From: Demequina sp. NBRC 110053
Lineage (GTDB): Bacteria; Actinomycetota; Actinomycetes; Actinomycetales; Demequinaceae
Direction of reading: 5' to 3'
Assembly (NCBI RefSeq): GCF_002090095.1
Contig: NZ_BBRJ01000002.1
Coordinates: 795,265-859,264, forward strand
Length of the DNA: 64,000 bases
Shown here: piece by piece, positions 1-64,000 of the stretch
How positions within the stretch are numbered: position 1 is the stretch's first letter
How the letters are laid out: every line of letters starts with the position of its first letter
The notes under the pieces: model-generated
The model's database searches: none
Told to the model about the DNA's origin: nothing
Seen by the model: only the letters and a program-made list of their open reading frames with translations
Program-made: the position numbers and the translations under genes

Positions 1-1783
1 TCTGCAGCGGGATCACGCTCAGCAGCGGCGCCATCAGCACCGGGGCGTGGGGAACGTAGAAGACCTCATCCGCATGCGTCGCGGCGACCTCATCGCCCTC
101 CTCGGCGATCACGAGCGTGCGCGCGCCGCGGGCACGCACCTCCTGCACGTTCGAGAGCACCTTCGCATGCAGCGACTCGCGCCCACGAGGGCTGGGCAGC
201 ACCACGAACACCGGCTGGTCCTGCTCGATGAGCGCGATCGGTCCGTGCTTGAGCTCGCCGGCGGCGAATCCCTCGGCGTGGATGTACGCGAGCTCCTTGA
301 GCTTGAGGGCGCCCTCGAGCGCGATCGGAAAGCCCACATGCCGCCCCAGGAACAGGACCGTGCGCTCGTCGGCCATGGAGGCCGCCACCTCGCGGATGGG
401 CGCCGACGTGTCGAGGACGCGCTGGATCTTCGCGGGGATCTGGTCGAGCTCCTTGAGCAGCGCATCGATCTCGTCGGGGAACTTGTTGCCGCGCAGCTCG
501 GCGAGGTAGATGCCCAGCAGATAGCCGGCGGTGATCTGGGCGACGAACGCCTTGGTCGACGCCACCGCGATCTCGGGTCCCGCGCGCGTGTAGAGCACCG
601 CGTCGGCCTCGCGGGCGATGGTGGAGCCCTGAGCGTTGACGATGCCGATGACGGTGGCGCCCTGGCTCTGCGCGTGGCGCACCGCCATGATCGTGTCCAT
701 CGTCTCGCCCGACTGGCTGATGGCCACCACGAGGGTCTTGATGGACACGATCGGGTCGCGATAGCGGAACTCGTGCGCAAGCTCGACCTCGACGGGGATG
801 CGCGTCCAGTGCTCGATCGCGTAGCGGGCGGCGAGCCCGGCGTAGGAGGCGGTGCCACACGCGATCACGATGATCTTGTCGATCGACTTCAGCACGTACT
901 CGTCGACCATGCCCTCGTCGAGCTTGAGGCGCCCCTGCTGGTCGACGCGTCCGCGCAGCGTGTCGGCGACGGCCGTGGGCTGGTCGTGGATCTCCTTGTC
1001 CATGAAGGTCGCGAAGCCGCCCTTCTCCGCGGCGGCGGCGTCCCAGTCCACGGAGTAGGGCTCGCGCTCGACGATCTCGCCACGACCGTTCGTCACGGTG
1101 ACGGAGTCGGGGGTGATCTCGACCACCTCGTCCTGGCCGAGCTCGAGCGCGGTGCGGGTGTGCTCGATGAAGGCGACCACGTCCGACCCGAGGTAGTTCT
1201 CGCCATCGCCCAGCCCCACCACGAGCGGAGAGTTGCGGCGAGCGCCCACGACCGTGCGCGGGTCATGCGCGTCGACGGCCAGCAGGGTGAAGGCACCCTC
1301 GAGTCGGCCAGCGACCGCCCGCATCGCGTCCGCCAGGGCCAGCCCCTGCTCGACGTACGACGCGAGCAGGTGGCCGGCGACCTCCGTGTCCGTCTCGGAC
1401 AGGAAGTCGACGCCGGCCGACGCCAGCTCGTCGCGCAGGACGGCGTGGTTCTCGATGATGCCGTTGTGGATGATCGCGAGACGGCCACCAGCCGCGAGAT
1501 GCGGGTGCGCGTTGACGTCGGTGGGCGCACCGTGCGTGGCCCAGCGAGTGTGCCCGATCGCCGCCGTCGCCGGCGGGAGCGGCTCATCGGCGATCGCCTT
1601 CGCCAACCGCTCGAGCTTGCCCGACTTCTTGGCGACCGCGACCCGCTCGGGGTCCGACCCGACCAGCGCGATGCCGGCCGAGTCGTAGCCGCGGTACTCG
1701 AGCCGCGCGAGGCCCCCCATGATGACGCCCTCGGGCCTGTCTCCCGGCTCACGCGAGCTCACGTATCCGACGATTCCACACAT
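1..1783 (-). CDS. glmS: Glutamine--fructose-6-phosphate aminotransferase (isomerizing), 3' end cut by window edge
   Basis: Makes glucosamine-6-phosphate from fructose-6-phosphate and glutamine, the entry step to UDP-GlcNAc and peptidoglycan. The protein begins MCGIVGYV, so after Met removal Cys2 is the N-terminal nucleophile of the class II glutamine amidotransferase domain; [13 protein letters not shown] and NGIIEN motifs follow. The second half carries the two SIS sugar-isomerase domains ([28 protein letters not shown]). About 594 codons are visible; the family is about 610-620, so only the last ~20 residues are missing. ATG is chosen because Cys must be residue 2. glmM, which acts one step later, lies 2.1 kb away on the same strand. 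Confidence 0.97.
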
Positions 1784-1815
1784 GCGTCGAAGTCTACGTG
1801 GCGACGCGAGACCCG

Positions 1816-1829
1816 CCCGCGCATCGGCC
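1816..1829 (+). repeat. Copy of dispersed 14-bp motif CCCGCGCATCGGCC
   Basis: Exact copy of a 14-mer found at least five times in this window; it lies in the intergenic region between divergent glmS and coaA. Function unknown. Confidence 0.6.
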
Positions 1830-1897
1830 TGCTCCACCTCCTCGCCTCCCCACGCCTGCCCTCGTCCCGCCCGGCGTGGCGCGGTGCCGTGAGACCG

Positions 1898-2872
1898 ATG
1901 CGGTTGAATGGTCGCGTGAACGAGGTCAGCAAGGAGGACGTCGACAGTCCGTTCGTCACCCTGACACGTCCCGAGTGGTCCGCGCTCGCTCGATCGACCC
2001 CGCTGCCCCTGACGGAGGCCGACATCGCGCGCGTGCGCGGCCTGGGCGATCCGATCGACCTGGACGAGGTCGACACCATCTACCGGCCGCTGTCACGCCT
2101 GCTCGATCTGTACTCGGGCGCCGTCGAGGGCCTCCACTCGGCCACCGGCGAGTTCCTGGGCGAGCGGGCGTCTCGCACGCCGTTCGTGATCGGCATCGCT
2201 GGCTCCGTCGCCGTCGGCAAGTCCACCACGGCACGCGTGCTGCGCGAGCTGATGGCGAGGTGGCCGCGATCGCCGCGCGTCGAGCTGATCACCACTGACG
2301 GATTCCTGCACCCCAACGCGGTGCTCAAGGCGCGGGGCCTGCTGCAGCGCAAGGGCTTCCCCGAGTCCTACGACCGCCGCGCGCTGCGGCAGTTCATCGC
2401 TGATGTGAAGTCCGGGCGACCGGAGGTGAGCGCCCCGGTGTACTCGCACATCACCTACGACATCGTGCCGGGCGAGACGGTCACGGTTCGCTCGCCGGAC
2501 GTGCTGATCGTCGAGGGCCTCAACGTCCTTCAGCCCGCCAGCCCTCGCGACCTCGATGACACTGCGCTCGCCGTCTCCGACTACTTCGACGTGTCGATCT
2601 ACGTCGACGCCCAGCCCCACGACGTGCGCCGTTGGTACATCGAGCGGTTCCTCGAGCTGCGGGGCACGGCGTTCTCTCGACCCGACTCGTACTTCCGGAC
2701 CTACTCGGAGCTGTCTGACGAGCAGGCGGTCACGCGCGCAGGCGAGATCTGGGACTCGATCAACGCGCCCAACCTCGCACGCAACATCGCGCCCACGCGC
2801 TCGCGCGCGACCATCATCCTCCACAAGGGCTCCGACCACCAGGTCGAGACCGTGGCGCTGCGCAAGCTCTAG
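1898..2872 (+). CDS. coaA: Type I pantothenate kinase
   Basis: Phosphorylates pantothenate with ATP, the first and usually rate-limiting step of coenzyme A synthesis. The 324-residue product has the family's P-loop GSVAVGKST at about residues 102-110, the ELITTDGF and [13 protein letters not shown] segments, and the C-terminal [14 protein letters not shown] and [10 protein letters not shown] motifs of the PRK/PanK fold. The length is normal (about 310-330). The start could be ATG at 1898 or GTG at 1916. TTGAAT ends 7 bp before that GTG, so a leaderless transcript is possible. The open frame extends far upstream antisense to glmS, but that part has no homology-like content. It is divergent from glmS and convergent with the DedA gene. 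Confidence 0.95.
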
Positions 2873-2891
2873 GCGCGTCGCCCGCTGGCCT

Positions 2892-2913
2892 GGTTCGCCG
2901 CCCGGGGCGAGCC
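2892..2913. terminator. Possible bidirectional hairpin between coaA and the DedA gene
   Basis: GGTTCGCC and GGCGAGCC can pair (one G-U) around a 6-nt loop in the 46-bp gap between two convergent genes. There is no clear U-tract on either side, so termination is inferred from position. Confidence 0.35.
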
Positions 2914-2918
2914 GCGAG

Positions 2919-3791
2919 TCATCGCTCGCGCTCGACGCGGTCCTGGGTGCCCGCATCCTGCTGCGGGGCCTCGGGGTCCGGGCGGTGTCGGCGCGTCGGG
3001 ATCTGGCCGGTGACCGCCCCTCGCCGCTCCGCCCGGTGCGACCCACGCTCCTCCCTGCGCTCCGCGCGCTGGCGCGCGAGCTCCTCCTGGCGGGCGCGCT
3101 CCTCGGGCGTCATCGACTCCTCGATCTCGCCCACCAGATCGGGCAGGTCCGGCTGGCTCAGGCCGAACCATCCGAGCACCTTATCCACGAAGAAGCCCAG
3201 CACCACGCCCGCGACCACGCCGATCACGATGGACAGCACGAGGTTGTCCTCCGGGAAGATGGCGCCGGCCGCGGTGCCCAGCAGGATGCCCCACCCCGCC
3301 CAGATGCTCACGGCGATCGCGTCGACCCCCATGAAGCGCCGGTGCGGATACCTGAGCGCGCCTGCCGACAGGTTGACGACCACGCGGCCCATGGGTATGA
3401 AGCGCGCGGCGATGATGAACGTGGTGCCGCGGCGCTCGAGCTGCGTCTCCGCCCAGTCCAGGCTGGCGCGCCACCGGTCGCGCTTGAAGATGCGCCAGTT
3501 GCGCACGTCGACCTTGGAGCCCACGAAGTACGCGAGCTGGTCCCCGCACCACGCTCCCGCCGCTCCGCACAGGAAGATCAGCACCAGGATGGGGCTGCCG
3601 GTCTGGAACGATGCCGTCGCGGTCGCGATGATCACGGACTCGCTGGGCAGCACCGGGAAGATGCCGTCGATGAGCGACAGGACGAACACGCCAGGGTAGA
3701 TCCACAGCGACTCGCTGAGCTCGAGGACCCACTCCTCGACCGTCGAGGAGAAGTGGAGGAGCCAGTCGCTGAACGTGCGGTCGTCGGTCAC
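2919..3791 (-). CDS. DedA/VTT-family integral membrane protein
   Basis: Member of the DedA (VTT, SNARE-associated Golgi) family, inner-membrane proteins implicated in lipid carrier flipping and envelope homeostasis. The 290-residue product has several hydrophobic segments between about residues 25 and 200. It also has the diagnostic stretch AARFIPMGRVVVNLSAG followed by a Trp/Gly-rich helix (SIWAGWGILLG). The last ~75 residues are a highly charged Arg/Glu tail predicted to be cytoplasmic and rarely conserved. The start is GTG with GGGAG ten bases upstream. It lies 100 bp downstream of glmM and may be read through from it. The substrate cannot be told from sequence. Confidence 0.85.
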   Translation of the reverse strand: MTDDRTFSDWLLHFSSTVEEWVLELSESLWIYPGVFVLSLIDGIFPVLPSESVIIATATASFQTGSPILVLIFLCGAAGAWCGDQLAYFVGSKVDVRNWRIFKRDRWRASLDWAETQLERRGTTFIIAARFIPMGRVVVNLSAGALRYPHRRFMGVDAIAVSIWAGWGILLGTAAGAIFPEDNLVLSIVIGVVAGVVLGFFVDKVLGWFGLSQPDLPDLVGEIEESMTPEERARQEELARQRAERREERGSHRAERRGAVTGQIPTRRHRPDPEAPQQDAGTQDRVERER

Positions 3792-3891
3792 GCGCTCAGT
3801 CTCCCAGGTGCCACCCTCGGGCGCGATGGGGCATCACGCTGATTGACGGCTCATCCCTGCGGCCGATGCACGTGGCCGCGGATCCTGCTGG

Positions 3892-5253
3892 TCAGAGGGT
3901 GAGACGGCGCTTGACGGCCTCGGCGAGCTCGTCGGCGTGAGCGTTCGCGAGCTCGGCGGTCGCCGCCTCCACCATCACCCGGACAACGGGCTCCGTGCCT
4001 GACGGACGCAGGAGCACACGCCCGTCGGTCCCCAGCGCCGCACGCGCGGCCCCGACGGCCTTCTGCAGGTCAGGATCGGAGTGCACGCGCGTCCGGTCCA
4101 CCCCCTTGACGTTGATGAGCACCTGCGGAAGCGTCTCGATACCTGCGCACTGCTCTCGCAGCGAGGAGCCGGCGTTGACACGCGCGGCCACCAGCAGGGC
4201 GCTGAGCACGCCGTCTCCGGTCGTGGCGTAGTCCGAGACGATCACGTGGCCGGACTGCTCACCGCCCAGCGAGTACCCGCCTTCCCGCATGGCCTCGAGG
4301 ACGTAGCGATCGCCGACGGCCGCCTCGATGATCGTGATCCCCGCGGCAGTCATCGCGCGGTGCAGGCCCAGATTGCTCATCACTGTTGCCACGAGGGTGT
4401 CGTGATAGAGCGCGCCGGCGTCCTTGAGCGCGAGGGCGAGCAGGCCCATGATCGAGTCGCCGTCGACGACCTCGCCGGTGTGGTCGACGGCGAGGCAGCG
4501 GTCCGCGTCGCCGTCGAAGGCCACGCCGAGGTCGGCGCCGTGCTCCACCACCGCGGCCTGCAGGCTCTCGAGGTGGGTCGAGCCCACGCCGTCGTTGATG
4601 TTGAGTCCATCAGGCGCCGCGTTGATCGCGTGAACGGTCGCGCCGGCCTCGCGCAGCGCGGCGGGGCCGACGTGGCTCGCGGCGCCGTGAGCCCCGTCGA
4701 CCACGATCGTCAGGCCCGCGAGGGGCTCCTCCGCACCCGCGAAGGAACGGACCGCGGAGACCACGTGCTCGACGTATCCACCGGCAAGGTGCGAGGCGTC
4801 CCTGATGGTCCCGACCTGGTCGCCGGTGGGCCGCTCCCACTCCTCGCCCAGTCGGTCCTCGATGGAGTCCTCGACGCCGTCGTCGAGCTTGTGCCCTCCG
4901 CTGCCGAAGAACTTGATGCCGTTGTCGGGCATGGGATTGTGCGAGGCGGAGATCACCACGCCGAGGTCGGCCTCGGTGGACGCGGTGAGGTAGGCGACCG
5001 CAGGCGTCGGCACGACGCCGACGTCGAGGACGTCCACGCCCGCCGATGCGAGCCCGGCGCAGACGGCGGCGCTCAGGAACTCCCCTGAGATGCGGGTGTC
5101 GCGGCCGATGACCGCGCGGGGCCGATGCCCCGAGAACTCGCCGCGCTCGGCGAGCACGTGCGCGGCGGCGACGGCGAGGTCCACAGCCAGCTCTGCCGTG
5201 ATGTCACGGTTGGCCAGGCCGCGGACCCCGTCCGTGCCGAACAGTCGCGCCAT
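3892..5253 (-). CDS. glmM: Phosphoglucosamine mutase
   Basis: Converts glucosamine-6-phosphate to glucosamine-1-phosphate, the step after GlmS. The 453-residue length is typical. The phospho-accepting Ser is Ser104 in SASHNP, the Mg loop is DGDADR, and the substrate loop GGEQSGH and C-terminal phosphate-binding RPSGTEP are all present. Only 10 bp separate it from the rpsI stop, so it is the third gene of the rplM-rpsI-glmM operon, a common actinobacterial and bacillar linkage of cell-wall precursor supply with ribosome synthesis. Confidence 0.97.
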
Positions 5254-5263
5254 GCGCGAGAGA

Positions 5264-5737
5264 TTAGCGCTTCGAGTACTGAGGCGCGCGGCGGGCCTTC
5301 TTGAGGCCGGCCTTCTTGCGCTCGACCACGCGCGCGTCGCGGGTCAGGAAGCCCGCCTTCTTGAGGGCGGCGCGGTTGGTGTCCGCGTCGATCTCGTTGA
5401 GGGCGCGGGCCACGCCCAGGCGCAGCGCGCCGGCCTGGCCGGAGGGGCCGCCGCCATCGATGCGGGCGTGCACGTCGAACTTGCCCTCGATGTCGAGCAG
5501 CGCGAAAGGCGAGTTCACCAGCTGCTGGTGCACCTTGTTGGGGAAATAGTCCTCGAGCGAGCGGCCATTGATCTTCCACTCGCCGGTGCCGGGCACCAGG
5601 CGAACGCGGGCGATGGCCTCCTTGCGGCGGCCGAGGCCGGCGCCGGGAGCGATGGCCGAGGCGCCCTTGCCGCGCTCGGGCGCGGACTCGGAGGTGTACT
5701 CGGTGGGGGTGTCGTTCTCGACGGTCGTGTCAGTCAC
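5264..5737 (-). CDS. rpsI: 30S ribosomal protein S9
   Basis: S9 of the small-subunit head; its C-terminal tail reaches the P-site tRNA. The product ends in the expected basic [12 protein letters not shown] tail, and the core begins at [12 protein letters not shown]. About 30 N-terminal residues (Thr/Glu-rich) precede the core, a normal actinobacterial extension. I chose GTG at 5737 (157 residues) because AGGA lies nine bases upstream; a TTG three codons earlier is too close to that site. It is second in the rplM operon. Confidence 0.95.
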
Positions 5738-5765
5738 GTCAATCAATCCTTGGGGTCCGGGGCGC

Positions 5766-6209
5766 TTACTGCGCCACCTGCGAGATCTCGAACGCCTGCG
5801 GCTGCTGCGCGGCGTGGGGGTGCTCGGGGCCCGCGTAGACCTTGAGCTTGGACAGCTGGGCGCGGCCGAGCTTGGTGTGGGGCAGCATGCCCTTGACCGC
5901 GTTCTCGATGACCCGCTGCGGGTTCTTCTCGAGGAGCTCGCCGATCGGGACGGCGCTCAGACCGCCCGGGTAGCCGGAGTGGCGGTAGACCATCTTGTCG
6001 GCAGCCTTGTTGCCCGACAGGGAGATCTTGTCCGCATTGATGACGATGACGAAGTCGCCGCCGTCGACGTGGGGGGCGAAGGTCGCCTTGTGCTTGCCGC
6101 GCAGCAGCGAAGCGGCCTGAGAGGCCAGACGACCGAGAACCACGTCAGTAGCGTCGATGACGTACCAGTTCTTGGTGACGTCACCCGGCTTGGGAGAATA
6201 CGTACGCAC
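5766..6209 (-). CDS. rplM: 50S ribosomal protein L13
   Basis: Early-assembling large-subunit protein. The 147-residue product starts [10 protein letters not shown] and contains the family motifs [24 protein letters not shown] and [10 protein letters not shown]. The GTG start has an AGAAGG ribosome-binding site eight bases upstream. It is the first gene of an operon with rpsI and glmM, 120 bp below a good promoter. Confidence 0.97.
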
Positions 6210-6328
6210 TGTGAAGCCTTCTTACTCGTTAACGATGATGCGGCGCGAAGCGCGCCACGGGGTTCGGTCGGCGGGTCCTGCGGAGGCGAGTGGGAGGCAC
6301 TTCGCGCCGGAACGCACAACGACAGACG

Positions 6329-6358
6329 ATTCTACCGGCACGCGCCGCGAGCGGTCAA
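6329..6358 (-). promoter_or_regulatory. Promoter of rplM-rpsI-glmM
   Basis: On the minus strand TTGACC (6358-6353), an 18-bp spacer, and TAGAAT (6334-6329) match the housekeeping sigma consensus. It lies in the truA-rplM gap and gives a leader of about 115 nt. Confidence 0.75.
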
Positions 6359-6373
6359 TTCCAGCGAGGCCGG

Positions 6374-7261
6374 TCACACCGACGAGCGTCGCGCGCGCGT
6401 GAGCTCCGTTCGGGAAGCCAGCTCGTCGTCCGCCGGGTAGGACACCCGCTCGAGCGTGAGACCGTGCGCGGGAGCGACGGCGATGGCCTGCGAGCGCTCG
6501 GTGCCGGCGGCGACGGACTCGAGCCATGCGAGGTCGCGCCGGCCCTGGCCGACGGGCAGCAACGCCCCCACGAGCGAGCGCACCATCGAGTGGCAGAACG
6601 CATCCGCGCGCACCGTCGCGACCACGAGACCCGCATCGGCACCGGACGCGACGCGCTCCCAGGACAGCTCCTTGAGGTCCCGGATGGTAGTCGCGCCCTC
6701 GCGGGCCCGGCAGAACGGTGCGAAGTCCCGCAGGCCCGTGAGCAGGGCCGATGAGCGGTTGAGGGCGTCGACGTCCAGGGCTGCGTCGTGCCACAGCACG
6801 TGGCGTCGGGTGAGCGGGTCCCGGAGAGCCGAGTCGTCGGCGACCCGGTACGCATACCGCCGCTCGGTGGCGGCGAAGCGCGCGTCGAATCCGACCGGCG
6901 CGATGGCGACGGTGCGCACCGTGATGTCGTCGGGCAGGATGCCATCTAGGCGCTCGCGCAGCCCGACCTCGGGGGTGCGCACGCAGCGCCCCGGCATGCG
7001 GCTCCACGACGCGGCGGGGATGTCCGCGTGGGCGACCTGATGGCGCGCGTGGACGCCCGCGTCGGTGCGCCCGGCGACCGTGAGCCGCACGGGCATCGAC
7101 TCCCCCGTCGCGGGGTCACGGATGATGCGCGCGAGCGCCGCCTCCATCTCGCCCTGCACGGTCCGCAGTGACGGCTGCGTCGCCCAGCCCGAGAAGTCGG
7201 TGCCGTCGTACGAGAAGTCGAGGCGGACCCTCACGACGTCGCTGGGAACCAGTTCCGTCAT
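6374..7261 (-). CDS. truA: tRNA pseudouridine(38-40) synthase
   Basis: Isomerises uridines 38-40 in the tRNA anticodon arm. The 295-residue product begins with the family segment RLDFSYDGTDFSGW. The catalytic aspartate is Asp67 in AGRTDAGVHA. FCHSMVRSLVGALLPVG near the C-terminus is the conserved substrate loop. It lies 60 bp downstream of rplQ on the same strand, the usual actinobacterial order rpoA-rplQ-truA. Confidence 0.95.
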   Translation of the reverse strand: MTELVPSDVVRVRLDFSYDGTDFSGWATQPSLRTVQGEMEAALARIIRDPATGESMPVRLTVAGRTDAGVHARHQVAHADIPAASWSRMPGRCVRTPEVGLRERLDGILPDDITVRTVAIAPVGFDARFAATERRYAYRVADDSALRDPLTRRHVLWHDAALDVDALNRSSALLTGLRDFAPFCRAREGATTIRDLKELSWERVASGADAGLVVATVRADAFCHSMVRSLVGALLPVGQGRRDLAWLESVAAGTERSQAIAVAPAHGLTLERVSYPADDELASRTELTRARRSSV

Positions 7262-7302
7262 GAGAGCCCGCCTCGACCGGTGACCGGAGGCGCGGGAGCT
7301 GG

Positions 7303-7316
7303 CCCGCGCATCGGCC
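7303..7316 (+). repeat. Copy of dispersed 14-bp motif CCCGCGCATCGGCC
   Basis: Exact copy in the 60-bp gap between rplQ and truA. It shares a 17-bp identity (GGCCCGCGCATCGGCCG) with the copy at 35175-35191. Confidence 0.6.
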
Positions 7317-7321
7317 GTACG

Positions 7322-7918
7322 TTACTTCTTGTCGTCCTCGGCTGCGTCGTCGGCGCCCTCGGCGGGCTCCTCCGAGTGCTCGCCCTCGACGGCGGCGGCC
7401 TCGGTGACCTCCTCGGGGCCCTCGGCGGGAGCGTCGGCGTGCTGAGCCTCGGCCTCCTCCGCAGGAGCCTCCTCGGCCGCAGCCTTGTCGGCCTTGGCCT
7501 TCGGGGCAGCCTTCTTGGTGGCCTTCTCGGCCTCCTTGGAGACGGCCTTCTTGGCCGGCGCACCGAACTCGACGAGCTCGATCACGGCCATGGGCGCGTT
7601 GTCGCCCTTGCGCGGACCGATCTTGGTGATGCGGGTGTAGCCGCCGTCACGCTCGGCGAAGCCGGGGGCGATGTCCGCGAACAGCGCGTGCACGACGCCC
7701 TTGTCCGACAGCAGGCCGAGCACCTTGCGGCGCGAGGCGAGGTCGCCGCGCTTGGCGAGGGTCACGACGCGCTCGGCGTACGGGCGCAGGCGCTTGGCCT
7801 TGGCGACGGTGGTGGTGATGCGGCCGTGCTCGAACAGGCTCTGCGCGAGGTTCGCCAGGATCTGACGCTCGTGCGCAGGACCGCCGCCCAGGCGCGCTCC
7901 CTTGGTGGGGGTAGGCAT
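7322..7918 (-). CDS. rplQ: 50S ribosomal protein L17 with long charged C-terminal tail
   Basis: L17 lines the exit-tunnel region of the large subunit. Residues 1-119 are the conserved core ([41 protein letters not shown]). Residues 120-198 form a low-complexity tail, first Lys/Ala-rich and then strongly acidic (Glu/Ala/Asp), ending DDKK. Such tails occur in actinobacterial L17 but this one is long. It follows rpoA by 18 bp in the alpha operon. Confidence 0.96.
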
Positions 7919-7936
7919 GGTTGCAGGTTCTCCTTG

Positions 7937-8926
7937 TTACTCTTCGCTGCCCGAGAAGTACACGCCCGCGGAGTTGCCGTCGTACTCGACGGCGCCGTCC
8001 TTGAGCGAGAAGCCCAGCTCTGCGAGCTTCTCCTTGACCTCGGTGATCGACTTCTGCCCGAAGTTGCGGATGTCCATCAGGTCCGCCTCCGAGCGGGCGG
8101 TCAGCTCGCCCACGGTGTGGATGCCCTCGCGCTTGAGGCAGTTGTACGAACGCTGGGTGAGGTTGAGCTCCTCGATGGGCTGGTTGTAGTCCTCCTCGAT
8201 GGAGTCCTCCGAGTCCGAGGGCCCGATCTCGATGCCCTCCGCAGCCTCGTTGAGGCCCTTCGCGAGCGAGAACAGCTCGACCAGCGTCGAGCCGGCGGAG
8301 GCCAGCGCGTCGGAGGGCGAGATCGAGTTCTTGGTCTCGACGTCGATGATCAGCTCGTCGAAGTCGGTGCGCTGGGCCACACGGGTCGCCTGGACCTTGT
8401 AGGTGACCTTGAGCACCGGCGAGTAGATCGAGTCGACGGGGATCTGGCCGATCTCGGCGTCGTAGCCCTTGTTCATCGAGGCCGGCACATAGCCGCGGCC
8501 GCGCTCGACGGTCAGCTCGACCTCGAACTTCGCCTTCGAGTTGAGGGTCGCGATGTGCAGGTCGGGGTTGTGCACCTCGACACCGGCGGGCGGGGCGACG
8601 TCGGCACCGGTCACGGCGCCGGCACCCGACTTGCGCAGGTACATCACGACGGGCTCGTCGTGGTGCGAGGAGACCACGAGGTTCTTCAGATTGAGCAGGA
8701 TCTCGGTCACGTCCTCCTTCACGCCCTCGATGGTCGTGAACTCGTGCAGGACGCCCTCGAAGCGCACCGACGTGATGGCGGCGCCCGGGATGGACGACAG
8801 CAGCGTGCGGCGCAGCGAGTTGCCGAGCGTGTAGCCGAAGCCGGGCTCGAGGGGCTTGAGTGAGAACTGCGAACGGTTGTCCGAAATGACCTTCTCGGTC
8901 AGCTGAGGACGCTGTGCGATGAGCAC
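7937..8926 (-). CDS. rpoA: DNA-directed RNA polymerase subunit alpha
   Basis: Scaffolds RNA polymerase assembly and contacts UP elements and activators. The 329 residues comprise the dimerising N-terminal domain ([18 protein letters not shown]) and the alpha-CTD ([17 protein letters not shown]), joined by an acidic linker. The start is GTG at 8926 with AGGA eight bases upstream. rpsD is absent upstream, where many phyla carry it. The gap to rpsK is 175 bp and I see no convincing promoter in it. Confidence 0.97.
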
Positions 8927-9101
8927 TGTTCATATCCTTTCCGAGCACCCGCTATTTGATGCTCGCAAGACCTGCCGGATCGGTCCGTCAGGGTGGAGGT
9001 GTGAAGTTGAAAGGAGGGGGATGGCCGATGCCGTGGCACCGGCCGTCCCTGAGGGGCGTGTCGCGCGGGTCACCTGGGGCGGCCTGCGCGGCCCCCGTTC
9101 G

Positions 9102-9491
9102 CTAGTTGCGGCGGCGCTTGGGCGGACGGCAGCCGTTGTGCGCCTGCGGGGTCACATCCTTGATGGAGGTGACCTCGAGGCCGGCGGCGGTCAGCGAGCG
9201 GATCGCCGTGTCGCGACCCGAGCCCGGGCCCTTGACGAACACATCGACCTTGGACATGCCCGCGTCCTGCGCGCGGCGCGCGGCGGCCTCGGCGGCCATC
9301 TGCGCGGCGTACGGCGTGGACTTGCGGGAGCCCTTGAAGCCCACCTGGCCAGACGACGACCACGACACCACGGCGCCCGAGGGGTCCGTGATCGAGATGA
9401 TCGTGTTGTTGAAGGTCGACTTGATGTGAGCCTGACCGTGCGCGACGGTCTTCTTGATCTTCTTGCGCGGCTTGCGCGTGGGAGCTGCCAT
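9102..9491 (-). CDS. rpsK: 30S ribosomal protein S11
   Basis: Small-subunit platform protein near the mRNA exit. The 129-residue product shows the family motifs [38 protein letters not shown] and the basic C-terminus [12 protein letters not shown]. It starts three bases after the rpsM stop. Confidence 0.97.
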
Positions 9492-9494
9492 GGC

Positions 9495-9863
9495 TTACTT
9501 CTTCTTTCCGGCGACGGTCTTCTTGGGGCCCTTGCGCGTGCGGGCGTTGGTCTTGGTGCGCTGACCGCGGACCGGCATGCCACGACGGTGGCGCAGGCCC
9601 TGGTAGTTGCCGATCTCCACCTTGCGGCGGATGTCGCCCTGCACCTCGCGGCGCAGGTCGCCCTCGACCTGGAAGTTGGCCTCGATGAAGTCGCGGATGG
9701 CGACGAGCTCGGTGTCCCCGGCGTCCTTGACGCGGAGGTCGGGGCTCACGCCGGTGGCGGCGAGGATCTGGTGCGCACGAGTGCGGCCGATCCCGTAGAT
9801 GTAGGTGAGCGCGATCTCCATGCGCTTCTCGCGCGGGAGGTCGACGCCGACGATGCGTGCCAT
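9495..9863 (-). CDS. rpsM: 30S ribosomal protein S13
   Basis: Head protein that contacts P-site tRNA and forms the B1 inter-subunit bridge with L5. The 122 residues include the helix-two-turn-helix [14 protein letters not shown] and [20 protein letters not shown], with a Lys-rich tail (KKTVAGKKK). It is the first gene after rpmJ, 132 bp away. Confidence 0.97.
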
Positions 9864-9995
9864 TGTCTTTCTTCTACTCCTCAGTAGTCGGAGGTCTGAC
9901 GCTCAGGCCTCCCGCGTCGTTGTCTGGTGCGGGCCTCGGCCTCCGAGCCGGGGGTTGCCTTGCGGCTGCCTGAACGTGGTCTGATGTGTTGTTGT

Positions 9996-10109
9996 CTAGC
10001 CCTGACGCTGCTTGTGGCGCAGGTTGTCGCAGATGACCATGACTCGGCCATTGCGACGGATCACCTTGCACTTGTCGCAGATGGGCTTGACGCTCGGCTT
10101 AACCTTCAT
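9996..10109 (-). CDS. rpmJ: 50S ribosomal protein L36 (zinc-binding form)
   Basis: A 37-residue protein beginning [15 protein letters not shown]. The CxxC pair, a later Cys (VICDN) and His (LRHKQRQG) form the zinc ribbon of the C+ type. It sits between infA and rpsM as in most bacteria. Confidence 0.95.
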
Positions 10110-10160
10110 GCTTCTTTCCTTGCATCGGGGCACGCGGAACGCCGGTGCGTGCCCAGGTGC

Positions 10161-10382
10161 TTACTTGTAGCGGTAGACGATGCGGCCGCGGGACAGGTCG
10201 TATGGGCTGAGCTCGACAACCACCCGGTCCTCGGGGAGGATTCGGATGTAGTGCTGTCGCATCTTGCCTGAGATGTGTGCGAGGACGAGATGACCATTGG
10301 TCAGCTCCACACGGAAGGAGGCGTTCGGAAGCGCCTCCACGACCGTGCCCTCGACCTCGATGACGCCGTCTTTCTTGGCCAT
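10161..10382 (-). CDS. infA: Translation initiation factor IF-1
   Basis: Single OB-fold factor that occupies the ribosomal A site during initiation. The 73-residue product starts [12 protein letters not shown] and ends [10 protein letters not shown], both family hallmarks. I chose ATG at 10382 rather than an ATG three codons upstream because the family universally begins MAKKD and GTGGAG lies just upstream. It has its own promoter, so transcription of the alpha operon starts here rather than reading through from map. Confidence 0.96.
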
Positions 10383-10436
10383 GGACTCCACTCACGTTGG
10401 TTGGTTGCGCGGGCGCGCAAAAACGCCCGACGAACA

Positions 10437-10465
10437 ACTATACGCCACTTGGTGTCGTCGCTCAA
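10437..10465 (-). promoter_or_regulatory. Promoter of infA and the alpha operon
   Basis: TTGAGC (10465-10460), a 17-bp spacer and TATAGT (10442-10437) on the minus strand; the predicted leader is about 48 nt. It falls between the LRV gene and infA. Confidence 0.75.
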
Positions 10466-10477
10466 CCTCGAACGACG

Positions 10478-10786
10478 TCAGCGGAGGCTGTTGCGCAGCC
10501 GCTGCACGGCGGCATCGGCGATGGCGGGTGTGCGGTGGTCGGCGAGAGCGCGGATGACAGAGGCGGGCGTGCGCGGGTTGGCGATGAGCGCGCGCAGCAC
10601 CTCAGGGTCGCGATCGTGACCGAGGGACATCAATGCCGCCACCGGACAGTCGGAGCGTCGAGCGACGGCGGCCCTCACGGAGGGGCGGCGGTCGACGGCG
10701 AGACGCAGCAGATCCTGAGACGCCAGCCCCGCGTCGTGGACGAGCTCGAGCTCCTCCGACACGGGTCCCGCAGGCGACGTGCTCAC
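10478..10786 (-). CDS. Small leucine-rich-repeat-variant (LRV/HEAT-like) protein
   Basis: A 102-residue soluble protein of unknown function. Its repeats read LRLAVDRRPSVRAAVARRSDCP and LRALIANPRTPASVIRALADH, the roughly 24-residue helical LRV pattern with D/N-R-P and VR motifs. The start is GTG with GGAGAG upstream. It is one of three related genes in 10.4-17.0 kb; its repeats resemble those of the next gene upstream. It is a candidate protein-binding scaffold; no catalytic motif is visible. Confidence 0.7.
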   Translation of the reverse strand: MSTSPAGPVSEELELVHDAGLASQDLLRLAVDRRPSVRAAVARRSDCPVAALMSLGHDRDPEVLRALIANPRTPASVIRALADHRTPAIADAAVQRLRNSLR

Positions 10787-10944
10787 TGCGTCACTCTCCT
10801 CTGTCTCGCCTCACGACGGGCCACCGCCCGACCGTGACTCTTACTGTAGGGAATGCTCACAGGACAACGCGGGAGCGTGTGGGGAATTCCATACGGCGCG
10901 TCCACGTGCAGAGCGCGGCCCGCGTCGACGAGCGCCGTCGACTG

Positions 10945-11670
10945 TCAGCCGATGCCCGGCTGGGGGCCCTCGGGCGAGAACTGCACAGGGAGGATGCCTC
11001 CCAAGGTGACCGAGGCGGCCCGCTTGGAGGCAGGAACTGCTCCTTCTCTGCCCCGCCCGACGGCGGGCCGCGGCGCATAGGCGCGCGGCGAGGTGCGCCG
11101 GGATGGAGCATCAGCCGGCGAGGCCTCTCCTGATCTCAGCCCGGCACTGTCGAGAGCCCTGTCGTGCAGCTCCGCCGGCAGTCCGCCGCCTGCGGTGGAC
11201 GGTCCGCGGTCCTGTCGCTCGGCCGCGAGCTCGGCGACGGCGCGCTCGGCGGCGCGCCTGACCTCGGCTCTCCGATGGTCCAGAAGGCGGGCACGAACCG
11301 CATCGGGCGTCGCCCGGTTGTGGGCCACGGCCCTCAGGACGGAGGAGTCGCGATCGGAGGCCAGGTGCTCGAGCACGGCGGCGTTGGCCGCGGGGTTCGC
11401 TCCAACGGCCGCGCGCACGGCAGCGCGAGCGTCGTGGGAGAGGCTCGCGAGCACGGCGAGGGGGCAGTCCTCGCGCCTGCCGAGCACCTCGCGCACGTCG
11501 ACGTCGCGGTGGTGAGCGAGCTGCGCGAACCGGGGCCTCGGAAGCTCCGCGCCGGATGCCTCGTGCCACTCGGGGCTGACCTGGCGACGGCGCACCTGCG
11601 ACGTTCCGAGGCCCGAGCTCGCCATGAAGGCGCGCGACCACGAGCCGTCATCGCGCGCATCGGCCGCCAC
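10945..11670 (-). CDS. LRV/HEAT-like repeat protein with basic disordered C-terminus
   Basis: A 241-residue protein. The middle (about residues 45-150) holds four helical LRV-type repeats, for example VLASLSHDARAAVRAAVGAN and VLRAVAHNRATPDAVRARLL. The last ~85 residues are Arg/Pro/Gly-rich and probably disordered. The GTG start at 11670 has AGGAG four bases upstream; ATG at 11625 is an alternative. Function unknown. It lies just downstream of the SipW peptidase gene on the same strand (180-bp gap), so co-transcription with that operon is possible. Confidence 0.65.
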   Translation of the reverse strand: MAADARDDGSWSRAFMASSGLGTSQVRRRQVSPEWHEASGAELPRPRFAQLAHHRDVDVREVLGRREDCPLAVLASLSHDARAAVRAAVGANPAANAAVLEHLASDRDSSVLRAVAHNRATPDAVRARLLDHRRAEVRRAAERAVAELAAERQDRGPSTAGGGLPAELHDRALDSAGLRSGEASPADAPSRRTSPRAYAPRPAVGRGREGAVPASKRAASVTLGGILPVQFSPEGPQPGIG

Positions 11671-11850
11671 GTCGCTCCTGTTCCTCGCCGTCCACCGTCA
11701 ACCAGCGCCGTACCAGCGCTGTGAGTCTCAGCGACGCTACGAGACGCACCTGACGAGGAGGCGACGCCACGGTGGCCGGCCGGTGAATGTCGCACGAACA
11801 TTCCGGGCACCTTTCGTCAGGCGCGACGTCAAGGGAGCAGCGTGCGCCGG

Positions 11851-12459
11851 TCAGGCCCCGGCGGAGGCCCCCGTGCCGGCAGAGCTGGGCGCGCGCTCTC
11901 GGCGACGCTGCACGACCGCGCTGACCACCTGGTAGCCGGCGTAGAGGAACAGCACGCCCGCCACGATCGGGATGATGACGGCGCGCATGTCCCCGTTCAC
12001 CACGTTGTTGACCCAGCCGATCCACGGAACGGAGTACCAGACCTCTCCGCGGAGCTGGACCTCCATCACCGGCTCCTCGTCCGGCACGCCGTTGGCATCC
12101 CCCTTGGTGACGAACCGCGGCTCCTCGCCGGGCACGCTCGGCTGGATGATCTCGACCACGCGGTGCGTCACGACCTCGGCCTTGCCCGACTCGAGCTGAT
12201 ACGTGATGACGGAGCCGATGCGAACGTCGTCGGGCTCCACGGGCCGCACGATCACAAGGGTGCCCGCCGGATAGCTCGGCTCCATCGAGCTGGTGATGAT
12301 CGTGTACGGCGTGCTGCCGGTCACCGCCGGCAGGAGCACGACCAGGACCGCGACCAGCGACACGAGAGCCAACAGCCCCCAGCTGAGGCCAAGGCCGATG
12401 TAGCCCAGGAGGCCACGCTCCTTGGACTCGGTGTCCTCGCGTGCATCGATGTCGGTCAT
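11851..12459 (-). CDS. SipW-type (ER/archaeal-like) signal peptidase I
   Basis: Membrane serine protease that cleaves the unusual signal peptides of TasA/camelysin-like exported proteins. The 202-residue product has an N-terminal membrane helix (about 23-47) and the catalytic Ser58 in SSMEPSYPAG. His99 (VVTHRVV) replaces the Lys of ordinary bacterial signal peptidase I. There is also a GDAN motif (120-123) and a second membrane helix near 165-185. That Ser/His pattern defines the SipW/ER class. ATG at 12459 is chosen because it overlaps the stop of the previous gene as ATGA. It is last in an operon whose upstream products carry SipW-type signals, which are its likely substrates. Confidence 0.88.
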   Translation of the reverse strand: MTDIDAREDTESKERGLLGYIGLGLSWGLLALVSLVAVLVVLLPAVTGSTPYTIITSSMEPSYPAGTLVIVRPVEPDDVRIGSVITYQLESGKAEVVTHRVVEIIQPSVPGEEPRFVTKGDANGVPDEEPVMEVQLRGEVWYSVPWIGWVNNVVNGDMRAVIIPIVAGVLFLYAGYQVVSAVVQRRRERAPSSAGTGASAGA

Positions 12460-13412
12460 GATCGTCCTCCCGCGTCGCCGCGACGCCGCAGCACCCACCA
12501 CGCCGCCACGCCACCCAGCACCAGTTCGATCATCCACGCGATGACGAACCACTCCTGGTAGAACCTCTCCGTGTTGAACTCGAGCGACGCGCCCGCGGGC
12601 TCCTCGTGAGTGTCTGGGGCCGGGTCCGCCGTCGGCTCGGGGGTCGGCTCGGCCGTGGGCTCCGCCGTGGGCTCGACGGACGGCGACGGCGTGGGATCGG
12701 GCCCGCCGACGGCGAAGCCGGGCACGACGACGACGCCGGGCGACGGGCGTCCCGCTCCGCCCGAGCCCGTGCCGTCCGACCCGTCCGAGCCGGGGCCGTC
12801 GGGGCGATCCGGTCCATCGGGCGTGGGCCGGGGGTCGACGGGCGTCGGCCCCTCACCTGGCTGCTCCCCTGGCGGGGTTGGAGTTGAACAACCGTCGGGC
12901 GCGGCGACATCGTCACTGGTCAGGGTGAGGACGATGGCGAAGTTTGCTGCCTCACCCTGTGCGGTCGTGCCGTCCACGTCCGCCATTGCGAGGTCGACAT
13001 CGACGCGCAGCGATCCGCCGTCGGGCACGGCCGCGCCGCTCACGAGCGACGTGCAGCTGCCCACATCTGCGAGCGTGACCGGAGCGCCTTGGCTGGTGCC
13101 GGCGCTCGCGCCGACGGTGAGCGCCTCCACCAGGGCGGCGGCCCCCGTCACGTCAGCGATGGCGACCGCCAGGTTCGCGTCGCTGCCCCCCTCATTGCGG
13201 ACCCAGAACGGCCGATCGATGGCAGCTCCGGGGACGACCACGACGCCGTCGAACAGCCCGCCCGGGTACTGAGCCGCGTAGCTCGATCCATCGGGCGAGA
13301 TCGCGATGCTCTCCCCTGCGGCGTGCGCCGCGGGAGCCGCCGCGGACGCGGCGGTGGCTGCGAGCGCGACCGCCCACGCCACGCGCACACAGCGCGATCC
13401 GGAGGGGGCCAT
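12456..13412 (-). CDS. Exported Pro-rich protein with C-terminal membrane anchor (fibre operon)
   Basis: A 318-residue protein. It has an N-terminal signal peptide (ending about AAHAAG), then a beta-rich domain of about 140 residues (GVVVVPGAAIDRPFWVRNEG resembles the camelysin/TasA fold opening). A long Pro/Gly/Asp/Thr-rich linker with PTAEPTAEP-type repeats follows, and one C-terminal membrane helix (about 284-308) ending RRRGDAGGRS. This layout suits a cell-surface anchor or terminal subunit that spans the wall. It is translationally coupled on both sides: the start overlaps the lectin gene stop by one base and its stop overlaps the SipW start. No named family recognised. Confidence 0.7.
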   Translation of the reverse strand: MAPSGSRCVRVAWAVALAATAASAAAPAAHAAGESIAISPDGSSYAAQYPGGLFDGVVVVPGAAIDRPFWVRNEGGSDANLAVAIADVTGAAALVEALTVGASAGTSQGAPVTLADVGSCTSLVSGAAVPDGGSLRVDVDLAMADVDGTTAQGEAANFAIVLTLTSDDVAAPDGCSTPTPPGEQPGEGPTPVDPRPTPDGPDRPDGPGSDGSDGTGSGGAGRPSPGVVVVPGFAVGGPDPTPSPSVEPTAEPTAEPTPEPTADPAPDTHEEPAGASLEFNTERFYQEWFVIAWMIELVLGGVAAWWVLRRRGDAGGRS

Positions 13413-14809
13413 CAGCCCATCCCCGACAGGGAGCAGCCGTAGGAGTGCGAGATGAAGATGATCCCGGACCGGGTCCGGCTCGCCTCTCCGATGGCGACTC
13501 TGGTGCCCGCGTCACCGCCTGGACCGACCTCGTAGAGCTCGAGCGTCCATGACGCGCTCGCCCCGGTGGACGTCGCGATGTCGATCGTGAGGGAGCCAGA
13601 ACCGTTCGCCGTGTTGGCGACGACGGCGCCGTTGAGGCGCGCCTCGTAGCGCATGTTGGGCGTAGCCGCGTTCGTGGTGATGCGGTAGTTGCCCGACACG
13701 ACCGAGCACTGCACCGTCGATGGTGCGCCGCCTGTTCCTGAGAACAGGTTGCGCACCACCAGGAAGGACTGATCGGCACCGCCATCGCAGTTCTCCATGG
13801 TCGCATGGACATCAGTGGCCGGCCGCGTGATGCACTGGCCTGTCGACTCGTTGACGATCTGGTAGGCCGCGCGCACGCTCGACGCGCCCGTGTTGGTGCG
13901 CTGCAAGGTCCACCGCTGGTTCTGCGCATTCGACGCGGCGTTCATCGTGATGCCGGTGCCGGTCTGCTGCATGAGCAGGCCGTTGCTCTGGTTGGTCCGG
14001 ATGGTGTAGTAGCCCCCGCCGGTCGACGTGAACTGCCAGGACTGGTTGGTCACACCGGTGGTCTTGCAGGGCCAACCACCCACATTGGACTGGCCGGAGA
14101 AGTGGTCGAGGCAGTGCGCCGTGGAGCCGCCCTGCCAACCGTGGATGAACGCCCAGACCGAGGCGCCCGTCGTGGGCGTGTGCAGCGGGAACAGGAACTG
14201 CGAGGCCTGTGTCGCTGTGGCGTTCGCGGCACCCGTGTAGGTGCCCAGGCTGATCCTCGCGTCCACGCGCGGAGTGAAGGTCACGGAGCCATTCGCGGGC
14301 CAGTTCTCGGTGGTGCGCGTCGCAGTCGTGCGCACGCAGTACGTGCGCGACTCCCCCGCTGCGAAGCCGTCGCCCGAGACCGTGGTGAAGCTGGCTGCGT
14401 TGGCCCAGGTGGTGCCCGAGGGCACGAGCGATGGCCCCGGCGTCGCGGCAGCCGTGCAGGGGTTGCCTGCCGTGGATCGCCACACGACATAGCCGAAGTT
14501 GCCACGGTACGTGTTGCCGTTCGTCGCGCTCAGGTCGAGGGTCACCGCGGCGCGCTGCGTGCTCGAGGTGGTCGTGTTGTTGGTGACCGTGAAGCTGCCG
14601 GTGCGAGCGAGAGCCTCGTTGGCCAGCGTCGCGCTCAGCGAGCCGAAGTTCGCGGTGGTGACCGTCAGGTTCGCGGTCGACGCGGGCGCTGTCACGCTGG
14701 CCTGGGTCGTCCAGTAGGCCCAGCCGGCAGTCGTGCCAGCAAGCACGGCGAAGGTGGCCAGCCCCGCGATCAGCGCGAGGCGGCGACGGCCGTGGTGGGC
14801 GCGAGTCAT
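13412..14809 (-). CDS. SipW-dependent exported protein with ricin-B lectin domain
   Basis: A 465-residue secreted protein. Residues 9-33 are a hydrophobic signal followed by WAYWTTQ, the AYW-type processing region of SipW substrates. Residues 40-195 are a beta-rich TasA-like domain. About 228-355 is a ricin-type beta-trefoil with the QxW signatures NQSWQF and NQRWTL and a degenerate third copy DQSFLV. The C-terminal ~100 residues are another beta-rich domain. Ricin-B lectins bind galactose- or xylose-type glycans, so a carbohydrate adhesin is inferred. ATG at 14809 overlaps the previous stop (ATGA). Confidence 0.82.
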   Translation of the reverse strand: MTRAHHGRRRLALIAGLATFAVLAGTTAGWAYWTTQASVTAPASTANLTVTTANFGSLSATLANEALARTGSFTVTNNTTTSSTQRAAVTLDLSATNGNTYRGNFGYVVWRSTAGNPCTAAATPGPSLVPSGTTWANAASFTTVSGDGFAAGESRTYCVRTTATRTTENWPANGSVTFTPRVDARISLGTYTGAANATATQASQFLFPLHTPTTGASVWAFIHGWQGGSTAHCLDHFSGQSNVGGWPCKTTGVTNQSWQFTSTGGGYYTIRTNQSNGLLMQQTGTGITMNAASNAQNQRWTLQRTNTGASSVRAAYQIVNESTGQCITRPATDVHATMENCDGGADQSFLVVRNLFSGTGGAPSTVQCSVVSGNYRITTNAATPNMRYEARLNGAVVANTANGSGSLTIDIATSTGASASWTLELYEVGPGGDAGTRVAIGEASRTRSGIIFISHSYGCSLSGMG

Positions 14810-15393
14810 GGCGCCACCTGGATGCCGTCGAGGGTCACGGCATAGGTAGCCGCGGTCCCCTCGGTCGTCGACGGCGCTGACGTGGGGAGGACCAGTTGGA
14901 GGCACACGGTCGCGGTGGCGCCGGGCTGCAGCGCCGTGACGACCGTGCTCGAGGTGGTGCCGAGCGCCGCTCCCGGGAGGGTGGTGGTCGGGCAGGTGCC
15001 AGCGGCGAGCCGCACGTCCCAGGCGCGGGTCGCATCGAGCCTGGCGCTCACACGGAGCGGGACCACGCCGGTGTTGTGCAGGACCAGCTGGCGGCTGGCC
15101 ACGTCGCCGGGAAGCATGTTCTGAAACACGCTCGCGGGGATCGAGACGGATCCGGCCGGCGCGCCTCCTCCCTGGGAGACCAGCAGTCGAGCGGATCCGG
15201 AGCTCACGGTGCCGCTGTCACCCATCGGGGTGGCGGCATTGAGGTAGGCGTAGCTCCCGCCGGCCGCGAGCACCGCGCCGGAGATCCCGACCGCGAGCGC
15301 CACCGCGGTCGCCAGCACTCCGCGGGCGCGGGGCGCGCGCCGGCGGTTGCCTGCGACCGGGTTCTGCCGGTCGGAAGGGAGTTGAGAGGCCAT
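14806..15393 (-). CDS. TasA/camelysin-like exported protein
   Basis: A 195-residue protein with a basic N-terminus, a hydrophobic segment (about 24-45) and GGSYAYLNA, a variant of the AYW processing site. The mature part is beta-rich, with SIPASVFQNMLPGDVASRQLVLHN resembling the camelysin opening (pGD..r.i.l.N). This suggests a minor fibre subunit or assembly factor. The ATG has GGAG eight bases upstream. It is separated from the major subunit gene by 163 bp holding a strong hairpin, and overlaps the downstream lectin gene by four bases. Confidence 0.75.
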   Translation of the reverse strand: MASQLPSDRQNPVAGNRRRAPRARGVLATAVALAVGISGAVLAAGGSYAYLNAATPMGDSGTVSSGSARLLVSQGGGAPAGSVSIPASVFQNMLPGDVASRQLVLHNTGVVPLRVSARLDATRAWDVRLAAGTCPTTTLPGAALGTTSSTVVTALQPGATATVCLQLVLPTSAPSTTEGTAATYAVTLDGIQVAP

Positions 15394-15505
15394 CGTCTAC
15401 TCCAAGGGGGGCCGCACGGGGTGCGGCGGACATCATGGTGTGCGGTGCATCGCCACAGCGGCGCGCGTGACGCGCGGCGCTGAGCTGCGCAGAGGGCTCC
15501 CTTGC

Positions 15506-15537
15506 CATGGGGTCTCGCGCGGTCGCGAGACCCCATG
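15506..15537 (-). terminator. Perfect 14-bp stem hairpin between major subunit and downstream fibre genes
   Basis: CATGGGGTCTCGCG and its exact reverse complement flank a 4-nt loop (CGGT), 20 bp after the major subunit stop. There is no U-tract, so it may be a leaky terminator or an mRNA 3'-end stabiliser that lets the first gene be expressed above the rest. Confidence 0.6.
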
Positions 15538-15556
15538 CGGGGAACTCGAGCGGGTG

Positions 15557-16174
15557 CTACGGGGCGATGACCTGCGTGACCGTCAGAGCACCGTCGGCCA
15601 CGAGGTCGACCGCGCCCAGCTGGGCGGCGTTGTCGGTGGCCGGGGAGCTGGCGCCACCGAAGGGCCAGTCGATGGTCCACGTGACCGTGATCGTGGCGGG
15701 CGCACCGGCGTTGTCGGTGACCTCGTAGACACCCGAGGTGCCGATCTCCGAGATGCTGGCGCCCTCCACGACCGTGACGTCGATGTCGCCGTCGGCGAGG
15801 ATCGCCTCAAGCGCGGTGTCCTCGGTGTCGCTGGAGGCTGCGTCGACGGCAGCGTCGGCAGGCTCGATCTCGAAGGCGAGGTCGTCACCGGTCGCGGTGA
15901 CCTCGAAGGTGTCCGTGTAGATGAGCGTGTTGCCCGGGACGATCTGCACGCCGGTCAGGTCGGTGAGCGCCTGGTCGCCGGTGCCGTTGAACTGCTTGAC
16001 CCAGCCGTCGCTGGCCCCGTTGATCGGTGCGATCGAGAGCTGACCGGCGTTGACGGTGGTGCCGTCAGCGCCGAGCTCCTCGGTGTCGTTCCAGTAGGCG
16101 AGCGACGCAGCGCCGCCCATGAGCAGGATGACGCCGGATCCGGTTGCGATCGACGCCTTGGTGAGCTTGTTCAT
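15557..16174 (-). CDS. Alternate-type (SipW) signal peptide protein, probable major fibre subunit
   Basis: A 205-residue exported protein. Its N-terminus (MNKLTKAS, hydrophobic VILLMGGAAS, then LAYWND) is the actinobacterial alternate signal cleaved by SipW-type peptidases, as in TasA and related alternate-signal families. The mature protein is acidic, Thr/Ala-rich and beta-rich (GQLSIAPINGASDGWV), without Cys, fitting a self-assembling fibre protein. ATG at 16174 has GAGGGAACC upstream; earlier in-frame starts lack the signal. First gene of the operon and followed by a strong hairpin, both consistent with high expression. Confidence 0.85.
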   Translation of the reverse strand: MNKLTKASIATGSGVILLMGGAASLAYWNDTEELGADGTTVNAGQLSIAPINGASDGWVKQFNGTGDQALTDLTGVQIVPGNTLIYTDTFEVTATGDDLAFEIEPADAAVDAASSDTEDTALEAILADGDIDVTVVEGASISEIGTSGVYEVTDNAGAPATITVTWTIDWPFGGASSPATDNAAQLGAVDLVADGALTVTQVIAP

Positions 16175-16211
16175 GCGGGTTCCCTCGATTGCCATCGTTG
16201 GCCGAAGCCAG

Positions 16212-16241
16212 TGTGAAGTGTTCCTCAGCGGTCGCTTCACA
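16212..16241. repeat. Inverted repeat TGTGAAG-N16-CTTCACA in fibre-operon leader
   Basis: A 7-bp perfect inverted repeat (16212-16218 and 16235-16241) about 40 bp upstream of the major subunit start. It could be an operator or an RNA hairpin near the ribosome-binding site. Confidence 0.4.
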
Positions 16242-16304
16242 GAGCCTGCGGTGACCACCGAACGGCTAGCAGGGCGTTTGCGACTCACTGCCAACCGTTC
16301 GCCG

Positions 16305-16332
16305 ACATTACGGCATCGGATTGGTTGTCGAA
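16305..16332 (-). promoter_or_regulatory. Candidate promoter of the SipW fibre operon
   Basis: TTCGAC (16332-16327), 16-bp spacer, TAATGT (16310-16305) on the minus strand, about 130 bp upstream of the major subunit ATG. The -35 match is weak, so this is tentative. Confidence 0.35.
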
Positions 16333-16465
16333 ACCCTTCGAGCTGTCGGGTACGTCACACGTGCGAGGCGCGGGGCCGCATCTCCCGCACGGCGAGCGCC
16401 TCGCGGTGTGAGGCAGTTCACACGGAGATGGAGGTCTCCCAAGCCGTCTCACGCGTCGTCGAGCG

Positions 16466-17002
16466 TCACGCCTCCTCGGCTGGACGGTAGCCACGGACCG
16501 GCGCAGTGCGGACGGGACGCGCGGGCGGCTCCTCATACAGGTGGACCACGTCCGCGTAGGTGACGCGCTCGCGGAGCTCCGGAACGCCGTGGTCGCGCCC
16601 ATGGTCGGGGGCCTCCAGCGCCGCGTCGAGCCGCCTCACGGCACGCGCCCGCACCTCGTCCTTGCGGTGGAAGGCGAGCCGTTCGGCGATGGCGTGGTCG
16701 AGCACGGGGTTGTCGAGCAGCGCGTGGAGCACAGCGACGTGGCGATCACCCGCCAGATGCTCGAGGATCGACGCGGTGGCTGACTCGTTGCCGGCCATCG
16801 CGGCCCGCACATCGACGTTCTTGTCGTGGGCGAGCGCGACCATCGTGCCGAGCGGCAGGTCGGTGCGGCGCGCGATGTGCTCGCGCACGAGCGCGTTCTT
16901 CCCAGCGGCGAGAGCCTGGATCTGACTCCGCCCGAGGTCCTGGCGCTGGGCGAGCTCGACGTCCTCGCTTGCGCCGTCCGCGTAGGTGAATCCCCGTGCC
17001 AT
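16466..17002 (-). CDS. LRV/HEAT-like repeat protein
   Basis: A 178-residue soluble protein with about four LRV-type helical repeats between residues 25 and 130, for example MVALAHDKNVDVRAAMAGNESA and VLHALLDNPVLDHAIAERLAFH. A basic C-terminal tail follows, with tyrosines (VTYADVVHLYEEPP). The start is ATG at 17002 with GGAG six bases upstream; an ATG 12 codons earlier has no such site. It precedes the fibre operon on the same strand, with a 291-bp gap. It is a paralogue of the two LRV genes beyond the operon. Function unknown. Confidence 0.68.
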   Translation of the reverse strand: MARGFTYADGASEDVELAQRQDLGRSQIQALAAGKNALVREHIARRTDLPLGTMVALAHDKNVDVRAAMAGNESATASILEHLAGDRHVAVLHALLDNPVLDHAIAERLAFHRKDEVRARAVRRLDAALEAPDHGRDHGVPELRERVTYADVVHLYEEPPARPVRTAPVRGYRPAEEA

Positions 17003-17211
17003 GTCGACTCCATCCCGCCGAGGCCACGGTCCGCGCATCGGACCGGGCCCGCACTCGTGACGCTACGCCCGAGCCGTTGCAGCCGCATGGCTCCCGGGTA
17101 ACTGCGACGTAACGCGCTGTCGGATTCGTCACACGGGAGGGAGCTGGCGACGCTGCGCGGCGCCGACCGGCGTCACCGCTGGCAGCGGTCCGTTCTCAGT
17201 TCTGAGCGAGG

Positions 17212-18021
17212 CTACGGCGCCATGGGAGCGATGCCGTGAGGGGCCAGGCCCGCCGCGCCGCCATCGGCGGCCGTGAGCACCCAGATGCCATCGTCGTGCA
17301 CGGCGATCGAGTGCTCCCAGTGCGCGCTCCGCGAACCGTCAGCCGACACGACCGTCCAGTCGTCCTCGAGAATGCGCGACTCGGACGTGCCCAGCACGAG
17401 CATCGGCTCGATGGCGACGCACAGACCAGGCCGAACCTTGGGGTGCCGCCCGCGGGTGCGGTAGTTCATGACGTCGGGCGACTGGTGCATCTCCGTGCCG
17501 ATGCCGTGGCCCACGAATCCGATCAAGGGGTGCAGGGCCGCCGCGTCGCCTGCGTCCTCGATGGCAGCGGAGACCTCGTCGAGCCTGCGCGCCGTCGCGA
17601 GGGCGGCGATGCCTGCCCACAGGGCCTTGCGTGTGCCGTCGACGAGCCGCTCATCGGCTGCGGTGAGCGCCTCTCCCACGATGAAGGTGACCGCCGAGTC
17701 GCCGTGCCATCCGTCCACGATCGCGCCGCAGTCGACGGACACGACATCACCTGCGGCGAGGACCCGCTCCCCGGGGATCCCGTGGACCACCTCCTCGTTG
17801 ACAGAGACGCAGGTGGTCGCCGGGAAGCCGTGATAGCCCAGGAAGTTGGAGGTGGCGCCAGCCTGCGCGATCACCGCCGCTGCCGCGGCGTCCACGTCGC
17901 GCGTGGTGGCGCCCACGACGGCGGCCTCGCGAGCAGCGGCGAGGGCGCGTTCGACCACCACGCCCGCGCGGGCCATGACCCGCATCTGCTCCCGGGTCTT
18001 GAGCTGGATGCGCGAGGACAC
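17212..18021 (-). CDS. map: Type I methionine aminopeptidase
   Basis: Removes the initiator Met from nascent proteins. All pita-bread metal ligands are present in the 269-residue product: Asp97, Asp108, His172 (GHGIG), Glu205 (IEPM) and Glu236 (WEHS). The substrate His80 (VVHGIPG) is also present. There is no N-terminal zinc-finger extension. The GTG start lies three bases after the adk stop, giving the operon order secY-adk-map. The 209-bp gap downstream holds nothing I recognise. Confidence 0.97.
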   Translation of the reverse strand: MSSRIQLKTREQMRVMARAGVVVERALAAAREAAVVGATTRDVDAAAAAVIAQAGATSNFLGYHGFPATTCVSVNEEVVHGIPGERVLAAGDVVSVDCGAIVDGWHGDSAVTFIVGEALTAADERLVDGTRKALWAGIAALATARRLDEVSAAIEDAGDAAALHPLIGFVGHGIGTEMHQSPDVMNYRTRGRHPKVRPGLCVAIEPMLVLGTSESRILEDDWTVVSADGSRSAHWEHSIAVHDDGIWVLTAADGGAAGLAPHGIAPMAP

Positions 18022-18024
18022 GCC

Positions 18025-18591
18025 TCAGTGCGCCTCGGCGGCCGCGACGATCCGCTCGGTGACGTCCTCGATCTCGCCCATGCCGTCGATCTGCACCAGC
18101 AGTCCGCGCCCCTCGTAGTAGGCGCTCACGGGAGCCGTCTGCTTCGCGTAGACCTCGAGACGCTTGCGGATCACCGGCTCGGAGTCGTCGGCGCGACCCT
18201 CGATCTCGGCGCGCTTGAGCAGCCGAGCGGTCACGGCATCCGCATCCGCGGTGATCTCGATGGCGACGTCGAGCTCGACGTTCAGGTCAGCGAGCATGCC
18301 CTCGAGCTCGACGGCCTGGTCGGGGTTGCGCGGGTAGCCATCCAGCAGGAAGCCGTCGCCGAGGTCATCCTGGCTCAGGCGGTCGCGGACCATCGCGTTG
18401 GTGATCTCGTCGGGCACCAACGCGCCCGCGTTCATGTACTCCTGGGCCTTCCGACCGAGATCCGTCTTGCCCTCCACGTTCGTGCGGAAGATGTCCCCGG
18501 TCGAGATCGCGGGGATGCCCCAGCGCTCGGCGAGCCTGGCAGCCTGCGTGCCCTTGCCCGCTCCGGGAGGACCGAGGAGAACGGTGCGCAT
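18025..18591 (-). CDS. adk: Adenylate kinase (short form)
   Basis: Interconverts ATP plus AMP with 2 ADP. The P-loop is GPPGAGKGT at residues 7-15, the AMP-site motif is GFLLDGYPRN, and the 188-residue length reflects the short LID without the zinc-type insertion, usual in actinobacteria. The ATG overlaps the secY stop (TAATG). Confidence 0.97.
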   Translation of the reverse strand: MRTVLLGPPGAGKGTQAARLAERWGIPAISTGDIFRTNVEGKTDLGRKAQEYMNAGALVPDEITNAMVRDRLSQDDLGDGFLLDGYPRNPDQAVELEGMLADLNVELDVAIEITADADAVTARLLKRAEIEGRADDSEPVIRKRLEVYAKQTAPVSAYYEGRGLLVQIDGMGEIEDVTERIVAAAEAH

Positions 18592-19889
18592 TACTTGAGG
18601 AACCCTTCGTAGTGGCGCTGCTCCAGCTGGGACTGGATGCGCTTGACGGTGTCGAGGCCGACGCCCACGAGGATCAGCACCGACGCGCCGCCGAACGGGA
18701 TCGACGTGTTGAGACCCAGGATCACGAAGGTGATGGTCGGGATGAGCGCCACCGCCGCCAGGTACAGCGAGCCGGCGGCCGTGATGCGAGACAGCACGTA
18801 CGCCAAGAAGTCAGCGGTGGGCTGGCCCGGCCGGATCCCGGGGATGAACCCGCCGTACTTCTTCATGTTGTCGGCGACATCGTTCGGGTTGAACGTGATC
18901 GCCGTGTAGAAGTACGCGAAGAAGATGATCAGCAGGATGTACAGCCCGATGTTGAGCGGCGACGATGGGTTCGCGACGTGATCGTTGAGCCACAGCATCC
19001 AGCCGTCGGGGTCGTTGCCCGCGAACTGCACGATCACCTGCGGGAGCATCAGCAGCGATGACGCGAAGATCACCGGGATGATGCCGGCCATGTTGATCTT
19101 GATGGGGATGTAGGTCGACGATCCGCCGAGCATGCGGCGACCGACCATGCGCTTCGCGTACTGCACGGGGATGCGGCGCTGCGACTGCTCGACGAACACC
19201 ACGGCGGCGATGACCAGCAGCACCACGATGCCGACCACGATCGAGTTCTGGAGGCCGTTCGACGAGTTCCAGATGGCCGAGGCCACGCCGGGGAACGACG
19301 CCGCGATCGAGGTGAAGATCAGCAGCGACATGCCGTTGCCCACGCCGCGCTCGGTGATCCGCTCGCCGAGCCACATGATGAGGACGGTGCCGGCGGTCAT
19401 CGTCAGCACCATCACCGCGATGACGTTCCACGAGTCGTTGGGGACGATGGGCAGCTCGCAGCCCGGGAAGAACACGTTGTTGCGGGCCATCGTGATGTAC
19501 GAGGCGGACTGCAGCGCGGCGAAGCCCACGGTGATGTACCGCGTGTACTGGGTGAGCTTGGCCTGACCCTCCTGGCCCTCCTTGTAGAGCGCCTCGAAGC
19601 GAGGGATCAGCACGCGCAGCAGCTGGACGATGATCGACGCCGTGATGTACGGCATGATGCCCAGCGCGAAGATGGACAGCTGCAGCAGCGCGCCGCCGGA
19701 GAAGAGGTTGAGGACCTGGAAGGCGGTGTTGGTCTCGGTGGTGCCCATGCACTGCTGCACGTTGCCGTAGTCGACACCGGGAGTGGGGATGGCCACGCCC
19801 ATCCGGTAGATCGCGATGATCCCCAGGGTGAAGAGCAGCTTGTTCCGCAGGTCGGGCGTACGGAAAGCGCTCAGGAAGCCACTCAGCAT
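18591..19889 (-). CDS. secY: Protein translocase subunit SecY
   Basis: Channel subunit of the SecYEG translocon. The 432-residue length and ten membrane helices are typical. Recognisable segments are the N-terminal RNKLLFTLGIIAIYRMG, the plug region GGALLQLSIFALGIMPYITASI, and TAGTVLIMWLGERITERGVGNG. It lies 84 bp below rplO, with an 11-bp stem hairpin in the gap, and is coupled to adk. Confidence 0.97.
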   Translation of the reverse strand: MLSGFLSAFRTPDLRNKLLFTLGIIAIYRMGVAIPTPGVDYGNVQQCMGTTETNTAFQVLNLFSGGALLQLSIFALGIMPYITASIIVQLLRVLIPRFEALYKEGQEGQAKLTQYTRYITVGFAALQSASYITMARNNVFFPGCELPIVPNDSWNVIAVMVLTMTAGTVLIMWLGERITERGVGNGMSLLIFTSIAASFPGVASAIWNSSNGLQNSIVVGIVVLLVIAAVVFVEQSQRRIPVQYAKRMVGRRMLGGSSTYIPIKINMAGIIPVIFASSLLMLPQVIVQFAGNDPDGWMLWLNDHVANPSSPLNIGLYILLIIFFAYFYTAITFNPNDVADNMKKYGGFIPGIRPGQPTADFLAYVLSRITAAGSLYLAAVALIPTITFVILGLNTSIPFGGASVLILVGVGLDTVKRIQSQLEQRHYEGFLK

Positions 19890-19935
19890 TGATCCTCCAT
19901 GGTTGTGAGCCGTCGCTGGCTCAACAGACGCGTCG

Positions 19936-19967
19936 GGGCGGGCCGCACGACACCGCGCGGCCCGCCC
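19936..19967 (-). terminator. Strong hairpin between rplO and secY
   Basis: GGGCGGGCCGC and its exact complement pair around a 10-nt loop, starting 7 bp after the rplO stop. There is no U-tract, so it is more likely a partial terminator or RNA-processing site that lowers secY-adk-map relative to ribosomal genes. Confidence 0.5.
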
Positions 19968-19973
19968 ACGACT

Positions 19974-20651
19974 CTAGCCCTCGTTGACCGAACCGCCTGC
20001 GCCCTCGATCTTGGTCTTCGCGGACTGCGAAACCTTGTCCGCGTCCACGAGCTGAACCTTGACGGCGATGTCGCCGTCGCCCAGCACCTTGACGAGCTGG
20101 TTCTTGCGCACCGCACCCTTGTCGACGAGGTCGGCCTTGGTGACCTTCCCGCCCTTCGGGAACAGCTCCGCGATGTCGCCCACGTTCACCACCTGGTACG
20201 TGGTCTTGAACGGGTTCTTGAAGCCAGGGAGCTTCGGGATGCGCATGTGGATGGGCGTCTGGCCACCCTCGAAGCGCGCCGGCACCTGGTAGCGAGCGCC
20301 CGTGCCCTTGGTGCCGCGACCGGCCGTCTTGCCCTTCGACGCCTCACCACGACCCACGCGAGTCTTCTTGGTGTGAGCGCCGGCGGCAGGACGCAGGTGG
20401 TGCACCTTGAGCGTCGAGACCTTGGCCGCGGACTCCTCCTTCTTGGCAGGAGCCTTCTTGGCGGGAGCCTTCTTCGCAGCAGGCTTCTTGTCAGCCGATG
20501 CTGCGGCAGGCTTCTTGGCAGCAGGCTTCTTGGCGGCCGGCTTCTTCTCAGCCGTGGCCTTGTCGGCGGCGGCCTTCGAAGCCGCAGGCTTCTTGGCAGC
20601 CGGCTTCTTGGCGGCGGGCTTGTCTTCGGTGGCCTTCTTGTCCTCGGCCAT
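19974..20651 (-). CDS. rplO: 50S ribosomal protein L15 with histone-H1-like N-terminal extension
   Basis: The conserved L15 core starts near residue 78 ([31 protein letters not shown] motif) and runs to 225, with [16 protein letters not shown] and PKLPGFKNP; it binds 23S rRNA early in 50S assembly. Residues 1-76 are extra. They are almost only Lys, Ala and Pro in repeated [10 protein letters not shown] units, like the tails of histone H1 or mycobacterial HupB. Usual L15 length is about 145-150. The ATG overlaps the rpmD stop (TGATG), which fixes the start within the extension and argues that it is translated. Confidence 0.95.
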
Positions 20652-20833
20652 CAGTCAACCTCCTCGACGGTGACCAGGTGGTCGACCGCCTTGACCATCC
20701 CGCGGATCTCGGGACGGTCCTCCTTGACGACGATGTCGCCGATGCGCTTGAGACCGAGCGACCGCACGGTGTCGCGGTGCTGCGGCTTCACGCCGATCGT
20801 CGACTTCTTCTGCTGAACCTTGAGGCGACCCAT
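20651..20833 (-). CDS. rpmD: 50S ribosomal protein L30
   Basis: A 60-residue protein beginning [14 protein letters not shown], with the family core [19 protein letters not shown]. It is coupled by TGATG overlaps to both rpsE upstream and rplO downstream. Confidence 0.95.
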
Positions 20834-21393
20834 CACTTCACCCCCGCAGCCTGCGCGCGGAGCATCGCGGCCGGGGCCACGTCCTCCACGGCCTTGCCAC
20901 GGCGAGCCGCGACGGCCTCGGGGCGCTCGAGGCGCTTGAGGGCGTCGACGGTCGCGTGAACGATGTTGATCGCGTTCGAGGAGCCGAGCGACTTCGACAG
21001 GATGTCGTGGACGCCAGCGCACTCGAGGACGGCGCGCACCGGGCCACCGGCGATGACACCGGTTCCGGGAGCGGCCGGACGGAGGTACACGACGCCGGCA
21101 GCGGCCTCACCCTGCACGACGTGCGGGATGGTGCCCTGGATGCGGGGGACGCGGAAGAAGTTGCGCTTCGCCTCCTCGACACCCTTCGAGATCGCTGCGG
21201 GGACCTCCTTGGCCTTGCCGTAGCCCACGCCCACGTTGCCCTCGCCGTCGCCCACGACGACCAGCGCCGTGAAGCTGAAGCGGCGGCCGCCCTTGACGAC
21301 CTTGGACACGCGGTTGATGGTCACCACGCGCTCGATGAACTTGTTGTCAGGCTCGTTGCCGCGGCGGTTGTCGCGGCGGTTGTTGTCAGCCAT
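20833..21393 (-). CDS. rpsE: 30S ribosomal protein S5
   Basis: Small-subunit protein at the mRNA entry and decoding region. The 186 residues contain the double-stranded-RNA-binding-like N-domain ([19 protein letters not shown]) and [19 protein letters not shown]. The central motif [13 protein letters not shown] and a C-terminal extension ([17 protein letters not shown]) follow. The N-terminal 17 residues are Arg/Asn/Asp-rich, an actinobacterial trait. Confidence 0.97.
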
Positions 21394-21417
21394 GCGAATT
21401 CCTTATCTGTGTCCCGG

Positions 21418-21789
21418 CTACAGAGCCAGGCCACCCTCTCGGGCGCCGTCTGCCACCGCAGCCACTCGACCGTGGTACTTGTTGCCCCCGCGGTCGAACA
21501 CGACGGTGTCGATGCCGGCGGCCTTGGCACGCTCGGCGACGAGCTCGCCCACCTTGGTCGCCTTGGCGGTCTTGTCGCCGTCCAGCTTGCGGACGTCGGC
21601 CTCGAGGCTCGACGCTGACACCAGGGTCCTGCCAGCCGTGTCGTCGACGACCTGCGCGACCATGTGGCGCGATGAGCGCGTCACGACCAGGCGCGGGCGC
21701 GCCGTCGTGCCGGAGATCTTCTTGCGCAGGCGGAAGTGGCGGCGCTTGCGCGCAACCGTCTTCCCCTTGCCCTTGACAGTGATGCTCAT
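21418..21789 (-). CDS. rplR: 50S ribosomal protein L18
   Basis: 5S rRNA-binding protein of the central protuberance. The 123-residue product shows [35 protein letters not shown] and the C-terminal [23 protein letters not shown]. Its place between rplF and rpsE is the standard spc order. Confidence 0.97.
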
Positions 21790-21792
21790 GGC

Positions 21793-22329
21793 TTACTTAC
21801 CCGTCTTTCCGGCCTTGCGGCGCACGTGCTCACCCGCGTAGCGCACACCCTTGCCCTTGTAGGGCTCCGGCGGGCGAACCTTGCGGATGTTCGCTGCGAC
21901 CTCTCCGACCTGCTGCTTGTCGATGCCGGCGACCGAGAACTTGGTCGGGCCCTCGACCGCGAAGGTGATGCCCTCCGGCGGCGCGATGACCACCGGGTGC
22001 GAGAAGCCGAGCGCGAACTCGAGCTCCTTGCCCTTGAGCGCGACACGGTAACCGGTGCCGACGATCTCGAGCTTCTTCTCGTAGCCGTTCGTGACGCCCT
22101 CGACCATGTTGGCGATGAGGGTGCGGGTCAGGCCGTGCAGCGACTTCGCGACGCGCTCGTCGTTCGGCCGGTTCACGGCGATGCCCTCGTCACCCTTCTC
22201 CACGGTGATGGGGGAGGCGACGGTGTGGGTCAGCGAGCCCTTGGGGCCCTTGACCGTGACGACCGCGCCGTCGATGGTGACGTCCACGCCCGAGGGGACG
22301 GAGACGGGGTACTTGCCGATGCGTGACAT
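21793..22329 (-). CDS. rplF: 50S ribosomal protein L6
   Basis: Large-subunit protein near the factor-binding site. The 178 residues form two repeated alpha/beta domains: [17 protein letters not shown] at the start and the C-terminal [24 protein letters not shown] signature. It starts 17 bp after the rpsH stop. Confidence 0.97.
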
Positions 22330-22346
22330 GTGGTTCGCTCCTTCCC

Positions 22347-22745
22347 TTACCAGACGAACGCGACGACCTCGCCGCCGACGCCCTTCTTCTCGGCCTCGCG
22401 GTCCGTCAGGAGACCGGAGGAGGTGGACAGGATGGCCACGCCCAGGCCGCCGAGAACCTTGGGGAGGTTCGTCGACTTCGCGTACACGCGCAGGCCGGGC
22501 TTGGACACACGGCGCACACCGGCGAGCGAACGCTCGCGGTTGGGGCCGTACTTCAGGGTCAGGGTGAGGGTCTTGCCCACCTCGGCATCGGTGGTCTCCG
22601 AGCCGGAGATGTAGCCCTCGGCCTCCAGGATCGTGGCGATGTTCGCCTTGAGCTTGGAGTGCGGCATGGCCACGGTCTCGTGGTACGCCGCGTTGGCGTT
22701 GCGCAGACGCGTCAGCATGTCTGCGATGGGATCAGTCATCGTCAT
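22347..22745 (-). CDS. rpsH: 30S ribosomal protein S8
   Basis: Binds helix 21 of 16S rRNA and in many bacteria represses its own operon. The 132-residue product starts [18 protein letters not shown]. It carries [22 protein letters not shown] and the C-terminal [22 protein letters not shown] signature. Confidence 0.97.
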
Positions 22746-22805
22746 GAGTGTCGAACTCTTCCTCGCCGTGGTTTCCTCGCGATGAGGACCTGTGGCGTAG
22801 TGGTT

Positions 22806-22991
22806 TTACCAGCTGCTCTTGGTGATTCCGGGAAGCTCACCAGCGTGAGCCATCTCGCGGAAGCACACGCGGCAGAGGCCGAACTTGCGGTACACGGAGT
22901 GCGGGCGGCCGCACCTCTGGCACCGGGTGTAGGCGCGCACGGCGAACTTCTGCTTGCCGGCTGCCTTGTTCTTCAGCGCAGTCTTGGCCAT
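22806..22991 (-). CDS. rpsN: 30S ribosomal protein S14, zinc-binding type
   Basis: The 61-residue type-Z S14. The zinc ribbon is formed by Cys24-x2-Cys27 and Cys40-x2-Cys43 ([18 protein letters not shown]), and it ends [11 protein letters not shown]. Actinobacteria often keep a second zinc-free S14 elsewhere for zinc starvation; it is not in this window. Confidence 0.96.
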
Positions 22992-22992
22992 G

Positions 22993-23553
22993 TCACTTCT
23001 CCTTGAACGGGAAGCCCAGCTGCTTCAGCAGCGAGCGGCCCTCGTCGTCCGTGGTCGCGGTCGTGACGATGGTGATGTCCATGCCGCGCACGCGGTCGAT
23101 CTTGTCCTGGTCGATCTCGTGGAACATCGACTGCTCCGTGAGGCCGAAGGTGTAGTTGCCATTGCCGTCGAACTGCTGAGGGCTCAGCCCGCGGAAGTCG
23201 CGGATGCGCGGGAGCGCGAGCGACAGCAAGCGGTCGAGGAACTCCCACATGCGGTCGCCGCGCAGCGTGACGTGCGCGCCGATCGGCTGACCCTCGCGCA
23301 GCTTGAACTGCGCGATGGACTTGCGGGCCTTGGTGACCTGCGGCTTCTGCCCGGTGATCGCGGTGAGGTCAGCGATCGCGCCCTCGATGAGCTTCGAGTC
23401 CTTGGCGGCGTCTCCGACACCCATGTTGACGACGATCTTGGTCAGACCGGCAACCTGGTTGACGTTCTCGTGGCCGAACTCCTCGACGAGGCTGGCGATG
23501 ATCTCGCCGCGGTACTTCTCCTTGAGCCGCGGCGCAGAGGTGGCGGTGCTCAT
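22993..23553 (-). CDS. rplE: 50S ribosomal protein L5
   Basis: 5S rRNA-binding protein that contacts the P-site tRNA. The 186 residues include [38 protein letters not shown], and [21 protein letters not shown] C-terminal motifs. ATG overlaps the rplX stop (ATGA). Confidence 0.97.
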
Positions 23554-23891
23554 TCGACGTCCTTACCCGAGCGCTTGGCGACGCGCACGCGCTTGGTGCG
23601 GGTGCGACCGTCCTGCTCGACCTGCTCCGTGCGGTAGCCCACACGGGTGCCCTTCTTGGTCTCCGGGTCGACGAGCATCACGTTCGAGATGTGCAGCGAC
23701 GCCTCGGTGGTGACGATGCCGCCCGACTGGTTGTCGCGGCTCGTGCCCGGCTTGATGTGCTTGGTGACGCGCTGGACGCCCTCGACGATCACGCGGTCGT
23801 TCTCGGTGAGGACCTCGAGCACGCGGCCCTGCTGGCCACGGTCGCGTCCGGCGATGACGACCACGAGGTCGCCCTTCTTGATCTTCGCCAT
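23550..23891 (-). CDS. rplX: 50S ribosomal protein L24
   Basis: Early 50S assembly initiator. The 113-residue product has the KOW motif at its start ([23 protein letters not shown]), then [13 protein letters not shown] and [11 protein letters not shown]. It overlaps rplN (TGATG) and rplE. Confidence 0.97.
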
Positions 23892-24262
23892 CAGATGACC
23901 TCCGGTGCCAGCGAGATGATCTTCATGAACTTCTTGTCGCGCAGCTCGCGGCCCACAGGGCCGAAGATGCGCGTGCCACGGGGCTCGCCCGCGTCGCCCT
24001 TGAGGATCACTGCGGCGTTCTCATCGAACTTGATGTACGAGCCATCGGGACGGCGGCGCTCCTTGGAGGTGCGCACGACGACCGCCTTGACGACATCGCC
24101 CTTCTTGACGTTGCCGCCGGGGATGGCGTCCTTGACAGTGGCGACGATGGTGTCGCCGATGCCGGCGTAGCGGCGCTTGGAGCCACCGAGCACGCGGATG
24201 ACAAGGATCTCCTTGGCACCGGTGTTGTCGGCGACGCGCAGCCGCGACTCCTGCTGAATCAT
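23891..24262 (-). CDS. rplN: 50S ribosomal protein L14
   Basis: Large-subunit protein at the inter-subunit face. The 123 residues start [18 protein letters not shown]. They contain [20 protein letters not shown] and the C-terminal [23 protein letters not shown] signature. First gene of the classical spc group; 61 bp from rpsQ with no obvious promoter, so it is probably read from the S10 promoter. Confidence 0.97.
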
Positions 24263-24323
24263 GTCTTCTTCTCCTGTCGTCTGGTTCTCGCTGCGCTCGG
24301 CAACGAGCCTGGTCGAACGTTGG

Positions 24324-24611
24324 TTACTTGGCCTTCTCGACGATCTCGACCAGGCGCCACCGCTTGGAAGCGGACAGCGGACGGGTCTCCATCACGACGA
24401 CGAGGTCGCCGATGCCGGCGGTGTTGAGCTCGTCGTGAGCCTTGATCTTGCTGTTGCGGCGGATGACCTTGCCGTACAGGGGGTGCTTGACGCGGTCCTC
24501 CACCTGCACGGTGATGGTCTTGTCCATCTTGTCGCTGACCACGTAGCCACGACGCGTCTTGCGGTACGCGCGGTGCTCGGCGGTGGCCGTCGCGTGCTTC
24601 TTACTCGACAT
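24324..24611 (-). CDS. rpsQ: 30S ribosomal protein S17
   Basis: Primary 16S rRNA-binding OB-fold protein. The 95 residues contain [28 protein letters not shown] and [29 protein letters not shown]. Last gene of the S10 group. Confidence 0.97.
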
Positions 24612-24623
24612 AGTCGTTCTTCC

Positions 24624-24866
24624 TTACTCGGCCGACGCCGTGGGCGCCGTCCGGATGCCGAGCTCGCGCTCGCGCAGGATCGTGTAGATGCGGGCGATGT
24701 CGCGCTTGACGGCCTTGAGGCGGCCGTGGTTCTCGAGTTGACCGGTGGCCGACTGGAAGCGCAGGTTGAAGAGCTCCTCCTTGGCCTTCTTCAGCTCGTC
24801 CACCAGGCGCGAGTCCTCCATGGCATCGAGCTCGGTGGGGCTCAGGTTCTTGGTCCCGATAGCCAT
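24624..24866 (-). CDS. rpmC: 50S ribosomal protein L29
   Basis: Two-helix protein at the tunnel exit, where SRP and trigger factor dock. The 80-residue product carries the family motif [29 protein letters not shown]. The C-terminus is slightly extended ([11 protein letters not shown]). ATG overlaps the rplP stop (TGATG). Confidence 0.96.
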
Positions 24867-25285
24867 CAGATGTCACCACCCTCACGGGTCACGAAACGGG
24901 TCTTCATGGGCAGCTTGTGCTGGGCACGGCGGAGCGCCTCGCGGGCGAGGCCCTCGTCGACGCCGGCCAGCTCGAACATCACGCGACCCGGCTTGACGTT
25001 GGCGACCCACCACTCGGGCGAGCCCTTGCCGGAGCCCATGCGGACCTCAGCGGGCTTCTTGGTCAGCGGACGGTCGGGGTAGATGTTGATCCACACCTTT
25101 CCGCCACGCTTGATGTGACGGGTCATCGCGATACGAGCGGCCTCGATCTGGCGGTTCGTGACGTAGGCGGGCTCGAGAGCCTGGATGCCGAAGTCGCCGA
25201 ACGTGACCTGGGTGCCGCCCTTGGCAGAACCCGACCGCTTGGGGTGGTGCTGCTTGCGGTGCTTCACTCGACGGGGAATGAGCAT
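24866..25285 (-). CDS. rplP: 50S ribosomal protein L16
   Basis: Contacts A-site tRNA and is needed late in 50S assembly. The 139 residues begin [15 protein letters not shown]. They include [36 protein letters not shown] and [19 protein letters not shown], all family signatures. It starts three bases after the rpsC stop. Confidence 0.97.
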
Positions 25286-25288
25286 GGC

Positions 25289-26110
25289 TTAGCCTTCCTT
25301 CCCTGCGTCGGCCTGGGGGGCCTCCGCAGCGGCAGGCGCCTCGGCACGGGGTGCCTCGGCGGACTGACGAGGGGCGCCCTCGCGACGGGGGCCGCGGTCG
25401 CCACCGCGGTCACCACGACCACGGCCACGCTGCGGGCGGGGGGCCTTCGCCTGCTCGGCGGCCCACTCCTTCTCCGTCATGTCGCCCTTGTAGATCCACA
25501 CCTTCACGCCGATCTGGCCGAAGGTCGTACGGGCCTCGAAGAAGCCGTAGTCGATGTTCGCGCGGAGGGTGTGCAGCGGCACGCGACCCTCGCGGTAGAA
25601 CTCCGAGCGGGACATCTCGGCGCCGCCGAGGCGGCCCGAGCACTGCACGCGGATGCCCTTCGCGCCGGCACGCAGCGAGGACTGGATGCCCTTGCGCATG
25701 GCACGGCGGAACGAGACTCGCGACGCGAGCTGCTCGGCGATGCCCTGGGCGACGAGCTGAGCGTCGACCTCGGCGTTCTTGACCTCGAGGATGTTGAGCT
25801 GGACCTGCTTGCCGGTCAGCTTCTCGAGGTTGGCACGCAGCTTGTCGGCCTCCGCACCGCGGCGACCGATCACGATGCCGGGACGCGCCGTGTGCAGGTC
25901 GACGCGCACGCGCTCACGGGTGCGCTCGATCTCCACCTTGGACACGCCGGCGCGCTCGAGGCCCTGCGACATGAGCTTGCGGATCTTGACGTCCTCGTCC
26001 ACGTAGTCGCGGTAGCGCTCGCCCTTCTTGGTCGAGTCCGCGAACCAGCGCGAGCGGTGGTCGGTGGTGATACCCAGGCGGTAGCCGTGCGGGTTGATCT
26101 TCTGACCCAT
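25289..26110 (-). CDS. rpsC: 30S ribosomal protein S3 with Arg/Gly-rich tail
   Basis: Forms the mRNA entry channel and has mRNA helicase function with S4 and S5. The 273-residue product starts [17 protein letters not shown]. It has the KH domain motif [17 protein letters not shown] and the C-terminal-domain signature [22 protein letters not shown]. From about residue 222 there is an [13 protein letters not shown] segment and an Ala/Glu/Pro tail, longer than the E. coli protein (233). ATG overlaps the rplV stop (TAATG). Confidence 0.97.
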
Positions 26111-26475
26111 TACTTGGCCCCTTCCTTGACAGGCGTCGCCACCGTCACGTTGATGTGGCTCGTACGCTTGAGAATGCGGTTGGCACGGCCCTGAGCACGC
26201 GGCTGGATGCGCTTCATGGTCGGGCCCTCGTCGACCGTGATCGAGGTGATCACGAGCTCGGACTCGTCGAAGCGCTCACCGGCGGCGTCGGCCTTCACGC
26301 GTGCGTTCGCGACGGCCGACTCGATGAGCTTGCGCACATCGGTGGCGACGGCCTGCGGCTGGAACCGCAGCGTGGAGATCGCCTCGGAGGCGTTCTGGCC
26401 ACGGACCAGGTTCACGACGCGGCGAGCCTTCTGGGCGGTCACGCGAACGTATCGCGTCTGCGCCTTGGCTTCCAT
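26110..26475 (-). CDS. rplV: 50S ribosomal protein L22
   Basis: Its beta-hairpin lines the peptide exit tunnel and is a macrolide-resistance site. The 121 residues contain [19 protein letters not shown] and the loop [22 protein letters not shown], which looks wild type. Confidence 0.97.
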
Positions 26476-26506
26476 CTGAAACTCCTCTTACCTACGCCCG
26501 GGCGCC

Positions 26507-26785
26507 TTAGCGGCGGCCCTTGCGGTCGTCCTTCACGTGGCCCTTGAACGTGCGGGTGGGCGCGAACTCGCCCAGCTTGTGGCCGACCATCGCCTCGGTG
26601 ACGAACACCGGGACGTGCTTGCGGCCGTCGTGCACGGCAAAGGTGTGACCCAGGAAGTCGGGGGTGATGACCGACCGACGGGACCAGGTCTTGATGACGT
26701 TCTTCGTACCCGCATCGTTCTGGGCGTCCACCTTCTTCTGAAGGTGGTCGTCGACGAAGGGGCCCTTCTTAAGACTGCGCGGCAT
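26507..26785 (-). CDS. rpsS: 30S ribosomal protein S19
   Basis: Small-subunit head protein that pairs with S13. The 92 residues begin [19 protein letters not shown]. They include [28 protein letters not shown] and the C-terminal [23 protein letters not shown]. Confidence 0.97.
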
Positions 26786-26797
26786 TCCAGAGCCTCC

Positions 26798-27634
<837 letters not shown>

Positions 27635-27650
27635 GAGATTCCTGTCCTTC

Positions 27651-27956
27651 TTAGCCCACGTGGCCGGAGAAGACGTCCAGGGCCTCGCCGCCACCCACGG
27701 TGACGATCGCGCGCTTGACGTCCTTGCGCTTGCCCATCCCGAAGCGGGTGCGGCGCGCCTTGCCCTTGCGGTTGATGGTGTTGACGGAGGTGACCTTGAC
27801 GCCAAAGATCTGCTCGACCGCGATCTTGATCTCGGTCTTGTTGGCGCGGGGGTCCACCTCGAAGGTGTACTTGCCCTCATCCATGAGCGAGTAGCTCTTC
27901 TCCGACACGATGGGTCGGATCAGGATGTCGCGGGGGTTCTTGTTCAGCGTGGTCAC
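27651..27956 (-). CDS. rplW: 50S ribosomal protein L23
   Basis: Tunnel-exit docking site for trigger factor and SRP. The 101 residues include [34 protein letters not shown] (in part) and [19 protein letters not shown]. The GTG start directly follows the rplD stop. Confidence 0.96.
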
Positions 27957-27957
27957 G

Positions 27958-28644
27958 TTAGTTCTCCTCCGCCTCGGACTCGGTCGCGACGGCGGTCACG
28001 GACTTGCCCTTGGCCGGACCCGCGAGGAAGGCCTCGAGGGAGCCGGACGTGAAGACGGTGTCGTCGTTCACGAGCACGTCGTAGGTGTTGAGCTGGTCCA
28101 CCGCGAGCACGTGGACGCCCGCCGCGTTGCGCAGCGACTTCCACGCGACGGCGTCCGCGCGCTCGAGCACTACGAGGGCACGGCGGCCCGAGGTGATGGC
28201 GTCGAGAGCGGCGAGCGCCGCCTTGGTGGACGGGGCGTCACCCTTCACGAGCGACTCGACCACGTGCACGCGACCAGCGCGGGCGCGGTCCGAGAGCGCG
28301 CCACGGAGGGCTGCGGCCTTCATCTTCTTGGGGGTGCGCTGCGAGTAGTCGCGCGGCTGCGGGCCGTGCACGACGCCACCGCCGGCGAACTGCGGGGCGC
28401 GGATCGAGCCCTGACGAGCGCGGCCGGTGCCCTTCTGCTTGTAGGGCTTGCGGCCACCGCCCGCGACCTCGCCGCGGGTCTTGGTGGCGTGCGTGCCCTG
28501 GCGCGCGGCGGCGCGCTGCGCGACCACGACCTGGTGGATCAGGGGGACGTTGGTGACGACGTCGAACACCTCGGCGGGAAGCTCGGCGGTGCCGGCCTTC
28601 TTGCCTGCGGCGTCGAGCACGTCGACGGTCTGCGTTTCAGCCAT
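27958..28644 (-). CDS. rplD: 50S ribosomal protein L4
   Basis: Tunnel-lining protein; in gamma-proteobacteria it also represses the S10 operon. The product is 228 residues from ATG at 28644, with the loop motif [28 protein letters not shown] and [16 protein letters not shown] four codons upstream overlapping the rplC stop is an alternative start. It ends with an acidic tail (ATESEAEEN). Confidence 0.96.
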
Positions 28645-28648
28645 GGTG

Positions 28649-29311
28649 TCACGCACCCTTCACGGCGGAGCGGATGAGGACGACCCCGCCCTTGTTGCCG
28701 GGAACCGCGCCCTTGACGAGCAGCAGGCCCTTGTCGGCGTCGACCGAGTGGACGGTGAGGTTCTGGACGGTCTTGCGGGCGTTGCCCATGCGACCGGCCA
28801 TCTTCAGGCCGCGGAACACGCGCGACGGCGTCGAGGCGCCGCCGATCGAGCCGGGCTTGCGGTGGTTGCGGTGAGCACCGTGGGAGGCGCCCACGCCGGC
28901 GAAGCCGTGGCGCTTCATGACACCGGCGGTGCCCTTTCCCTTGGTGGTGCCGGTGACGTCGACCTTCTGGCCTGCCTCGAAGATCTCGGCGGTGAGCTCC
29001 TGGCCCAGCGAGAAGTCGGCGGCGTCAGCGGTGCGGACCTCGGCCACGTGGCGGCGCGGCGTCACGCCGGCTGCCTCGAAGTGGCCCTTGAGGGGGTTCG
29101 TCACGCGACGGGGGTCGACGGCGCCGAACGCGAGCTGGACGGCCTCGTAGCCGTCACGCTCGACGTTGCGCACCTGGGTCACGACGTTGGTGTCGACCTG
29201 GACGACGGTCACGGGGATGACCCGGCCCTCGTCGTCCCACACCTGCGTCATGCCCAGCTTCGTACCCAGCAGCGCACGGACGGTGCGCTGGGCATTGGAA
29301 GTCGTAGTCAT
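28649..29311 (-). CDS. rplC: 50S ribosomal protein L3
   Basis: Early 50S assembly protein near the peptidyl-transferase centre. The 220 residues begin with a short actinobacterial extension, then [25 protein letters not shown], and include [34 protein letters not shown] (in part), the rRNA-contacting loop. Confidence 0.97.
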
Positions 29312-29337
29312 GGTGCTTGGGTTCCTTTACGTCAGCT

Positions 29338-29646
29338 CTAGAGCTTGATCTCGATGTTCACGTCCGCGGGCAGGTCGAGGCGCATGAGCGAGTCGACGGC
29401 CTTGGGCGTGGGGTCCACGATGTCGATGAGGCGCTTGTGGGTGCGCATCTCGAAGTGCTCGCGGGAGTCCTTGTACTTGTGGGGAGAACGGATCACACAG
29501 AACACGTTCTTCTCCGTCGGCAGCGGCACGGGGCCGACCACCGAGGCGCCGGCGCGCGTGACCGTCTCGACGATCTTGCGGGCGGAGGAGTCGATGACCT
29601 CGTGGTCATAGCTCTTCAGCCGAATGCGGATCTTCTGTCCCGCCAT
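29338..29646 (-). CDS. rpsJ: 30S ribosomal protein S10 (NusE)
   Basis: Ribosomal head protein that also acts as NusE in transcription-translation coupling with NusG. The 102 residues begin [19 protein letters not shown] and contain [35 protein letters not shown]. First gene of the S10 operon, about 150 bp below a promoter. Confidence 0.97.
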
Positions 29647-29801
29647 GGCGTTGTTCTGCCTTTTCTCTCAGACGACTGTGGTCTCCCACCCCCGACCCCC
29701 GCGCTCGGGCGTGTCGCGCACTCGCGACGCACTACCGCGCTGCTCGATCTCTCGAGATGTCGTGGGTGAGTGTGTGGCTGCCCGCAATGGGCAACCTGAA
29801 T

Positions 29802-29830
29802 ATTGTGCCAGATCCGCGGGGCGCTCGCAA
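29802..29830 (-). promoter_or_regulatory. Promoter of the S10 operon
   Basis: TTGCGA (29830-29825), 17-bp spacer, CACAAT (29807-29802) on the minus strand; it follows the tuf terminator, so the operon is likely to start here. Confidence 0.55.
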
Positions 29831-29929
29831 CACGGCGCCGAGGCTGCACGCGATGCCTCAGACTACCGCGGCACGTCCCCCTCGTCACCCCTTCGCTGCG
29901 AACGCCTCGCGACTCTGCTGGAATGCGAA

Positions 29930-29961
29930 AGCGGGGGCCCGGCCTGAGCCGAACCCCCGCT
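29930..29961 (-). terminator. Intrinsic terminator after tuf
   Basis: AGCGGGGG pairs with CCCCCGCT, with an inner CGGC/GCCG stem and CTGA loop. On the minus strand it is followed by TTTCGC. It lies about 20 bp after the tuf stop and ends the rpsL-rpsG-fusA-tuf transcript. Confidence 0.8.
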
Positions 29962-29981
29962 CGCGCTGAAGCAGCGGGTGC

Positions 29982-31172
29982 TTACTTGAGGATCTTGGTC
30001 ACCGTGCCGGAGCCGACGGTGCGGCCACCCTCACGGATCGCGAAGCCCTGGCCCTCCTCCAGCGCGATGGGCTGGATGAGCTCGACCGTCATCTCGGTGG
30101 TGTCACCAGGCATGACCATGTCGGTGCCCTCGGGCAGCGAGATCACGCCGGTCACGTCCGTGGTGCGGATGTAGAACTGCGGGCGGTAGTTCGTGTAGAA
30201 GGGGTTGTGGCGGCCACCCTCGTCCTTGTTGAGGATGTAGCACTTGCCCTCGAACGAGGTGTGCGGCGTGGTGGTGCCGGGCTGGACCACGACCTGGCCG
30301 CGCTCGACGTCCTCGCGCTTGGTGCCGCGCAGCAGCAGACCGCAGTTCTCGCCGGCCCAGGCCTCGTCCATCTGCTTGTGGAACATCTCGATGCCGGTGA
30401 CGGTGGTCTTCTGCGGCTCGCGAATGCCGAGGATCTCGACGTCCGAGTTGATCGCGAGCTTGCCGCGCTCCACCTTGCCGGTGACGACCGTGCCGCGACC
30501 GGTGATCGTGAAGACGTCCTCGATGGGCATGAGGAAGGGCTTGTCCATGTCGCGCACGGGCTCGGGGACGTTCTCGTCCACGGCCGTCATGAGCTCCTCG
30601 ACGGACTTGACCCACTCCGCGTCGCCCTCGAGCGCCTTGAGCGCCGAGACCTTGATGACGGGGGCGTCGTCGCCGTCGAAGCCCTGCGACGACAGGAGCT
30701 CGCGGACCTCCATCTCGACGAGGTCGAGGATCTCCTCGTCGTCGACCATGTCGGACTTGTTGAGCGCGACCAGCAGGTAGGGCACGCCGACCTGCTTGGC
30801 GAGCAGCACGTGCTCGCGGGTCTGCGCCATGGGACCGTCGGTCGCGGCGACCACGAGGATCGCGCCGTCCATCTGGGCGGCACCGGTGATCATGTTCTTG
30901 ATGTAGTCCGCGTGACCGGGAGCGTCGACGTGGGCGTAGTGGCGCGCCTCGGTCTGGTACTCGATGTGCGCGATGTTGATGGTGATGCCGCGCTCGCGCT
31001 CCTCAGGAGCCTTGTCGATGTCCTCGAAAGGCGTGAAGGGGTTGAGCTCCGGGTACTTGTCGTGCAGCACCTTCGAGATCGCAGCGGTCAGCGTCGTCTT
31101 ACCGTGGTCGACGTGACCGATGGTGCCGATGTTGACGTGCGGCTTGGTCCGCTCGAACTTGGCCTTGGCCAT
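29982..31172 (-). CDS. tuf: Elongation factor Tu
   Basis: GTPase that delivers aminoacyl-tRNA to the ribosome. The 396-residue product has the G1 loop GHVDHGKT (about 19-26), DAPGHADY (G3), NKSDMVD (G4) and SALKALEGD (G5). The C-terminal [13 protein letters not shown] is also present. The 124-bp gap to fusA contains a possible weak -10 (TAGCAT), so a tuf-specific promoter is possible but unproven. Confidence 0.98.
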
Positions 31173-31296
31173 GAGGGATTCCTCCAGATTTTTCTTTGAG
31201 ACGTGAGGTAAAGATGCTAGTCCGTGAGGTGGCTGCGGGCCACTCGGGGCTTCATCCCTACTGGTCGCTATTGTTCCTTATTTCCAACCGGTGGGA

Positions 31297-33411
31297 CTAC
31301 TCGCCCCGGGTCTTCGCGATGATCTCGTCGGCAACCGCCTTCGGGACCTCCGCGTAGCTGTCGAACGACATCGAGTACACCGCGCGACCCGAGGTCTTCG
31401 AGCGCAGGTCGCCGACGTAGCCGAACATCTCCGACAGCGGCACCAGTGCGTCCACGACCTTCACGCCCTGAGCGTCGGTCATCTGACGAATCTGCCCGCG
31501 ACGGCTGTTGATGTCGCCGATCACGTCGCCCATGTACTCCTCGGGCGTGCGGACCTCGACGGCCATCATCGGCTCGAGCAGCACAGGCTTCGCGAGGCGA
31601 GCGGCCTCCTTGAAGGCCATCGAGCCGGCGATCTTGAACGCCATCTCCGAGGAGTCGACGTCGTGGTACGCGCCGTCGAGCAGCGTCGCCTTGACGCCCA
31701 CGACCGGGTAGCCGGCCTGGATGCCGAGCTCCATGGCCGCCTGGATGCCGGCGTCGACCGACGGGATGTACTCGCGCGGCACGCGACCGCCGGTGACGGC
31801 GTTGGAGAACTCGTACTGGACCTCGGCGTCGGGCTCGAGGGCCTCGAGCGAGATCTGCACCTTCGCGAACTGGCCGGAGCCACCGGTCTGCTTCTTGTGC
31901 GTGTAGTCGTACTTCTCGACCGTCTTGCGGATGGTCTCGCGGTACGCGACCTGCGGCTTGCCGACGTTCGCGTCGACCTTGAACTCGCGCTTCATGCGGT
32001 CCACGAGGATGTCGAGGTGGAGCTCGCCCATGCCGCCGATGACGGTCTGGCCGGTCTCCTCGTCCAGACGCACGCGGAAGGTGGGGTCCTCCTCGGCGAG
32101 CTTCTGGATCGCAGTCGACAGCTTCTCCTGGTCGCCCTTGGTCTTGGGCTCGATGGCCACGTCGATGACCGGGTCGGGGAACGTCATCGACTCGAGGACG
32201 ACCTGGTGGTTCGGATTGCACAGGGTGTCGCCCGTGGTCGTGTCCTTGAGGCCGATGACCGCGTAGATGTGGCCGGCCTGGATGGTCTCGACCGGGTTCT
32301 CCTTGTTGGCGTGCATCTGGAAGAGCTTTCCGATGCGCTCCTTCTTGCCCTTGGTCGAGTTCACGACCTGGTCGCCGGTCTCGAGGTGGCCCGAGTAGAC
32401 GCGCACGTAGGTGAGGCGGCCGAAGAACGGGTGCGCGACCACCTTGAACGCGAGCGCCGCGAAGGGCTCCTCGGCGTCAGCGTGGCGCTCGATCTCGATC
32501 TCCTCGTCGTTGGCGTCGTGACCCTTGATCGCGGGCACGTCCACCGGGGCGGGGAGGTAGTCGATGACGGCGTCGAGCATGGGCTGCACGCCGCGGTTCT
32601 TGAATGCGGAGCCGCACAGCACCGGGTAGATCTCGGACGCGATCGTCATCTTGCGGATCGCGGCCTTGATCTCCGACAGCGTGAGCTCCTCGCCGCCCAG
32701 GTACTTCTCGAGCAGGTCGTCGTCGGACTCGGCGACGGTCTCGAGCAGGGCGGCGCGGTACTCGTCAGCCTTGTCCTTGAGGTCAGCGGGGATCTCGGTG
32801 GTCTCGTAGGTCGCGCCCATCGTCACGTCGCCCTTGGCGTCGCCGGGCCACACCTTGGCGTTCATCTCGACCAGGTCGACGATGCCGACGAAGTCGTTCT
32901 CCGCGCCGATGGGCAGCTGGATGACCAGCGGCTTCGCGCCCAGGCGGTTGATGATGGTGTCGACGGTGAAGTAGAAGTCCGCGCCCAGCTTGTCCATCTT
33001 GTTGACGAAGCAGATGCGGGGGACGTCGTACTTGTCGGCCTGACGCCACACGGTCTCCGACTGGGGCTCGACGCCCTCCTTGCCGTCGAAGACGGCGACG
33101 GCGCCATCGAGGACGCGCAGCGAGCGCTCGACCTCGACGGTGAAGTCCACGTGGCCGGGGGTGTCGATGATGTTGATCTGGTTCTTGTCCCAGAAGCACG
33201 TGACCGCGGCGGACGTGATGGTGATGCCGCGCTCCTGCTCCTGCTCCATCCAGTCGGTCGTCGACGCGCCGTCGTGGGTCTCACCGATCTTGTAGTTCAC
33301 ACCCGTGTAGAACAGGATGCGCTCGGTGGTGGTGGTCTTGCCGGCATCGATGTGGGCCATGATGCCGATGTTGCGGACCTTGGTGAGGTCCGTGAGCACG
33401 TCCTGTGCCAC
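31297..33411 (-). CDS. fusA: Elongation factor G
   Basis: Translocation GTPase of 704 residues. Domain I has [28 protein letters not shown] and [10 protein letters not shown]; the C-terminal domains carry GMGELHLDI and the [19 protein letters not shown] region. The start is GTG at 33411 with GGAGA upstream. Standard str-operon position. Confidence 0.97.
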
Positions 33412-33449
33412 GAGTGGTTCTCCTTGGGTTTCCGTCGAACGGGCGGCGA

Positions 33450-33920
33450 CTACCAGCGGTAGTGCGCGAACGCCTTGTTCGACTCGGCCATCTTGTGCAT
33501 GTCCTCACGGCGCTTCACAGCGGCACCCAGGCCGTTCGAAGCGTCGAGGATCTCGTTCATGAGGCGCTCGGTCATGGTCTTCTCGCGACGAGCGCGGGAG
33601 AAGTCGACGAGCCAGCGCAGCGCGAGCGTGGTCGAGCGGGTCGGACGCACGTCGACCGGCACCTGGTAGGTCGCGCCACCCACACGGCGGCTGCGGACCT
33701 CGAGGGCGGGACGGATGTTGTCGAGCGCACGCTTGAGCACGGTCACGGCGTCCTGGCCGGACTTCTCGCCCACGCCCTCGAGGGCACCGTAGACGATCGC
33801 CTCGGCGGTCGACTTCTTGCCGTCGAGCAGCACCTTGTTGATCAGCTGGGTGACGACGGGGGCGCCGTACACCGGGTCGTTGATGATGGGCCGCTTGGGG
33901 GCCGGTCCCTTGCGAGGCAT
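33450..33920 (-). CDS. rpsG: 30S ribosomal protein S7
   Basis: Nucleates assembly of the small-subunit head. The 156 residues start [19 protein letters not shown]. They include [28 protein letters not shown] and the C-terminal [17 protein letters not shown] overlaps the rpsL stop (TAATG). Confidence 0.97.
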
Positions 33921-34294
33921 TACTTCTTCTCCCTCTTCGCGCCATAGCGGCTGCGAGCCTGCTGGCGACCCTTGACACCCTGGGTGTCGAGCGAGCCGCG
34001 GACGATCTTGTAGCGGACACCGGGGAGGTCCTTCACACGACCGCCACGGACGAGCACGATCGAGTGCTCCTGGAGGTTGTGGCCCTCGCCGGGGATGTAG
34101 GCCGTGACCTCGATGCCCGAGGACAGGCGCACACGGGCGACCTTGCGAAGCGCCGAGTTGGGCTTCTTGGGGGTCGTCGTGTACACGCGGGTGCACACAC
34201 CGCGACGCTGGGGGCTCGACTTGAGGGCCGGGGTCTTGGTCTTGCCCGGCTTGTCCTGCCGGCCCTTCCTGACCAGCTGCTGAATAGTAGGCAC
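33920..34294 (-). CDS. rpsL: 30S ribosomal protein S12
   Basis: Decoding-centre protein. The 124 residues start at GTG ([11 protein letters not shown]) with GGAGAAG just upstream. The streptomycin-site lysines Lys43 (TPKKPNSA) and Lys88 (GGRVKDLPG) are both present, so a streptomycin-sensitive decoding site is expected. First gene of the str operon, about 120 nt below its promoter. Confidence 0.97.
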
Positions 34295-34423
34295 TACTTC
34301 TCCGTCTGTTGGATGTTGCGAAACTCGTGAGGGTCCGACCCCCGCGCCCGGGCGTGTCGAACTGGTGTGGCGCATGCCCATGCGGGCACGCACGAGGGCC
34401 CGGCGGCGCGGGCACGAATATCT

Positions 34424-34452
34424 ACGATACCCGCACGGCGCGGCTCCGTCAA
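34424..34452 (-). promoter_or_regulatory. Promoter of the rpsL-rpsG-fusA-tuf operon
   Basis: TTGACG (34452-34447), 17-bp spacer, TATCGT (34429-34424) on the minus strand, a good housekeeping match; the leader to the rpsL GTG is about 120 nt. Confidence 0.8.
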
Positions 34453-34534
34453 AGCAGAGAGCGCCGGCCGCCCGCCTCCCTCGCACCTGAACGGCAGAGG
34501 CGTGGCGACTCTCGCGGGTCGCAGGGACGCTCCT

Positions 34535-34540
34535 TATAGT
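34535..34540 (+). promoter_or_regulatory. -10 element of a leaderless promoter for the FHA/kinase cluster
   Basis: TATAGT ends 7 bp before the GTG at 34548, so transcription would start at or next to the start codon. No Shine-Dalgarno sequence is present between them, and no strong -35 is seen. Confidence 0.6.
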
Positions 34541-34547
34541 AGTCCCC

Positions 34548-35618
34548 GTGTTCGCCTATGCCGCCGGGGCCCCCGACAGCCCCGGATACGCCGTCGTGAC
34601 AGACCGCTTCCTGGTCCTGCTGAGCGCCGATGCGCCCGCGGAGACGGTGCGCGCGCTCCACCGTCTGCTCGACTCGCCGGCGGCGTCGGCTGAGGCGGCG
34701 ATCGAGCGACTGTCGGCGCCGGAGGGAGCCGACAGGTTCGCTGTGGTCGAGATCGTCGACCCCTGGACCCAGACCTTCCACGTGTCGGTGCGCGGAGACA
34801 TGCGGGTGGACATGGGCGGAGCCTCCACGACGCGCTTCACGTGGCCCCACGATGACGAGCTGCTCACCGGAGAGGCGGATGGCGTCGAGACGCTTCACCT
34901 CGCTCTCGGCGAGGTCGCCGGCGACAGCCCCAACCTGCCGCTGCGCCATGGCGCGGTGCTCGCGAGCGCCATCTTCCTCGACGCGGTCAACCTCAGCGAG
35001 GGTGCTGCGGAGCCCGACCCTCAGCACGACACGATCATCGCGGGCGCGGAGCCCGCGGTCGCCTCGCCGGCCTCGTCGCACCCCGTTGCTGCCCCTGCCC
35101 TGGCCACCGGCGCCGCCGCACCCGCCCAGCCGGCCCCTGGCCCGGCCGTGCCGGGCCAAGCCGAGGGCGCGACCCCGGCCCGCGCATCGGCCGCGACCGA
35201 TCTGCCCCGCGCGGTGGATCCACGGCCGCGAGCCGTCGACCTGGCCTCGCTCATGGCGACCGGCCCGGCGCCGCTGTGGACGCTCACGCTGCCCGACGGC
35301 CACGAGCTGTACGCCGCGCCGCAGATCGTCGTGGGCCGGCGTCCGTGGCGGTCGAGCCCAGACGAGACCCAGACGTACTACGTCAAGGCCCCATCCCCGC
35401 ATCGCGAGATCTCCAACAAGCACGTCGAGTTCACCGTCTCGGGAGGGCAGCTCCGTGCGCGCGACCTCGACTCCACCAATGGCACGGTCGTCGAGTCGCG
35501 CGACAAGCCTCCGCGACTGCTGCGCGACGGCAACGCCACGCGCCTCGACGTGGGCGACGTCGTCGACCTCGGCGAGGGCTTCCGCATCCGCATCGGCGCG
35601 CGCGCAGGGTCGTCTTAG
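34548..35618 (+). CDS. FHA-domain protein (first of cluster)
   Basis: Phospho-threonine reader of 356 residues. Residues 1-150 form a domain I do not recognise ([20 protein letters not shown]). About 155-260 is an Ala/Pro-rich linker that contains QHDTIIAG with Thr162 in an acidic setting. The FHA fold occupies about 265-350, with VVGRRPW, the Ser/His motif [11 protein letters not shown] and LDSTNGTVV. No signal or membrane helix is seen, so it is cytoplasmic. First gene of a plus-strand cluster with a Ser/Thr kinase and PP2C; it may bind phosphorylated partners encoded nearby. The GTG start looks leaderless. Confidence 0.85.
35177..35190 (+). repeat. Copy of dispersed 14-bp motif CCCGCGCATCGGCC
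   Basis: Exact copy inside the linker-coding part of the first FHA gene, where it encodes ARASA. Confidence 0.6.
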
Positions 35619-35693
35619 TCACACTGTGATGGTCGACGGCGCGCGGTTTGGGCAGAATGTGCCTGGGTCTCAGAGACATAGGGGGTGAGGGCC

Positions 35694-36830
35694 GTGGCTA
35701 GACGTGCGACCGCACGCCCTCCCGTCCTGCCTGGCTACAGCTACATCCGCCCGCTCGGATCCGGCGGATTCGCGGACGTCTTCCTCTACGAGCAGGACAT
35801 GCCGCGGCGCGTGGTGGCCGTCAAGGTGCTCGTGGACGACGCCGTCAACCCCGACGTCCTGCGAACCTTCAACGCCGAGGCCGACATCCTCGCGCGGCTG
35901 AGCGCCCATCCCTCCATCGTCACCATCCACCACGCCTCGATCTCTGCCGACGGCAGGCCGTACTTCGTCATGGAGTACTGCCCCGAGAACATGAGCGCCA
36001 AGTACAAGAAGGCCGCGCTCGGCGTGCCCGAGGTGCTCGACGCAGGCGTGCGCATCGCCGCCGCTCTCGAGACGGCGCACCGCAGTGGCGTCCTCCACCG
36101 CGACATCAAGCCATCGAACGTGCTGCTCACGACCATGGGCGCGCCCGCCCTCGCCGACTTCGGCATCGCCGCCGCGGTGTCGCGCAGCGACGAGGCCCCA
36201 GAGGTGTTCGCCATGTCGATCCCCTGGAGCTCCCCCGAGGTGCTGCAAGGCGACGTCTCGGGGTCGATCTCGTCCGAGGTGTGGAGCCTGGGCGCGACGC
36301 TGTACACGCTGCTGGCGGCCCGCGCGCCGTTCGAGCTGCCGTCGGGCGAGCGCATCCCACGGGAGCAGCTCCAGGCACGCACCATCAAGTCCAAGTACGT
36401 CCCGACCGGCAGGGACGACCTGGGCGAGCGGCTGGAGTCGGCACTCGCGCGCGCGCACGAGAAGCGCCCGGACGATCGCTTCCCATCGATGGCGGCCTTC
36501 GCCGAGGAGCTGCGCTGGGCGCAGTACGACCTGGGCCTGCCTCCGACCGCCTTCGACGTGGTCGACTCGTCCTGGGCCAGCGCCTCCGCACCGGTCGACT
36601 TCGAGCAGGACGCCTCGCGCGGGCCCGTGATCTCGACGGTGAGGCAGGACTCGCGGCGCGCCGAGCGGGCCAAGGCGCTCGCGTCCCAGCAGCGCATCCA
36701 GGAGCAGCGCGCGTCGGAGGGGACCGCCAAGCGGTCGACGGTGAGGGCGGGGGCGATCGGCGCCGTCGTGGGGGGGATGGTCGTGGCCGCCGCCGCCGTC
36801 GGAGCTCTGTTCGCGACGGGGGTGCTGTAG
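35694..36830 (+). CDS. Membrane-anchored Ser/Thr protein kinase without PASTA domains
   Basis: Hanks-type kinase of 378 residues. The glycine loop is LGSGGFADVF (21-30), ATP Lys44, Glu62, catalytic HRDIKPSN with Asp137, and DFG at 155-157. A basic Arg/Gln-rich juxtamembrane segment follows, then one membrane helix (about 352-375) at the very C-terminus with only a few residues outside. It therefore lacks the extracellular sensor seen in PknB. GTG at 35694 follows a GGGGTGAGG site; GTG at 35685 is an alternative. The 2002-residue surface protein gene starts at the next base, suggesting tight coupling of kinase and surface protein. Confidence 0.9.
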   Translation: MARRATARPPVLPGYSYIRPLGSGGFADVFLYEQDMPRRVVAVKVLVDDAVNPDVLRTFNAEADILARLSAHPSIVTIHHASISADGRPYFVMEYCPENMSAKYKKAALGVPEVLDAGVRIAAALETAHRSGVLHRDIKPSNVLLTTMGAPALADFGIAAAVSRSDEAPEVFAMSIPWSSPEVLQGDVSGSISSEVWSLGATLYTLLAARAPFELPSGERIPREQLQARTIKSKYVPTGRDDLGERLESALARAHEKRPDDRFPSMAAFAEELRWAQYDLGLPPTAFDVVDSSWASASAPVDFEQDASRGPVISTVRQDSRRAERAKALASQQRIQEQRASEGTAKRSTVRAGAIGAVVGGMVVAAAAVGALFATGVL

Positions 36831-39800
36831 GTGGCCTCCGCTCCCCCGCCCGTGCGCCGGCGCGGGCCCGTGCTTCGCTGGTCGGCGGCCGCGGTCGCCG
36901 CGGTGACCGTCGTCACAGGCGCCGTCCTCGCGCAGGGCTACGACGAGCAGGAGATGCCGCGGCTCGAGACGGGCGTGTGGGTCACCCGCGACGACGGCCG
37001 CTACGCGCGCGTCAACACCGACCTGGGCGAGCTCGAGCTGGTGCGAGCCGTCGCGGAGCCCGCCGGCGTCACCCAGGCGGGGTCCCGCAGCGTCGTCTAC
37101 ACGCAGGGGTACGCGCAGGCGTGGCCCATCGACCCGTCGGCGCCGTTGGACCTCGTCGACGGCGGCGAGGACGGGCCGTCCCCAGCCGCGCAGCTCGCGA
37201 GCCCCACCCCCTCCGGAACGCAGCAGGTGGCAACGGCGGGCGACTATCTGCTGTACCGCACCGCGCTCGGAGAGGTGTACCTGGGGACCTACCCCGAGCA
37301 GGGCGCTCCGATGGGGTCCACCCAGCTCCTCGATCCGCTGGCCGGTCAGCAGGACGAGCAGGCGGACGACTCCGAGCGGTACGCCGCAGCGGCGGTCGCC
37401 GTCGACGACTCCGGAACCGTGGTCGCGTACTCGGCCGCCGAAGAGGCGATCCGCGAGTTCGACGCCTCCGACGGCACCTGGACGGGTGAGCCCGTGCCCG
37501 TCAGCCCCGCGCCCGCAACCGAGGCCGAGCTGTCTCTGTCCTTCGCGGACGACCTCTGGGTCATGCTCGACGCGACCACCGGGCAGCTGTGGGTCGAGGG
37601 CGCGGACGCGCCCGTCGCCCTCGAGCTCGAGCCCGATGCGGTGCTGCAGGCCACCGCGTCCGCAGCGGATGGCGTGCTCGTCGCCGACGGCGCCGGGCTG
37701 ACGCGCGTCGACACCGTCACAGGCACCGCGGAGCGCATCGCCAATGCGTCGGGCACTCCGGCGCCTCCCGTCACCATCGACGGCAGAGGCTACGCAGCGT
37801 GGGTGAGCACTGCCGGTGCGTCCCTGTGGGATGCGGCCACGGGCGCCGTCACGTCTCTCGAGGTCGAGCCCGGCACCTTCGACGATGTCCAGGCCACGGC
37901 GCCGGCGTTCCGCTCGAACGGCGACCGTGCTGTCCTGTCAGAGTCCGGGACCGGCACCATCTGGACCCTGCCGGACGGCGAGCTGGTGCCCGCCGCCGCG
38001 TGGGACGCCGTCGAGGACACAGACGAGGTGCTCGGCGAGCGGGCGGTCGAGGACGTGGTCGAGCAGGAGCCACCGGTCGCCGTCGACGATGCCCTGGGCG
38101 TCCGAGCCGGATCCGTCGTGTCCCTGCCAGTGCTGTACAACGATCACGACCCGAACAGCAAGGACGTGCTCACGATCGACTCCGCAAGCATCTCCGGCCT
38201 CGACGACCCGGACTTCGGCGAGCTCGGCCTGGTGTCCCAGGATCAGCAGGCTGTGATCCGCGTGCGCGCCGCGTCTGGATCGACCAGCTTCACCTACGCC
38301 GTGACGGATGGCACCGCGACCTCCGAGGCCGCGACCGTGACACTGTCGGTGGTCCCGGAGAGCGAGAACTCGGCGCCGGTATGGTGCGGCGTCGACGCGT
38401 GCACCCAGGAGTGGCCGCGGCCCCAGATCGCGCCGGGAGGCTACTCCGAGATCCCGATCCTGCGCGGCTGGGTCGACCCCGAAGGCGATGCGATCGTGCT
38501 GACCGATGCGCGAGCGGACGACCTCGACGCCCCCGTCACCGTGGTGCCGTCTGACGACGGCTCCGTCGCCATCCGCCACCTCGACCCCAACGCCGGCGAT
38601 GCGGTCATCCCCATCACCGTGACGGTCGCCGACGCGTACGGGCTCGAGAGCACGCGGGTGCTCGAGCTCCAGGTCACCGGCGCACCCGCGCTGGAGGCCC
38701 AGCCCATCGCGCTCGCCGGGGCACTCGGCGAGCCGCGCAGCGTCGAGATCGCCGACCATGTGAGCGGCGGGTCCGGCTCGTACCGGCTCGTGGACGCGCT
38801 GCTCACGCAGGCGAGCGATGACGTCACGGTGACGCCGATCGCCGCGAGCGGGGCGATCGAGCTGACGGCGCAGGCGCCCGGCCGCTTCAGCGCCACGTAC
38901 ACGGTCGAGGACACCGTGACGAACGCTCAGGCGACGGCGACGCTGCGGTACACCGTCGCGGAGGAGAGCCGCCCGATCACGATCCCGCCGCTGACCGCGT
39001 TCGTGCGCGCTCAGGAGGACACGACGGTCGACGTCCTCGCGGCGGCGCAGGAGACCTCGGGGCGCGTGCTGATGATCGCTGAGGCGACGAGCGCCGACCC
39101 GAACCTCAGCGTGAGCGTCGTGGGGACGTCCTACGTGCGCGTGAGCGGCACGACCGAGGACGGCGAGCCTGGTCGTGTGGGCACGGCGGACGTCCTGGTC
39201 GCGGACGGCGCCGGCAACACGGCCTCCACGCAGCTCACGGTGTTCCTGCTGCCTCCCGCCGACGGGCTCGGACCCATCGCGATGCCGGACACCGTCTCGG
39301 TGCGTGCGGGCAGCCAGATCGACATCGACGTCCTCGACAACGATGCCTCGCCGCGAGGAGAGCGGCTGATGCTGTCGCCCGAGATCGAGGGCTCGGGGCT
39401 CGCGGACGAGCTCGCGTTCGCGTCAGGGAAGACCCTGCGCTACCTCGCGCCGGCGACTCCGGGCGTGTACACGCTGCGCTACACGACCTTCATCGAGTCC
39501 GACGTGTCGCGCACCGACAGCTCGAGGGTCACCGTCACCGTCCTGCCCGAGGGAGCGAACCTCCCGCCTGAGCCCCGCACCCTCACGGCACGAGTGCTCG
39601 TGGGGCAGTCCGTGCGCATCCCGGTGGATCCCGCAGGCATCGACCCCGACGGCGACGCCGTCACCCTCGTCGACGTCAGCCAGCCGCCTCCAGCGATGGG
39701 CACCGCGTCCGTCTCAGGATCTGGCGCAGCCATCAACTACCGCGCGCCCATCCTTCCTGTCGAGGGCGGGCAGGTGACGTTCACCTACACCGTGGTGGAC

Positions 39801-42800
39801 GAGCAGGGCGAGGCGGCGACCGCATCGGTGCGGGTGGGAGTCCTCGGCAGCGAGCTCAGCGATGTCGCTCCGGTCACGTACAGCGACTACGTGAGCGCGC
39901 AGGTGGGCTCGACGTTCCCCGTGCCCGTGGAGCCGCTGCTCAACGACTCGGATCCGCTGCAGGGCGAGCTGCGAGTCATCGACGTCCGCCCGAACGCGAC
40001 GCCGGAGTCCTCGGAGTACGCGCGGCTCGAGGCGCTGCTCGACCGCGCGGCATTCGAGGCCGATGGCACCATCGCCGTGCTGCCGGGCGACGTCGCGGGC
40101 ACTCACTCGTACATCTACACCGTGGAGTCCCCGGTGTCGCTGTCGACGGCGGAGGGCCGCATCGTCGTCGACGTGTCCGAGCAGGCGAACCCGTCGACGC
40201 TGCGCATCCAGGACACCGTGCTGACGGCGCGGACGCGGCACGACCTCGAGGCCGGCGTCGATGTCGTCTCGGGCAAGGTCCAGTGGCAGGGCGGCGATGT
40301 CTCCGGCCTCCGGCTCGCGCTGTGGGACGAGGTCCCGTCCGGGCTGACCGTCAGCGGCTGGACCGTCTCCGGCAGCCTCCCCCGCGAGCGCACGATCGTG
40401 CCGTTCTCGCTCACGGGCACCGACTACGCAAGCGAGCAGGTCACGAGCTACGGATTCCTGCGGATCCCCGCACTCGACGACATGCGCCTCCAGCTCGCCG
40501 CTGACATCGCACCCATCACGGTTGAGGAGGAGGCATCCGTCGACATCGACGTGCGCGAGCTGCTGGACATCGGCCCGACCGACGCCGTCGAGCTGCGGGA
40601 CGACCCGGTCTACGCCGTCCAGCGCCCGAGCGCGCGGTGCACCCCAGGTGGTGGTTCGACGGTGACCTACGCCGCGGGTCGCGAGGCCCCCTGGGCGGAC
40701 ACGTGCTCCGTGGTCGTGCGCCTCGCGAGCCAGGACACGTGGAGCGTCGTGGCGGTGCCGCTGTCGATCGTGCCGCTCGACCCCCAACCCATCCTGGGGC
40801 CCGTCAGCCGCACCATTCGGCCGGCCGAGGACGACACCGTCGACCTCATCGGTGAGCTCGTCACCTGGGAGGGCGGCCGCGTGGGCGACGTCGCTGACCT
40901 CGCCCTCACGACGACGTACTCCGGCTCGGCATTCGAGGTCACGACAGCGGGCGGGGTGCTCACCGCCACGGCCAGAGCCGATGCTGTGCCCGGCACGCGC
41001 GAGGTCGTGCGCGTGTCGACGCCCACCTTCGGGGGCCTCGAGACGACCGTGACGCTCGTCGTGGGCGCCGCGGCCGAGGATGCGCCGCGCGGCGCGACCT
41101 TCCGCCAGACGTGCGACGTCAGCGCCTCCAGCCGCTGCACCATCACGGTCGCCGGCGTCGCTGGCGAGTACGACCCATTTGCGGGCGCCGCCGGCGGCGG
41201 GCTGACGCTCGACACGGTCGGATCCTCCGGCACCGTCTCCTGCTCGGTGGCGACGGTCACGAAGGCCTCCGACACCCAGGTCACGGCGACCTGGCCGAGC
41301 GGCCCGCGGCCTGAGGGCGGCGAGTGCGTGGTCAACTACACCGTGGTCGACGCTCAGGGCCGTTCGGGCGCCGGCACGCTGACGATCGACGTCCAGGGAT
41401 ACCCCAAGCCTCCGGCGAGCGTCACGACGAGCGGGTACACGGGCACCTCCGTCACGCTCGACGTCGCCTTGGGGCCGGCCGCGCAGGCGCATCCCCCCGT
41501 GACGAGCGTGGCGATCCTCCGAGGGGGCGGCGCGGTCGACGCGGCCTGCTCCTCCGCCGGCGCGTCGCTGTACCGGTGCACCGTCTCCGGCCTCGAGAAC
41601 GGCGAGCAGGCGACCTACACCGCCCGTGCCGTCAACGCTGTGGGCGAGTCGCTTGACTCGACTCCCCACACCACGTGGGCGTACGAGAGCCCTGAGATCA
41701 GCTCCGTGACCGCCGCCCCCGTGTATCGCCCCACCACGACCTCCGCGACGCAGGGAGCCGTCGAGGTGACCGTCCAGTCGAGCAGCGACACCCGGTCCTT
41801 CACTGTCTCGGGCACCGACCGGACCATCCAGCGCAGCGGTGCCTCCACCACCTTCGAGATCGCGCTCCCCGTGGGACCGCAGGTGATCCAGGTGGTGCCG
41901 GTGAGCGGCTTCCGGCCGCCCACCAGCACCGACAACCTGGGTCAGGCCAAGAACGCCTCCGTCACGGTCGCCGGAAGTCCGTCGTTCGCCCAGGGCATCG
42001 ACGCTGACGCGAACGGCACGTCCATCACGGTCTCCGGCGGGGGCCTGCAGACCAACTCATCGCAGCTGGCGCGCTCCGAGGTCTGGTTCGCATGGACGGG
42101 CTCGACGCCGTCCTGCTCGATGGACGGGTCCGGGCGCGCGCGCGTCGACGGCGCGTACCGCACGTCCTCCACCAGCACCATCAGCGGCCTGGAGGAGCGC
42201 GTCCGCTACCGCGTCGCGGTGTGCGGCTCGAACGGGTATGGCGCGGTCATGAGCGGTCAGGACGACGCCTACACGTGGGTCGAGTACAACGCGCCCAACG
42301 GCAACGCGACCTACCGCGTCGCCACCACCTGGGAGCAGTCGGGGCGCACCTATCACGCCCCGCTCCGCGACGAGCCGTCGCTCGCCCGCAACAACGACGA
42401 CGGCACCTTGTACTACTGGTACGACGGCCGCAACCGCTCGACCGAGTTCCGCGTGCGCGAGGACGTCATCGAGGACATCACCGCCGCCTACTGCAGCACC
42501 TTCATCATCGAGTACTGCGGTGGCGAGCGAGCCATCACACCCGCGTCGGGGTCGCCTGCGGCGCCGGTGACCGTCACCTTCCCCGCGGCCCCGGGCGTCA
42601 CACACCCCGATGGGTCAAGCCAGGACGCGTGCTGGCCCCAGGGCGCGCCGCCGGGATCAGGCACGGTGTCGATCAGCGGCGCGGCGAGCGGGTCCGCTTC
42701 GATCACCGTCGCCGATGGCTCCTTCACCGTGACGTTCTCCGGCGCGTTCGCGACGCTCGAGACCATCACGCACCCCTTCACCACGTGTGATCCGCCGCCG

Positions 42801-42839
42801 GACCCGGATCCGACGCCCTCACCCGAGCCGTCCCCGTGA
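36831..42839 (+). CDS. Giant Ig/FN3-like surface protein with N-terminal membrane anchor
   Basis: A 2002-residue envelope protein. A short basic N-terminus and one membrane helix (about 17-35) are followed by about 370 residues rich in VxxDGxxW/DATTG strands, possibly a beta-propeller. Next come serial Ig/cadherin-like modules beginning with AVDDALGVRAGSVVSLPV (about 412), AMPDTVSVRAGSQIDIDVLDND (about 815) and YSDYVSAQVGSTFPVPV (about 1014). FN3-like modules occupy about 1523-1800. It ends in a Pro-rich PDPDPTPSPEPSP tail. There is no LPxTG motif or C-terminal helix, so it should hang outward from its N-terminal anchor. Similar proteins sit beside MoxR/DUF58 genes in other actinobacteria. 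Role unproven; adhesion or wall organisation is inferred. Confidence 0.8.
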   Translation: MASAPPPVRRRGPVLRWSAAAVAAVTVVTGAVLAQGYDEQEMPRLETGVWVTRDDGRYARVNTDLGELELVRAVAEPAGVTQAGSRSVVYTQGYAQAWPIDPSAPLDLVDGGEDGPSPAAQLASPTPSGTQQVATAGDYLLYRTALGEVYLGTYPEQGAPMGSTQLLDPLAGQQDEQADDSERYAAAAVAVDDSGTVVAYSAAEEAIREFDASDGTWTGEPVPVSPAPATEAELSLSFADDLWVMLDATTGQLWVEGADAPVALELEPDAVLQATASAADGVLVADGAGLTRVDTVTGTAERIANASGTPAPPVTIDGRGYAAWVSTAGASLWDAATGAVTSLEVEPGTFDDVQATAPAFRSNGDRAVLSESGTGTIWTLPDGELVPAAAWDAVEDTDEVLGERAVEDVVEQEPPVAVDDALGVRAGSVVSLPVLYNDHDPNSKDVLTIDSASISGLDDPDFGELGLVSQDQQAVIRVRAASGSTSFTYAVTDGTATSEAATVTLSVVPESENSAPVWCGVDACTQEWPRPQIAPGGYSEIPILRGWVDPEGDAIVLTDARADDLDAPVTVVPSDDGSVAIRHLDPNAGDAVIPITVTVADAYGLESTRVLELQVTGAPALEAQPIALAGALGEPRSVEIADHVSGGSGSYRLVDALLTQASDDVTVTPIAASGAIELTAQAPGRFSATYTVEDTVTNAQATATLRYTVAEESRPITIPPLTAFVRAQEDTTVDVLAAAQETSGRVLMIAEATSADPNLSVSVVGTSYVRVSGTTEDGEPGRVGTADVLVADGAGNTASTQLTVFLLPPADGLGPIAMPDTVSVRAGSQIDIDVLDNDASPRGERLMLSPEIEGSGLADELAFASGKTLRYLAPATPGVYTLRYTTFIESDVSRTDSSRVTVTVLPEGANLPPEPRTLTARVLVGQSVRIPVDPAGIDPDGDAVTLVDVSQPPPAMGTASVSGSGAAINYRAPILPVEGGQVTFTYTVVDEQGEAATASVRVGVLGSELSDVAPVTYSDYVSAQVGSTFPVPVEPLLNDSDPLQGELRVIDVRPNATPESSEYARLEALLDRAAFEADGTIAVLPGDVAGTHSYIYTVESPVSLSTAEGRIVVDVSEQANPSTLRIQDTVLTARTRHDLEAGVDVVSGKVQWQGGDVSGLRLALWDEVPSGLTVSGWTVSGSLPRERTIVPFSLTGTDYASEQVTSYGFLRIPALDDMRLQLAADIAPITVEEEASVDIDVRELLDIGPTDAVELRDDPVYAVQRPSARCTPGGGSTVTYAAGREAPWADTCSVVVRLASQDTWSVVAVPLSIVPLDPQPILGPVSRTIRPAEDDTVDLIGELVTWEGGRVGDVADLALTTTYSGSAFEVTTAGGVLTATARADAVPGTREVVRVSTPTFGGLETTVTLVVGAAAEDAPRGATFRQTCDVSASSRCTITVAGVAGEYDPFAGAAGGGLTLDTVGSSGTVSCSVATVTKASDTQVTATWPSGPRPEGGECVVNYTVVDAQGRSGAGTLTIDVQGYPKPPASVTTSGYTGTSVTLDVALGPAAQAHPPVTSVAILRGGGAVDAACSSAGASLYRCTVSGLENGEQATYTARAVNAVGESLDSTPHTTWAYESPEISSVTAAPVYRPTTTSATQGAVEVTVQSSSDTRSFTVSGTDRTIQRSGASTTFEIALPVGPQVIQVVPVSGFRPPTSTDNLGQAKNASVTVAGSPSFAQGIDADANGTSITVSGGGLQTNSSQLARSEVWFAWTGSTPSCSMDGSGRARVDGAYRTSSTSTISGLEERVRYRVAVCGSNGYGAVMSGQDDAYTWVEYNAPNGNATYRVATTWEQSGRTYHAPLRDEPSLARNNDDGTLYYWYDGRNRSTEFRVREDVIEDITAAYCSTFIIEYCGGERAITPASGSPAAPVTVTFPAAPGVTHPDGSSQDACWPQGAPPGSGTVSISGAASGSASITVADGSFTVTFSGAFATLETITHPFTTCDPPPDPDPTPSPEPSP

Positions 42840-42876
42840 CGCATCCGTCCATCATCTTCTCCCGAGAGGCATCCTC

Positions 42877-43842
42877 ATGACGATCTCGCCCGAACAGGCC
42901 CAGTGGTACACCGAGACGTTCTCGCTGCTCGCCGACAACGTCGAGCGCGCGATCCTCGGCAAGCGCCACGTGGTCGAGCTCGTGCTCGCGACAGCGCTCA
43001 CCGGAGGCCACGTGCTCCTCGAGGATGTGCCGGGCACCGGGAAGACGGCGCTCGCCCGGACCCTCGCGCAGACGGTCAAGGGGACGTCGTCGCGCATCCA
43101 GTTCACCCCTGACCTGCTTCCCGGCGATGTCACCGGCGTCACCATCTTCGACCAGAAGAAGGGCGAGTTCGAGTTCCATGCCGGCCCGATCTTCGCGAAC
43201 ATCGTGCTCGCCGACGAGATCAACCGGGCGAGCCCCAAGACGCAGTCGGCGCTCCTCGAGGTCATGGAGGAGGGCCAGGTCACCGTCGATGGCGTCACCC
43301 GCCACGTGGGCCGCCCCTTCCTCGTCATCGCGACCCAGAACCCCGTCGAGCAGGCTGGCACGTACCGGCTCCCGGAGGCGCAGCTCGACCGCTTCATGAT
43401 CAAGACGTCCATCGGGTACCCCGACGACGCGGCAACCCTGCGCATCATCCAGGGCGCCGCAGGTCCGGCGCCCGAAGTGCCAGCGATCGTGACGCCGGAC
43501 ACCATCGTCACGATGGCAGAGCTGTCGCGCTCGGTCTACCTCAACCCGCTCATCGCGGACTACATCATGCGGATCGTGGACGCGACGAGGCGCGCGAGCG
43601 AGGCGCGCCTGGGTGTGTCGGTGCGCGGCGCGATCTCGCTGACGCGCCTGGTGGCGACGTGGGCTGCTGCCCACGGCCGCACCTACGTCACGCCTGACGA
43701 CGTGCGTGACCTCGCTGTTCCCGCGCTCGCGCACCGTCTCATTCTCGAGCCCGAGGCAGAGTTCGACGGCGTCACCCAGGTCGACGTGATCGGGCAGGTG
43801 CTTCTCGACGTGCCGGCGCCGTCGGAGAACGGGGCCAGCTGA
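42877..43842 (+). CDS. MoxR-family AAA+ ATPase
   Basis: Chaperone-like ATPase of 321 residues. Walker A is VPGTGKTALA (about 51-60), Walker B is VLADEINRASP, the sensor region is VIATQNPVEQAGTYRLPEAQLDRF, and the C-terminal lid starts YIMRIVDATR. MoxR proteins activate or assemble metal- or VWA-containing partners and almost always pair with DUF58 proteins, as here. ATG at 42877 has GAGAGG upstream; the frame extends earlier without family sequence. It begins 37 bp after the giant protein gene and is followed 4 bp later by the DUF58 gene. Confidence 0.93.
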   Translation: MTISPEQAQWYTETFSLLADNVERAILGKRHVVELVLATALTGGHVLLEDVPGTGKTALARTLAQTVKGTSSRIQFTPDLLPGDVTGVTIFDQKKGEFEFHAGPIFANIVLADEINRASPKTQSALLEVMEEGQVTVDGVTRHVGRPFLVIATQNPVEQAGTYRLPEAQLDRFMIKTSIGYPDDAATLRIIQGAAGPAPEVPAIVTPDTIVTMAELSRSVYLNPLIADYIMRIVDATRRASEARLGVSVRGAISLTRLVATWAAAHGRTYVTPDDVRDLAVPALAHRLILEPEAEFDGVTQVDVIGQVLLDVPAPSENGAS

Positions 43843-43845
43843 GCC

Positions 43846-45204
43846 GTGTACGAGCACACGGAGACCCAGCACGGTCACACGGTGACCGGCACCCGCACGC
43901 GCGGGGTGACGGTCACGCGGTACGCCACCGAGCGCACCGGGATGTCCGCACGGGTCGAGGCCGGCCGGCGAGCGGCTGGCCGCGTCGGTGCGGCGGTGGC
44001 ACGCGCGTGGTCCGCGACGGCTGAGACGATCAACCCTGCTGGCTGGCTGCTGGTCGCGGTCGCCGCGGGTGGATTCGCGGCCGCGTTCGCGTGGGGCTGG
44101 GCGGAGGCGTGGGTCGTCGCCGTCGCCGCGACCGCCCTGCTGGTGCTGTGCATCCCCTTCCTGCTCGGACGTCACTCGTACGAGGTCGCGCTCGAGTTCG
44201 ACAGGGACCGCGTGGTCGCCGGCACCGATCTCGTGGCGGCGCTCGGAGTGCGCAACGTCGGCCAGCGGGTGTCATTGCCCGCTCTGCTCGACATCCCCGT
44301 GGGCGAGGGGCTCATCGAGGCGCACGTGCCGCTGCTGCGTGCGGGGCACGACCACCGCGAGACGCTCACCATCGCTGCCGAGCGACGCGGCGTGATCGCG
44401 GTCGGACCGATGACCATCGGACGCGGCGACCCCGTAGGCGTGCTGCAGCGCGACCACACGTGGCCGGACGTCCAGCACATCTACGTCCATCCGGCGACCG
44501 TGCCGATCCCGTCGACGAGCGCGGGGCTGCTGCGCGACCTCGAGGGCGTCGTCACCTCCACCATCGTCGACTCGGACCTCGCATTCCACGCGATCCGCGA
44601 CTACCGTCCAGGGGATTCCCGTCGCCACGTCCACTGGAAGTCGACGGCCAAGACAGGTCAGCTGATGGTGCGCCAGTACGAGGAGACCCGTCGCTCCCGC
44701 ATCGCGATCGCCATCGACCTCGACGTCTCGCAGTATCAGCACGAGGACGAGTTCGAGATGGCGGTCTCCGCCGCATCCTCACTGGGGCTCCAGGCCATTC
44801 GCGACGGCCGCGAGGTGGTGATCACCGCGAGCGCGGAGATTCCCCGCCATGCCGTGGAGCGCGTCCACTCGCTGCGCACCCTGCCCACCCTCACTCCCAC
44901 GGCCATGCTCGATGGGATGAGCGGGATCGATGGCACCGAGGATGTCATGCCCCTGCCCCTCGTGGCGGGGATGACGGCCCAGGAGGCGGAGCATCTGTCG
45001 ATGGTCTTCCTGGTGACCGGCTCGCGCCAGCCGCTGCCCTCGCTGCGCAAGGCCGCGGTCGCCTTCTCCGCTGACGTCACGGTCGTCGCCGTGCGTGCCG
45101 ACGCGGGCGCCGAGCCGGCCGTGCGGTCAGCGCGCGAGCTCACCGTGCTGACCATCGGCATGCTGCACGACCTCGGCCACCTCATGCTGCGGGGGTCGGT
45201 GTGA
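43846..45204 (+). CDS. DUF58 domain membrane protein
   Basis: A 452-residue partner of the MoxR ATPase. Two adjacent membrane helices lie at about 63-105. The DUF58 signature YRPGDSRRHVHWKSTAKTG and MVRQYEE are near 265-285, and a VWA-like region follows (IAIAIDLDVSQ). The GTG start lies 3 bp after the MoxR stop, and the stop overlaps the next start. The first 50 residues (His/Thr/Arg-rich) vary in the family. Biochemical role is unknown across the family. Confidence 0.9.
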   Translation: MYEHTETQHGHTVTGTRTRGVTVTRYATERTGMSARVEAGRRAAGRVGAAVARAWSATAETINPAGWLLVAVAAGGFAAAFAWGWAEAWVVAVAATALLVLCIPFLLGRHSYEVALEFDRDRVVAGTDLVAALGVRNVGQRVSLPALLDIPVGEGLIEAHVPLLRAGHDHRETLTIAAERRGVIAVGPMTIGRGDPVGVLQRDHTWPDVQHIYVHPATVPIPSTSAGLLRDLEGVVTSTIVDSDLAFHAIRDYRPGDSRRHVHWKSTAKTGQLMVRQYEETRRSRIAIAIDLDVSQYQHEDEFEMAVSAASSLGLQAIRDGREVVITASAEIPRHAVERVHSLRTLPTLTPTAMLDGMSGIDGTEDVMPLPLVAGMTAQEAEHLSMVFLVTGSRQPLPSLRKAAVAFSADVTVVAVRADAGAEPAVRSARELTVLTIGMLHDLGHLMLRGSV

Positions 45205-47699
45205 TGGCGGCCGCGCGCGGACGACGCGCCGTCGATCCCGCACAGCTCGTCGCGGGGCTGATCGCGATCGCGGCGAGCGTCGCCGTCGCCGTGGCCACGG
45301 CCTGGCCCATCTACGGCGACGCTCGGCTGATCCTCGCGGCGGCGGCAGGAACCCTGGTGGGCTCCGGCGGCGTGCTCGCAGGGTGGGCGCTGCGATGGCG
45401 CTGGTGGCAGACGGCCCTGATGATCACCATCGCCTACCTGCTGGTGGTGGTCCCGGTCGCGATCCCCTCGGCCATGACGAGCCCTGCGCGACTGCTGGCG
45501 GGCATCGGCACCGGCCTGACGGACATCGTGTTCGGCTGGAAGCGCCTGCTCACCATCTCCGTTCCCGCCGCGGACTACCAGAGCGTGCTCGTGCCGTTCC
45601 TCTTCACCGTCACCGTCAGCACCCTCATCGCGACGGCGCTGATCGTGCGGGGCGGCCGGTGGGCCCCCTTCGCCGCCGCGCCGATGCTGGCGATGCCGGT
45701 GTTCGGCGCGTACTTCGGAACCTCGCAGACGCGGCCGGACCTGAGGCTCGGCCCCTTCACCATCCCCGCGCCCGCGCACGTGGTGCTCGGCGTGGCGGCC
45801 GTGGCCGTCTGCGCGTGCTGGCTCCTCGTGCGCAGTCGCATCGCGCGCGCGGAGGCGATACGCACGGCCCGGTCTCGAACCGGCACGGCGCGGCTCGGCG
45901 CCGCCGCCGGATCCGCCGCGCTGCGTCGCCACCTGCTCACTGCAGGCATCGTCGTCGTCGCGCTGTCGGTGGCGGCCGCCGCCGCGCCCGTCTCCGCCGC
46001 CATCGGCGACCGCGAGGTGCCGCGCGACCAGATCGACCCGCTGCTCATGCTCCAGCGGCAGGCGAGCCCGCTGTCCTCGTACCGCCAGTGGTTCCGGACG
46101 GACAGCTTCGACGTTCCGCTGTTCACGGTGACAGGAGCCACCGGCGTCGATCGCGTGCGCATCGCGACGCTCAACTCCTACGACGGATCGGTGTATCACG
46201 TCGACGGGGATGCCGAGCTGTCCGACTTCAGCCGCCAGCCACGGACTCAGCACGCCGATGTGACCATCACCATCGGCGTCGGCTATGCAGGCGTGTGGGT
46301 GCCGCTGGTGACGGCCGACGGCGGCGCGCCGCAGTTCGGCGGCGAGCGTGCGTCCGCCCTCGCCGACTCGTACTACGCGTCGCCCCAGCTCGACGCGGGC
46401 GTCATCGTCGAGGGTCAGGACCGCCAGTCGGTCGAGGGCCTGCGCGCCGGGGACGTGTACTCGCTCGCGGCGGCCGCGGCGCCGGACATCGACGCCTTCA
46501 GGGCTGCGCCCGGCGGCGACCCGCTGATCTCCGAGGAGCAGCATCCGGCGCTCACGGCATGGGCCGATGCGCAGGAGCTCGACCGGTCGGGCGCATCGCT
46601 GATCGAGCTGGTGGACAGGCTGCGCGCTCGCGGGTACATCAGCCACTCCGCCACCGAGGACGCCGACGCGTCCTCGTGGATGGCCGACCTCTCCGCCCGC
46701 GCCTCGTTCGCCTTTCACGGGAGTCGCTCCGGCCACTCCACCGCGCGCGTCGAGGATCTCTTCGAAGCTCTCCTCGACCAGCAGGAGCGCGCCGGCGACG
46801 GCGCCTCCGAGGAGACGCTCGTCGCCGCCGTCGGCGACGATGAGCAGTTCGCCACCGCTGCCGCCCTGCTCGCGCAGCACCTCGGGTTCGAGGCGCGCGT
46901 GGTGGTGGGAGTCCGCCTGGCCGATGCGGGCTCGGGCTGGGCGGTGGAGCCGTGCGCCGAGGTCTGCACCGGCGCCAACGTCACCGCGTGGGCCGAGGCG
47001 CGGTCCCTGGACGGCGAATGGGTGGCGCTCGATGCGACACCGCAGTTCACCGTCCCGCCCAGCCTGATCGAGGAGGGCCAGAACCCGCCTGAGAACCCCA
47101 CGGAGCCCGAGCAGATCGCCGCAGAGGTCATCGATCCCCCGACCATCCTCTCCGAGACGGTCTCGGAGTCGACCCCTGAGTCCGCCGTGGAGGATCCCAC
47201 GTGGCTGCAGTCGAACCTCAGGGTCATCCTGGCGATCGCGAGCGTGGCGGTGGGCACGCTGCTGCTGATCCTGCCTCTGCTGGTGTTCCCCATCGCGAAG
47301 CGCGCGCATCGACGGTGGCGCCGACGCGCGCACGACCCTGAGGTGGCGATGGTCGGCGCCTGGGAGGAGCTCATCGATCGCTACGTCGACGCAGGGATGG
47401 CCGTCCCGACAGGGCTGACGCGAGCGGAGACCGCCGACATCCTCGACCGGCCGGCGGCCGCGTCGATCGCCGCGACGGTCGACCGAGCCGTGTTCGCCGA
47501 GCACCCGCCCGCCATCGACACGAGCACTGACCTGTGGGCGATCCTCGACGATGAGAGGCGTGCGGTCCGATCGGAGCTGCCGCTGCGCCGGAGGATCCGG
47601 GCAAGCCTCACCCCCGCCTCGTTCCTGCGCAGGATTCGCGCGCAGCATGCCGATGAGCGCTCCACGCTCCGACGGAAGGACAGCCATGGGCCCGAATGA
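45201..47699 (+). CDS. Transglutaminase-fold (DUF3488-type) membrane protein with degenerate active site
   Basis: An 832-residue protein. About six N-terminal membrane helices (roughly 10-275) precede an extracellular domain, then one helix near 670-695 and a cytoplasmic tail. The transglutaminase-like core is recognisable around 535-615 (LVAAVGDDEQFATAAALLAQHLGFEARVVVG ... TAWAEA ... ALDATP). However, the catalytic Cys position is Asp547 (GDDEQF for the usual GxCxQF) and the His position is Thr595 (TAWAE for HAWVE); only Asp611 remains. Catalysis is therefore unlikely and a structural or binding role is inferred. GTG at 45201 overlaps the DUF58 stop; ATG at 45204 is equally possible. Confidence 0.85.
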   Translation: MMAAARGRRAVDPAQLVAGLIAIAASVAVAVATAWPIYGDARLILAAAAGTLVGSGGVLAGWALRWRWWQTALMITIAYLLVVVPVAIPSAMTSPARLLAGIGTGLTDIVFGWKRLLTISVPAADYQSVLVPFLFTVTVSTLIATALIVRGGRWAPFAAAPMLAMPVFGAYFGTSQTRPDLRLGPFTIPAPAHVVLGVAAVAVCACWLLVRSRIARAEAIRTARSRTGTARLGAAAGSAALRRHLLTAGIVVVALSVAAAAAPVSAAIGDREVPRDQIDPLLMLQRQASPLSSYRQWFRTDSFDVPLFTVTGATGVDRVRIATLNSYDGSVYHVDGDAELSDFSRQPRTQHADVTITIGVGYAGVWVPLVTADGGAPQFGGERASALADSYYASPQLDAGVIVEGQDRQSVEGLRAGDVYSLAAAAAPDIDAFRAAPGGDPLISEEQHPALTAWADAQELDRSGASLIELVDRLRARGYISHSATEDADASSWMADLSARASFAFHGSRSGHSTARVEDLFEALLDQQERAGDGASEETLVAAVGDDEQFATAAALLAQHLGFEARVVVGVRLADAGSGWAVEPCAEVCTGANVTAWAEARSLDGEWVALDATPQFTVPPSLIEEGQNPPENPTEPEQIAAEVIDPPTILSETVSESTPESAVEDPTWLQSNLRVILAIASVAVGTLLLILPLLVFPIAKRAHRRWRRRAHDPEVAMVGAWEELIDRYVDAGMAVPTGLTRAETADILDRPAAASIAATVDRAVFAEHPPAIDTSTDLWAILDDERRAVRSELPLRRRIRASLTPASFLRRIRAQHADERSTLRRKDSHGPE

Positions 47700-49116
47700 C
47701 ACGACGAGCGCGGTCGCCACGCTCGTGATCCTGACCTTGGCCTACCTCGCTGTAGGGCTCGGCCTCTACCTCTGGTACGGATGGGCGCTGGCGCGTCTGT
47801 TCCGCAAGCTCGGTACGGATGGCTGGCGGGGCTGGGTTCCCATCGTGAACGAGATGACCATCTTCGAGCGGGGCGGCGTGCCGCCCTGGAACGTCGTGCT
47901 CTACTTCGTGCCGATCGTCAATCTCTATGCGCTGTACCTCAAGTTCGTCGCGGCGGGACGCATCAATGAGCGGTTCGGGCACGGCACGGGGATGTCGGTG
48001 CTCGCGGTGCTCGTCTCGCCGCTGTGGGCCACCATCGTGGGCGGGGCCAAGGTCGCCGACGCCGGTGTCGCGCAGACTCGCATGGCCGATGTCGCCGGGC
48101 ACCGCGAGGTGCAGGGCGGGCTGGGCGCTGCCGAGGCGGCGTCCGCTCCGCGGACGGACCAGCCTGGCCGCGTGGCTCAGCCGCCCGTGGCGGTCGCCGC
48201 GCCTGCGCAGATCGCTGCGAGCTCGGCGGGTCCCCTCTCCCCTCGCTCGGCGCCAGCGGCGCCGACGCCGCCCGCCCCCGCACCAGCATCGGCGCCGTCG
48301 GCGCCTCGCCCGACGCTGTCCCCGCCGCAGCCGCTCCCTCACTCCTCGCCGTTCCTCGCCCCGCGCGGCGGACCGGATCACGCCGCCGCGGCAGGCGTCC
48401 CGGCCAGCCCGATTGCCGTCGGCGCCGTCGCCGACAGCGCCCAGCCGGGCGTCGGGCAAGCATCAGAGCCGGCAGCGGAACCCACGCGCGCGGCAGCCGA
48501 TGACGAGCACGCGCCCGGCGGCCCACCCCCGATCGTCGTGCACAACCCGTGGGCGCGGCCGCCACAGGTGCGAGCCGAGCGGGCGTCCCCAGGGATCGCC
48601 GTGCCCTCGTGGCTCGAGGACGTCGAGCAGGCCGCAACGCCGGCTGCGAGCGATGACGGCGCGGCCGGGCCCCCCACTCCCCTTCCGGCGCCGCTGCCTG
48701 ACGCCGACCCCAACGCTGCTCACGCGGACGTCGATGACGACGAGGACTTCGGCGAGACCGTCGTGGTCGACCGACGCCCACGGGTGACATGGCTCTTGAC
48801 GGTGGACGGCGCTGGCGACCTTCCGCTCACCTCCGACCGCGTCATCCTGGGGCGGCGGCCCGCCCCGACCGAGCCTGGAACTCAGACGCTGGCCGTGCCA
48901 GACTCGACCAGGACGCTGTCGAAGGAGCACGCCAGGCTCGAACTGACGGACGGAGAGTGGTCGATCACCGACCTCGGGTCCACCAATGGAGTGATGCTCG
49001 TGGGGGACGATGGCGAGGAGACGTTGATCGAGGTCGGCGAAGCCGCCCTCGTGAAGGGACGCTTCGTGCTCGGAAAGGTCGGGATGACCATCGGCTACGC
49101 GACGGAGGACGCATGA
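47686..49116 (+). CDS. Membrane protein with C-terminal FHA domain (second FHA)
   Basis: A 476-residue protein. Three or four membrane helices lie in residues 10-120 (DUF5684-like, with WRGWVPIVNEMTIFERGG). An Ala/Pro-rich linker follows (150-345), then an acidic segment DDDEDFGETVVVDRR with Thr358, then an FHA domain (about 368-472; VILGRRPAP, LSKEHARLEL, LGSTNGVML). The acidic-Thr-just-before-FHA layout resembles GarA/Odhl, where kinase phosphorylation of that Thr lets the FHA domain fold back on it. ATG at 47686 has GGAAGGA upstream and overlaps the previous gene by 14 bp. Confidence 0.85.
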   Translation: MGPNDTTSAVATLVILTLAYLAVGLGLYLWYGWALARLFRKLGTDGWRGWVPIVNEMTIFERGGVPPWNVVLYFVPIVNLYALYLKFVAAGRINERFGHGTGMSVLAVLVSPLWATIVGGAKVADAGVAQTRMADVAGHREVQGGLGAAEAASAPRTDQPGRVAQPPVAVAAPAQIAASSAGPLSPRSAPAAPTPPAPAPASAPSAPRPTLSPPQPLPHSSPFLAPRGGPDHAAAAGVPASPIAVGAVADSAQPGVGQASEPAAEPTRAAADDEHAPGGPPPIVVHNPWARPPQVRAERASPGIAVPSWLEDVEQAATPAASDDGAAGPPTPLPAPLPDADPNAAHADVDDDEDFGETVVVDRRPRVTWLLTVDGAGDLPLTSDRVILGRRPAPTEPGTQTLAVPDSTRTLSKEHARLELTDGEWSITDLGSTNGVMLVGDDGEETLIEVGEAALVKGRFVLGKVGMTIGYATEDA

Positions 49117-49940
49117 CGACCGTGTCGCTCGCGGGGCTCACGCTGAGCGTGGCCGCCGTCACGGACCCGGGCCTGCGCCGGCCCGCCAACGAGGACTCCA
49201 TGCTCGCCGTCGGACCCGCGTTCGTGGTCGCGGACGGCATGGGCGGGTACGAGTGCGGCGACCTCGCCAGCGCGGCCGTGGTGAGCGCCTTCGCCGACCG
49301 CCTCCAGGGAGCCGAGTACGGCTCCTTCGCGGACGTGCACGCGGCGCTCCTGGACGCCGATGATCGCGTCGAGGTCGTCGCGCGCTCGACACGCACGGGG
49401 GCGGGCTCGACCGCGACGGGCGCGGTGCTGATCGAGCACGCCGGAAGGCCGCACTGGCTCGTCTTCAACGTCGGCGATTCGCGCGTGTATCGCCACCTGG
49501 GCAGCGACCTCGAACAGCTCACTCACGACCACTCGCTCGGGCGCGAGCTCGTCGAGTCTGGCCAGCTGCGCGCCGAGGATCTCGCCACCTACCCGGACAG
49601 GAACGTGATCACCAGGGCCATCGGCGCCGCCGACTCCCTCGCCGACAGCTGGCTGGTCCCCGTCGTCACCGGCGAGCGCCTGCTGCTGTGCTCCGACGGC
49701 CTGCACGGCGAGCTCGCCGACGAGGACATCCGCGCCGTGCTGACCATGAGCGGACACCCCGAGTCCGCGGCCAGGGTGCTGGTCGAGCGGGCGAAGGAGC
49801 ACGGGGGTCGCGACAACATCACGGTGATCGTGATCGACGTGGTCGCGGGCGGCGCCTCGGTGCTCGCCGACGGCACCACCGAGGCCCACGAGGTGGTCAT
49901 CCACGAGTTCGACGACGACACGCTCACGGTGTCGCAGTGA
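49113..49940 (+). CDS. PP2C-type Ser/Thr protein phosphatase
   Basis: Metal-dependent phosphatase of 275 residues that probably opposes the cluster kinase. Motifs are RRPANEDS (Glu27, Asp28), VVADGMGGYECGD (Asp41), NVGDSRVYR, LLLCSDGLHGELADEDI and the C-terminal GGRDNITVIVIDV, giving all the metal ligands. No membrane helix is seen, so it is soluble. ATG overlaps the FHA gene stop (ATGA), and its own stop overlaps the next start (GTGA), so translation is coupled. Confidence 0.94.
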   Translation: MTTVSLAGLTLSVAAVTDPGLRRPANEDSMLAVGPAFVVADGMGGYECGDLASAAVVSAFADRLQGAEYGSFADVHAALLDADDRVEVVARSTRTGAGSTATGAVLIEHAGRPHWLVFNVGDSRVYRHLGSDLEQLTHDHSLGRELVESGQLRAEDLATYPDRNVITRAIGAADSLADSWLVPVVTGERLLLCSDGLHGELADEDIRAVLTMSGHPESAARVLVERAKEHGGRDNITVIVIDVVAGGASVLADGTTEAHEVVIHEFDDDTLTVSQ

Positions 49941-50566
49941 CGTCGACGCCTGACGAGAGCGACGAGGATCGCACGCGCGTGGTCGACCGTTCCGCCCCTG
50001 CGGCTGACGACGAGGACCGCACGCGCGTGGTGGACCGCCCCGGCCCTGCGGCTGAGGATGAGGACCGCACCCGCGTGGTGGACCGTCCCGGCCCTGCGGC
50101 TGAGGATGAGGACCGCACCCGCGTGGTGGACCGCCCCGGCCCTGCGGCTGACGACGAGGACCGCACGCGCGTGGTGGACCGTCCCGATGGCCCGGACCAC
50201 ACGCGCGTGGTCGAGCGGCGAGCCCCCGCTGACGATCATCGTCGAGAGCCCCTCACGCTGCCCGCGTCCGGCAGTCGTCGCCGCGGCATCGCGATGCCGC
50301 CCAACATGGGCGGCGGCACTCCGCGCGCCGAGGCGGCCGTGGGTCCCGGAGCGGTCCACGCCTACACTCCGAGACCGCTGCCCGACGCGCCGGAGGCCGC
50401 AGCCAGCGTGACGGACGGGCCCGAGGCGACCCGCGCATCGGCCTCGGACCTGCCCTCGGTGAGGCGGCGGGGGCGCCGCACCGCGCGCGTGGCCGTGGCG
50501 ACATTCGTCGTCACCTGCGTGCTCGCGGTGGTGGGCGCCATCGTCCTCGCCGTGCTCTGGTTGTAG
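49937..50566 (+). CDS. Tail-anchored protein with tandem Thr-containing repeats (DEDRTRVVDR)
   Basis: A 209-residue protein of no known family. Residues 9-82 hold five 16-residue repeats of DEDRTRVVDR(S/P)(G/A)PAA(D/E), and a sixth partial copy reads DHTRVVERR. Each repeat puts a Thr (13, 29, 45, 61, 77, 89) after acidic residues with Val at +3. A basic, Pro-rich middle leads to one C-terminal membrane helix (about 183-209), so the repeats face the cytoplasm. Given the kinase, phosphatase and two FHA readers upstream, an array of phospho-Thr docking sites is a reasonable inference. GTG overlaps the PP2C stop (GTGA). Last gene of the cluster. Confidence 0.8.
   Translation: MTSTPDESDEDRTRVVDRSAPAADDEDRTRVVDRPGPAAEDEDRTRVVDRPGPAAEDEDRTRVVDRPGPAADDEDRTRVVDRPDGPDHTRVVERRAPADDHRREPLTLPASGSRRRGIAMPPNMGGGTPRAEAAVGPGAVHAYTPRPLPDAPEAAASVTDGPEATRASASDLPSVRRRGRRTARVAVATFVVTCVLAVVGAIVLAVLWL
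49961..50200 (+). repeat. Five 48-bp tandem repeats encoding DEDRTRVVDR units
   Basis: Units begin at 49961, 50009, 50057, 50105 and 50153. They are nearly identical at DNA level, indicating recent duplication and possible copy-number variation between strains. Confidence 0.9.
50430..50443 (+). repeat. Copy of dispersed 14-bp motif CCCGCGCATCGGCC
   Basis: Exact copy inside the repeat-protein gene, encoding TRASA in the linker; a one-mismatch copy follows at 50584-50597 just after the stop. Confidence 0.6.
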
Positions 50567-50624
50567 CGCGGGCACGGACGCGCTCCGCGCATCGGCCGCG
50601 TCACTCCAGCGCATGGATGCACGA

Positions 50625-50656
50625 AGGCCCGGCCCCGCCTGAGCGGGACCGGGCCT
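50625..50656. terminator. Bidirectional terminator between the signalling cluster and rpoC
   Basis: A 14-bp stem (one C/A mismatch) with loop CTGA: AGGCCCGG-C-CCCGC against GCGGG-A-CCGGGCCT. It lies between the convergent repeat-protein gene and rpoC. It shares GAAGGCCCGGCCCC with the rplA terminator. Confidence 0.75.
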
Positions 50657-50671
50657 CGATGCGTGTCGCTG

Positions 50672-54547
<3,876 letters not shown>

Positions 54548-54565
54548 TCGTTCGAATCCCTCTTC

Positions 54566-58045
<3,480 letters not shown>

Positions 58046-58207
58046 GGGCGGGTCCTTCCCTTTTGATAGCGTGCGTGACGCGCGTCTCAGACCACGGCTC
58101 CACCGGATCCCGGGGCGAAGCCACTCTCAGAGCGGACGCACGCCAGGTAGGCATATGAGGGCAGGGCATAGACAGCGCAACTACCTACAGTAGTCGCTGG
58201 GCGCGCG

Positions 58208-58236
58208 ATTGTCCACCGGTGCCGCGGTGCCGTCAA
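58208..58236 (-). promoter_or_regulatory. Promoter of rpoBC
   Basis: TTGACG (58236-58231), 17-bp spacer, GACAAT (58213-58208) on the minus strand. It lies below the rplL terminator, so rpoBC is likely to be transcribed apart from rplJL. Confidence 0.7.
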
Positions 58237-58444
58237 GGACTCCGCGCCGGCCTGTCGCCGTATCGTGACCAAACCCGCGCATCGTCCCTGACCAGCGCCC
58301 GATGCCGCGGGGGCACGCCAAGAGTACCGCGCCCCGGCCCGTCCGCACAGCGCCTGGCACGGCGCTGTGAAGAACCGGCGCGTCAGCCCTGCACCCGCAT
58401 CGGCGGCCGTCCTCGACGCCCGCGCTCGAACCGCAGAGAAGCAG

Positions 58445-58481
58445 AACGCCGAGCCGCCCCAGGAAGGGGCGACCCGGCGTT
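58445..58481 (-). terminator. Hairpin terminator after rplL
   Basis: AACGCCG...GCCCC... pairs with GGGGCG...CGGCGTT (14 pairs, two mismatches, loop AGGAA), 20 bp after the rplL stop, followed on the minus strand by TGCTTCTC. Confidence 0.65.
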
Positions 58482-58500
58482 CGAGCCGAGAGCGGCGAGA

Positions 58501-58890
58501 CTACTTGAGCTCGACCGTGGCGCCGGCAGCCTCGAGCTGCTCCTTGGCCTTCTCGGCGTCCTCCTTCTTGGCGCCCTCGAGGACGACCTTGGGGGCCTCG
58601 TCGACCAGAGCCTTGGCCTCGCCGAGGCCGAGCGACGTGAGCGCGCGCACCTCCTTGATGACCTGGATCTTCTTGTCGCCGACGGCGGCGAGGACGACGT
58701 CGAACTCGTCCTTCTCCTCGACCTCGGCGGCGGCCTCGCCACCACCAGCGGCGGCAGGCGCAGCGGCGGCGACCGGGGCGGCAGCGGTGACCTCGAAGGT
58801 CTCCTCGAATGCCTTGACGAACTCGGAGAGCTCGATGAGCGAGAGCTCCTTGAACTGCTCGATGAGCTCCTCGGTGGAGAGCTTAGCCAT
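58501..58890 (-). CDS. rplL: 50S ribosomal protein L7/L12
   Basis: Stalk protein that recruits translation GTPases. The 129 residues have the dimerisation N-terminus ([27 protein letters not shown]), an Ala/Gly hinge, and the C-domain with [25 protein letters not shown] and [16 protein letters not shown]. Confidence 0.97.
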
Positions 58891-58951
58891 GATGTTCTTC
58901 CTTATCTTTCAGCTGCGTGGACAGCAGGTTCTTGCGATGGGGGTCGCGGCC

Positions 58952-59473
58952 TCAGGCCGCTTCTTCCTGCTTGGCACGCAGGGCGTCGACAGCACGCGCC
59001 GCCTGGGCGAGCGGTGCCTGGAACAGGTATGCAGCACCGAACAGCGACGCCTTCATGGCGCCGGCTGCCTTGGCGAGCAGGACCTCACGGGACTCGAGGT
59101 CTGCGAGCTTGTTGATCTCCTCAGCGGAGAGCACGTTGCCCTCGAGAACGCCGCCCTTGATGACGAGCTTGTCGTTCTCCTTGGCAAAGCCCTTCAGACC
59201 CTTTGCAGCCTCCACCGGGTCGCCGGTGACGAATGCAATGGCCGTGGGGCCGACGAAGAGGTCGTCAAGACCCTCGACACCGGCCTCCTTGGCCGCGAGC
59301 GCCGTCAGAGTGTTCTTCGCGACCACGTAGGTCGCGGCGCCGCGGAGCTTGCCGCGCAGCTCAGCGAGCTGCGGAACCGACAGGCCGCGGTACTCGGTGA
59401 TCACCACAGCCGTGGAGTCACGGAACGCGTCCGTCAGCTCCTGGACTGCAGCCACCTTGTCTGGCGTCGCCAT
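58952..59473 (-). CDS. rplJ: 50S ribosomal protein L10
   Basis: Stalk base that binds 23S rRNA and L7/L12 dimers, and a repressor of its own leader mRNA in many bacteria. The 173-residue product starts [20 protein letters not shown]. It contains [20 protein letters not shown] and [19 protein letters not shown] at 59473 has GGAAGGA upstream; the frame reads further upstream through the leader but without L10 sequence. Confidence 0.97.
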
Positions 59474-59540
59474 AGTTGTCCTTCCTTCAGGTGACCGTCG
59501 GCGCCTCCTCGCGGAGACGGCCCACCCCGGACAACAGAAA

Positions 59541-59560
59541 AGCCCCGCGCAGGCGGGGCT
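59541..59560 (-). promoter_or_regulatory. Intrinsic-terminator-like attenuator in the rplJ leader
   Basis: AGCCCCGC and GCGGGGCT form a perfect 8-bp stem with a 4-nt loop, followed on the minus strand by TTTCTGTTGT. It lies about 70 nt before the rplJ ATG inside the transcribed leader, so it probably attenuates rplJL transcription, perhaps under L10 control. Confidence 0.65.
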
Positions 59561-59677
59561 GGGCAGGACGCGTTGATGCGCGATCCTTCTCAGTTCACCT
59601 GCGCTGGCCTCCGCTGCTGCGGGACTTCGGACTGGTTCGCATGGCGAACCGGACGACCGGCGGTCTTGGGCCTGGAC

Positions 59678-59707
59678 AGGATACGCGACCAAGGCGCCGT
59701 TGAGCAA
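59678..59707 (-). promoter_or_regulatory. Promoter of rplJ-rplL
   Basis: TTGCTC (59707-59702), 18-bp spacer, TATCCT (59683-59678) on the minus strand, giving a leader of about 200 nt. Confidence 0.6.
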
Positions 59708-59710
59708 ACC

Positions 59711-59724
59711 GGCCGATGCGCGGG
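59711..59724 (-). repeat. Copy of dispersed 14-bp motif CCCGCGCATCGGCC (minus orientation)
   Basis: Exact copy directly upstream of the -35 of the rplJ promoter; the only exact copy found on the minus strand. Confidence 0.6.
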
Positions 59725-59746
59725 CTGGCCGCCGCGCCTGAGCGGC

Positions 59747-60547
59747 TCAGTAGCGAGCCGGCCGCAGGAAGCGCACCGCCCCACCCACCCCGATGGTCCT
59801 CAGGTGGCGCAGCGCGAACGCCGGCTTGAGCAGCCACACCCAGCCGCCGACGGCGCGGCTGAGCGCCGCCGACCTCGCATCGATGTCCGCTCCCGTCCCC
59901 CACCGCGAACCCGAACTCTCCGTGGGATGCATCGCCACCGTCGCCGGGACCGCATCGGCCCGCAGGCCGGCCCTCAGCAGGTCGGCGATGAAGATGTACT
60001 CGTCGCCCAGGTACAGGGCGGCGCCGGCGCCGAAGCGCTCGTCGAACCAGACGCCTGCGGCGCGCGTCTGCTCGACGTCCGCGATCATCTCGTAGGTGGC
60101 GGCCTTGCCGCTGTTGCGCAGCGTGAGGCGGGCGACGTCGTCGGGATAGGACTTGCGGAGCGTCCCCGACTCGTCCACGGCCCGGCCCAGAGCGAGGGAC
60201 GCGCCCGACGAGCGCAGGTGGCCCAGCGCCGCGGCCACGCCCTCGAGGTCGACGGTGACGTCGTCGTCGCAGAACAGCAGATACCGCCGGGTCGCACGGC
60301 GAATCGCCTCGTTGCGGCTCTTGGCCACGCCGCGAGAGCGCAGCACCACCACCGTCGCGCCGCCCTCCTGGAGCCGCGCGATCTCGCGCGCCGCATCCTC
60401 GCTGACTGGCGCGTCATCCTCGCTCCCCGTCTGCGCGACCACCACCTGCTCGGCGCCGCCCAGCGCATCGGCGGTCGGAATGGCAGCCAGCCGGTCCACG
60501 AGGCTCGAATAGCCGATGGTCAGGTCGCTGAGGTCCGGCGCAGTCAT
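59747..60547 (-). CDS. Family 2-like glycosyltransferase
   Basis: A 266-residue GT-A fold protein. VVVLRSRGVAKSRNEAI and the metal-binding LLFCDDDVTVDLEG (DxD-type) mark the nucleotide-sugar site. Downstream GRAVDESGTLR and the acceptor region FGAGAALYLGDEYIFIADLLRAG follow the usual layout. No membrane helix is seen. ATG at 60547 is preferred over an upstream in-frame start. It lies 34 bp after the two-domain glycan gene, so the two form a small operon lodged between rplA and rplJ. The sugar and acceptor are unknown; envelope glycan synthesis is inferred. Confidence 0.8.
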   Translation of the reverse strand: MTAPDLSDLTIGYSSLVDRLAAIPTADALGGAEQVVVAQTGSEDDAPVSEDAAREIARLQEGGATVVVLRSRGVAKSRNEAIRRATRRYLLFCDDDVTVDLEGVAAALGHLRSSGASLALGRAVDESGTLRKSYPDDVARLTLRNSGKAATYEMIADVEQTRAAGVWFDERFGAGAALYLGDEYIFIADLLRAGLRADAVPATVAMHPTESSGSRWGTGADIDARSAALSRAVGGWVWLLKPAFALRHLRTIGVGGAVRFLRPARY

Positions 60548-60581
60548 GATGGGTCCATCATCCCCCACCGTGGCCGCGCGA

Positions 60582-62387
60582 CTACGCCACGAGGCGCCCC
60601 TCCACCGTCGCGACCGCGTCGCGGATAGCGCCTTCGACGTCGTCGAGGACGTCTTCGCCCAGCCGCACGTCGAGCGTGAGCGGGTCGAGGTCGATGCGGG
60701 ACAGGTCGGTCCCCACCACCGTCGGCTCCCTCAGGCCGTGGATCCCGACGCCGAGCGCATAGTCCTCATACTTGACGCCGCTGCCATGCACGGCGTCCTC
60801 GAAGCCCTCGAAGGTCACCAGGGCGCACGGGATCCCATAGCTGTGGCACGCGATCATCACGTGCATGGCGCTCGTCACCACCCGGTCGTAGCCCATCAGC
60901 TGCGCGAGCAGCTCCTCGATGCGGTGCGGGTGGCCGGCGAGGACGCTGAGCTCGTCCATGTCCTCGGCGAGCGCGAGCGGGGCGCGGACGTGCGCGTGGT
61001 GACGCACCACCGCGGTGCGCCCGTTGGTCTGCGCTCGCTCCAGGCTCACCACTCGGCGCACGAGGACGCCGGGGTCCCCGAAGCGCTCGACGTCCGGCCC
61101 TCCGGAGCTGCGGAGCGCCTGGGCGGTGAGCGGACCGCGCACCGACACCCACGTCGCGCGGGCCGCCAGCTCGACGTCGAGCGAGGAGACTCCCGTCCCG
61201 ACCACCGTCGAGGTCCGCTCGACGAACCTGCCGATCGACCCCAGGCCCACGAGGTGCGCCCTGGCCTTCTTCGCGGTCGGCTGCTGGAGCGCGATCGGGC
61301 GACCGGAGACGTGGCCCACGATCATGGGACTGAGCCAGTCGCCGAAGTTGCCCGGGAAAGGCCGCGGCCACCACGCGAGAGGCAGCGGGGCGCCGACGCC
61401 TCGCGTGCGGTGGTGGAGGATGGCGTCGGCCGCGTCGAGCGCGGCGTGCTCCGCGTCGGTGAGCACCGCAGCGGCCACGAGGGCGGCCCGTTGGGCCGCG
61501 AACGCCCCGACGTCACCGCTCTGTGCGCGTGCGAGGAGCGATGTCACGATCGCCTGCCGTGCGGGAGACGAGAATCGCAGGTCATCCGACTGGCCGCCGA
61601 GGCCTCCGCCGGTCAGGACGGCCGTCACCCCCATCGAGTCCGCGACACGGCGCAAGGAGCGCTGCGCTCCCGCTGGCACGGTCCGCTCGAGGCGCTTGGC
61701 TGCCGCGAGGCCGGCTCGCCTGGCGTGCGCCAGAGGCGACTGTCGCCCCGACTCGGCGGCGCGCTCGTGCTGCGCGACCCTGCCCTTGAACTCCGCCACG
61801 TTCCCCGACGAGCCGAAGACGAAGAAGGCGCCGCCCGGGGTGGCGCCGTGGACGGCTCGCGACACCACGGCGATCGAGGGGATCACCTGAAAGGACAGCC
61901 GGTGCGCGTTCGCTCGCCAGGCCTCCTCGAAGAAGTAGTCATCCGTGGCCTTGAGCGTGGACGACCGCTCGAGCGCCGCCGCGTCCGCGATGAACCTGCG
62001 ACCGGCGGCCGACGCCGAGATGCCGAAGAAGCACGGCTCCCAGAACCGCGTCCTCCGGTCATAGCCGATCGTCATCGGACTGCCGAAGCCGCGCTGGAAT
62101 CCCACCAGGTCGGCGGAGAAGTGACGCACCGAGTCCGGAAGCGACACGAGGTCGCAGTCGACGTCGAGCCAGAACACGCGCCGCCCCGGATTGGCTTCGC
62201 AGACCTCCCACAGGAACGCGACCTTCTGGCGGCACACGTCTGCCCAGTCCTGATCAGCCCCCTTGTCGACCTCGCGAATCACGTGCTCGAGGCCCAGCGC
62301 GTCGAGCGAGCGCCGCAGGCGATCGCCGTGCGCCCGGTAGTAGTCGTCGGGGGTGTGGAACGAGCACACGATGGGCGCCTCGGACAC
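60582..62387 (-). CDS. Two-domain protein: glycosyltransferase-like N-terminus plus polysaccharide pyruvyltransferase-like C-terminus
   Basis: A 601-residue cytoplasmic protein. The N-terminal ~240 residues resemble a GT-A nucleotide-sugar transferase (RRVFWLDVDCDLVSLPD, with a DxD-type DVDCD). The C-terminal part from about 330 has pyruvyltransferase features: GNFGDWLSPMIVGHVSG, SVRGPLTAQALRSSG, FGDPGVLVRR, VVTSAMHVMIACHSYGIP. That enzyme class adds pyruvate ketals from PEP to cell-wall or exopolysaccharide sugars. The start is GTG at 62387, five bases after GGAGGAGG, a near-ideal ribosome-binding site. It is probably co-transcribed with the glycosyltransferase gene below it. Confidence 0.78.
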   Translation of the reverse strand: MSEAPIVCSFHTPDDYYRAHGDRLRRSLDALGLEHVIREVDKGADQDWADVCRQKVAFLWEVCEANPGRRVFWLDVDCDLVSLPDSVRHFSADLVGFQRGFGSPMTIGYDRRTRFWEPCFFGISASAAGRRFIADAAALERSSTLKATDDYFFEEAWRANAHRLSFQVIPSIAVVSRAVHGATPGGAFFVFGSSGNVAEFKGRVAQHERAAESGRQSPLAHARRAGLAAAKRLERTVPAGAQRSLRRVADSMGVTAVLTGGGLGGQSDDLRFSSPARQAIVTSLLARAQSGDVGAFAAQRAALVAAAVLTDAEHAALDAADAILHHRTRGVGAPLPLAWWPRPFPGNFGDWLSPMIVGHVSGRPIALQQPTAKKARAHLVGLGSIGRFVERTSTVVGTGVSSLDVELAARATWVSVRGPLTAQALRSSGGPDVERFGDPGVLVRRVVSLERAQTNGRTAVVRHHAHVRAPLALAEDMDELSVLAGHPHRIEELLAQLMGYDRVVTSAMHVMIACHSYGIPCALVTFEGFEDAVHGSGVKYEDYALGVGIHGLREPTVVGTDLSRIDLDPLTLDVRLGEDVLDDVEGAIRDAVATVEGRLVA

Positions 62388-62442
62388 GCCTGCCTCCTCC
62401 TGGGGTCGCCTACGCGCCCGTCTCACCGCAGGCTAGGGATCT

Positions 62443-62479
62443 CAGGTGACCGAAACCTGTCCAGACGATGAAGGTCTGG
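62443..62479. repeat. Two back-to-back inverted repeats with 7-nt loops
   Basis: CAGGT-N7-ACCTG (62443-62459) is followed after one base by CCAGAC-N7-GTCTGG (62461-62479), just upstream of the two-domain glycan gene. This could be an operator or leader structure. Confidence 0.45.
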
Positions 62480-62483
62480 CGAC

Positions 62484-62528
62484 GAGCGCATCGGCACCGA
62501 ACGCATCGGCACTGAACGCATCGGGAGT
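62484..62528 (+). repeat. Three tandem 15-bp repeats, unit GARCGCATCGGCACY
   Basis: Units at 62484, 62499 and 62514 differ by only a few bases. Each contains CGCATCGG, the core of the dispersed 14-bp motif. Confidence 0.65.
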
Positions 62529-62584
62529 AGGCCGGACGGGCTGAAGCAGTGAGCGGCGCCGATGCGGTGCCCGGGCATGCAGAA

Positions 62585-62611
62585 GGCCCGGCCCCCTGCG
62601 GGGACCGGGCC
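62585..62611 (-). terminator. Hairpin terminator of rplK-rplA
   Basis: GGCCCGG-C-CCCC pairs with GGGG-A-CCGGGCC around loop TGC, 110 bp after the rplA stop, followed on the minus strand by TTCTGC. It has the same stem sequence and C/A mismatch as the rpoC terminator. Confidence 0.7.
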
Positions 62612-62721
62612 AGGCGCGGCATCGCCTGCCGGGTTACGGCACGGAACGCCACGCGTGCTCTCGGACGCTCGGTCCCGGGGTCGCCGGGCCTCGCGCGAGC
62701 GCGTCTGCTGAGGCTTGCGCC

Positions 62722-63420
62722 CTACTTCTCGACCTTGGCGAGCGAGTCCACCGGAATGCCGGGGCCCTGCGTCGCGGAGATCGAGGTCTTGATGATGTAG
62801 CGGCCCTTCGAAGCCGAGGGCTTCACACGCTGGACCTCGTCCAGCACGGCCTGGAAGTTCTCGAGCAGCTTCTCGTCGCCGAACGACGCCTTGCCCAGCA
62901 CCGTGTGCAGGTTGGCGTGCTTGTCGACGCGGAACTCGATCTTTCCGCCCTTGATGTCGGAGACGGCCTTGGCCACATCCATCGTCACGGTGCCGGTCTT
63001 GGGGTTCGGCATGAGGCCGCGGGGGCCGAGCACGCGGCCCAGGCGACCGACCTTGCCCATGAGGTCGGGCGTCGCCACGACGGCGTCGAAGTCCTGACGG
63101 CCGCCGGCGACCTCCTCGATGAGCTCGTCGCCGCCGACGATGTCCGCGCCGGCCTCGCGGGCGGCGTCCGCCTTGTCACCGTTGGCGAAGACCAGGACCC
63201 GAGCGGTCTTGCCGGTGCCATGCGGGAGGATGACGGTGGAGCGGACCGCCTGGTCCGCGTGACGAGGGTCGACGCCGAGCTTGAACACGACATCGATGGT
63301 CGAGTCGTTGCTCTTCGAGGACGTCTTCTGCGCGAGGCGAACGGCCTCGAGCGGGGTGTACAGCTGGGCGCGGTCGACGAGCTGCGCCGCATCCTTGTAA
63401 GCCTTGGAGCGCTTGGTCAT
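62722..63420 (-). CDS. rplA: 50S ribosomal protein L1
   Basis: Mobile L1-stalk protein. The 232-residue product starts [16 protein letters not shown]. It contains [19 protein letters not shown] and the signature [34 protein letters not shown] at 63420 is chosen by family length. It is the second gene of the rplK-rplA operon, 58 bp after rplK. Confidence 0.97.
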
Positions 63421-63478
63421 CTGCTTCTTCCTTTGCAGTCGTGGTGCGGGCCAGCGCGGCCCTGCCACTGGGGGGGTG

Positions 63479-63910
63479 TTAGTTGACGGTGATGCCCATC
63501 GAACGCGCGGTGCCCGCGATGATCTTCGCGGCGGCGTCGATGTCGTTGGCGTTGAGGTCGGCCATCTTCTGCTCGGCGATCTCGCGCACCTGAGCGTCGG
63601 TGATCGAGCCCACCTTGTCCGTGTGCGGGACGCCGGAGCCCTTGGCGACGCCAGCGGCCTTCTTGATGAGCTCTGCGGCCGGCGGGGTCTTCGTGATGAA
63701 GGTGAAGGAACGGTCCTCGTAGACCGTGATCTCCACCGGGATCACGTTGCCGCGCTGCGACTCGGTGGCCGCGTTGTAGGCCTTGCAGAACTCCATGATG
63801 TTGACGCCGTGCTGACCGAGGGCGGGGCCCACGGGCGGCGCAGGGTTGGCGGCGCCGGCCTGGATCTGGAGCTTGATCAGACCAGCGACCTTCTTCTTCG
63901 GTGCTGCCAT
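63479..63910 (-). CDS. rplK: 50S ribosomal protein L11
   Basis: GTPase-centre protein and thiostrepton/RelA site. The 143 residues start [19 protein letters not shown]. They include [25 protein letters not shown], with the conserved Pro pair, and the C-terminal RSMGITVN. It lies 60 bp after the nusG stop. Confidence 0.97.
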
Positions 63911-63970
63911 GATGTGTTCGGGTCCTTCTGTGTTGGTGCGGCGGCGGGTGCCGCCTGAGGTGCTGGGAGC

Positions 63971-64000
63971 CTAGATCTTGGTGACCTGGGTGAACCCCAG
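63971..64000 (-). CDS. nusG: Transcription antitermination protein NusG, C-terminal end only
   Basis: Only the last nine codons and the stop are in the window, reading LGFTQVTKI, the usual end of the NusG KOW domain. Position just upstream of rplK supports the call. The rest lies beyond the right edge. Confidence 0.75.
   Translation of the reverse strand: MGFTQVTKI

Follow-up and report, generated by a model that had tools for sequence, protein, structure and literature searches.

A SipW-type operon of Demequina encoding a subunit with a predicted ricin-type lectin domain

The window, which is the whole stretch of 64,000 nucleotides analysed here, contains five open reading frames, P1-P2-P3-P4-P5, that run in the same direction on the minus strand from 11851 to 16174 (Table 1), as an earlier preliminary description of this DNA had reported. 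P1 is separated from P2 by 163 bp. The remaining junctions are overlaps of 4 bp (P2/P3), 1 bp (P3/P4), and 4 bp (P4/P5), bearing out its claim that the last four genes overlap. The placement inside a ribosomal gene cluster was also described correctly, with map upstream, infA-rpsM-rpsK downstream, and LRV-like genes on either side, two of the three falling under the Pfam cut-off. The host genome measures 2.50 Mb. A promoter scan of the minus strand of the window returned a single site, at 10465-10437, and none at P1; a terminator scan of the same strand found none.

Table 1. Features of the operon and its immediate setting in the window
Feature	Positions	Strand	Remark
P1, major SipW-signal protein, TIGR04089 family, probable main fibre subunit (205 aa; SLAYWND)	15557-16174	-	
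RNA stem-loop, 14 pairs, after the P1 stop	15506-15537	-	
P2, SipW-like signal motif (195 aa; SYAYLN), MLPGD...LxNTG pattern; minor subunit or adaptor	14806-15393	-	
P3, bimodular subunit (465 aa; GWAYWT)	13412-14809	-	
Ricin-type beta-trefoil domain of P3, residues 208-352	13754-14188	-	
P4 (318 aa), probable membrane base	12456-13412	-	
P5, SipW-type (archaeal/ER-type, Ser/His) signal peptidase, 202 aa	11851-12459	-	
LRV-like gene between map and the operon; setting, outside the system	16466-17038	-	LRV below cut-off; kin in the equivalent interval of other Demequina
LRV-like gene between the operon and infA; setting	10945-11670	-	LRV_2 below cut-off
LRV-repeat gene between the operon and infA; setting	10478-10786	-	PF01816 31 bits, cut-off 21.6

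P1 matches TIGR04089 (exp_by_SipW_III) at 92.2 bits against a cut-off of 60, over positions 1-179 of the 179 of the profile, and TIGR04088 at 21.6 bits against a cut-off of 19, which marks a SipW-type signal. With both models passed, the alternate SipW signal claimed at LAYWND is confirmed. TIGR04088 has one match in the host genome. P5 scores 93.2 bits with TIGR02228 (cut-off 51.85) and matches eukaryotic SEC11 at 1.7e-9. S58, H99, and D121, which we take to be the catalytic residues, are invariant in all nine rows of the alignment, and the proposal of a Ser/His SipW peptidase holds.

The other exported proteins are less easily classified. P2 had been called TasA/camelysin-like with an AYL site; the motif is there, and the camelysin assignment fell, since P2 reaches 14.6 bits with Peptidase_M73, under the cut-off of 22.5. 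P1 gave no match to that Pfam family, and membership was rejected for both. P2 and P3 match none of the SipW-signal models and retain the AYL/AYW motif. The P2 profile (alignment A3) matches P1 at 95.3% and the N-domain of P3 at 92.9%. Searched against solved structures, the profiles of P1 (alignment A2, 9 rows) and P2 returned nothing up to E 1. P4 (alignment A4, 9 rows) matches no family above cut-off in Pfam and NCBIfam scans. By topology read from sequence it consists of a signal peptide, a beta-domain, a Pro-rich stalk, a C-terminal membrane helix, and an RRR tail, in agreement with the Pro-rich, membrane-anchored protein described before; the signal is of the ordinary type. Its matches among solved structures, two Scone sequences (E 0.004-0.005, spanning 19 residues) and three unrelated hits of lower significance, were set aside, and homology between P2 and P4, at 23.7% probability, is not claimed.

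P3 consists of a SipW-like signal motif, the N-domain related to P2, a beta-trefoil, and a C-terminal beta-domain. The ricin-B trefoil and the AYW site attributed to it are both present, the former by a match to RicinB_lectin_2 (PF14200; 48.1 bits, cut-off 25.6) and by a predicted structure that is a clear trefoil; a SipW signal recognised by a model is the part that failed. The trefoil has three repeats, two with the QxW motifs noticed previously and the third with QSF. It shares fold, QxW motifs, conserved cysteines, and first-repeat residues with ricin-type trefoils (PF14200/PF00652). Unlike other such trefoils, it sits behind a SipW-like signal and a P2-related N-domain. A Pfam score for the CDtoxinA toxin family (19.6 bits) fell under the cut-off of 22 and was taken as a sign of the shared trefoil fold; we do not propose P3 as a toxin. 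In Foldseek and VIA searches with the P3 model, the matches listed were trefoils over residues 166-357. TasA is not among them. Because trefoils filled these lists, the fold of the N-domain was scarcely tested.

The trefoil is probably sugar-binding, judging by its first repeat, where the residues that we take to form the ricin-type sugar site are retained in most of the 19 aligned rows. It is improbable, in our estimate, that the domain serves instead as a spacer or protein-binding module that does not bind sugar. The third repeat lacks the Asp, and non-lectin trefoils of the FGF type appear among the structure matches, as such a role would allow; the retained first-repeat residues and a cellulose-binding domain on the equivalent subunit of another locus (L011) speak against it.

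The five genes occur in identical order at six loci outside the host genome (L006-L011), and the arrangement is found again both in further Demequina and in genomes of the Microbacteriaceae type. Because TIGR04089/TIGR04088, TIGR02228, and RicinB_lectin_2 are all matched and the order recurs in other genera, we consider the five-gene set to be more than chance. None of the nine flank genes was found within the stretches examined around L006-L011, so the location among ribosomal genes is a trait of Demequina. In three of these loci (L006, L007, and L010), the next gene presumably encodes alpha-glucan phosphorylase.

Within Demequinaceae, P3 has a match in three of 47 genomes (the host G000, G037, and G041). 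TIGR04089 matches in four, above cut-off in the same three and at 24.7 bits in G030. P5 matches in 22 of the 47 at E 0.001; only the three carriers reach E 7e-75 or better, the next best being 2e-14, and we take the remaining matches for other signal peptidases. In all three carriers the operon is placed between map and infA, and both flanks are visible in G000 and G037. In G041 the genes are spread over two contigs: P1 stands at the end of one, behind map and an LRV-like gene, and P2-P5 are on another, ahead of an LRV-like gene and infA. Relative to the LRV-like genes, the operon of G037 is inserted at a different point from those of G000 and G041. Eleven regions were fetched from the 44 operon-free genomes; all have secY-adk-map, LRV-like open reading frames, and infA-rpsM-rpsK, with no match to P1-P5, and between map and infA lie one to five frames related to the LRV-like genes. 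The placement between map and infA is a feature of Demequina. A functional tie to the ribosomal genes was set aside on the unbroken map-infA order of these eleven regions and on the different flanks of L006-L011.

The only sizeable gap in the operon, behind P1, contains a hairpin. Its folding energy has a z of -3.86 relative to shuffles, and only 12 of 1523 windows are as low as the first 60 nt past P1; four other stretches of the window served as control and gave z from -1.06 to 0.57. A stem occurs at the equivalent place in all seven other loci tested (L006-L012); z does not exceed -2.96 in six of them and is -1.50 in L009 (stretches of 57-144 nt). Compared with 60-nt windows of each locus, the hairpin is in the lowest 1.2% in seven of eight loci, a count of G000 plus L006-L012 that is separate from the 80 survey loci below; the weak one is again L009, where 110 of 1504 windows are equally low. 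As a terminator it was rejected, having no T-run. It is probably a processing or attenuation point that favours P1, by protecting its message or by thinning transcription beyond it.

Taken together, we consider it rather likely that the product of the operon is a surface fibre of the TasA type, processed by SipW and carrying a glycan-binding subunit. P1, P2, and P3 would be exported by alternate signals and cut by the operon's own P5, a step suggested by curated models for P1 and P5 and by the motif for P2 and P3. Cleavage would free an N-terminal strand that, in the manner of TasA fibres, would insert into the neighbouring subunit. From what is known of its family, P1 would be the shaft. P2 would be an adaptor or starter, and the hairpin, a computed fold, may hold P1 above P2-P5. 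P3 may enter the fibre through its N-domain and display the trefoil, a domain established by sequence and model, to surrounding glycans or to the cell's own matrix; that it binds them we infer. P4, with its ordinary secretion signal and its membrane helix as anchor, would be the base. Of the glycan-binding fibre or matrix suggested earlier, the SipW signal of P1, the peptidase type, the trefoil, and the conservation are confirmed, and the fibre and the binding are what we infer from them.

It is possible, though we hold it to be the less likely case, that the fibre cross-links a matrix, its trefoil binding exopolysaccharide or wall glycans of the producer itself; assembly would be alike and the ligand would differ. 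TasA fibres scaffold biofilm matrix, according to the accessible part of one account (PMC9674648), and the window does contain genes for a polysaccharide pyruvyl transferase (60582-62426) and a glycosyltransferase (59747-60568), though distant from the operon. The operon's neighbours, however, are LRV-like genes, map, and infA rather than polysaccharide genes, and the ligand of P3 cannot be read from its sequence. We find it unlikely that there is no fibre at all, with P1-P3 being separate SipW-exported beta-sandwich proteins and P3 a lectin of the wall or medium. The TasA fold of P1 is only putative, and one locus (L161) has a P3-like gene with none of the other four in its 17-kb stretch, both of which would suit independent proteins; yet the gene order is constant, the SipW-type subunits are related, and a membrane protein belongs to the same unit. 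The surface fibre remains our preferred reading.

The available portions of the literature provide the framework for this fibre. TasA subunits polymerise through a donor strand at the N-terminus, and both TasA and TapA are cut by SipW (PMC9674648); TapA starts the fibre, and tapA and sipW overlap at their stop and start codons (PMC10151520); TasA-like systems are widespread, archaea included (PMC10903470). Like tapA-sipW-tasA of B. subtilis and sipW-calY1-bc_1280-calY2 of B. cereus, as far as the accessible text describes them, the Demequina operon combines its own SipW peptidase, alternate signals, a major subunit and a minor protein, and a stop/start overlap at sipW (PMC9674648, PMC10151520). 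Unlike them as so described, it has a putative lectin subunit and a Pro-rich membrane protein, neither of which is named in those parts of the two papers. In the Demequina operon, compared with Bacillus, sipW comes last and the trefoil subunit third, and P5, at 74.9 bits, stays under the cut-off of 190 of the Bacillus SipW equivalog (NF046067). P1 is a member of TIGR04089, a model that spans the exported protein alone, with no lectin partner. A TasA-like filament outside Bacillus (2022) is of the same filament type, and the accessible text mentions no lectin subunit (PMC10903470, PMC9674648). Type 4 pili of Streptococcus sanguinis, with a bimodular minor pilin and with minor pilins that bind glycans, offer, from what is available of PMC8179133 and PMC9934059, a parallel in which a simple filament gains an adhesive module through a minor subunit; the filament is another one and no homology is claimed.

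Our literature search, with subscription papers mostly beyond its reach, found no paper combining SipW and ricin, and none joining TasA homologs, actinobacteria, and donor strand, in keeping with the earlier remark that no SipW fibre with a ricin-type lectin subunit had been described. SipW operons, TIGR04089 proteins, and SipW fibres are already known, and a lectin-bearing SipW fibre would be the new element. TasA-type fibres, in the accessible literature, serve as scaffolds of the matrix and have no part dedicated to sugar binding. If the proposed fibre exists, one small operon would, in actinobacteria, couple fibres built by donor strands with the recognition of glycans, and would provide both a system to study how a head is grafted and placed in a fibre and a way to infer a fibre's target from its head domain.

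We surveyed the order with the P5 alignment (A5), scoring up to eight candidates per genome. It matched 74 of 396 genomes at E 1e-20, in at least 91 places, and surroundings were fetched for 80 of these. A trefoil-bearing operon subunit is present in at least six of the 80, a lower bound because the Pfam scan covered ten selected long proteins; five (L062, L065, L070, L072, and L086) were found by a purpose-made trefoil profile and L071 by Pfam. With G000 and G037 added, the count is at least eight of 82. In L086 the trefoil subunit comes after, not before, the P4-like gene. The P3 alignment (A1) matched 19 of the 396 genomes at E 1e-10, eight with the N-domain included (G000, G037, G066, G142, G163, G277, G335, and G371) and eleven in trefoils of other proteins; among 394 genomes of the class, matches outside the order span only the trefoil region, with up to four candidates scored per genome in both searches, so that an N-domain match may escape. 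A protein search with P3, in which 7997 candidates were scored, yielded 16 proteins at E 0.001, counting the one from the window, and public records label its kin RICIN domain-containing.

The head of the P3 equivalents varies. The trefoil is above the Pfam cut-off in L006-L010 and L012 and below it in L005 (21.8 of 29). The L011 equivalent, which aligns with P3 in BLAST at 25%, has CBM_2 (46.7, cut-off 24) and, in the preceding region, one QRW motif; neither Pfam nor the purpose-made profile recognised a trefoil there, and because the profile failed to match, the idea of a trefoil beside CBM_2 was dropped. L072 combines fn3 with a trefoil, and L066 retains the N-domain with no recognised head. 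The subunits of L068 (DUF11, fn3) and L067 (nothing recognised) may not be equivalents of P3, because they have no N-domain match. We would give even chances to a broader reading, in which actinobacterial TasA-type fibres are modular adhesive organelles, a Gram-positive counterpart of tip adhesins, with the N-domain constant and the carbohydrate-binding head (trefoil, fn3-trefoil, or CBM_2 without recognisable trefoil) swapped by lineage.

On a 48-row tree of SipW, the trefoil label needs five changes against a mean of 12.9 in shuffles, and well-supported branches force at least four of the five; the tree is that of the peptidase, not the lectin, and the changes may be losses. The window's SipW falls in a 10-row clade (99/96; L062 counted twice) in which all rows are trefoil-bearing and Demequina and Microbacteriaceae are mixed. 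Together with the three carriers among 47 Demequinaceae genomes, this clade would fit transfer between families or wide loss. As to position, the head-bearing subunit of the modular reading is encoded in the operon at the place adjoining the SipW peptidase.

The interval between map and infA in Demequina is occupied by LRV-like genes, with one to five related ORFs in each of the 11 fetched genomes that do not have the operon (loci L142-L152), and the position of the operon among these genes varies. At the operon end in survey locus L062, the SipW-type peptidase genes form a convergent pair whose ends overlap. The gene resembling P3, the bimodular subunit, in L161 was not accompanied by the other four operon genes in the 17 kb fetched; its genome, G335, also has an operon copy (L086).

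Elsewhere in the window, the plus-strand cluster, in which the repeat protein is 2002 aa long, is possibly another large surface system. The glycosyltransferase gene and the pyruvyl transferase gene are surrounded by ORFs that we take to be ribosomal protein genes.

Coordinates of the operon-related and other features
Feature	Sequence	Position	Strand
LRV-like gene	window	10478-10786	
LRV-like gene	window	10945-11670	
LRV-like gene	window	16466-17038	
Two SipW-type peptidase genes, operon end	L062	7377-8558	
P3-like gene, N-domain and trefoil	L161	7523-8947	
Cluster: FHA protein, Big_9/cadherin-like repeat protein, MoxR-type ATPase, transglutaminase-core protein	window	34548-47699	plus
Glycosyltransferase family 2 gene	window	59747-60568	
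Polysaccharide pyruvyl transferase gene	window	60582-62426
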